Shown here: piece after piece, positions 1 to 35,037 of the stretch
How the letters are laid out: every line of letters starts with the position of its first letter
Position numbering within the stretch: the first letter of the stretch is position 1
Source of the DNA: an uncultured Oscillospiraceae bacterium
GTDB taxonomy: Bacteria > Bacillota > Clostridia > Oscillospirales > Oscillospiraceae
Length of the DNA stretch: 35,037 nt
Reading direction: 5' to 3'
Assembly (NCBI GenBank): GCA_947599875.1
Contig: CANQFV010000026.1
Location: forward strand, 1-35,037
The notes under the pieces: model-generated
Seen by the model: only the letters and a program-made list of their open reading frames with translations
Told to the model about the DNA's origin: nothing
Database searches by the model: none
Program-made: the position numbers and the translations under genes

Positions 1-64
1 TTGTGTTGCCTATTTTTACCGCCACTCTTTATTTGAAATTTTTCGCGTTTGTTGTTGACTTTTT

Positions 65-125
65 ATTTGCAGGCTTTCCGGGCAAGCCGGTACAGCAGTA
101 CAACAATACCGCAGGGCTTGCCCGA
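65..125. repeat. Inverted repeat downstream of the TnpW-like gene
   Basis: The arms GGGCAAGCC (about 80-88) and GGCTTGCCC (about 115-123) are exact inverse complements, with GGTA/TACC inside them extending the stem. It lies just past the stop of the minus-strand TnpW-like gene, so it could be a transcription terminator or part of a transposon end. No clear T-run follows on the minus strand. Confidence 0.4.
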
Positions 126-139
126 AGTCTATACTTTTT

Positions 140-337
140 TCAAACTTTTTTGAGGTCGCTGTCTATAACGTGAAAGAGGCTCTCAGTGGGCGTGCGCTTA
201 GCGCCGGCCTCAAAGACAGAGCGAATGCGGAACAGCCTGCCGCCGATGTACATCTCGCGGTAGATTTGGGACTTGCCATTGTCGCTCTCGGAATACTCCG
301 TGTGCTTGAAGCCTGGGAACATCTTGTTGTCGCCCAT
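140..337 (-). CDS. TnpW-like transposon-encoded small protein
   Basis: A 65-aa protein if started at the ATG at 337, which has a GAGGGA-type site 9 bases upstream; the frame stays open to 385 but those residues look like read-through into older sequence. The C-terminal part has the pattern IGGRLFRIRSVFE followed by ESLFHVIDSDLKK. This matches what I know of TnpW-type proteins in Tn4451-like elements: a short beta-strand unit, then a helix with a 'tl-dkl-rlI' pattern. The role of TnpW is not well established. No large recombinase (TnpX) is visible here, so the parent element either continues to the left of the window or is a remnant. The family call rests on pattern recall only. Confidence 0.5.
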   Translation of the reverse strand: MGDNKMFPGFKHTEYSESDNGKSQIYREMYIGGRLFRIRSVFEAGAKRTPTESLFHVIDSDLKKV

Positions 338-341
338 GTAG

Positions 342-533
342 CGCCATTCCCTCGCCCCCTGGGACGAGCTGGTGGGGAGCGACATCTCTTTCGACCCCCG
401 CCATCATTTTGAGACTATGCAGTTTATCGACCTCGGCGAGGAGAACTTGCAATGGAGGACCATCACCGCGAAGGAGCGGGAGCTGGACGCCAAGCAGGGG
501 AAGGTGAGTCTGAGGGAAAAGTATAAGAAATAA
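342..533 (+). pseudogene. C-terminal fragment of an unknown gene
   Basis: The frame is open from just after a stop at 339-341 to TAA at 531-533. It encodes a protein-like sequence containing HHFETMQFIDLGEENL, ending in SLREKYKK. The charge pattern, amphipathic character and lysine-rich end look like a genuine protein C-terminus rather than random sequence. No start codon with a ribosome binding site is seen, and the 5' part overlaps the upstream end of the TnpW-like gene. It is therefore probably the tail of a gene truncated by insertion of the TnpW-bearing element. I do not recognise the family. Confidence 0.35.
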
Positions 534-743
534 TTATACGCAGACGTTCATGCGTATCTGGAAGGCAGAATGTGCATCTTGGATAACGGGTGGGGTACGA
601 TGAAGGAATTCCATTGACCGTTTTATTTAATTGCCTTTCCGTAACATCAGATAGTACGATGGGGAATCGCCAGGCATAGGCCGTACCTGGCAGGCTCTCC
701 GTCTTTGTGCAGACGTTTTCCCCTTTTTTGTATTGACAGTGCG

Positions 744-785
744 CAGCTAATTTTATCATTTCTTAAAAAATGATAAAATTAGCTG
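744..785. repeat. Perfect 18-bp inverted repeat (possible operator)
   Basis: Arms 744-761 (CAGCTAATTTTATCATTT) and 768-785 are exact inverse complements around the 6-base loop CTTAAA. The right arm ends at 785, directly before the -35 box of the promoter at 786-814. A protein bound here would overlap RNA polymerase. As RNA it would form an AU-rich hairpin, but no T-run follows. The rest of 534-855 has no convincing gene. Confidence 0.7.
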
Positions 786-814
786 TTGCTTTTACTGCCT
801 TGCTGTGATATAAT
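786..814 (+). promoter_or_regulatory. Sigma-A-type promoter of the fic-hsd operon
   Basis: A -35 box TTGCTT (786-791) and a consensus -10 box TATAAT (809-814) are separated by 17 bp. The start would be near 821, about 35 bases before the preferred Fic start codon. This is the only good promoter seen ahead of the operon. Confidence 0.65.
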
Positions 815-855
815 AAGTGTAATCTCGGCATATGTTGCCTAAAACGAGGTGTCTT

Positions 856-1917
856 ATGCGACAATACGACTATGCGGCGGTCTATCAGAGTCTGCTCATC
901 CCAGACATTGTGGGGATGGTTGGGCAGATTCATGAGTACAAGGGAGAGCAGAACCTTTTTATCGAGGCAAAGGCGGATACGCTTTCGCAGTTACTGGAGA
1001 TTGCGAAAATCCAGAGCACCGAGGCTTCCAACCGCATCGAGGGGATCTACACCTCCAACGAGCGCTTGGAACAGCTGGTCAAAGAAAAGACTATGCCAAG
1101 GACAAGAAACGAGCAGGAGATTGCGGGCTACAGGGACGTGCTGTCAACGATACACGAAAGCCATGATTTTATTCCCCTGAAGCCCTCGATTATTCTCCAG
1201 CTTCACCGGGACCTCTACCGTTTCAGCGGCACATCAGTTGGCGGCAACTATAAAAGCATGGACAATATCATTGAGGAAACCGATGCTCAGGGGAATAAGT
1301 TCGTCCGTTTTCAGCCGGTGCCTGCCTGGGAAACGCCGGAGACTGTTGAGCGGGCCTGCCAGGCGTATAACAGCGCTCTTGACTGCGGAGAATACGACCC
1401 CCTTCTGCTCATGCCTGTTTTTATTCTTGATTTCCTCTGTATCCACCCCTTCAGCGACGGAAACGGTAGAATGAGCCGACTTCTGACACTCCTGCTGCTC
1501 TATCGTGCAGGGTATATTGTGGGCAAATACATCAGTATTGAAAAACTCATTGAAAAGACCAAGGAAACCTATTATGACACCCTGCAAGAGAGCTCTATTG
1601 GCTGGCATGAGGGCGCGAACGCATATGTCCCCTTTACCCGCTATCTGCTTGGTGTGATTCTCGCGGCATATCGTGAATTTTCAAGCCGGGTGCAGACACT
1701 GATTACCAGCGATCTCAGCAAGCCGGAGCGGGTACGGGAGATCATCCGGGGCACCCTTGGCAAAATCACCAAGGCGGAGCTTATGCGACAGTGCCCGGAC
1801 ATCAGTCAGGTCACGGTACAACGGGCTCTGAACGACATGGTCAAAAGCGGTGAGATTATCAAGCTCAGCGGCGGGCGCTACACATCTTATATCTGGAACA
1901 GGGAGAGAGAAACATGA
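856..1917 (+). CDS. Fic family protein (AMP transferase-type) with C-terminal winged helix
   Basis: A protein of 353 aa. I chose the ATG at 856 because GAGGTG lies just upstream; an in-frame ATG at 832 lacks a site and lies only about 10 bases past the likely transcription start. The Fic catalytic motif HPFSDGNGRMSR starts at residue 197, with its His as general base and the loop that holds phosphate and magnesium. The motif SNRIEG at residues 58-63 fits the (S/T)xxxE(G/N) inhibitory helix of class II Fic proteins, so activity is probably self-restrained. The C-terminal 60 residues look like a winged helix-turn-helix. Fic enzymes usually transfer AMP to hydroxyl groups of target proteins. It overlaps hsdM by ATGA, so the two are translationally coupled; Fic genes are known inside type I RM loci. 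The target is unknown. Confidence 0.9.
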   Translation: MRQYDYAAVYQSLLIPDIVGMVGQIHEYKGEQNLFIEAKADTLSQLLEIAKIQSTEASNRIEGIYTSNERLEQLVKEKTMPRTRNEQEIAGYRDVLSTIHESHDFIPLKPSIILQLHRDLYRFSGTSVGGNYKSMDNIIEETDAQGNKFVRFQPVPAWETPETVERACQAYNSALDCGEYDPLLLMPVFILDFLCIHPFSDGNGRMSRLLTLLLLYRAGYIVGKYISIEKLIEKTKETYYDTLQESSIGWHEGANAYVPFTRYLLGVILAAYREFSSRVQTLITSDLSKPERVREIIRGTLGKITKAELMRQCPDISQVTVQRALNDMVKSGEIIKLSGGRYTSYIWNRERET

Positions 1918-3410
1918 TCACTGGGGGACTTAAAAACAAAATCGACGGGCTTTGGGACATATTCGCGGCGGGGGGGCTGGTGAACCCTCTGGATGTCATT
2001 GAGCAGATTACGTATCTCATGTTTATTCACGATCTGGATGAGTCTGACGACAGAAAAAGCCGGGAGAGCGTCATGCTGGGCCTGCCTTTTGAGAGTATCT
2101 TCGCCGAGGAAGTTAAAATCGGTGACAGGACTGTACCGGGGCGCCAGCTCAAATGGTCCGTATTCCGGGACTTCCCCGCGGGACAGATGTACAGCGTCAT
2201 GCAGGAGTGGGCGTTTCCCTTTATCAAAAACCTCCACGCGGACAAGAACAGCGCCTATTCAAAATATATGGGGGACGCCATCTTCAAGCTCCCCACGCCG
2301 CTGGTGCTGTCAAAGGTAGTGGACTGCCTCGATGGAATATACAGCCAGATGGCCCAGGTCCAGGACACGGACATCCGCGGCGATGTATATGAGTATCTTC
2401 TAAGCAAGATTTCCCAGTCCGGCCTCAACGGTCAATTCCGAACACCCCGGCACATCATACGCATGATGGTGGAGCTTACGGCACCGACACCGGATGATGT
2501 GATCTGTGACCCCGCCTGCGGCACATCGGGCTTCCTCATCTCCGCCGGACAGTATCTAAAGGAGAACTATAAGGCTGAGGTGATGTTCAATAGGGAAAAG
2601 CGGGAGCACTATATGAACCGCATGTTCACCGGCTACGACATGGATCGGACCATGCTGCGAATCGGCGCTATGAACATGATGACCCACGGGGTGGATAACC
2701 CCTTCATCGAGTACCGGGACAGCCTCAGCGAGCAGAACGCCGACAGGGACAAATACACCCTCATTCTGGCTAATCCCCCCTTCAAGGGCAGCCTGGACGC
2801 GGACACCGTGTCCCCGGATCTTCTGAAGGTCTGCAAAACAAAGAAAACGGAGCTTTTGTTTCTGGCGCTGTTTTTGCGAATGCTCAAAATCGGCGGACGG
2901 TGCGCCTGCATCGTGCCGGACGGGGTGCTGTTCGGCTCCTCCGCCGCACACAAGGCCATCCGGCAAGAGCTCATCGACAATAACCGCCTGGAGGCCGTGA
3001 TCTCCATGCCCTCCGGCGTCTTCAAGCCCTACGCCGGGGTGTCCACTGGCGTCCTGGTCTTCACCAAAACCGGCCACGGCGGTACCGACAATGTTTGGTT
3101 CTACGACATGCGCGCCGACGGCCTCTCCCTGGACGACAAGCGCACACCTATAGCGGAGAACGACATCCCCGACATCGTGGCCCGTTTTCATAATCTGGAG
3201 GCCGAAAAATCCCGTTCCCGCACGGAGCAGTCCTTCCTGGTCCCCAAGGACGAGATCGTTGCCAGCGGGTATGATTTGAGCATCAATAAGTACAAAAAGA
3301 CCGAGTACGTCCCCATAGAGTACCCGCCCACAAGCCAGATCATCGCGGAGCTCAAGGAGCTGGAGGCGGAGATACAGAAAGGGCTGGAGGAATTGGAGGG
3401 GATGGTGTAA
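1914..3410 (+). CDS. hsdM: Type I restriction-modification system DNA methyltransferase subunit M
   Basis: A protein of 498 aa that transfers a methyl group from S-adenosylmethionine to N6 of adenine, acting in an M2S complex with HsdS and in the R2M2S complex with HsdR. The N-terminal 150 residues look like the HsdM_N helical domain. The SAM-binding motif DPACGTSGF starts at residue 199 and the catalytic NPPF at 287. Helices at the C-terminus (ELKELEAEIQKGLEELEG) probably contact HsdS. Length is typical. The start overlaps the fic stop (ATGA), and the stop overlaps the hsdS start (TAATG), so expression of the three is coupled. Base composition is GC-rich, unlike the following gene. Confidence 0.96.
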   Translation: MITGGLKNKIDGLWDIFAAGGLVNPLDVIEQITYLMFIHDLDESDDRKSRESVMLGLPFESIFAEEVKIGDRTVPGRQLKWSVFRDFPAGQMYSVMQEWAFPFIKNLHADKNSAYSKYMGDAIFKLPTPLVLSKVVDCLDGIYSQMAQVQDTDIRGDVYEYLLSKISQSGLNGQFRTPRHIIRMMVELTAPTPDDVICDPACGTSGFLISAGQYLKENYKAEVMFNREKREHYMNRMFTGYDMDRTMLRIGAMNMMTHGVDNPFIEYRDSLSEQNADRDKYTLILANPPFKGSLDADTVSPDLLKVCKTKKTELLFLALFLRMLKIGGRCACIVPDGVLFGSSAAHKAIRQELIDNNRLEAVISMPSGVFKPYAGVSTGVLVFTKTGHGGTDNVWFYDMRADGLSLDDKRTPIAENDIPDIVARFHNLEAEKSRSRTEQSFLVPKDEIVASGYDLSINKYKKTEYVPIEYPPTSQIIAELKELEAEIQKGLEELEGMV

Positions 3411-4558
3411 TGGCGAGATTGAAGGATGTTTTAACCATTACGACCAGTTCTCAGCAAATTGATGATGATACAATTTGGCTGCTTAACTTGGACATGGTTG
3501 AACAACAGACCGGAAATATTATTGCCTATAATTTCGTGCCAAGAAGCGAATTGAATGGTTCAATTATTCAATTTGATACGAATAATGTTTTGTACTCAAA
3601 ATTACGTCCTAATTTGAATAAAGTTGTCGTTCCAACCACATATGGCTTTGCCACTTCTGAAATGCTACCACTTCTGCCAAATCCGCAACTTTTAAGCAGA
3701 GCGTATTTAGCCGCCTTTCTGCGTTCGGATTCATTTGTTACATGGGCAGTTTCAAAAACAGCAGGCGCGAAAATGCCTCGCTTGAGTACACAAGAATTGC
3801 TGAACAAAGAAATTCCCTTGCCTTCACTGGACGAGCAGAATTACTTTTCTGCTTTACTCGATAAGACCTGCGCTCTAATCGCCCTACGCAAACAACAGCT
3901 TGCCAAACTGGATGAGTTGGTTAAGGCGAGGTTTGTGGAGATGTTTGGGGACCCATTGAAAAATGACAGAGAATGGCCAACCGCTTCACTTGGAGAGGTA
4001 GCTGAAATTCGCATTGGACCGTTTGGCTCCATGCTACATAAGGACGACTATATTGAAAAAGGGCACGCGCTCGTCAACCCGTCTCATATCATAGACGGGA
4101 AAATAGTCATAGACCCCAAGCTGACAGTTTCTGACGAAAAATATTTTGAGTTATCATCGTATGCTCTGCAACCAGGTGATGTTGTCCTTGGACGCCGGGG
4201 AGAAATGGGGCGATGCGCAGTTGCCCGCGAGGAAGGATTGCTATGCGGCACCGGAAGTATGATAATCCGTTCAAAAGGTAAAATGTTACCATACTTTCTT
4301 CAAAACATTCTTTCAAGTCCCGGATACAAGAAAATCATCGAAGATAAAGCTGTTGGAGTTACGATGTTAAACTTAAATATCCCCATCGTTTCTGCACTGG
4401 AAGTGCCACTTCTACCGTTAAGGGAGCAAAATCAATATATCTGCTTTTTGAAGAAAGTTGACGAAATAAAGTTGACAACCCAACAGGGATTGGATAAACT
4501 GGAAATGGCAAAAAATGCGTTGATGCAGGAGTATTTTGAAGGAGGTAAAAGTTTGTGA
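3410..4558 (+). CDS. hsdS: Type I restriction-modification specificity subunit S
   Basis: A protein of 382 aa that sets the DNA target of both methylation and restriction. It shows the usual two-fold layout: a first target recognition domain (about 1-145), a central conserved coil containing QQLAKLDELVKARFVEMFGD (about 160-182), a second recognition domain (about 190-335) starting near WPTASLGEVAEI, and a C-terminal coil. The first domain begins directly at the N-terminus with little leader. The start ATG overlaps the hsdM stop. The gene is clearly more AT-rich than hsdM and hsdR, which suggests that the specificity gene was exchanged within the locus. The recognition sequence cannot be read from the protein. 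Confidence 0.93.
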   Translation: MARLKDVLTITTSSQQIDDDTIWLLNLDMVEQQTGNIIAYNFVPRSELNGSIIQFDTNNVLYSKLRPNLNKVVVPTTYGFATSEMLPLLPNPQLLSRAYLAAFLRSDSFVTWAVSKTAGAKMPRLSTQELLNKEIPLPSLDEQNYFSALLDKTCALIALRKQQLAKLDELVKARFVEMFGDPLKNDREWPTASLGEVAEIRIGPFGSMLHKDDYIEKGHALVNPSHIIDGKIVIDPKLTVSDEKYFELSSYALQPGDVVLGRRGEMGRCAVAREEGLLCGTGSMIIRSKGKMLPYFLQNILSSPGYKKIIEDKAVGVTMLNLNIPIVSALEVPLLPLREQNQYICFLKKVDEIKLTTQQGLDKLEMAKNALMQEYFEGGKSL

Positions 4559-5802
4559 AAATACAACTAATAAGTGGGGGAAATATATTAGATCAATTCT
4601 CCTCTATAGCGGTGTGTACTAAACTTGGATCTCCCAAATCTCTTGACGAATTTGACATCGATATTATTTATTTAGGGGATAAGCAACTATGGTACAATAA
4701 TGGGGATACATATCAGTCCATTAATGAAATCAATAATTTTAAAAGCCTTTCCGAAATGATTGCAAGGAAACACGCAGCAAAAGTAGTCATCGTTCTCCCG
4801 GCTAACACTGAATTAATGTACAACAAGTATGTATCAAGTAACTCGTATTACTATCGCGTCCAATTAAAGGACATTCTTGATACAGTAAAAAACAGGATAT
4901 TGTCTAAGTTGATTGACTGGAATAAAACATTTACAAATATTCTGTTTGAAAACACCCGGACAGATGTTAATTCATTAGAGTATGAAGCGGATTTTTATTT
5001 CGAGACGCTCGCAAATGTTTTAACGTTCTCTCGTTCAAGCAAAAAACCAACCACAATTGAGTTAGCCGCGGGAAGCGTTTATGCGACTACTCTGGACATA
5101 GTAAAAGACATTCCTCACCTAACAAATTACATTAGCGCTTTGTTCAGCCCTAAACAAGTTGAGGCTGTTCCCGGTTGGATGGAAAATGTTTTATTTGCGG
5201 ATGATTCGAGGCAAAAGGCACTCATTGAGGAGATGAAAGCGCATATATCTGATGCGCAAGATAAGATAACCGAAGCCAATGCTGTTTTGGAAAATAATCA
5301 GAGATATAAATCCATCCTCTACACAAATGGTGAGCAATTGGTAGAAATAGTGTTTGAAATTCTTGAACGACTTCTTGACTGTGACTTGTCTGGATTTAAA
5401 GACGAGAGAAATGAGGATTTTCTGATACGGAAACCGGATTGCACATATATTGGGGAGATTAAAGGAATAACTTCAAACGTCAAAAATGAGCACATTTCTC
5501 AGCTTGATGTTCACTATCAAAAGTATTTGGAAAAGCTTGAAGAACAAGGCACTGAGGAAGATGTCCATCAAATTCTTATTATCAATCCTTTCCGTACTAA
5601 GCCTCTTGAGCAACGAGACCCAGTAAATGAGCAGCAAATTGCACTTGCCAAAAGAAATGGATGTCTTATTATCGAAACAGAAACGCTACTAAGAGCGTTT
5701 GAAAAATACCTTTCCGGCAATATTACATCCGAACAATGCATATCTGCTTTTTCTTACAATACTGGGTTGCTAAAATTAGATGATTTTTCCAAGCCTGGTT
5801 AA
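4555..5802 (+). CDS. Unknown protein with coiled coil and PD-(D/E)XK nuclease-like C-terminal domain
   Basis: A protein of 415 aa starting at a GTG that overlaps the hsdS stop (GTGA), with GGAGG 9 bases upstream. The first 200 residues are of unknown fold. Residues about 215-255 (SRQKALIEEMKAHISDAQDK onward) look like a coiled coil. The following region resembles restriction-endonuclease folds: a helix rich in Leu and Glu, then D288 in NEDFLI and E301-x-K303 in GEIKG, the classical D...ExK metal site. It is not a standard type I subunit. Its tight coupling to hsdS suggests a job in the same defence locus, perhaps an accessory nuclease or a partner that changes restriction. AT-rich like hsdS. 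The nuclease assignment comes from motif spacing only. Confidence 0.7.
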   Translation: MKIQLISGGNILDQFSSIAVCTKLGSPKSLDEFDIDIIYLGDKQLWYNNGDTYQSINEINNFKSLSEMIARKHAAKVVIVLPANTELMYNKYVSSNSYYYRVQLKDILDTVKNRILSKLIDWNKTFTNILFENTRTDVNSLEYEADFYFETLANVLTFSRSSKKPTTIELAAGSVYATTLDIVKDIPHLTNYISALFSPKQVEAVPGWMENVLFADDSRQKALIEEMKAHISDAQDKITEANAVLENNQRYKSILYTNGEQLVEIVFEILERLLDCDLSGFKDERNEDFLIRKPDCTYIGEIKGITSNVKNEHISQLDVHYQKYLEKLEEQGTEEDVHQILIINPFRTKPLEQRDPVNEQQIALAKRNGCLIIETETLLRAFEKYLSGNITSEQCISAFSYNTGLLKLDDFSKPG

Positions 5803-5833
5803 AAAAACGAACACCACATTTTTTGGGTAGTTC

Positions 5834-5882
5834 ATGTCTAGCGCCTCCCCCTTCACCGCCTTACCATCGCCGCGGAGCGGAC
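5834..5882 (+). pseudogene. Possible degraded duplicate of the hsdR 5' end
   Basis: This short GC-rich patch between two AT-rich genes begins ATGTCTA and continues into a stretch that closely matches the hsdR coding start at about 6874-6904: both have CCCCTTC, CCGCC, CCAT and GCCGCGGAG in the same order, with few differences. It could be what is left of an earlier hsdR start after insertion of the 249-aa gene. It is short, so chance similarity is not excluded. Confidence 0.3.
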
Positions 5883-5957
5883 TCCGTCACAATATATTGA
5901 TTGGGAAAATTGTAAATATTGAAAAACATTGATGTAGAAATGTCGTGAAGGTGATAA

Positions 5958-6707
5958 ATGATGAAACAATATAGTTTTGGCGAATTCCTTAAAAAACACT
6001 GGTACATAATTTTGTCGCTGGCACTGGTCATTCCTTCATTATTTGTTGGTGGCGTCTGGTGGAAAAGCGCATTTTGTTTTAAACGTTCAGATTGGATCGC
6101 ATTTTTTGGGTCAATTCTATCTTATTTGGGTACTGTATTGGTTAGTCTGGTTGCCGTTTACCAGTCAGGGAAAGCGACTCACCTGAGCGAGATGGTGTAT
6201 GAGCTTAGTGAGCAAGATCGCTATACATTGTTTGCGGTTGAAAGTGTTGAATCAAGTACACCTACAAATTGTTGCAACGATGTAGTTGCGAGGCCCAATG
6301 TCCCGCTGTCAAAAATGCCATTCTGCGAAGTTGATTCTACACCTGAAAAATGTCAAGGGTTTCGGATTCGGGTTTTGAACTGCGGTAAATACCCAATAAC
6401 ATATGCAAAAATAAAAACCACATATTCCATTGGACGAAATCAAATGAAGGAAACTCTCGAACGTGATTGCAACAGCGTTATTCCATCAAACGGGGAACAG
6501 GATTATTTTATTTGCAATTATCCATATTTTGCCTCATGTGGGCTTGGACCTGAATTTGAAATTACATGTAAGAACATATTTGATTATTGCATGACTATAA
6601 AGCTCAGTATTGATAATTGGAGCAAACAAAACGCCACAGGAACCGTTGAGTATTCGTGCGAGGTTTTGAAAGTCGGGGAAAAGCACAAAGAACGTGATAA
6701 TTCATAA
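5958..6707 (+). CDS. Unknown membrane protein with two N-terminal transmembrane helices
   Basis: A protein of 249 aa; GAAGGTG lies 5-8 bases before the tandem ATGs at 5958 and 5961. Two hydrophobic segments are visible: about 16-33 (IILSALALVIPSLFVGG-like) and about 48-68 (FFGSILSYLGTVLVSLVAVY). The remaining about 180 residues are soluble and rich in beta-type sequence and Cys. The layout, two helices then a folded domain, is common among unknown proteins in defence islands, but I do not recognise this family. It sits between hsdS and hsdR, which are normally adjacent apart from such cargo, and is AT-rich like its left neighbours. Only the membrane topology is clear. Confidence 0.65.
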   Translation: MMKQYSFGEFLKKHWYIILSLALVIPSLFVGGVWWKSAFCFKRSDWIAFFGSILSYLGTVLVSLVAVYQSGKATHLSEMVYELSEQDRYTLFAVESVESSTPTNCCNDVVARPNVPLSKMPFCEVDSTPEKCQGFRIRVLNCGKYPITYAKIKTTYSIGRNQMKETLERDCNSVIPSNGEQDYFICNYPYFASCGLGPEFEITCKNIFDYCMTIKLSIDNWSKQNATGTVEYSCEVLKVGEKHKERDNS

Positions 6708-6832
6708 CCGACTTCCCCGCATGGTATTATGACGTGTTTTGCAACACGCCAAGAGATGTACATACGTGTGTATGGAAAAATGTAGAAATTCGCTTTTTTA
6801 TTATTTTATTGAAATTCGCGGAGGTGACTCCA

Positions 6833-9800
6833 ATGTCCAACTTCTCCTTCCTCCAATCCAATAACGATTTTGTCCCCTTCTCCGCCCCTGCCATTGCCGC
6901 GGAGAAGATCATACACATTGACCCCGCTGCGTGCATATTGAACTGCCGACGGTCTATGGAGGCGGGGGTAAAGTGGATGTACTCGGTGGACTGCGCGCTG
7001 AAGGTTGGTGGGGATGAGCGGCTGGCGGCGCTGATGGACTGCGAGGACTTTCGGGACATCGTGGGGCCGGACATCTGGCGGAGGATGGACCTTGTGCGCA
7101 AGTTGGGCAATCAGGCGGCGCGCTCCGGGCGGAGGCTGACGGAGGAGCAGGCCGTCGCATGCCTTGAAAATCTCTACACATTTCTGGACTTCGTGGCCTA
7201 CTGCTACGGCGAAAACTATGTAGAGGGGCATTTTGACCGCGACCTTCTGACGGCTCCAGCCGATACGCCCACGTCGGCGCCCGCCCCAGAGATTGACCTT
7301 GCAAAGCTCATAGAGGAGAACCGGGCGTTGCGGGAGGAGCTGACCCGCCGAAGGGAGAATCAGCAATCCACTTACAGCCCCAAGCCACCGGAACCCAGTG
7401 AATATGAGACGCGGAAGATTTACATAGACACCATGCTCATGGATGTGGGCTGGACTGAGGGGCGGGACTGGCTTAACGAGGTAAAGCTGCCCGGTATGCC
7501 CAACAAGTCCGAGGTGGGCTACGCCGACTATGTACTTTACGACGACGCCCTCCGGCCCCTGGCGGTCATAGAGGCGAAGAAAGCCTGCGTGGACGTGGCG
7601 AAGGGCCGCCAGCAGGCCAAGCTCTATGCGGATATTCTGGAAAAGCAGTGCGGCCGCCGTCCCGTCATCTTTCTGACCAACGGCTTTGAGACACGCATCG
7701 ACGACGGGCAGTACCCGGAGCGCCGTGTCGCCGCTATATGGTCCAAACGGGATCTGAAGAAGCTTTTCAATCTGCGCTCCATGCGCCTGAGCCTGAAAAA
7801 CGCCCCAATCGACCACGATATCGCCGGTCGATACTACCAGGAGGCGGCCATCCGGGCGGTGTGTGACACCTTGGAGATAAAAAACCGCCGGAAAGCGCTC
7901 CTTGTCATGGCCACAGGCTCCGGCAAGACCAGGACGGTCATCGTCCTGTGCAAGGTGCTTTTGGAGCACGGCTGGGTGCGGAACATCCTTTTCCTGGCGG
8001 ACAGGAACGCCCTTGTGACCCAGGCCAAAAGGGCGTTTGTGAACCTTATGCCCGATTTGTCGCTGACGAACCTGTGTGAAGAGAAGGATAACTACACCGC
8101 CCACTGCGTCTTCTCCACCTATCAGACCATGATGAACTGCATCGACGAGGCCAGGGACGAGGAGGGGAAGCTCTTTACCTGCGGGCATTTTGACCTTGTT
8201 ATCTGTGACGAGGCCCACCGGTCGATTTACAATAAATACAGGGATATTTTCACCTATTTTGACGCTCCCCTCATCGGCCTCACAGCCACCCCTAAGGACG
8301 AGATTGAGAAGAACACCTATGAGATTTTCGAGCTTCCCGCCGGCACGCCTACCTACGGCTACGAGCTGGCCCAGGCGGTGCAGGATGGGTATCTGGTGGA
8401 CTTCCTGTCCGTAGAGACGAAGCTGAAATTTATTGAGGAGGGCATCGTTTACGACGAGCTTTCCGAGGAGGACAAGGCCGCCTATGAGGACACCTTCAGT
8501 CAGGACGGCGATATGCCTGACCGCATCGGCTCCGCGGCTCTGAATGAGTGGGTTTTCAACGAGGACACCATCCGCCAGGTTTTGAACGTTCTTATGACCG
8601 ATGGTCTGCGGGTGGATTACGGGCAGAAGATCGGAAAAACCATTATCTTCGCTAAGAACCACAACCACGCGGAAAGAATACTGGAGGTTTTCGGGAAAGA
8701 GTACCCGCACCTTGCCGGTCAGGCCAAGGTCATAGACAACCGCATCAACTACGCCCAGAGCCTCATTGACGAGTTCTCTGACCCCAAAAAGCCGCCTCAA
8801 ATCGCCATATCGGTGGATATGTTGGATACCGGCATTGATGTGCCGGAGGTCATGAATCTGGTGTTTTTCAAGAAGGTCCTGAGTCGGGCGAAATTCTGGC
8901 AGATGATCGGCAGGGGCACGCGCCTGTGTCCGGGGCTTCTGGACGGCGTGGACAAGAGCAAATTCTACATCTTTGATTTTTGCGGCAATTTTGAGTTTTT
9001 CCGTATGAATAAAGGAAAGCCCTCGGCCAATCAGGTGGCGGTGCAGAGCGCGATTTTTAATTTGAAAGCTCAAATTGCCTCCAAACTTCAGGATTTGGCC
9101 TATCGGACGCCGGAGCTGATAGAGTTTCGGAAGTCCCTGGTGGAGGACATGATCCGGAAGGTTCAGGAGCTCAATCGAGAAAATTTCGCCGTAAAGCAAC
9201 ACCTGAAATATGTGGAGCGGTATTCCGAGCCTGAGAGCTATACCACAGTGACCTACGAGGATACATTGATCATAGCTGAGGAGCTGTCGCCGCTCATAGT
9301 GCCTGATCAGGACGACCCGAAGGCCATGCGGTTCGACGCACTTATGTACGGGATTGAGCTTGCGTATCTGGCGGGCAAGAAGTACACCCGTGCCAGGAAC
9401 GACCTTCTGCGAAAGGCGGAGGCGATCGCCGGCGTGGCGAACATCCCGGCTATCATGGCACAGGGGGAGTTTCTGGACAGGCTCCTGCACACAAACTACC
9501 TGGACGGCGCGGGTATCAACGAGTTTGAGGAGATTCGGGAGCGGCTGCGGGATCTGATCAAATATATCCCGGTGGAGTCCGCGTTGTACACCACCGATTT
9601 CGATGACAGAATCCTGTCTGTGGATTGGAATGAAGCGGAGCTGGACAGCGACGACCTGGCGGGCTACAAGGCGCGGGCGGAGTTCTATGTCCGGGAGCAT
9701 CAAAACGAGCCGGTCATCGCCAAGCTCCGGGAAAATGTCCCGCTGACAAAGTCGGACATCGACGAGCTGGAGTCTATCCTCTGGAGCCAGGTTGGGACGC

Positions 9801-10117
9801 GGGAGGAATATGAGGCCGTCTACGGCGCAAAACCCCTGGGTGACTTCGTCCGGGAGCTCACGGGCCTGGATATGAAAGCGGCGAAGGAGGCCTTCGCCGC
9901 CTACCTCAACGACACAAGGCTGGACGCCCGGCAGATCTATTTTGTCAATCAGATTGTTGAGTACATCGTCCATAACGGCGTTCTCCGGGACTACACCGTT
10001 TTCCAGGAGCCCCCATTCACCGACCGTGGCAGCATCGTGGAGGTCTTCACCGACATGACCGTCTGGCTGGGGATTAAGTCAGTCATTGACCAGATAAACG
10101 CCAACGCCGCAGCATAA
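6833..10117 (+). CDS. hsdR: Type I restriction endonuclease subunit R (EcoEI-like translocase)
   Basis: A protein of 1094 aa. The ATG at 6833 follows GGAGGTG by 6 bases and starts MSNFSFLQ, the usual N-terminus of the family; 33 in-frame upstream residues lack a site. An N-terminal DUF4145-like helical domain (about 1-140) is followed by the nuclease domain with D232 and E247-A-K249. The SF2 helicase core shows ATGSGKT (360-366), DEAH (459-462), LTATP and QMIGRGTRLC (from 690). The C-terminal 250 residues resemble the EcoEI_R_C domain that docks on HsdM/HsdS. It uses ATP to pull DNA and cleaves unmethylated DNA far from the site. Very GC-rich. A spacer of about 125 bases separates it from the preceding gene. 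Confidence 0.95.
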   Translation: MSNFSFLQSNNDFVPFSAPAIAAEKIIHIDPAACILNCRRSMEAGVKWMYSVDCALKVGGDERLAALMDCEDFRDIVGPDIWRRMDLVRKLGNQAARSGRRLTEEQAVACLENLYTFLDFVAYCYGENYVEGHFDRDLLTAPADTPTSAPAPEIDLAKLIEENRALREELTRRRENQQSTYSPKPPEPSEYETRKIYIDTMLMDVGWTEGRDWLNEVKLPGMPNKSEVGYADYVLYDDALRPLAVIEAKKACVDVAKGRQQAKLYADILEKQCGRRPVIFLTNGFETRIDDGQYPERRVAAIWSKRDLKKLFNLRSMRLSLKNAPIDHDIAGRYYQEAAIRAVCDTLEIKNRRKALLVMATGSGKTRTVIVLCKVLLEHGWVRNILFLADRNALVTQAKRAFVNLMPDLSLTNLCEEKDNYTAHCVFSTYQTMMNCIDEARDEEGKLFTCGHFDLVICDEAHRSIYNKYRDIFTYFDAPLIGLTATPKDEIEKNTYEIFELPAGTPTYGYELAQAVQDGYLVDFLSVETKLKFIEEGIVYDELSEEDKAAYEDTFSQDGDMPDRIGSAALNEWVFNEDTIRQVLNVLMTDGLRVDYGQKIGKTIIFAKNHNHAERILEVFGKEYPHLAGQAKVIDNRINYAQSLIDEFSDPKKPPQIAISVDMLDTGIDVPEVMNLVFFKKVLSRAKFWQMIGRGTRLCPGLLDGVDKSKFYIFDFCGNFEFFRMNKGKPSANQVAVQSAIFNLKAQIASKLQDLAYRTPELIEFRKSLVEDMIRKVQELNRENFAVKQHLKYVERYSEPESYTTVTYEDTLIIAEELSPLIVPDQDDPKAMRFDALMYGIELAYLAGKKYTRARNDLLRKAEAIAGVANIPAIMAQGEFLDRLLHTNYLDGAGINEFEEIRERLRDLIKYIPVESALYTTDFDDRILSVDWNEAELDSDDLAGYKARAEFYVREHQNEPVIAKLRENVPLTKSDIDELESILWSQVGTREEYEAVYGAKPLGDFVRELTGLDMKAAKEAFAAYLNDTRLDARQIYFVNQIVEYIVHNGVLRDYTVFQEPPFTDRGSIVEVFTDMTVWLGIKSVIDQINANAAA

Positions 10118-10493
10118 CCGGTGTCCATCAGCCACATCCCGCGCGCAAAACTGTCTAATGTGTGAGAACTATAGGAAGAGATAAGGTAAATTATGATGCA
10201 GGCAAACCAGCTTTTGACTACTGTTTGACTCCTATTTTTAATATGCCCTCTCTTCCCTTACTCCACAAAGGATTTGAGATTTATCAAAAGGTTTCGCGAG
10301 TTTGGTTATAACGCCAAAGATCTGCGCTTTTCACTCTAGCATAGTAACTCCGACTTTGGGTATTTTGCCAGCAAAGTTGCCCTTTCACACAAACCGGAAG
10401 CCGACAAGCGAATTGCCTGCAATCGAATACATTTCTGCATAGACTGGTGCTCCCCCTAACATGCGGTGACCGCATGATTGCTTTGCAAACCCT
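10118..10493. other. Non-coding spacer between hsdR and the DUF6809-like gene
   Basis: No convincing gene is seen; the short open frames lack ribosome binding sites. The only structure noted is the 15-base palindrome at 10461-10475 (ATGCGGT-G-ACCGCAT), just past the stop of the minus-strand gene. It lacks a T-run, so it is a weak terminator at best. Confidence 0.5.
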
Positions 10494-10775
10494 TTATGAT
10501 ACGGGTAAACCGCCCACGAGCATCTCGGCCATCAGTCTCGCCCCCAGTGTGAAGGCTTCACGGAAGAGTTTTTCCTGAATGATACAGGCAGCCTCCAGCC
10601 GGTCATCCTTAATAGCATGGAGCAGGGCTTTTTCCTGCTCGTTCAGGCTTCCTTCAAGCTTGTCCTCGTTTTCATGCATCCGCTTTAATATAGCCTTTAC
10701 CTCCGGGGTAAGCTTGCCCATCTGTTCGACCGGGCGAATATTGCCGTAGTATAGTTCGTTAATAATGCTGTTCAT
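10494..10775 (-). CDS. DUF6809-like small protein
   Basis: A protein of 93 aa starting at the ATG at 10775, with GGGAGGGG directly upstream; a longer in-frame start to 10928 lacks a site. The sequence is mostly helical and charged, with SIINELYYGNIRPVE at the N-terminus and a helical pair GSLNEQEKALLHAIKDD then FREAFTLGARLMAEM. This matches the pattern of small DUF6809 proteins common in Clostridia, often near phage or mobile genes; their function is not known to me. It ends with a short non-helical tail. A hairpin at 10941-10980 separates it from the rep-like gene upstream. Confidence 0.7.
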   Translation of the reverse strand: MNSIINELYYGNIRPVEQMGKLTPEVKAILKRMHENEDKLEGSLNEQEKALLHAIKDDRLEAACIIQEKLFREAFTLGARLMAEMLVGGLPVS

Positions 10776-10940
10776 ATTAACCCCTCCCTTTGGCAACACA
10801 CAATACCGCAGAGAGGCGGAAAAGTCGAGAGAAACATGATTGTCAAAAGGGAGAATCTCTTTGCGTCCCATAAATGCGCATCGCCCCACGGAACCGAAGG
10901 TCAGAGATAATAATGCATAATTCCTCACAGATACTAAAGA

Positions 10941-10980
10941 CTGAAAAGACGTAGTCGGAATCCCAACTACATCTTTTCAG
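10941..10980 (-). terminator. Hairpin downstream of the minus-strand rep-like gene
   Basis: CTGAAAAGACGTAGTCGG pairs with the arm ending at 10980. Two positions mismatch on the plus strand but become G-U pairs in the minus-strand RNA, giving an unbroken 18-pair stem. It lies about 80 bases after the stop of the rep-like gene at 11061, so it is probably its terminator or an attenuator ahead of the DUF6809-like gene. Confidence 0.5.
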
Positions 10981-11060
10981 CTTGCCATACCGTCTTGCCC
11001 CCCGGTTCACTTTCTTTCCCTATCACACGGGACTGCTCGGTGTCTTCTTTTAAATGAATA

Positions 11061-12062
11061 TTAGTATAACTTCAACGGTGATACTTTTTCCGGCAATGAC
11101 TCCATCTCCTTTGCTGCCCTGCTGTAGTTCATGTAAAAATACAGCGAGGGCAGATATATCACATCCATCCTTTTGCTGATTGTGACGGGCGAGAGTCCTA
11201 TGTCGGTGAAGGCCGCCAACAGCCGGTTTGGTTCCCGGTAGCTCATCGCCTTCTGAGCGAGAAGCACGGATTTTTTCTCCGATATCAGTTCGATTAACCG
11301 CAACATTTTTCTTTGCTGCCGCAAATCCCTGACCTTTTGGCGAACTATGTTGACAGCTTCGCCTTTTTTATAGGAATCACCGCTTGGTATTATTTGAGAA
11401 AATATGCCCATAAAGATCTTTTCACTTCTTCCAGACAATTCAAGAATTTGCCCGGCTATGTTGTCCCTGTTGCTGTGATTGCGGATCGCTTTTGATGATG
11501 TCAAACACACCTCCGCCCGTAGAATACCTTTTGCATCTCTGATACCTGACCTGTTTGCCAACGTCGTGTGAAGATCGTAAAGGAGAAAGCTGACCCCGTT
11601 GCTGTTCCCCTCCAGGCAGAAGTTCTTACTCGCATCAAGCCCTTCATAGCGGACCTGTGAAAATCCTTTGACCTTTCCGACCCGACGTATGACCCTGATA
11701 TACGAGGCAACCATATCTTGACTTCCAACATTGATGTCCGCTGTCAATGCCAGCTCGGTCAATGTGAAGTCCTTCAAACTATACTTGCCTCCGAAGTATT
11801 CGCAGATCCGTTTCTCCAACTTGTTAATGAGTTTATGGGCATCCAAGCCCTTCTCCTTCAGCACAACGGCAGAATCCACAATCAGGCTCACCTTCTTTTT
11901 GTACCGGCTGTCTCGGTATAGAACTGTGACCCCTTTGTGAGCCAACGACGTATCTATGTACTCGTCTTTGTCAGCCTCCAAAAGATCGCGTTTTTTGAAA
12001 ATGCGGTCAAATCTGTCAGTGTTAAGTACCATTGTCAGCTTGAAAACTTGGTTTATGTACAT
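11061..12062 (-). CDS. Putative replication initiation-like protein (phage/plasmid gene II-like)
   Basis: A protein of 333 aa; AGGAGGAG lies 7 bases before the ATG at 12062. No catalytic motif is certain. The C-terminal part (SPVTISKRMDVIYLPSLYF) and a central strand-turn (ILRAEVCLTSSKAI) line up with PVTIPRDWGIKQIPNLL and IIRFEVQCKYLKVY in the divergent gene at 12632. The two therefore look like distant paralogues. The general layout resembles phage/plasmid replication proteins of the gene II/X type, which nick an origin to start rolling-circle replication, but I cannot see a clear HUH motif. This copy is shorter and lacks the N-terminal part of its partner. It may instead be a regulator or a decayed copy. 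Confidence 0.45.
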   Translation of the reverse strand: MYINQVFKLTMVLNTDRFDRIFKKRDLLEADKDEYIDTSLAHKGVTVLYRDSRYKKKVSLIVDSAVVLKEKGLDAHKLINKLEKRICEYFGGKYSLKDFTLTELALTADINVGSQDMVASYIRVIRRVGKVKGFSQVRYEGLDASKNFCLEGNSNGVSFLLYDLHTTLANRSGIRDAKGILRAEVCLTSSKAIRNHSNRDNIAGQILELSGRSEKIFMGIFSQIIPSGDSYKKGEAVNIVRQKVRDLRQQRKMLRLIELISEKKSVLLAQKAMSYREPNRLLAAFTDIGLSPVTISKRMDVIYLPSLYFYMNYSRAAKEMESLPEKVSPLKLY

Positions 12063-12631
12063 GTAAAACTCCTCCTGCCTCTATCAGTTATGCAGAAAAT
12101 TCAGAAAATTGTATGCAATATTTACAAATATGTTTATCCTTCTATCATTTTAAAGTGAAATTTCCAGCAGGAATCGCAATCAGACCTTCCCGCTGTTTTC
12201 TACTTGAACAAAAAATACTCTTTACGCCACGCTTGATTTGTAAACGAGTCAGGAATAGATACCTGTTTATTTTGAAATGATGATATATCTAATATTGTGT
12301 CGTTTCCACCAACCGATCTGTTTGAATAAGCTTCTGGTTTGAAATAATAAAAAGTAAAAATAAAACGTCATGGGCGATATCGCCCATGACGTTTCTTGGT
12401 AATATAAGTATTATTATGTGTACACTTTATATGGTAACTAAAAAATGTTTCTTATTTCTATTGCATTTGTAACAGGTTGCATATCAGTATCAAGTATTTA
12501 TTTTTAATACTAAAATTGCGTATTACATTTTTTTAATTTAGATTATGACTGTTTGGTTTATCATAGGCTGCTGTTACAGTAATAAACTACTGGTACAAAT
12601 TGTGTTGACTTATTCCACGAGAGGTGAAAAA
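12063..12631. other. AT-rich divergent spacer, candidate replication origin
   Basis: 569 bases without a gene separate two divergent rep-like genes. The sequence is very AT-rich with many A and T runs (for example about 12330-12370 and 12480-12545) and contains one GC-rich perfect palindrome at 12363-12394. In small plasmids and phages this arrangement is typical of an origin beside its initiator gene. No iterons were found by eye. Confidence 0.35.
12363..12394. repeat. Perfect 32-bp palindrome between the rep-like genes
   Basis: The half-site AAACGTCATGGGCGAT (12363-12378) is followed immediately by its exact inverse complement (12379-12394). It is an island of GC-rich sequence in an AT-rich spacer. 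It could extrude as a cruciform, be a nick site for a rolling-circle initiator, or bind a dimeric protein. It is not followed by a T-run on either strand, so it is unlikely to be a simple terminator. Confidence 0.8.
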
Positions 12632-13888
12632 ATGGAGAACTCTATATTACAACCCGCATTAGAATCACATATGCGATCTTCGTTGGGGTTTCATACCTTG
12701 ACTTTATCCAAGCCCTCATATTTATGCAAAGGACATGAGTTGATTGGGCAGTTTATGGAAGTCAGTAAAAAAACAGGAAATCTACAGATATATTCGGATA
12801 AGTATGGAAATGTAAAAATAAAATTCTATAAGAGAGATATGGGTATTGAATGGTCGGTTCGCTTTAATGTTTGGAACGAAAGGTTAAAGCTACCATATGA
12901 TGTTGTTGAGGTAAAAATAAATCCGAAAACTCTCTGCGGAATTTATGACTATATCACTGCGGCAACAATTCGAGATTTTTACAGGGCTATTGAAAACTTT
13001 GATAACATTTCTGAATCCATATCGCCGTTGCTTGAAACCTTCAGAAATTACGAGTTAAAGCGTATCGATTACTGTGCCAATTTTTCAGTGAACGAGCTTG
13101 CGCCAGGATGTACCTCTGAGCAAATAATAGACTTGATCAAGCGTAGTGATATTCCATCGGCATTCACGGAGTACACGGAATACGATGAAATATCCCATCG
13201 AAAGAAACCAAAGAGTGACAGTTTTTACTTGATGTGTCAATCCGTACATATCAATTGTTATCGAAAAGTGGTGGAACTTCAACAGCGGGCAGAGATCGGT
13301 AATAGGAGAATGACTTCCTGTGTCTCACAGGCAACAGTAGATGAGGCACGGGACATTATCCGCTTTGAGGTGCAATGTAAGTATCTAAAAGTGTATTCGT
13401 TATCAAAGGAGGCAAAAAAGGCTAAATACACTGTAGCTACTGAGTTTGAATATTTGCTTGGAGATAGAATGTGCAGAAACATAATAGAGTATTATTTCAA
13501 AAAGACAATTGGGTACGGCGATTGGTATTCCCTAAAAGACGCAATTGCTAAAATACAGTCACACAACTTCAACAGGCAAAAAGAAAACCGCTTAATTGAG
13601 GCTCTAAATTGTGTAAATCAATGTAGAAGTCTGGCAAAAGCGAAGGCGCTATACCAAGGTAACGACTTATTGGCTTTTAACCGGACACTTAACGATTTGT
13701 CTGATTTAAATATCAACCCTGTTACCATTCCGCGAGACTGGGGGATAAAGCAGATTCCAAATCTCCTTTGTGAGTATTACCGGCAAAAACGATTAGAGCA
13801 AAGTATGTACTGCCTCGAACTTCTTGAGAAGGAAGATCCAAATTATTTCCGGAAAATGATTAGAGAACAATGCCGTTCAGAAGGTTAA
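12632..13888 (+). CDS. Putative replication initiation protein (phage/plasmid gene II-like)
   Basis: A protein of 418 aa; AGAGGTG lies 5 bases before the ATG at 12632, while 29 further in-frame upstream residues have no site. Features reminding me of phage/plasmid replication proteins are VVEVKINPKTL (91-101), RIDYCANF (144-151), a VHINCYRKVVEL segment and IIRFEVQCKYLK. The C-terminal region PVTIPRDWGIKQIPNLL is shared in pattern with the divergent minus-strand gene. Such proteins normally nick the origin and start rolling-circle replication of a small replicon. A definite HUH or catalytic Tyr motif is not identified, so the family call is tentative. The gene is AT-rich and converges on a serine resolvase, a common plasmid partner. 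Confidence 0.5.
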   Translation: MENSILQPALESHMRSSLGFHTLTLSKPSYLCKGHELIGQFMEVSKKTGNLQIYSDKYGNVKIKFYKRDMGIEWSVRFNVWNERLKLPYDVVEVKINPKTLCGIYDYITAATIRDFYRAIENFDNISESISPLLETFRNYELKRIDYCANFSVNELAPGCTSEQIIDLIKRSDIPSAFTEYTEYDEISHRKKPKSDSFYLMCQSVHINCYRKVVELQQRAEIGNRRMTSCVSQATVDEARDIIRFEVQCKYLKVYSLSKEAKKAKYTVATEFEYLLGDRMCRNIIEYYFKKTIGYGDWYSLKDAIAKIQSHNFNRQKENRLIEALNCVNQCRSLAKAKALYQGNDLLAFNRTLNDLSDLNINPVTIPRDWGIKQIPNLLCEYYRQKRLEQSMYCLELLEKEDPNYFRKMIREQCRSEG

Positions 13889-13912
13889 ACATACCGCCCG
13901 GACGGCATTGTT
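13866..13912. terminator. Inverted repeat between convergent rep-like and resolvase genes
   Basis: Arms AACAATGCCGT (13866-13876) and ACGGCATTGTT (13902-13912) are exact inverse complements. The left arm overlaps the last codons of the rep-like gene and the right arm lies before the resolvase stop. The 25-base loop is long for a terminator, so the role is uncertain. Confidence 0.4.
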
Positions 13913-13939
13913 ACATGGGAATATTCTGCCTAAGAACCG

Positions 13940-14506
13940 TTATTTACTCTTCCCAATATGCAGATTTCTATAAAGCGTTGCCTTCTTCACCCCCGCCAGC
14001 TCCTCGATCTCCCTGACGGAATACTGCCCGGTGTTGTAGAGCTTCACAGCCTTTTTCACCTTCTCTGGGTCCGTTCTGGGCCTGCCGCCGGTTCTGCCTC
14101 TTGCTCTGGCGGAGCGAAGGCCCTCTCTGGTGCGGTCGGCGATCACGTCACGTTCAAACTGGGCGATGGCGGACATCAGCGTGAACAGGAGCTTGCCCGT
14201 GCTGGTGCTTGTGTCGATGGACTCCTTGAGGCTGACAAGGTGGACGCCCTTTTTCTCAAAAATCTCGGTGAGCTCGATGAGGTCTTTTGTACTGCGGCCA
14301 AGTCTTGACAGGCTCTCAATCACCACGGTGTCACCCTCGGTCACGCGGTCCAGGAGCTTCGTGAGCTCGGGCCGGTCCCGTCTTGTGCCGGTCATTTTTT
14401 CGTTGTAAATAAGGTCACACCCATACTTTTTGAGCGCGTCCAGCTGCCGGTCAAGGTTTTGCTGTTCTGTGCTAACGCGGGCATAGCCAAAGATGTAGTT
14501 TTTCAT
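13940..14506 (-). CDS. Serine recombinase, resolvase/invertase family
   Basis: A protein of 188 aa, the usual length for a small Tn3-type resolvase or DNA invertase. AGGAGGG lies 3-4 bases before the ATG at 14506. The catalytic domain has YARVSTEQQ with Ser12 as nucleophile and the arginine motif IESLSRLGRS near residues 63-72. The long E helix (SAIAQFERDVIADRTREGL) and a C-terminal helix-turn-helix (YSVREIEELAGVKKATLY) follow. It cuts and rejoins DNA through a 5'-phosphoserine link to resolve dimers or invert segments. It converges with the rep-like gene, and an imperfect palindrome lies 60-90 bases upstream of its start that could be part of its target site. It could serve a plasmid-like module or a transposon. 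Confidence 0.93.
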   Translation of the reverse strand: MKNYIFGYARVSTEQQNLDRQLDALKKYGCDLIYNEKMTGTRRDRPELTKLLDRVTEGDTVVIESLSRLGRSTKDLIELTEIFEKKGVHLVSLKESIDTSTSTGKLLFTLMSAIAQFERDVIADRTREGLRSARARGRTGGRPRTDPEKVKKAVKLYNTGQYSVREIEELAGVKKATLYRNLHIGKSK

Positions 14507-14563
14507 GGTCCCTCCTGCCGTTTCATAAACGAACGTTTGCGCAACGCTTTCTGAACAAGGAAT

Positions 14564-14596
14564 AATCCCCTCAAAATCACTGATTTCAAGGGGATT
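14564..14596. repeat. 33-bp interrupted palindrome upstream of the resolvase gene
   Basis: Centred on C14580: outer arms AATCCCCT (14564-14571) and AGGGGATT (14589-14596) and inner arms AAATCA/TGATTT all pair; only two positions on each side mismatch. It lies between the resolvase start (14506) and the end of the broken amidotransferase gene (14661). It may be a terminator for the amidotransferase transcript or a recombinase/operator site. No T-run follows on the minus strand. Confidence 0.5.
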
Positions 14597-14660
14597 TTCG
14601 CCTCAAAACCCGTTTCAAAATCTATGTCTCATAACTCACACGTTTTTGGAACACCCCTTT

Positions 14661-15588
14661 TCATACGAGGGCAAAGCTGTTCTCGTAAAGGTATTCCTCA
14701 ATCTCTTCCGGCATAAACCCCTCCATCAAGAACCGGTCAATCATCTGTGGGGAGTACCCGTAGGCCCCGGCCACAGCCTTTAGTTCGTCGATATATTCCG
14801 CCTCATAGTGCGAGTTGTGGCGGGACAGAGGGGGATAGTACAAATCATAAGACACGCTGCTGTCATCGAACCTGGACCATGTGGGCTTGCCCGCGGAGGT
14901 GAGTTTAAGGATGTCACCGCTGTTCATCGGAACCTTAACAGGTGTCTCCGTCAGGAAACCGATACGCTTCAAGGCCCTTGTCAGGATCTGCTCGGTGGAT
15001 GCGTAGACGTAGAGGCCGAGGTCCGGGTAGTGAATCAGCGCCATAGGGTTGTCGCCCCGGACGAAGTAGAGACTGCCGTTCTCATCTAGCACAGTGACGG
15101 TGAAGGAGCCCAGGAGCTCTTCCGCCATGTTCCCCAGAGCCTTCGCACTCAGCTCTCCGGCGGCCTTCAGGAGTTGGACACAAATATAGCTGTCCGTTTC
15201 GATCTTCGTCTCCGGGAGCCTGTGAGAGCGTCTGAGGGACGTGTCATTGAAGATCACGCCGTTGTGGGCCAGGGCGAAGTGCGTACTTCCCGCAGTGGCC
15301 TCAAAGGGGTGGTTATTGTAATTGAATGTAATTGAATTTCGCGTTCCCCTGCGTGGTCATGCGGGTGTGCCCCATGACGATATTGGCATCTCCGGGCAGG
15401 ACGAACCTCATGTTGTGGGCAGGAAGCGGGCGTTTGTAAATGTGGAGACGGTTTCTGCTTATGTAGGCGATCCCGGTGGCATCGGTGCCCCGGTCCTCGG
15501 CGGAGACGGCAAGCTCCGTAAGAAGGCGGGTCTTCTGGCGGAGGGAGAGTCTGTTTTTGTAGTCGAGGATTCCAAACAGGCAACACAT
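14661..15588 (-). pseudogene. Class II glutamine amidotransferase, broken by a 10-bp tandem duplication
   Basis: The start ATG at 15588 overlaps the amidoligase stop (TAATG) and has GGAGGTGGAG upstream. The product begins MCCLFGILD, with Cys2 as the N-terminal nucleophile of class II amidotransferases, and continues with GHTRMTTQGN. The frame then stops after YIQLQ. The sequence continues in another frame as HFALAHNGVIFNDTSL, the expected next family motif, through to 14661. The cause is an exact duplication of 10 bases (15318-15327 and 15328-15337); removing one copy rejoins the frame as KFNYNNHPFEA and gives about 305 aa. The intact enzyme would release ammonia from glutamine, plausibly for the neighbouring amidoligase. 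The C-terminal helices (MPEEIEEYLYE) are of unknown role. Confidence 0.85.
15318..15337. repeat. Exact 10-bp tandem duplication causing a frameshift
   Basis: The unit GTAATTGAAT occurs twice in a row inside the amidotransferase gene. Ten is not a multiple of three, so the second copy shifts the frame and exposes a stop within a few codons. A two-copy tandem repeat can be lost by slippage, which would restore the gene. Confidence 0.95.
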
Positions 15589-16697
15589 TATATCTCCACC
15601 TCCACATTCACGGGCTCACTCACGTAGAGGCGGCGCTCCTTGAGGTACTGCACAAGCTCCGGGGAACGGCAGAAGTCCGTTACGAACTCCGTCCAGGTGA
15701 GGCTTTTCAGCGCCTCGTCAGGCAAAGAAAGAGCCACATCACAGATGGCGCTGACCATCTGCAACGTGGCGAAGAAGGTATTGAGTTTTAAGGTTCCCCG
15801 GAACATGCGGAACTCCACTGTGGCGCAGTTGGTGAGATTCACGCAGGTGTACCGGCTTAACGAGCGGGATTTGGCCTGGTCCAGAAACGCTTTTGGATCA
15901 TCCTTCCTTCCGTATCTGTCGGCCCACTGTTCCATCTGGCGCTGTGTCCTTCGGCTGAAGCGCAAAAGCTCGTTCCAGTGGTTCTCCGCGAAGAAAAGGA
16001 TCCGGGCAATCACCGCCTCCTGATCCTTTTCACAGGCGCCGAACGACGAGCGGTTGACGTGGACATGGAGCCCGCAGGTGCCGCACTGATGGCTGAGATA
16101 GCCCAGATTAACGGCCTTCCTCAGCACCTCCGGCCAGGGCATATCGCTCATGTGGTACCTGAGCGTCATGGGGTGGGACACCAGCTCGATGCCGTCATGG
16201 AGAGAACCGTCGTGCTTGCAGTAGAGATGGTCGTGTCTCCTGTTGGCTATGGCCATTATCTCCTGCGCCGCGCTGTCGCTTTCGCCAGCCTCATCGATCT
16301 CCAGCTCCACGCCGAAGTAGCGGTTCCCTTCACCGTAGAAGATGGGTTCGGGCTTGTAGTAGTAGTCTCTGACGCCTCCGTTTTGGTCATGGTAGCATTC
16401 GGAACAAAGGGGGTAGTCCTCATCCTCGTCGGAATCTCTGTAGCAGGCATCATCCTGTTCGATGAGCCTTCCGCAGTGGTCACAGTGGGTGTAGTAGTTC
16501 TCGTAGCACCTCCAGCAGAGGAAGGTGTTGTCGTCCCCGGCGTCATCGTCCAGCCAATATCGCTCCCCACAGTGGGAGCAGATGGCGGTGTGCACGGAAA
16601 CACAGTGTTCACAAAGATCCTGACCGTCAAATTCAGTCAGTTCGTTGATATCGCAAACGTGACCGCAGTGGTCACAGGTAAATTGTTCGCTTGTCAT
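15588..16697 (-). CDS. Amidoligase-family protein (COOH-NH2 ligase) with N-terminal zinc fingers
   Basis: A protein of 369 aa starting at the ATG at 16697, which has GGAGG 8 bases upstream; longer starts (ATG 16712, TTG 16718) lack good sites. Residues 8-101 carry six CxxC pairs (CDHC, CEHC, CSHC, CWRC, CDHC, CSEC), suggesting several zinc-binding fingers. The rest matches the glutamine-synthetase-like amidoligase family: GVELE (129-133), DGS (163-165), ELVSHP (171-176), CGLHVHVN (208-215) and EFRMFRGT (295-302). Such enzymes are predicted to use ATP to join a carboxyl to an amine, making amide or isopeptide links. A class II glutamine amidotransferase follows with overlapping stop/start, a pairing known for this family. 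The substrate is unknown; it may be a protein, given the fingers. Confidence 0.88.
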   Translation of the reverse strand: MTSEQFTCDHCGHVCDINELTEFDGQDLCEHCVSVHTAICSHCGERYWLDDDAGDDNTFLCWRCYENYYTHCDHCGRLIEQDDACYRDSDEDEDYPLCSECYHDQNGGVRDYYYKPEPIFYGEGNRYFGVELEIDEAGESDSAAQEIMAIANRRHDHLYCKHDGSLHDGIELVSHPMTLRYHMSDMPWPEVLRKAVNLGYLSHQCGTCGLHVHVNRSSFGACEKDQEAVIARILFFAENHWNELLRFSRRTQRQMEQWADRYGRKDDPKAFLDQAKSRSLSRYTCVNLTNCATVEFRMFRGTLKLNTFFATLQMVSAICDVALSLPDEALKSLTWTEFVTDFCRSPELVQYLKERRLYVSEPVNVEVEI

Positions 16698-16720
16698 TCT
16701 CTCATCCTCCATATACAAAT

Positions 16721-17494
16721 TCAGCCGGCCTCCGAAAGCTCCGGGACCATCTCAGATGAGCTGACGATGTCCATGAACTGTCGGGCGTAGGCATTGGCAC
16801 GGGCGGCCTCGTCGGGATCCAAGGCGCTCACGGCCTCAAAGTTAAAAACCGCATAGGGCTTTCCGGCTTTGCTGGTGGCACGGGTCAGAGTGATCCTGGT
16901 GACAACACTGCTCAGCGGCGTGAGTGTGCTGAGCAGCCGTGTGGCATATTTGAGAAAACGCCCCTTGCTGGTCACGGGGATCCGAACAAGCAGGGGGATG
17001 ATGCTGTTGGGTCTGAGAAGGAACAGCAGTACTGACTCCTTGCAGGCCTTGGCAGCGCTATCGCCGTCTTTGGAGCCGAAGTCGTTGTAGGGGCAGTGGG
17101 CACAGGCCTTCCCGTCCTGGGAGATGATGCTGTTTTCGCTCATGCAGACAGGCGGTGTCCCCTCCACCGGGTCGGGGGTATCCCAGTAGGCCCTGGGCGT
17201 GGTGTAGTTCAAGACGATCCCGGTAAGCTCCCTCTCGGCCTCGTCGCCGGAAAGACCGGGCACAGAGAAGACCGTGGACCCACCGGAGGGCGACTTGACC
17301 ACATCGAACAGCTCAAGGGAAATGGGCTGATTTTTCAAATTGGATCGGATGATCTCCAGGGTATTTCCGGTCAGGGCGAGATAATGGGAATCGCTGACGG
17401 TCATAGCTGTTTCAGCGGCGGGATGGGTCGCCTCTATGTCCTGCGCCGCCTGAACCTTATCGCCAAGACGGGATTTCAATTTTGCGTTATCCAT
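16721..17494 (-). CDS. Unknown protein with a four-Cys cluster (possible recombination-associated protein)
   Basis: A protein of 257 aa; AAGGAGG lies about 8 bases before the ATG at 17494. I do not recognise a named family. The middle has a Cys cluster, CMSEN then CAHC then CKES (pattern C-x13-C-x2-C-x15-C), which could bind zinc or an iron-sulfur centre. The sequence around it is beta-rich, with strands such as PLLVRIPVTSKGRF and VVTRITLTRAT, compatible with an OB-like ssDNA-binding fold. Its place between a YqaJ nuclease and an amidoligase, in a run of genes typical of phages and conjugative elements, suggests a role in DNA recombination. That function is an inference from context only. Confidence 0.6.
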   Translation of the reverse strand: MDNAKLKSRLGDKVQAAQDIEATHPAAETAMTVSDSHYLALTGNTLEIIRSNLKNQPISLELFDVVKSPSGGSTVFSVPGLSGDEAERELTGIVLNYTTPRAYWDTPDPVEGTPPVCMSENSIISQDGKACAHCPYNDFGSKDGDSAAKACKESVLLFLLRPNSIIPLLVRIPVTSKGRFLKYATRLLSTLTPLSSVVTRITLTRATSKAGKPYAVFNFEAVSALDPDEAARANAYARQFMDIVSSSEMVPELSEAG

Positions 17495-17509
17495 TGATAT
17501 GAACCTCCT

Positions 17510-18454
17510 TTATACAGCCGCTCTCACAGAGAATCTGCGGTAAGATGTTTTGTTCGTGTATTTCTGATACAATGCCGGATGCTCGACCTTCAAGGTCCTG
17601 CTGTCCAGCCTCTCCTGGGTGACGCTCTTCCAGGTGATGATCCTGCCGCCGGATATTCCAGCCTCGTTTTCCCCCAGCATCTGCTTCAGCCTGTTCTCGG
17701 CCTCCTGCTTTCGCTGTGTGACCGTCTCCAATTGCTCGCTGGCCTGGTCATACAGGTCGAGGACCTCGGCGGCCTCATCGGGCAGGGTGATTTGGGACCT
17801 GGGGACACTGTCCGGGTAGAGTCTGGCAAGAAATCTGGCGGAGGCATCCGAGCCGTCCAGGGCAGGCGGCGTTACATTTTGAACATGGTCCCAAAACTGG
17901 GCCTCCAGTTCAATGAGCATGGCGATCAGCTCATCGTCCCTGGGGATAAACCTCCACTTGAACGTGTTGCCGCCAATGAGAACAGCGATGTAGGCACCCT
18001 TGTACCCGGTGACAGCCATGTAGTGCTGGACCTGGATCATGTACTCGTCAGGGATGGTGTCATCCCATTCCCCAACTTTGTATGCCGAGGCGGTCTTTGC
18101 CTCAAAGATGCAGGTGCCATGGTCCCCCGTCTCACACACGCCGTCCAGGTTCGCCAGCATGAAGGGGTGTTCCTCGCTCTGGAGGATCTGCTTGACCAGC
18201 CTCACATCAACGCCGGTCCTCCTGGTAAATTCCGCCCTCACCAGCGCTTCAAGCTGTGTCCCCCAATAGGCCGCCTCTCCCGCCTCCTGATGGGGCATCT
18301 GGCCGGTCTTCTCCATCCACAGCTCCACGGGGGACTTGTACCGGCTGACACCGCAGACCACGGAGGCGTCGGAACCGCCGATACCAAGTTTCCTGTATTC
18401 CAGCCATTTCTCATAGGGCATATTTTCTGTGGAGACAAGTATTTTTGCCGGCAT
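17510..18454 (-). CDS. YqaJ-type viral recombinase (lambda exonuclease-like nuclease)
   Basis: A protein of 314 aa from the ATG at 18454, with GGAGGTGAG upstream; the longer frame beyond this start runs into the DUF932 gene and is not used. YqaJ proteins are lambda-exonuclease-like enzymes that chew DNA for homologous recombination with a partner annealing protein. The family N-terminus GIGGSDASVVCGVSRYKSP is present (about 24-42). The metal site fits D104 in LANLDG, E118-x-K120 in FEAKTA, and Gln141/Gln143 in QVQHYM. The C-terminal 80 residues are a predicted coiled coil plus extension. A partner RecT-type annealing gene is not obvious; the neighbouring 257-aa or DUF932 protein could fill that role. 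Confidence 0.9.
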   Translation of the reverse strand: MPAKILVSTENMPYEKWLEYRKLGIGGSDASVVCGVSRYKSPVELWMEKTGQMPHQEAGEAAYWGTQLEALVRAEFTRRTGVDVRLVKQILQSEEHPFMLANLDGVCETGDHGTCIFEAKTASAYKVGEWDDTIPDEYMIQVQHYMAVTGYKGAYIAVLIGGNTFKWRFIPRDDELIAMLIELEAQFWDHVQNVTPPALDGSDASARFLARLYPDSVPRSQITLPDEAAEVLDLYDQASEQLETVTQRKQEAENRLKQMLGENEAGISGGRIITWKSVTQERLDSRTLKVEHPALYQKYTNKTSYRRFSVRAAV

Positions 18455-18458
18455 GATC

Positions 18459-19385
18459 TCACCTCCCCATGCAGAGTGCCACTGTCTTGTCCATGATCGC
18501 GTGACCGTCCATGATGCGCCCCCAGTTGTTGGCGGCGTAGTTTTTGGTGTTCCTGTGGGGCATGGAGTGGGTGACAAGATTGCTGGCTGCGTTGATGACG
18601 CCCCAGGCCGTACCCCGGAACTTCTCAATGTCCGGTGCGTAGTAGCAGACCATGAACTCGGTCCTGCATCTCTCGGCGTTTGCCTTTTCCCGTTCAGTGG
18701 ATCTCTCCGTGACAGGGAACAGCTCATTGAGGATAGCCTTGATATCCTCATCCAGTAGCCGGAGCTTAGCGGCACGTTCGGCGTACTCCGCAAGGCCGGT
18801 CATGTACTCATTGGCCCGGAAAAGGCAGCTCCTGGCCTCGTCCAGACGGTCATGGACGTTCTCCGTGTGGCGCAGGGTCCAGATACGTCTCGCGGAACCC
18901 AGCGCCAGGTTGAGGGTGTTGTTGCAGACCACCCGGATGGGCGTCATGCAGACCTTGATACCGCCGCTCCCGTCATGGGAATTGATGAAGCAAAGGTACG
19001 GCTCCACCTCGTCCCCGGCGATCAGGCGCTCTGGCATTTTGGCGAGCAGCCATATCTGCCGCCCCTCCCGGAGAGAGCCGGCCGTCTCATACCTGACACC
19101 GCCGCCGATCAAATCGTCGGTGAAGCTGAAGGCGTCGGCGTTCTGGACCACCTTGTAACGCTCCCCGACGATCCCCAGAACGCTGCCATCCGAATCACGG
19201 ACATTTGCCCTGTATCCAGGGATGACTCGGCCCTCACCGTCAAACACCGGCTCCTGCCTCACCGTCCAGTCAAGTCCGGCGAGCCTCAGAGCGTCGGCAC
19301 TGACAGGCGCCTCCTCCACCATCGTCCCCAAGCCGTGCCAGGGCTTTTCTCGCACATACATCATCGTCTCCACATTTGCTGGCAT
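18459..19385 (-). CDS. DUF932 (phage/plasmid-like) protein
   Basis: A protein of 308 aa. AAAGGAG is 9 bases before the ATG at 19385 but touches the in-frame ATG at 19394, so the shorter start is preferred. The sequence has the hallmarks of the DUF932 family: PWHGLGTMV near the start, GYRANVRDSDGSVLGIVGERYKVVQN, then a C-terminal helical part with NLALGSARRIWTLRHT and NAASNLVTH. These proteins are common in phages and conjugative elements, usually beside YqaJ or RecT-type genes. Their biochemical role is not settled, though a link to DNA replication or recombination is often assumed. The stop lies 4 bases before the YqaJ start, so the two are one transcript. Confidence 0.9.
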   Translation of the reverse strand: MPANVETMMYVREKPWHGLGTMVEEAPVSADALRLAGLDWTVRQEPVFDGEGRVIPGYRANVRDSDGSVLGIVGERYKVVQNADAFSFTDDLIGGGVRYETAGSLREGRQIWLLAKMPERLIAGDEVEPYLCFINSHDGSGGIKVCMTPIRVVCNNTLNLALGSARRIWTLRHTENVHDRLDEARSCLFRANEYMTGLAEYAERAAKLRLLDEDIKAILNELFPVTERSTEREKANAERCRTEFMVCYYAPDIEKFRGTAWGVINAASNLVTHSMPHRNTKNYAANNWGRIMDGHAIMDKTVALCMGR

Positions 19386-19424
19386 TGAAAGCATCTCCTT
19401 TACTATGATTTGAGCACAGAAAGA

Positions 19425-19455
19425 AGAGAGGGCCCCCGCAAGGGGAACCCTCTCT
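19425..19455 (-). terminator. Hairpin between the 35-aa peptide gene and the DUF932 gene
   Basis: AGAGAGGG (19425-19432) pairs with CCCTCTCT (19448-19455), with CCCC/GGGG inside extending the stem. On the minus strand it is followed by TCTTTCT. It may partly terminate transcription and so reduce expression of the downstream cassette, or be an RNA-processing stem. Confidence 0.4.
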
Positions 19456-19462
19456 CTGGACG

Positions 19463-19570
19463 CTATTCACTTTCCTCAAAGATCTTCTCCGCCCCTTTGA
19501 TCACTTCTCCAGCCGCCAACAGCGCCGAGAGGATCAGCAGAACGGTTTCCAGGATCTTTTTAAAGGACAT
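19463..19570 (-). CDS. 35-aa hydrophobic peptide
   Basis: A short frame from the ATG at 19570 with GGGAGGCGG just upstream, ending at TAG 19463. The product begins MSFKKILETVLLILSALLAA, followed by a charged helix ending in EESE. One membrane helix with a basic N-terminus and acidic C-terminus is likely. Such small peptides precede recombination cassettes in some mobile elements, but I do not know a function. Because it is so short, coding is supported only by its ribosome binding site and its sensible amino-acid pattern. Confidence 0.45.
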   Translation of the reverse strand: MSFKKILETVLLILSALLAAGEVIKGAEKIFEESE

Positions 19571-19666
19571 CGGAACCGCCTCCCTTCCTGTATACTCGTA
19601 GTGAGAATATATAGGTGTGGGGAGGGCGGATGCGATGAGGAGCCTATAATTGAAAGCGGCTAATAA

Positions 19667-20518
19667 TTAGCTCAGCATGTCTAATGTGATAACCTCACGA
19701 CTAATTTTGTATTTTTCGGGAAGGGTTGTATTATCTGAAGTGAGTATTATAGGATTATCATCATCATGTAAAGTAGTATCATCACCCTCAGTATACATAC
19801 ACAAGCGATAACAAATCTGGTCAACTAAATATAACCATTTGTTTTCATTGTTAAATTCATCGTGACCATCAAGAATAACTTTACTGATTGGCATCCTCAA
19901 TGTATAGCAATAATAAGTACTCACTTCTTTATACTTTTTCATAATTGTGCCATTCTTTAAGTAGTGGGCCAACTTTACCAAAAACTCTGGCCCGTCATAT
20001 AATTCGCGTGCATAATAATTCCTCATCAGCAAATCTCTCATGGCAAACCCGTTAAAACAATAGTCTTGTCGGCCAGGATTGTATCCAAATCTACTTCTTA
20101 AATAACAGACATCCGAATTCATTGTATTATCGAGGGGCACCATTCTGTCCTGATAATATAAAGTCAGATGGTTATTTTGCTCTTGGAATTCTACTGAATA
20201 TTTTTTAAGAAAACGAACCAACTCATTGTCGGAAAGAAGCAATTGTTTTAAATCGTATATTTTCAAATCATCGGGCTGCGAATTTAAACGACGTGAAAGG
20301 TGAAAGCACATTATCTCGTCAATTGTTTTGACAGGTTGGAGATCACTGATAATTGTATTCAATTCTGAATAAAATATATCAGTTTGAAATGCCAGCGTCT
20401 CTTCTTGAGCCTTTTTAGCTGCAAAATCGATATATTGGTACAATTCATCCAGCGTAATATCGAGGAATGCCATCATGTCTCGTTCCATGTTGCATTTCGA
20501 TGTTGTATCTATAACCAA
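19667..20518 (-). CDS. Unknown protein, AT-rich
   Basis: A protein of 283 aa, apparently starting at TTG (20518) with GAGGTG 7 bases upstream; an ATG further in (20488) is an alternative without a comparable site. I recognise no family. The first 60 residues are helical and rich in acidic residues and Gln (DELYQYIDFAAKKAQEETLA). The centre has many aromatic residues (RFGYNPGRQDYCFNGFAM). The end is acidic (EGDDTTLHDDDNP). No signal peptide or membrane helix is seen. Base composition is far more AT-rich than the neighbouring cassettes, which suggests a separate origin. It could be a cargo gene, for example for defence, but nothing in the sequence proves this. Confidence 0.55.
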   Translation of the reverse strand: MVIDTTSKCNMERDMMAFLDITLDELYQYIDFAAKKAQEETLAFQTDIFYSELNTIISDLQPVKTIDEIMCFHLSRRLNSQPDDLKIYDLKQLLLSDNELVRFLKKYSVEFQEQNNHLTLYYQDRMVPLDNTMNSDVCYLRSRFGYNPGRQDYCFNGFAMRDLLMRNYYARELYDGPEFLVKLAHYLKNGTIMKKYKEVSTYYCYTLRMPISKVILDGHDEFNNENKWLYLVDQICYRLCMYTEGDDTTLHDDDNPIILTSDNTTLPEKYKISREVITLDMLS

Positions 20519-20684
20519 TGGATATCACCTCGTTTTTTAATAATCAGAATAATTCCGAGGGCACTCTGCGCTGTATCGTCATAAATCAACATTTTTATTA
20601 TATCCGAAATCAAGGTTACAATCAAGGATTTATCAAATCAATTTTCATGTATAGCGAATCAGATAGAATTGTCCGCAGAGAAAA

Positions 20685-20715
20685 GCGGCCGCCCCCATAT
20701 CCGGGGAACGGCCGC
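20685..20715 (-). terminator. Rho-independent terminator
   Basis: GCGGCCG (20685-20691) pairs with CGGCCGC (20709-20715), with CCCC/GGGG also pairing inside. On the minus strand the stem is followed by TTTTCTC. It lies just after the stop of the gene at 20722-21618. The plus-strand side also has TTTTATTTTT, so it may work in both directions. Confidence 0.75.
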
Positions 20716-20721
20716 CTCGTT

Positions 20722-21618
20722 TTATTTTTCTCTCGCTTTTCTGTACTTCATCACATAATACCCCAACTCATCCAACGCCCCTTCGCCCTTGTATAGCATA
20801 CTTGCCATCAGGAGAAGGACATCACGCGTCCCCTCCGCTGTATCGTCGGGACCCCATTCCGGTTCGTAACGCTCCAGGTGCAGGGGGAGGACGTGGTCAT
20901 GGCTGAAGGTTCCGTCGCCAGTCAAAAACTCAACTCGGATATCGTCATCCTCAAACTGCGGTGGAAGTAAGCGCGTCCCGCTCTTTAGACGTTCATGGAA
21001 CTCTCTCATCTGCTTCTGAGAAGTCCCCACGACACCGTAATCGTCCGCGCCGATGGGAGAGACGCGCTTTACGATGTCCCCCTGTTCAAATGGGTTGGGG
21101 AGCGGGAAGAAGGTCCTTGTGAAATCATCCTCCACGCGGTCAAACTCCGGGTCCAAATAGACGAGCTTGCCGTCCCTGTCAAAATCGGCGCCTGAGACGG
21201 CGCGGCTCTCATCCAGTTCCGGGCGTTCCGCCACAAGGAACTTCTCAATACGGAAACGTCCCCCGCTCCTCCTGCCGCACGCGCAGGCCGTCTCCCAATT
21301 AAAGAAATACGCCGCAGGTGGGGCATCGCAGTCCCTCTCAAGCGTCAGAGCATAGACGCAGCGCCTGTCCCGGTTGTCCTGAAGCTCCCGAATGATCTGC
21401 TCGATCCAGTCCACATAGACCGCTATCTGCCGATGAAGCTCCTCGTCAGCGGTCTGCCCGCTCAACCTCCCCAGCAGCGCGATCCTGTCCTCCACCGGCC
21501 GCCGGCTGTGGGCCAGGAGCGTCGCCCTCTGCCAGTCGGTGAAGGTCCAGCCGGTTTCCAGAACATATTGTCGCACTGTCTCGGACGGGATAATAGCCTC
21601 CAGTTCATCTTGTTCCAT
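20722..21618 (-). CDS. Unknown acidic protein
   Basis: A protein of 298 aa. I chose the ATG at 21618 because AAAGGAG lies 6-7 bases upstream; 9 further in-frame residues lie within the previous gene. The family is not recognised. The first 90 residues are helical (SETVRQYVLETGWTFTDWQR, then DWIEQIIRELQD). The middle has a CACGRRSGG turn and the last part is rich in Asp and Glu. No catalytic motif, membrane helix or signal peptide stands out. It overlaps the small zinc-ribbon gene upstream by 14 bases and is followed by a strong terminator, so it ends the transcript of small genes that begins near 23,560. Confidence 0.6.
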   Translation of the reverse strand: MEQDELEAIIPSETVRQYVLETGWTFTDWQRATLLAHSRRPVEDRIALLGRLSGQTADEELHRQIAVYVDWIEQIIRELQDNRDRRCVYALTLERDCDAPPAAYFFNWETACACGRRSGGRFRIEKFLVAERPELDESRAVSGADFDRDGKLVYLDPEFDRVEDDFTRTFFPLPNPFEQGDIVKRVSPIGADDYGVVGTSQKQMREFHERLKSGTRLLPPQFEDDDIRVEFLTGDGTFSHDHVLPLHLERYEPEWGPDDTAEGTRDVLLLMASMLYKGEGALDELGYYVMKYRKAREK

Positions 21619-21799
21619 CAAATTCTCCTTTGGCCCCTTCTCCACTGGGAACCTGCCCGGCTTTGAAAAGCTCGTAGCTTCGATACCCGTTGGCCTTGCA
21701 CTGCGGGCAGGGATTGACGGGTGCGCGTACCTGTCCCAGCGTATATGGGCACTTGGGGCAGGGAGGTTTGATTTTATACATTATTTTTTTGAGTTCCAT
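21605..21799 (-). CDS. Small zinc-ribbon protein
   Basis: A protein of 64 aa from the ATG at 21799, with GGAGGTC 9 bases upstream. It has two CxxC knuckles, CPKC and CPQC, spaced 14 residues apart (CPKCPYTLGQVRAPVNPCPQ), a typical zinc ribbon. The C-terminal part is basic to polar and of no known fold. Its stop overlaps the start of the 298-aa gene, so the two are probably translated together. It may bind DNA, RNA or a protein. Confidence 0.65.
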   Translation of the reverse strand: MELKKIMYKIKPPCPKCPYTLGQVRAPVNPCPQCKANGYRSYELFKAGQVPSGEGAKGEFDGTR

Positions 21800-21844
21800 T
21801 TTAATATGACCTCCAAAGATAAAATGTATTGTACGATTTATATG

Positions 21845-21879
21845 AACAAAAGGAGACGTCTGCACCGTCCCCTTTTGTT
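21845..21879 (-). terminator. Hairpin after the 138-aa membrane protein gene
   Basis: AACAAAAGGAGACG (21845-21858) pairs with CGTCCCCTTTTGTT (21866-21879) with one mismatch. It lies 41 bases after the stop of the gene at 21920, within the minus-strand transcript. It could be a partial terminator, so the two genes further downstream may be less expressed. Confidence 0.55.
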
Positions 21880-21919
21880 ATGGTCAAATTATTTCAACCA
21901 ACAAAAGATTTTGCCGGTC

Positions 21920-22336
21920 TCACTTTTTGGAAGCTTTCCTTTTTAGTTTCAGGAAATTTTCTCCCTTCTCCACGATATCGTATCTGTCTCTCAGAGTATT
22001 CAAAGCGCCGATTCCACCGGCGCAGACTCCAATGGAAATGGCGGTGACTGCTGCTGGCCCAAGCGCAGATGCAGCAACAGCAGATACGACAGCCCCTCCG
22101 GCAAGACTAAACGCTCCGGCTGGAGGAGCTGCTGGGATGGCCGCAGCACCTACGGCAATAAGTGCAATTGCAGCTGCCAACGAACCCGCACACAATCCCC
22201 AAGCGGTCTTTCCTATCGCTTTTATTCGGATGACCTTCTTTGATAAATCTCCTTCAATGAGAAATTCGTCAACATTGTCCTTCACGGCCTCAGAAACTTC
22301 CTTTGTTGTCTTGCAGATACGCTCTTCGTCGGGCAT
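21920..22336 (-). CDS. Gly/Ala-rich membrane protein
   Basis: A protein of 138 aa; AAGGGAG lies 8 bases before the ATG at 22336. Residues about 48-112 are a long run of Ala, Gly and small hydrophobic residues (WGLCAGSLAAAIALIAVGAA and ALGPAAVTAISIGVCAGGIG). This looks like two membrane helices or a glycine-zipper region joined by a Pro-rich turn. A basic C-terminus (LKLKRKASKK) fits a cytoplasmic end, and the first 40 residues are soluble. Glycine-zipper proteins of this layout are frequent in accessory islands and may form or insert in membranes, but I know no proven function. It lies in a row of small minus-strand genes. Confidence 0.65.
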   Translation of the reverse strand: MPDEERICKTTKEVSEAVKDNVDEFLIEGDLSKKVIRIKAIGKTAWGLCAGSLAAAIALIAVGAAAIPAAPPAGAFSLAGGAVVSAVAASALGPAAVTAISIGVCAGGIGALNTLRDRYDIVEKGENFLKLKRKASKK

Positions 22337-22388
22337 CTTCGTTTGCTCCCTTCACTTTATCTTAGTACAAAAATATGGTTTTGCCTAA

Positions 22389-22703
22389 TTATCCCTCATA
22401 CCCCTTCGGGTACTTAATATCCAGAAGCGGTCTTTCATTGGGGTTCTTAACCTTAACCGCCATGATCGCCCTGTGACAGGCCATCAGCTGGTCACGGATC
22501 ATCTCCAATTGCGCCTTTGTCTGCGGGACGATGTATTTATCCGACCCGGTCTCCAGAAGCTCCAGATACCAGTTGACCGTCTCCAGCTTGTTTATGCAGT
22601 AGGAGGAGATCATCTGCTTGTCCGTGAAGTCACGGATGGCCTCGGTCTCAATTTGGATATAGGGGACCAGGTCAGCGGGGATGCGTTTCAACATTTTGGG
22701 CAT
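22389..22703 (-). CDS. Unknown small helical protein
   Basis: A protein of 104 aa starting at the ATG at 22703 (MPKMLKRIP), for which GAGGTG is 6 bases upstream; the GTG at 22712 lies inside that site and is not used. The sequence is mainly helical (IQIETEAIRDFTDKQMISSY, then LEMIRDQLMACHRAIMAVKV) and ends in a polar tail. There is no membrane helix and no known motif. It belongs to the minus-strand row of small genes between 23,510 and 20,722. Confidence 0.6.
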   Translation of the reverse strand: MPKMLKRIPADLVPYIQIETEAIRDFTDKQMISSYCINKLETVNWYLELLETGSDKYIVPQTKAQLEMIRDQLMACHRAIMAVKVKNPNERPLLDIKYPKGYEG

Positions 22704-22727
22704 TACATTCACCTCTTCATAACCATT

Positions 22728-23018
22728 TCATTTTTCCAAAGGCAATGATGGTCTGCCATAAGTACCGTTTTTGTGCTTTTTGTATCCACGGCCCTTCAAT
22801 ATTTTTTCAATTATCTTTTTGTCCTCTTCCGGCGTAGTGCTCCTGTTATATTGTTTCAATAAGGCACCGTCGCTTTGCCGTCTGAATGAATTCTCATGGT
22901 CTTGCTCACGTTGAGTAACGGTCCGATATGTGCTGTGTGCCATTCTCTCTGCGCTTTTTTCACTCTCTTCTTCAAAGCCCTTTTTGAAGCTGTCGAGAAA
23001 ACTTTGAAAACCTCCCAT
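22728..23018 (-). CDS. Unknown small basic protein
   Basis: A protein of 96 aa; GAGGTAGG lies about 7 bases before the ATG at 23018. It is highly charged, with FLDSFKKGFEEESEKSAERM at the start and KIIEKILKGRGYKK near the end. The segment GALLKQYNRSTTPEEDKKI is similar in pattern to YDLKREYNDLKGKRDSESQN in the next gene upstream, and both end in a K-x-x-L-x-x-R-G-Y pattern. The two may share a short helical domain. Confidence 0.6.
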   Translation of the reverse strand: MGGFQSFLDSFKKGFEEESEKSAERMAHSTYRTVTQREQDHENSFRRQSDGALLKQYNRSTTPEEDKKIIEKILKGRGYKKHKNGTYGRPSLPLEK

Positions 23019-23032
23019 ATATATTCCCTACC

Positions 23033-23254
23033 TCAATTTTGATTCTGAAAGTATCCTCTGTCTGTGAGTACCATTTTTACCGCCTTAAGACGATTTTGGG
23101 ATTCGCTATCGCGCTTCCCTTTTAAATCGTTATATTCTCTCTTAAGATCATAATCGCTCATGCCTTCATATTCGCTTTTATACGTCTGAATTTCTTGCAT
23201 ACGTGCAGCCATCTGCCCCATAAAACTACCTAACTCATCTAATAATAAGCCCAT
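23033..23254 (-). CDS. Unknown small coiled protein
   Basis: A protein of 73 aa; GGAG is about 8 bases before the ATG at 23254. The whole chain is predicted helical and charged (QMAARMQEIQTYKSEYEGMS). It ends AVKMVLTDRGYFQNQN, whose V-x-x-D-R-G-Y resembles the K-x-x-GRGY end of the neighbouring 96-aa protein, so the two probably share a small domain. No function is known. It is second in the transcript starting at the promoter near 23,571-23,599. Confidence 0.6.
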   Translation of the reverse strand: MGLLLDELGSFMGQMAARMQEIQTYKSEYEGMSDYDLKREYNDLKGKRDSESQNRLKAVKMVLTDRGYFQNQN

Positions 23255-23288
23255 GAGAACAACTCCTTTCCATGGATAAACGTTCCTC

Positions 23289-23510
23289 TTATATTGCTTT
23301 CATTCTCCTTGCCGCCGCGTTCGGCTCATATTTAGTGCAGCCGGAATAGGTGTATTTGTTCTGATTGTTTCTCATGCACTTTCCTACGGCCATTGCTTCG
23401 TATTCGTATCCAACAGATGAGTTGACAAATACAAGGCCAGCATCACCTGTCCAATACTCACAAAACACACAGATTTTTGACCTTTTGGGATTTCCTTTTG
23501 TCCTTGCCAT
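23289..23510 (-). CDS. Small Cys-rich protein, possible zinc finger
   Basis: A protein of 73 aa; AAGGAG lies 8 bases before the ATG at 23510. It has CVFC near the start (KICVFCEYWTG), then GKCMRNN and SGCTKYEPN, giving four Cys that could hold a zinc ion. The N-terminus is basic (MARTKGNPKRSK), consistent with nucleic-acid binding. It is the first gene behind a strong promoter and may set the level of the genes that follow. No named family is recognised. Confidence 0.65.
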   Translation of the reverse strand: MARTKGNPKRSKICVFCEYWTGDAGLVFVNSSVGYEYEAMAVGKCMRNNQNKYTYSGCTKYEPNAAARRMKAI

Positions 23511-23570
23511 TATGCGTATCTCCTTTTTATATTTATTGAGCTGACAGAATATAATTGCTTATTTGACAAT

Positions 23571-23599
23571 ATTATACCAATAATACCCCTATAAGTCAA
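23571..23599 (-). promoter_or_regulatory. Strong sigma-A promoter for the minus-strand small-gene row
   Basis: Read on the minus strand: -35 TTGACT (23594-23599), 17-bp spacer, -10 TATAAT (23571-23576). The whole promoter is flanked by TTGAC at 23563-23567 and GTCAA at 23595-23599, an inverted pair that could be an operator. The XRE gene reads away on the other strand and is an obvious candidate regulator. Confidence 0.75.
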
Positions 23600-23666
23600 T
23601 ATTAAAACCTCTTTCAGATGTTTCTTGCCCCCGCTCCCATTGGCTACAATAAATATGGGTGATACT

Positions 23667-24011
23667 ATGGAAAACGTGGATTACAAGCGTCTTGGGGAGC
23701 GGATACGGGAGGAGCGGCTGCACCTTCGGCTTACACAGGCGCAGCTCGCGGAGGACATCGACATTTCGGACACCTACATGGGGGCCATCGAGCGGGGCGA
23801 GAGGGGACTGTCGCTGGATACGCTGATCATGCTGGCCAAACGGCTTGGGGTAACGGTGGATTATTTGCTGTCCGACGCCGTCTCCGGGACGGACGACAAC
23901 ATCATGGACCAGTTCCGCCAGCTCATGGACGGGCAGCCCCTGGAGCGCAAGCGGATGGCCATCAACGTGCTCCGGGCCGTGTTCGCGTACTTCGGCAGGG
24001 AGGGGGACTGA
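23667..24011 (+). CDS. XRE-family (Cro/CI-type) transcriptional regulator
   Basis: A protein of 114 aa from the ATG at 23667, with GGGTGA 5 bases upstream; a longer start at 23625 has no site. The N-terminal half is a helix-turn-helix of the lambda-repressor kind (LTQAQLAEDIDISDTYMGAI, then ERGLSLDTLIMLAKRLGV), ending in VDYLLSD. The C-terminal 40 residues are helical and probably dimerise (MDQFRQLMDGQPLERKRMAI). It stands divergent to the small-gene row and next to its promoter, so it may repress that promoter and its own. It is GC-rich, unlike the genes to its left. Confidence 0.9.
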   Translation: MENVDYKRLGERIREERLHLRLTQAQLAEDIDISDTYMGAIERGERGLSLDTLIMLAKRLGVTVDYLLSDAVSGTDDNIMDQFRQLMDGQPLERKRMAINVLRAVFAYFGREGD

Positions 24012-24014
24012 GCC

Positions 24015-24236
24015 TCAGTCCCCGCCGATTCTGCCCCGCCGAAGCGCTCTATATAGCTCCACATCATCAACGAGCCTCTTTACCGCAAGCTCAGTCAATG
24101 CCTCCACGGGCAGTGAGTACTCCGCCGCCAGGCGGTTCAGCTTGTCGTAGAGCATCCCGTTTGTGAGATAAACCGCGAAAAGCTCTTTTGGCGGGCGGTT
24201 TCCCGCGCCGTTTTGTGTGGATGGTCCCATGCTCAT
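24015..24236 (-). CDS. Small possible ribbon-helix-helix protein
   Basis: A protein of 73 aa; AAGGAGG lies 7 bases before the ATG at 24236. The N-terminal 15 residues are flexible. Then comes KELFAVYLTNGMLYDKLNRL and PVEALTELAVKRLVDDVELY, a strand-helix-helix pattern that resembles CopG-type DNA-binding proteins. The end is basic (RALRRGRI). Its stop is 3 bases from the XRE stop, so the two converge. It may regulate a neighbour or be an antitoxin-like protein, but no toxin partner is seen. Confidence 0.55.
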   Translation of the reverse strand: MSMGPSTQNGAGNRPPKELFAVYLTNGMLYDKLNRLAAEYSLPVEALTELAVKRLVDDVELYRALRRGRIGGD

Positions 24237-24256
24237 TTTCTCGCCTCCTTCCGACG

Positions 24257-24278
24257 CCGCCCGAAAGGGCGGTTTTTT
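24257..24278 (+). terminator. Rho-independent terminator
   Basis: CCGCCC (24257-24262), a GAAA loop, GGGCGG (24267-24272) and TTTTTT (24273-24278). It is oriented for plus-strand transcripts, probably those from the XRE gene, and lies just upstream of the ribosome binding site of the minus-strand 73-aa gene. Confidence 0.75.
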
Positions 24279-24403
24279 CATATGTAAAATTTCTCCGAAA
24301 GCATGTCCTGACCGTTCTACCTTATTGCATCGCCCAACCCCATATAAGTCGTCTGCCGGGAGCGGACTTTTCAAAACCGCTTTTCTTTTTTCTGAAACTC
24401 TGG

Positions 24404-24409
24404 TATAAT
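24404..24409 (+). promoter_or_regulatory. -10 box ahead of the second HTH gene
   Basis: A consensus TATAAT at 24404-24409 lies about 20 bases before the AGAGGAGG ribosome binding site of the next gene. No good -35 box is present at 16-18 bp, so the promoter may need an activator. Confidence 0.45.
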
Positions 24410-24438
24410 TCTCTCAACACGAAAGAGGAGGCCGGACA

Positions 24439-24909
24439 ATGGATGGGTTCTCGACCACAAAAGGGGAGGGCGGTATGGCGGAATACCGCTGTACCACCGA
24501 CACCGTGAAGGATAGTCTTATGAACGCCGATACTATCGGCGGTTTTTTTGAACAAAATCGGGATAAGATGGTGGGCACCCTTCCTGGTTTTCTGTCATCC
24601 CGGCTCTACGAGAAAAATCTGAGCGTGGCGGATGTGATCCGCGATTCCGGCCTCACAAAGGCCTACGCCTACCAGATCTTCAACGGCGAAAAGAAGCCCT
24701 CCGGGGACAAGCTGATTGCCATCGCCTTTGGCCTCCATTTGGACCTTGACAACACCCAGCGGATGCTGAAGATCGGCGGGTGCAGCGAGCTCTACCCAAG
24801 GATCGCCCGTGACGCGGTGATTCAGTTCTCCATCGTCCACGGGAAGAACATCTCGGAGACGGACGATGCGCTCTATGAGAACTGCTTCCCAACGATTTTG
24901 CCGCGATAA
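24439..24909 (+). CDS. HTH-domain protein (possible transcriptional regulator)
   Basis: A protein of 156 aa; the ATG at 24439 follows AGAGGAGG by 7 bases. A second ATG at 24475 also has a purine-rich site, so a product 12 residues shorter is possible. The centre reads like an XRE-type helix-turn-helix: LSVADVIRDSGLTKAYAYQI, then NGEKKPSGDKLIAIAFGLHL. This is followed by a helical region with DNTQRMLKIGGCSELYPRIA. Proteins of this form are frequent in Clostridia beside Ser/Thr kinase genes, but no kinase is present here. A strong stem-loop follows. Confidence 0.7.
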   Translation: MDGFSTTKGEGGMAEYRCTTDTVKDSLMNADTIGGFFEQNRDKMVGTLPGFLSSRLYEKNLSVADVIRDSGLTKAYAYQIFNGEKKPSGDKLIAIAFGLHLDLDNTQRMLKIGGCSELYPRIARDAVIQFSIVHGKNISETDDALYENCFPTILPR

Positions 24910-24912
24910 CAG

Positions 24913-24950
24913 AAGGCCTCCCTGTGCCGGACGCGGCACGGGGAGGCCTT
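24913..24950 (+). terminator. Stem-loop terminator after the HTH gene
   Basis: AAGGCCTCCCTGTGCCG pairs with CGGCACGGGGAGGCCTT around GACG, a stem of 17 pairs with one G-U. It lies directly after the stop codon. The T content downstream is modest (AACCTTATAAG), so the efficiency is uncertain. Confidence 0.65.
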
Positions 24951-24989
24951 AACCTTATAAGTTATATCTTATAAAACGTCAAAAACCGA

Positions 24990-25019
24990 TTGACTAAAAG
25001 CTATGCTTTGTGATATACT
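24990..25019 (+). promoter_or_regulatory. Sigma-A promoter of the DUF4143 ATPase gene
   Basis: -35 TTGACT (24990-24995), 18-bp spacer and -10 TATACT (25014-25019). TG at 25011-25012 gives an extended -10. The start would be near 25026, close to the ribosome binding site GAGAGGAG, so the leader is very short. Confidence 0.65.
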
Positions 25020-25042
25020 CTTATTGAGAGGAGCTGAAAGAC

Positions 25043-26215
25043 GTGATCATTCGGGAAAGCTATTTGGAAAAGATCCGCCCCTTTATCGGAAAGGACATCA
25101 TAAAGGTGTTGACCGGCATCCGCCGTGCCGGGAAAAGTGTATTGCTGGAACAGATTCGCGATGAAATCAACAGCCCCAACTCGCTCTATCTGAACTTTGA
25201 GGATCTGGGCAATCAACACCTCTGCGACTATCAGGCACTGCACGACTATGTCTGTGAGAAAATCGGGGACAGCCGGGAGCAGTTTTATCTGTTCTTTGAT
25301 GAGATCCAGGAGGTGGAGGGCTGGGAGAAGGCCGTCAACTCTCTGCGGGTCAGGTTCCATGCGGACATCTATATCACGGGCTCCAACTCCCGGCTCCTGT
25401 CCGGGGAGCTGGCCACCTATATCGCCGGGCGGTATGTGTCCTTCGTGGTCTATCCCTTCTCTTATGCTGAGTTCAAAACGATAAATTCCGGCTTCACTTT
25501 TGAGGACTACATCCGATACGGAGGTATGCCCTTCCTGTCCAGCCTCAGCTACGACCCGGACCTTAGCAGGAGCTATCTTCAGGACATCTTCAACTCCGTG
25601 GTGTTGAAGGACGTTGTCAAGCGCAACAACATCCGGGACGTTGACCTTCTGGAGCGCATCATCGCTTACGCTCTTGCCAATGTGGGCCGGAGCTTTTCGG
25701 CGACAAGTATCTCCAAATTCTTCAAGTCCGAAGGCCGTACAGTCGCCCCGGAGACGATACTCAATTACCTGAAAGCCTGTGAGGACGCATACCTGCTCTA
25801 CCGCTTCAGGAGCCAAGATATCAACGGCAAGAAGATCCTGAAGGTCAACGAGAAGTACTACGCGGCGGACCACGGCCTTCGGGAGACGATCATCGGCGCG
25901 AATCTTCAAAATATGGAGATCATCCTTGAGAACATCACCGCCCTTGAGCTGCTTCGCCGGGGCTTCACAGTCAGCGTTGGCCGCGTCGGTGAGAAGGAAA
26001 TCGACTTCGTGGCGGAGAAGCAGGGCGAAAAGCTGTATGTCCAAGTTTGCTATCTGCTGAACGATGAGTCCACCGTACAGCGCGAATTTGGTTCTCTTCT
26101 GGATGTTCGGGACAACTACCCCAAGATCGTCCTGTACAAGGAGGGCTCCTTCCGGGGCAGCTATGAGGGCATCCCGGCCATCAAAATCGAGGACTGGCTG
26201 ATGGACGTAAAATGA
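25043..26215 (+). CDS. AAA ATPase with DUF4143 domain
   Basis: A protein of 390 aa starting at GTG 25043, with GAGAGGAG 9 bases upstream. The N-terminal AAA_14-type ATPase has the Walker A GIRRAGKS (25-32) and the Walker B LFFDEIQ, followed by ITGSNSRLL (sensor) and a YIAGRYVSF arm. The C-terminal DUF4143 part has the winged-helix stretch SATSISKFFKSEGRTVAPE and the end KEIDFVAEKQGEKLYVQVCY, a nuclease-like fold with an incomplete catalytic set. Proteins of this family are widespread and their cellular role is poorly known. It stands alone with its own promoter and terminator. Confidence 0.92.
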   Translation: MIIRESYLEKIRPFIGKDIIKVLTGIRRAGKSVLLEQIRDEINSPNSLYLNFEDLGNQHLCDYQALHDYVCEKIGDSREQFYLFFDEIQEVEGWEKAVNSLRVRFHADIYITGSNSRLLSGELATYIAGRYVSFVVYPFSYAEFKTINSGFTFEDYIRYGGMPFLSSLSYDPDLSRSYLQDIFNSVVLKDVVKRNNIRDVDLLERIIAYALANVGRSFSATSISKFFKSEGRTVAPETILNYLKACEDAYLLYRFRSQDINGKKILKVNEKYYAADHGLRETIIGANLQNMEIILENITALELLRRGFTVSVGRVGEKEIDFVAEKQGEKLYVQVCYLLNDESTVQREFGSLLDVRDNYPKIVLYKEGSFRGSYEGIPAIKIEDWLMDVK

Positions 26216-26430
26216 GGGCACACAATGAAAAAAGCGCCGGGCCTCCTGCTGGGATACCCGGTGCTTTTTTCACATATTTTTTGTTGCAGGGTTCCTTCGG
26301 CGATAAACCGTCCGCCACATTTCCGCCACATTTTGGCGTGGCGGTTTGTGTTGAGACATAAGAGTACATGAAGAGGCCAAATCCGTTTTCCCTTGGGCCG
26401 CAAGGCTTTATGACACCTCGTTGAGATTTG
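26181..26430 (-). pseudogene. Possible C-terminal remnant of a tyrosine recombinase
   Basis: In the minus-strand frame ending near 26181, the sequence reads LYSYVSTQ-like text followed by a polar tail with KCGGNVADG and KKYVKKAP. This resembles the end of many Clostridial phage-type integrases, which close with a YSHVS-like segment and a loose tail. No recombinase core is present upstream. The region also holds repeats (TCCGCCACATTT, GGCCAAATC/GATTTGGCC at 26375-26433). The reading is weak and could be chance. Confidence 0.25.
26228..26270. terminator. Bidirectional rho-independent terminator
   Basis: AAAAAAGCGCCGGG (26228-26241) pairs with CCCGGTGCTTTTTT (26257-26270). A T-run follows on the plus strand, and the A-run gives a T-run on the minus strand. 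It ends the DUF4143 gene and would also end any minus-strand transcript coming from the right. Confidence 0.85.
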
Positions 26431-26512
26431 GCCGCATTCGTAAAAACGCTAAAAGGCTACGATGCCTAATTTCATATCGTTGTCTCCTGTTTCGTTCGTA
26501 TGAGTTGGGGGA

Positions 26513-26908
26513 TCATTCAAAATGCTCCTTGGAATACATATTCGGCATCAGATCCCTGAGCTTGTAGCTCACATACCGCCCGTCGGAGCGGACGCACAGC
26601 AGCTCCACATCCGGGGAAAACTCGCTGAGGACCTGACGGCATGTGCCGCAGGGGGTGCAGTAGGCCATGCTGTTGCCGGAGTAGACGGCCAGCCGCCGGA
26701 ACCGCCTCTTCCCCAGGGCCACGGCGGCGCAGACGGCGGCCTGCTCGGCGCAGATGGTGGAGCCAAGGGCCGCGTTCTCCACGGTGCAGCCCGTCACCAC
26801 CGTCCCGTCGGAACATTCCAGCGCCGCGCCCATCCCCAGCTTGGAGTATGGGGCGTAGGCGTTTTTCGCGGCCTCCACAGCCCGGTTAATCAGATCTCTG
26901 TCGGTCAT
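26513..26908 (-). CDS. cdd: Cytidine deaminase
   Basis: A protein of 131 aa, the usual length of the homotetrameric enzyme, which converts cytidine or deoxycytidine to uridine or deoxyuridine in pyrimidine salvage. The zinc site is visible: Cys53-Ala-Glu55 (CAE) with the Glu as proton shuttle, and Cys87 and Cys90 in TPCGTC. The N-terminus (RAVEAAKNAYAPYSKLGMGAA) is typical. One difference is Gln in CAEQ, where the family usually has Arg. The start follows a GGGAGGGATAGAG site. It is last in a minus-strand row with the peptide-binding lipoprotein gene, 31 bases downstream of that gene's stop. Confidence 0.95.
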   Translation of the reverse strand: MTDRDLINRAVEAAKNAYAPYSKLGMGAALECSDGTVVTGCTVENAALGSTICAEQAAVCAAVALGKRRFRRLAVYSGNSMAYCTPCGTCRQVLSEFSPDVELLCVRSDGRYVSYKLRDLMPNMYSKEHFE

Positions 26909-26939
26909 CTCTATCCCTCCCGCGCTGATTTTATCTCTT

Positions 26940-28517
26940 TCAGCTCCGTCCGGCAGACAGATCCACTGTCCACCCGGCGGCGCCGGAGTATATGTTGGAA
27001 AGTCCCGGGTCGATGCCCTGGATCACCCCCAGGTGGGTGAGTACCAAAGACTGCTTGTAGAGGATGGGCAGGATCGCCGCGTCCTCCGCCGCGTACAGGT
27101 CAAGGGCGTCGGCGGCCTCCTGCCGCTCCCCCTCGGGGCTGGAGAGATAGGCGTTGATCAGCTCCCGGTACTCGGGGTCCGTGATCTTGCCGTAGTTCAG
27201 GCTGCCGGTGAACAGGGCCGACAGGTCAAAGTCCGCCTTCAGCCGAACCTCCCCTAAATACAGGGAGAAATTCCCGGATCTCAGGGCCGACTGATACTGG
27301 GCGAAGGTAAGCTCGTCCAGCGTCACGTTGATCCCCATGTTGCGCATGTCCGTGGCGATGCGCCTGGCGGCGGCCAGCTTCGTCTCCGACTCGGAATTGA
27401 CGATGAACCGCAGGGAGAACACGTCCGTCAGGTACTCCAGGTTCCCGTCGGAGTCCGTGTCCTCCAGCCCCGCGATCATGGCGAGACGCTGGAAGTCCCG
27501 GCGGGAGTAGCCGTAGCCGGTGGCGTCGGAGTCGTCGTAGTAGCCCAGGGCCGGGCTGAGGATAAAGGCGGATTTCCGGGCCGCCGCGCCGTAGATCTCA
27601 TCGGCGATGGTGTCCCGGTCCACAAGCCTGACCAGCGCCCGGCGAACCAGGGTGTCGCTTGTCACCTTGGCCGCGCAGTTAAAGCCCAGGAAGAGCAGAT
27701 CCGTGGTGTCGTAATACCTGGTCTCGTGGACGACGTGGATGTTCAGCTTTGCCCCGCCGTTGGGGTCGTAGCACAGCAGATCCACGTCCCGCTCGGAAAA
27801 GGACTCCGCCAGCTGATCCACGGCGATTTCCTTCAAATAGATGTTCCCGGGGATGTTCCCGGCGTAGTCCCGGTGGCCGGTAAACACCGTGAGGGAAGAG
27901 ACCCCCATCCGGTACGGACCCGTCCCCGGGGGCGTCTCCTCCTGGGCCGTCCCCTCCGGCACGACGGGGATATCCAGCAGGGCGGGGAGGCCGTAATCGG
28001 CCCGCTTCAGGTGGATCTCCACCTGCCCGTCCTCCCCCACGCCGGCGTAGGATATGCCGTCAAGGCGGGAGGAATATTTGGCGCTGTTCCGGGCCTCGTT
28101 GATGGAGTACACCACGTCCGCGGCGGTGAGGGCCGCGCCGTTGTGGAAGCGCACCCCCTCCTTGAGGGCGAAGGTGTAGCGGATCCCGTCCTGGGTTTCG
28201 TAGTCCCGGCACAGCACGGGCCGGGGCGCAAGATCGCCCCCCAGCTCAAAAAGTCCCTCGTACACCAGGCCCAGAAGCTGCTGGTTATACACATTCGTGG
28301 CGGTAAAGGGGTTCAGGGACTCGTCAGGGTCGTAGTTTACGGAGAACACGTTGTCCGCCCGGGACACGGTCTCCGGCGTCTGGGGCGTCACGGACGGCGA
28401 ATCCGGCGCGTCCGGCGTGTCCGGGGAGTCCGGCGTCCCGGAGGGATCCCGCAGACAGCCCGACAGCAGTATCGCCAGCGCCAGGAGGGGCGCTGTAAGC
28501 TTATGAAACCGTCCCAT
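26940..28517 (-). CDS. ABC transporter substrate-binding lipoprotein, family 5 (oligopeptide-type)
   Basis: A protein of 525 aa; AAAGGAG lies 6 bases before the ATG at 28517. A lipoprotein signal peptide is clear: basic start, hydrophobic LLALAILLSGC with Cys21 as the lipidated residue, then a Pro/Asp/Ser-rich linker of about 30 residues. The body matches SBP_bac_5 proteins: NPFTATNVYNQQLLGLVYEG, TFALKEGVRFHNGAALTAAD, and VVYSINEARNS. It captures peptides or similar solutes outside the cell for an ABC importer. No permease or ATPase gene is nearby, so it probably works with a transporter encoded elsewhere. Its stop is 31 bases from cdd and its start 18 bases from the end of pgeF. Confidence 0.93.
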   Translation of the reverse strand: MGRFHKLTAPLLALAILLSGCLRDPSGTPDSPDTPDAPDSPSVTPQTPETVSRADNVFSVNYDPDESLNPFTATNVYNQQLLGLVYEGLFELGGDLAPRPVLCRDYETQDGIRYTFALKEGVRFHNGAALTAADVVYSINEARNSAKYSSRLDGISYAGVGEDGQVEIHLKRADYGLPALLDIPVVPEGTAQEETPPGTGPYRMGVSSLTVFTGHRDYAGNIPGNIYLKEIAVDQLAESFSERDVDLLCYDPNGGAKLNIHVVHETRYYDTTDLLFLGFNCAAKVTSDTLVRRALVRLVDRDTIADEIYGAAARKSAFILSPALGYYDDSDATGYGYSRRDFQRLAMIAGLEDTDSDGNLEYLTDVFSLRFIVNSESETKLAAARRIATDMRNMGINVTLDELTFAQYQSALRSGNFSLYLGEVRLKADFDLSALFTGSLNYGKITDPEYRELINAYLSSPEGERQEAADALDLYAAEDAAILPILYKQSLVLTHLGVIQGIDPGLSNIYSGAAGWTVDLSAGRS

Positions 28518-28535
28518 GCGGTTCTCCTTTCCCCG

Positions 28536-29330
28536 TTATCTCAATGCGATGACGGCCCCCTGGACCCCCCGCTTCCCGGCGGTGGCCCGGTGAGACCAGA
28601 ATGTTTCCTTTTGGCAGACGGTACACACGCCCGAGACGGCGATGTTCTCCGGCCGCACCCCGGCCCGGATGAGCAGCGCCCGGTTCACGCCCTTGAGATC
28701 CACATAGTATTTCTCCCCGCCCCTGCCGGGGTCACGGATGTACGCCTGCCCCTCCCGGCCCAGGACGGCGGTGACGGCCTCCGGCACCTGGGGGCCGGTC
28801 TCAAAGCAGCAGGCGGAGATCCCCGGCCCGATGGCGGCCCGGATGTCCCCGGGGCGGGAGCCTATCCTCTCCATAGCCCGGACGCCCTCCCCGGCGATAT
28901 CCGCCACGGTCCCCCGCCAACCGGCGTGGACGGCGGCGATCACCCCCTTCACCGGGTCGTGAAGGAGCAGGGGGATGCAGTCCGCAGTAAAGCAGATCAG
29001 GGCGAGGCCCGGAACGTCGGTGACGAGGCCGTCGGCCTCATAGGGCAGGGGGTCATACGGCTCCCGGGCGTCCGCCTGCGTCACATATCTCACGGTGTTC
29101 CCGTGGACCTGCCGGGTGAAGCACAGCTTCCCGATGCCCAGGGCCGCCTTCAGCCGGCGGTAGTTCTCCCGGACGGCGCCGGGGTCGTCCCCCCGGCTCT
29201 CCCCCAGGTTCAGGGAGGCATAGATCCCCTGGCTCACCCCGCCGAAGCGCGTGGTGAAGGCGTGGAGCGCGCAAATGTGCGGGCTTGTCAAAAAAGATAT
29301 CCCCTGAACGCTTTTTTCAACAAAATCCAT
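28536..29330 (-). CDS. pgeF: Peptidoglycan editing factor PgeF / YfiH-type (laccase-domain) protein
   Basis: A protein of 264 aa from the ATG at 29330; an in-frame TTG at 29336 is possible, and neither has a strong ribosome binding site. The family pattern is complete: TTRFGGVSQGIYASLNLG at the start, a TRQVHGNTV segment with His, then the zinc-site block DCIPLLLHDP, HAGWRGTV with His, and GPGISACCFE. Members were named polyphenol oxidases, and PgeF was later linked to removal of wrong residues from peptidoglycan precursors in E. coli. The related FAMIN/YlmD proteins act on purine nucleosides. It is the middle gene of the minus-strand row between secA and the peptide-binding lipoprotein. Confidence 0.92.
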   Translation of the reverse strand: MDFVEKSVQGISFLTSPHICALHAFTTRFGGVSQGIYASLNLGESRGDDPGAVRENYRRLKAALGIGKLCFTRQVHGNTVRYVTQADAREPYDPLPYEADGLVTDVPGLALICFTADCIPLLLHDPVKGVIAAVHAGWRGTVADIAGEGVRAMERIGSRPGDIRAAIGPGISACCFETGPQVPEAVTAVLGREGQAYIRDPGRGGEKYYVDLKGVNRALLIRAGVRPENIAVSGVCTVCQKETFWSHRATAGKRGVQGAVIALR

Positions 29331-29386
29331 AGGCAAAGGTAAATCTCAAAATTCCGAATATTTTTCCCGGGAAGTCCCCCTTGGCA

Positions 29387-29413
29387 TTGAAAGGCCGCTC
29401 CGCGGCCTTTCAA
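29387..29413 (-). terminator. Stem-loop after secA
   Basis: TTGAAAGGCCGC (29387-29398), loop TCC, and GCGGCCTTTCAA (29402-29413) form a perfect 12-bp stem 6 bases after the secA stop. No T-run follows on the minus strand, so it may act as a weak terminator or protect the 3' end of the RNA. Confidence 0.6.
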
Positions 29414-29419
29414 GCCGGC

Positions 29420-32218
<2,799 letters not shown>

Positions 32219-32266
32219 ATCCGTAAAGCCTTTCGGTAGAATAACGCTGTGTGAACGCATCAACTG

Positions 32267-32272
32267 ATTATA
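32267..32272 (-). promoter_or_regulatory. Extended -10 element of the secA promoter
   Basis: On the minus strand TGCTATAAT gives an extended -10 box (TATAAT at 32267-32272), about 50 bases before the SecA start codon. The -35 region is only T-rich, which is acceptable with an extended -10. Confidence 0.6.
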
Positions 32273-32356
32273 GCACACTTTTTTCATAAAAAAAAGAAGA
32301 AAAGTATGAATCGGGCTTGTTTACAAAATATTCACATTTGCCCAGGCTGTTTTCGG

Positions 32357-32362
32357 TATAAT
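32357..32362 (+). promoter_or_regulatory. -10 box ahead of the trigger-factor/FKBP-like lipoprotein gene
   Basis: TATAAT at 32357-32362, 43 bases before the start codon. A TTCACA (32331-32336) lies 20 bp upstream, longer than ideal. The divergent secA promoter is about 90 bp away. Confidence 0.5.
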
Positions 32363-32405
32363 CCAATTGTTATTGATTCCTATTTGGAATGTGTGAGGTT
32401 TTCCT

Positions 32406-33440
32406 ATGAATTTGAAAAAATGGACGTGCTTTTTCCTGGCCCTTGTGCTGGTTCTGGCCCTGTGTGCCTGCCAGAAGGGGAGCCTGGACGACAAGGTGAA
32501 CGAGATCGTGAACGGCCAGGACGGCTCGGGGGAGGACTCCGTCCCCGACTACACCGCCTTTTCCGACGGCCTGGACGAGAACGGATTTTATCAGGGCGTC
32601 AGGGCCCTGGACACCGTGACCCTCCCGGAGTTTGACCAGGTTGCCGAGCCGGAGTTTCCCAAGATCACCGACCGGGCCATTGAGGACGGGGACTTTGTGA
32701 ACATCGACTATGTGGGCAGCGTGGACGGCGTGGAGTTTGAGGGCGGCAGCACCCAGGGCAACGGCTTCGATGTGATCATCGGCTACACCAGCTTTATTGA
32801 CGACTTCATCCAGCAGCTGGTGGGCCACACCCCCGGGGAGAACTTTGATATCGAGGTGACCTTCCCCGACCCGTACCAGAGCGAGGAGCTGGCGGGCAAG
32901 GACGCGGTGTTCAATATCACCGTCAATTACATCTGGGACATCACCGAGGAGGCGGCCAACGCCATCGGCTTTGAGGGCCGGGACGGGATGGCCCAGTATC
33001 TGGCGTACAACAACTACTCCGTGGGGGACGTGATCACGGACCCCGAGATGTCCGTCTTCCTCTCCTCCTCCCAGTGCGGGGACATTCCGGAGTCTGTGGA
33101 GCAGACCGTGCGCGCCCGCATGAGGAAGCAGCTGGAGATCCAGGCCTCCCAGTACGGCCTGGACGCCGATACCTTTGTCCAGTATATGACGGGCGCCTCC
33201 TCCGCGGATGAGTACCTGGATGTCCAGGTGCCCTTCCAGGCCCAGCAGGATATGATCATCCAGGCCATCGCCGAGCGGGAGGGCCTCACCGCCACCGATG
33301 AGGATATCACCGAGCGTGAGTACGAGGCGTATGTGGAGGTGTACGGCCTTCCGTATGTGAAGTACGCCGTCCTCAGCGAGAAGGCCGGGGAGTACGTCAC
33401 GGAGAAACTTGGTCTGGCTTGGAAGGCCGCAGAGACTTAA
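32406..33440 (+). CDS. FKBP/trigger-factor-like peptidyl-prolyl isomerase lipoprotein
   Basis: A protein of 344 aa; GAGG lies 8 bases before the ATG at 32406. It begins with a lipoprotein signal (KKWTCFFLALVLVLALCAC), with a Cys at about residue 20 or 22 as the lipidated residue. The middle (about 92-175) matches an FKBP-type PPIase: GDFVNIDYVGSVDGVEFEGG, then GYTSFIDDFIQQLVGHTPGE and VTFPDPYQSEELAGKDAVF. The C-terminal part (about 200-335) is helical and resembles the trigger factor C-terminal domain. It probably helps secreted proteins fold outside the membrane, which fits its place beside secA. Activity is not certain because the active-site aromatics cannot be checked fully. Its last codons lie in an inverted repeat. 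Confidence 0.9.
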   Translation: MNLKKWTCFFLALVLVLALCACQKGSLDDKVNEIVNGQDGSGEDSVPDYTAFSDGLDENGFYQGVRALDTVTLPEFDQVAEPEFPKITDRAIEDGDFVNIDYVGSVDGVEFEGGSTQGNGFDVIIGYTSFIDDFIQQLVGHTPGENFDIEVTFPDPYQSEELAGKDAVFNITVNYIWDITEEAANAIGFEGRDGMAQYLAYNNYSVGDVITDPEMSVFLSSSQCGDIPESVEQTVRARMRKQLEIQASQYGLDADTFVQYMTGASSADEYLDVQVPFQAQQDMIIQAIAEREGLTATDEDITEREYEAYVEVYGLPYVKYAVLSEKAGEYVTEKLGLAWKAAET

Positions 33441-33498
33441 TGGCGCGGCAGCTTCCAGCGAATTTCTTACCCTGAGATTAGACCCTGCGGCCTTCCAA
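33419..33498. repeat. 14-bp inverted repeat across the PPIase gene end
   Basis: TTGGAAGGCCGCAG (33419-33432) and CTGCGGCCTTCCAA (33485-33498) are exact inverse complements. The left arm contains the last sense codons of the lipoprotein gene before TAA (33438-33440). It could be an RNA 3'-end stem or a site that changes the end of the protein by recombination. Confidence 0.75.
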
Positions 33499-33517
33499 TG
33501 CCAATTAGGACGCGTGC

Positions 33518-33561
33518 GAAAGGCCCGGCGTGAATTCTGCGGAATTCACGCCGGGCCTTTC
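33518..33561 (+). terminator. Perfect 20-bp stem-loop, probable terminator
   Basis: Arms 33518-33537 (GAAAGGCCCGGCGTGAATTC) and 33542-33561 pair exactly around TGCG. It lies about 80 bases after the PPIase stop. A wider pair GCGCGGCAG (33443-33451) and CTGCCGCGC (33564-33572) encloses it. The T-run is short (CTTTCTGCTG), so this may also be a structured repeat element. Confidence 0.7.
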
Positions 33562-33703
33562 TGCTGCCGCGCTGTGCGACCAGTCTGCGGACTGGACACT
33601 TGCGCGGCAAGAGGGATTTTTTGCGAGGCAAAGCCCCGCAAAAAATATTGGAATTGGGGGATACGGGACGGGGCCTGCGACGTTTGCAGAAAGCCGGCGT
33701 CCC

Positions 33704-33966
33704 ACAGGGACGGTTCTTGTGAGTCACATTCGTGCCCCACGAAGAACCGTCCCTGTTGAACCGCCTCCTCAGGTATCGACAACTGAGTGTTACCATTGCC
33801 TCACGGGGACGGTTTTTGTGGGACATTGGAGCGCAAGCGACAATGGTTCACAAGAACCGTCCCCTGTGGGGCACGGAGAAAAGTACGTCACCCGGCAGCC
33901 GGTGTGACACGCGGACGGTTCTTTGGTTCCACCAGTGTGCGCACTGGTGGTACAAAAGAACCGTCC
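33704..33966. repeat. Three palindromic units with GGACGGTTCTT arms
   Basis: Unit 1: arms 33704-33718 and 33742-33756 (ACAGGGACGGTTCTT and its exact complement). Unit 2: about 33802-33820 and 33849-33868 (CACGGGGACGGTTTTTGTG, one base and one gap different). Unit 3: 33913-33924 and 33955-33966 (GGACGGTTCTTT), with a second perfect palindrome CCACCAGTG-TGCG-CACTGGTGG inside its loop (33929-33950). All share the core ACGGTTCTT while their loops differ. This resembles REP-type palindromic repeats described in several Clostridial genomes. No transposase gene is present here. Confidence 0.8.
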
Positions 33967-34093
33967 CCTTTGTCCCACCTCCTCAAAAAACGGAGAAGGG
34001 TGTCGTCTCCGTGAAGCCGCCCCCGTCCCCCACCAGCTCAGTCCAAGGGGCGCGCCGCACCGCCGGGTGGCTTATTGCGCCGATTCGTCCAGA

Positions 34094-34380
34094 AAACCCC
34101 CGGGGGATTCCCCGGGGGTTTCTCCAGTAGGGGGCCGCGGCCCCCTAACTGGTCGGTTCAAGGGGGTCCAGGGGGGAAATCGAAATCCCCCCTGGTCGGT
34201 TTTCCCTCTTTGTTACTTTCTCCCTTTTGACGAAATCAAAAGGGAGAAAGTAAAATAGCCCCGTCCGCCCTCCGGGCGGACACCTTATTCCCCCGTCGGG
34301 GAAAGCCCCCTCCCCGCCCTGCGGGCGGACACCTTTTCCCCCTCCGGGGACCTCCCCTCCGCCTTTCAGGCGGATTTTTT
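34094..34380. repeat. Cluster of further hairpins and short direct repeats
   Basis: Hairpins in order: 34094-34121 (AAACCCCCGGGG, loop GATT), 34128-34147 (20-base perfect palindrome), 34168-34195 (CCAGGGGGGA arms), 34213-34253 (TTACTTTCTCCCTTTTGA, 18-bp perfect stem), 34263-34281 (GTCCGCCC arms) and 34359-34373. Direct repeats are CTGGTCGGTT (34149, 34192) and GGGCGGACACCTT (34274, 34323). The last hairpin is followed by TTTTTT and could end plus-strand transcripts. No gene is seen between 33,441 and 34,395. Confidence 0.8.
34359..34380 (+). terminator. Rho-independent terminator
   Basis: CCGCCT (34359-34364), loop TTC, AGGCGG (34368-34373), then A and TTTTTT (34375-34380). It would stop plus-strand transcripts running out of the repeat tract before the convergent ferritin-like gene. 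Confidence 0.65.
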
Positions 34381-34395
34381 CTTGGGGGGCTTGGG

Positions 34396-34869
34396 TTACT
34401 CCACCGCACGGTGGAGCAACTGCCCCAAAACGAGGGCATGTTGCCGCTCGCGGGCGGCCAGCCCGGTAAAAAGCTCCGCCAGCTCCGGGAAGCTCCCCGC
34501 CGCCGCGTCGTATTTTTCAGCGTTCTCCAGCTCCGCCATTCTGGCGTAGGTCAGCGCCCCCAGGGCCGACCCCCGCCGCGGCGGATTTGGCGGCAGCGCC
34601 AGGGTGTCCCCGGTGCGCGCCAGATACTCCGCCTGGAGCCGGCGCTCGGTATCCAGCTCCTCTCGGGCCAGGGTCGCCAAAGCCCGTCCCATCTGCCCTA
34701 TGGTTTTAGCAAGGGCGGCGTAGGTCTCCCCCGCCGTCCAGGCGCTCTTGATGAAGCCCCGCAGGGCGTCAGGGGGCTGGGGCGGACGCCTGTCGGGGAT
34801 CCGGGCGCCTCCCGCCCGCTCCAGTGCGGCCAGGATCGCCCCCGTATCGGGTTCGCTCTTTCTGTCCAT
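34396..34869 (-). CDS. Ferritin-like (rubrerythrin-type) domain protein
   Basis: A protein of 157 aa; GAAGGAGGTG lies 5-6 bases before the ATG at 34869. The N-terminal 40 residues are Arg/Pro-rich and probably flexible. The rest is a helical bundle: GQMGRALATLAREELDTERR, then LTYARMAELENAEKYDAAA and ELFTGLAARERQHALVLGQL. The segment ERQHA has the ExxH spacing of ferritin-like iron sites, and the Glu residues in EELDTE and ENAE could supply the other ligands. Such proteins often detoxify oxidants or carry a helical scaffold without metal. The metal site is not complete by eye. A TATAAT lies 25 bases upstream of the start codon (34894-34899, minus strand), without a clear -35 box. Confidence 0.7.
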   Translation of the reverse strand: MDRKSEPDTGAILAALERAGGARIPDRRPPQPPDALRGFIKSAWTAGETYAALAKTIGQMGRALATLAREELDTERRLQAEYLARTGDTLALPPNPPRRGSALGALTYARMAELENAEKYDAAAGSFPELAELFTGLAARERQHALVLGQLLHRAVE

Positions 34870-35037
34870 GTTCCCACCTCCTTCGCCCGATACATTATAT
34901 TCCCGCCGCGGCCGGGACGCCTCCCGCCAAAAGAGGGCCTGCCGGCGGAAACCCGGCGGGTGTCGGGTTTACAATGATGTGTGACAAGTAACAAAAAAGG
35001 TAGCGAATAGGAAGTACCCGTGTTAAGGTATAGCTGC

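Follow-up and report, generated by a model that had tools for sequence, protein, structure and literature searches.

Pairs of an Amidoligase_2 protein (PF12224) and a class II glutamine amidotransferase (GATase) were reportedly described by Iyer et al. in 2009, in a work that may already include zinc-finger fusions. A literature search joining amidoligase with 'LIM domain' found no paper. PafA and Dop, the Pup ligase and the depupylase, have a glutamine-synthetase-like (GS-like) fold and act on proteins; to our knowledge they have neither a glutaminase partner nor a LIM module. The pairs found in phages, such as MEP402 gp06-gp07 and mycobacteriophage Marvin gp105-gp106 (the latter from a profile search iterated on near matches only), combine the same two families in adjacent, co-directional genes, as at the locus described here. 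OM43 phages also carry an amidoligase-GATase pair (PMC10580990), and the available parts of the phage reports name no demonstrated substrate for such pairs. Peptidoglycan is amidated by MurT/GatD, a ligase with a partner subunit, according to the accessible text of PMC3267633. MurT is Mur-ligase-like, unlike the GS-like amidoligase of this study. GatD is a class I glutaminase, and the pair here contains a class II enzyme. Compared with the phage pairs, those analyzed here are mostly chromosomal, and DUF3846 and a small serine recombinase commonly accompany them. The pair probably converts an acid group of a protein to an amide, which is chemistry of a known kind.

The window, that is, the whole stretch of DNA analyzed, comprises 35,037 nucleotides from an uncultured Oscillospiraceae bacterium. 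Its features are listed below.

832-1917, plus strand: Fic/Fido protein, a neighbour (PDB Fido protein 8uqu, E 7.3e-85)
1914-10117, plus strand: type I restriction-modification genes (HsdM, HsdS-like, HsdR), neighbours outside the pair
1914-3410, plus strand: HsdM (PDB type I M subunit 5ybb, E 7.4e-49)
3410-4558, plus strand: HsdS-like protein, by reading only
6833-10117, plus strand: HsdR (PDB R subunit 3h1t, E 1.3e-34)
11061-12062, minus strand: Rep-like protein by reading, clustering with the one at 12545-13888; same place in locus L077
12545-13888, plus strand: Rep-like protein by reading; same place in L077
13940-14506, minus strand: small serine recombinase, resolvase/invertase type (PF00239, E 6.4e-47)
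14661-15257, minus strand: class II GATase, C-terminal piece, in the other frame (phmmer against the intact L077 protein, E 6e-137; open frame 14664-15356)
15313-15588, minus strand: class II GATase, N-terminal piece with Met-Cys start (phmmer against the intact L077 protein, E 3e-52)
15588-16718, minus strand: LIM-amidoligase, an N-terminal LIM-like zinc module plus a GS-like ligase (PF12224; phrog_16683)
16721-17494, minus strand: four-Cys protein, directly after YqaJ (phrog_23155, E 3.5e-33)
17510-18454, minus strand: YqaJ-type recombination exonuclease (PF09588, E 2.8e-47; phrog_434, RecE-like, E 2.8e-108)
18459-19394, minus strand: DUF932 protein (TIGR03299, phage/plasmid-like), first in the run (PF06067, E 3.8e-55; TIGR03299, E 1.3e-71)

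A check of open reading frames and profiles gave the same coordinates and the same order (DUF932, YqaJ, four-Cys protein, amidoligase, GATase), all on the minus strand, as the initial annotation had described, including the short or overlapping spacing (2 to 23 bases, with a one-base overlap between amidoligase and GATase). Open frames in a row with such E-values indicate that the gene run is not due to chance. Neither Rep-like protein matched Pfam, NCBIfam or PHROG, and both probably belong to the same element as the pair. The window has a small serine recombinase that was not named in the first description, and it contains no DUF3846. No tRNA genes were found in the window.

The amidoligase profile search that had been proposed as a test gave a significant match to PF12224 (Amidoligase_2; E 1.2e-9, 38.8 bits against a curated cut-off of 22) and the protein also matched phrog_16683 (E 1.6e-86); PF12224 was matched by all 30 members of the amidoligase alignment A1 (E 0.1). 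The start of the protein is ambiguous, being either TTG at 16718 or ATG at 16697. Foldseek assigned a GS fold to the predicted ligase domain. In this predicted fold and in its conserved ligase-type residues the amidoligase resembles the carboxylate-amine ligase YbdK and glutamine synthetase (about 8-14% identity; the VIA-align rows span residues 123-358 only, with the LIM-like part outside), but it has an extra N-terminal LIM-like module and a separate glutaminase subunit. The weaker Foldseek matches include Dop (E 2.6e-3), PafA (E 0.017), LMO2 (E 0.012) and PINCH (E 0.063). HMG-CoA reductases appearing between the GS-like rows had low TM-scores and were regarded as noise.

The six CxxC pairs noticed earlier in the amidoligase are real and conserved: in an alignment of 78 sequences their 12 positions keep cysteine (or histidine) in 55 of 55 to 76 of 76 rows reaching them, once in 75 of 76. 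A Pfam LIM match was found in 14 of 30 amidoligase relatives and none at E 0.1 in the window amidoligase, which PDB LIM proteins match with E-values no better than 0.003 by sequence and 0.012 by Foldseek. In UniProt, a phage protein that shares this fold is named 'LIM domain containing protein'. Judged from sequence and model, the putative zinc part resembles LIM domains and leans towards protein binding over DNA binding; of the two targets first suggested for it, protein gains from the LIM likeness and DNA is less favoured.

The claim that an amidoligase and a class II GATase form a conserved pair proved right and general. All 28 intact relatives (A2) match GATase_6 and carry the class II motif (N-terminal Cys, Arg, Asn-Gly and Asp) in one frame, and in L036 the GATase is a single frame of 309 amino acids. 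The window GATase is broken, with the Cys/Arg part and the remainder in different frames, and lacks the motif in one frame; each piece matches GlmS-type models weakly and neither alone reaches any Pfam family at E 0.01. Reading of the translations suggests a short insertion, which was seen in one assembly and could be either a mutation or an assembly error. Because its GATase is broken, the window copy is probably inactive or dependent on free ammonia. No GATase was found near the amidoligase kept at L106 and in G367 (L238), and none at 9 of 74 divergent loci, three of which have less than 300 bases of contig downstream. A regular-expression search for the GATase motif was too strict, giving no matches even where profiles match, and was discarded.

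Most carriers of the pair are chromosomes of Oscillospiraceae and their relatives, including the named isolates Butyricicoccus pullicaecorum DSM 23266, Oscillibacter valericigenes Sjm18-20 and Flavonifractor isolates. In the aligned sets they are 50-62% identical to the window copy, except for near kin with 76-94%. The phylum search used a profile at E 1e-30 and the family search one protein at E 1e-20, so their rates are not directly comparable. The pair rides on integrative islands and on phages, and the gut-bacterial islands among its carriers often contain virus-defence genes as well. Satellite-type genes at the loci comprise integrase, HTH_17 and DUF5906. Hotspots of P4-like satellites contain defence cargo in the available text of PMC9122126. 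Such satellites share with two loci (L048 and L098) the integrase, excisionase-like HTH_17 and primase genes and the defence-like cargo further on. No integrase, large recombinase, primase or relaxase cluster was found at 19 of 55 wide-flank loci.

PADLOC gave no match (E 0.01) for the amidoligase, intact GATase, DUF932, four-Cys protein, DUF3846 or DUF960. The PADLOC cargo comparison set 100 of 123 cargo clusters (one per cluster) against 100 of 176 control genes (not clustered), and its defence result counts families, not proteins; of ten hand-picked cargo proteins that were checked, two had no match. Mobile DNA is generally rich in defence genes, and defence cargo therefore does not single out the pair. 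In phages the pair lies before replication genes in MEP402 and before an RNA polymerase gene in ctgrD200; early-gene placement was dropped as a candidate, a T7-type polymerase occurring in only 2 and a terminase model in 6 of 47 records. A viral scan with one protein gave no match and was replaced by an alignment scan. When 86 proteins flanking divergent phage amidoligases were compared with PHROG, no common module emerged, no family having more than four members.

The best joint explanation, tentatively held and quite possibly correct, is that the pair is an ammonia-channelling amide synthetase with a LIM-chosen target, carried as mobile cargo that aids its carrier. The GATase would hydrolyse glutamine via its N-terminal cysteine and pass ammonia on, the GS-like amidoligase would activate a carboxylate with ATP and convert it to an amide, and the LIM-like module would select what is modified, most probably a protein. 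The pair would be carried on integrative islands and phages, where DUF3846 and the small serine recombinase often accompany it, and we infer that a host, phage or element protein is most likely modified, helping the carrier against competing elements or defences. Sequence and models show the families, the folds, conserved residues of catalytic and zinc type, the pairing, the partners and the island setting; the transfer of ammonia, the protein target and the conflict role go beyond that. Against this explanation stand the amidoligases with no GATase nearby, the missing PADLOC match for the pair, the surface-sugar genes that recur near it and the wide-flank loci in which no mobile-element cluster was found. 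The earlier suggestion that the pair modifies proteins or nucleotides in recombination or defence survives in part: a role in mobile-element conflict is supported indirectly, and modification of nucleotides in recombination has no specific support. A joint reading in which the LIM-amidoligase, GATase and DUF3846 make up a mobile protein-amidation system is doubtful. The LIM-like module would there bring a protein (perhaps DUF3846, or else one from a phage or a defence system) to the glutamine-driven amide synthetase, Asp/Glu or C-terminal carboxylates would become amides, and islands would use the pair for anti-phage activity or interference, with phages employing it as a counter-weapon. The question of the substrate would become testable with a compact version from islands that has a targeting module, a third protein that co-varies and carriers among named isolates. 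Should the target be a protein, mobile elements would have in enzymatic amidation a post-translational weapon or shield.

Amidation of the cell surface, with the pair acting on peptidoglycan or an envelope precursor like MurT/GatD and blocking superinfection, is unlikely, although the chemistry, amidation from ammonia by a system with a glutaminase subunit, fits. The amidoligase of phage phiEco32 has been proposed to act in this way, according to the available parts of PMC10580990 and PMC11318856, which cite the proposal. Sugar-nucleotide genes occur near the pair, RmlB-like (c22) in 7 and RmlA-like (c29) in 4 of 107 loci, these names, like all cluster family names, resting on the reading of one member each and the genes at the loci being called by our own script; however, they lie mostly upstream on the other strand and may only mark the insertion site. 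A LIM-like module would be unexpected if the substrate were linked to a lipid or a sugar, and the difference in glutaminase class also counts against this role.

Isopeptide or peptide tagging like that of PafA/Pup, joining a carboxylate to a protein amine with DUF3846 or upstream microproteins as the tag, appears improbable. The Dop and PafA matches speak for it, as do the DUF3846 distances, which track those of the amidoligase (r 0.83, n=36), and a microprotein upstream of the pair in 22 of 107 loci (profiles p1 and p2, built partly from loci they were searched against). However, a glutaminase that is almost always present points to ammonia as the nucleophile, and many loci, the window included, are without DUF3846 and microproteins.

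Joint action of the pair and the trio of YqaJ, DUF932 and four-Cys protein in DNA repair or in replication of the element, perhaps through modification of the recombinase proteins, is very doubtful. The four-Cys protein, which had no Pfam match and no PDB sequence match at E 1, stands directly after YqaJ in L041, L077, L238, L240 and L242 and may be an annealing or ssDNA-binding partner; in a check for a Lambda-Red-like module the exonuclease (YqaJ) was present, with DUF932 or the four-Cys protein as putative annealing partner. The run in the window is tight and co-directional, at least five co-directional arrangements occur in the window and elsewhere, and 5 of 16 DUF932 and 5 of 22 YqaJ matches (39 genomes) lie within 10 kb of an amidoligase, a span of about 1.1% of the genome (55 of 57 amidoligase rows were used, two second halves of split genes being left out; the DUF932 statistic behind the 1.1% used 13 strong of the 16 matches). 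That statistic takes no account of the mobile DNA on which both genes travel, and proximity by itself is therefore weak evidence. The window neighbours do recur in other genomes, so the second proposed test does not refute the initial annotation either, but DUF932 or YqaJ is a minority neighbour, near the amidoligase in only 7 of 107 loci (L238-L240 lie outside the 107), and the small serine recombinase and DUF3846 are commoner partners than the trio. Furthermore, L242 has the trio without an amidoligase and L241 has DUF932-YqaJ.

We consider it no less doubtful that the pair is a passenger cassette which benefits metabolism (of nitrogen or small molecules) and is just moved about by the serine recombinase next to it: of the 77 loci that have room for it, 47 show a recombinase on the same strand no more than 4 kb downstream, and a nitrogen-metabolism role was proposed for a planctomycete phage (available text of PMC10945688), but the distances of the recombinase correlate poorly with those of the amidoligase (r 0.38, similar to 0.37 for an XRE regulator), inverted repeats show no consistent layout around the cassette, and the LIM-like module suggests a macromolecular target.

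The recombinase was found upstream, on either strand, in 1 of 84 loci. The idea that it is an old partner was rejected on its weak correlation despite its constant position, and that of an invertible promoter, raised by the resolvase/invertase type, on inverted repeats at no consistent place around 57 cassettes. Repeated 13-mers around the cassettes, hairpins included, occurred at 42 loci versus 14 in single shuffles.

The amidoligase of the window (PF12224, with a LIM-like N-terminal zinc module) lies in a tight five-gene run together with a class II glutamine amidotransferase (GATase) that is present in two pieces:

19394 down to 14661, minus strand: DUF932 gene, YqaJ exonuclease, four-Cys protein, amidoligase and class II GATase, in that order
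15313-15588, minus strand: N-terminal piece of the GATase, beginning Met-Cys
14661-15257, minus strand: C-terminal piece of the GATase, in a different frame from the N-terminal piece
13940-14506: small serine recombinase, directly beyond the GATase end of the run

The window is one complete contig (C26) of a 2.73-Mb genome in 89 contigs, and its amidoligase was the only one found in that genome. To the left of the run, Fic and type I restriction-modification genes occupy the plus strand; to the right, deaminase, solute-binding, laccase-like and SecA genes read as ordinary chromosome. Two related proteins encoded on opposite strands (11061-13888) adjoin the recombinase and look Rep-like; they found no match in Pfam, NCBIfam or PHROGs (E 0.01).

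At E 1e-20, 39 of 400 same-family genomes, from 20 of 106 genera, carry the amidoligase; a profile search of the wider phylum (E 1e-30) found it in 3 of 398, one of them the window's own genome. Matches occurred in 24 phage and six plasmid records, covering more than 80% of its length in only two phage records. Pairing with the GATase was near-constant: a GATase was found nearby in 101 of 107 non-redundant loci, and among 80 loci from titled genome records it lay directly downstream in 75, four having no room and one (L106) lacking it. Viral contigs with at least 48% identity gave 10 of 11, the exception (L171) carrying a partial amidoligase only. In a divergent set of 74 loci (70 viral contigs, three phage records and one plasmid record), an iterated profile placed a GATase no more than 3.5 kb away in 65, compared with 37 before iteration, and matched none of the other ORFs of these loci; in three of the nine loci without a match the contig ends less than 300 bases downstream. 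The result is in line with the pairing described for OM43 phages (PMC10580990). Besides L106, no GATase was found near the amidoligase of L238 (8316-9446), which DUF932 directly follows; L127 carries two pairs near each other on one strand.

Translations of the broken window GATase suggest a short insertion as the cause of the frame break, which in this single assembly may be a mutation or an assembly error. In nearly all relatives the GATase is encoded in a single frame (about 300-330 residues); L073 is likewise split. All 28 intact relatives matched GATase_6, and the Met-Cys, GHxR, HNG and TDS motifs are kept. The predicted structure of one intact relative (L077; pLDDT 91.5) shares its glutaminase fold with PurF and GlmS and adds a C-terminal three-helix domain (residues 257-301), whose sequence may resemble UBA domains. 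Two divergent phage GATases (Marvin gp106 in L033, and that of L223) end in a Cys-rich, zinc-finger-like region, as if a zinc module could sit on either subunit.

Among other partners, in 39 genomes with 55 amidoligase sites DUF3846 lay 3 kb or less from 32 of the sites; of its 62 matches in these genomes, 32 neighbour an amidoligase and 30 do not. A small serine recombinase followed on the same strand, within 4 kb, in 47 of the 77 loci that had room for it, and was found upstream, on either strand, in one of 84. Pairwise distances correlated with those of the amidoligase at r 0.80 for the GATase (n 88) and 0.83 for nearby DUF3846 (n 36), and at 0.38 for the recombinase (n 55), 0.37 for the XRE regulator (n 42) and 0.18 for the HTH_17 protein (n 49), values that retain the shared ancestry of whole elements. 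Judged by these high and low correlations, DUF3846, where present, behaves like a third component of the pair, whereas the recombinase seems to hold its position yet be exchanged. In 14 of 107 loci (e.g. L114-L116, L134, L158) the gene just upstream of the amidoligase encodes a DUF960 protein, a name taken from a single member.

Neither outcome that would have counted against the initial annotation occurred: the amidoligase has a significant profile match (PF12224), and DUF932, YqaJ and four-Cys genes recur near amidoligases of other genomes. Five of 16 DUF932 matches and five of 22 YqaJ matches fell within 10 kb of an amidoligase, in stretches making up about 1.1% of these genomes, which is more often than random spread predicts. 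The trio precedes the pair in the window, L036 and L077, and follows both the pair and DUF3846 in L041; in L238 it follows an amidoligase near which no GATase was found. YqaJ and the four-Cys gene directly follow the pair in L240, YqaJ-DUF932 precedes it in L102 and L103, and DUF932 follows it in L239 (contig end) and L101 (split genes). At least five arrangements thus exist, every one co-directional. No amidoligase accompanies the full trio of L242, which lies near DUF3846, or the DUF932-YqaJ genes of L241; the L241 set (4493-6629, contig C53) belongs to the window's own genome. We read trio and pair as modules repeatedly associated on common elements rather than a single fixed machine. The proposed recombination-coupled system is one arrangement among several (DUF932 and YqaJ each in 7 of 107 loci, the four-Cys family in four).

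Flanks of no less than 8 kb upstream and 3 kb downstream were available for 55 loci. A tyrosine integrase or large serine recombinase was present in 34 of them, a relaxase in 14 and a DUF5906 primase in 13 (all 13 also with a recombinase); 19 had none of these. In L090, integrase, HTH_17, primase, amidoligase, GATase and XRE genes lie between two tRNA-Ser genes, which are separated by about 9.8 kb and have a 24-base word in common near the 3' end; the second runs off the contig. This compact island (5087-15089) is a possible model element for the cassette. Eight of 10 hand-picked cargo-type proteins matched PADLOC models, including BnzB (L048), a SIR2 protein and a weaker match to BnzA (both in L098) and a PD-T4-6 type kinase (L042). 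A paired comparison of 100 cargo with 100 control proteins (E 1e-15) gave matches to 93 and 13 PADLOC families respectively, those of the controls apparently in part to housekeeping relatives such as DndA/SspA; since families were counted and mobile DNA is generally defence-rich, this result shows the setting of the pair and not its role. No PADLOC model matched the pair itself.

Established knowledge of both families and the near-constant pairing point to amide formation: the GATase would release ammonia from glutamine, and the amidoligase would join it to a carboxylate using ATP. The LIM-like module and the partners suggest a protein as target, and presence in islands and phages in a defence-rich setting suggests a role in conflict. 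An amide synthetase, most likely acting on protein in such conflict, is our tentative preference, at just under even odds. That the pair instead amidates a cell-wall or envelope precursor is rather unlikely; it gains slightly, at the expense of the protein reading, from sugar-nucleotide genes recurring near the pair (RmlB-like in 7 and RmlA-like in 4 of 107 loci), which may reflect an insertion hotspot or a functional link. These genes lie mostly upstream of the amidoligase on the opposite strand (e.g. L043, L062, L074).

Two microproteins were also observed upstream of the amidoligase (L037, L042, L046-L048, L052, L053, L056, L080, L086, L087, L090, L092, L094, L095, L098, L143 and others). 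The first is amphipathic, of about 28 residues (MLxxLLSxIRAxL...); the second, of about 35, has one hydrophobic stretch and ends ...LCAAIDYFxKEE. Certain copies appear to have no usual start codon, and L058 has both elsewhere. In 22 of 107 loci the second was found (E below 0.02) on the amidoligase strand, no more than 450 bases upstream; in 17 of these it stops at most 10 bases from the start of the amidoligase.
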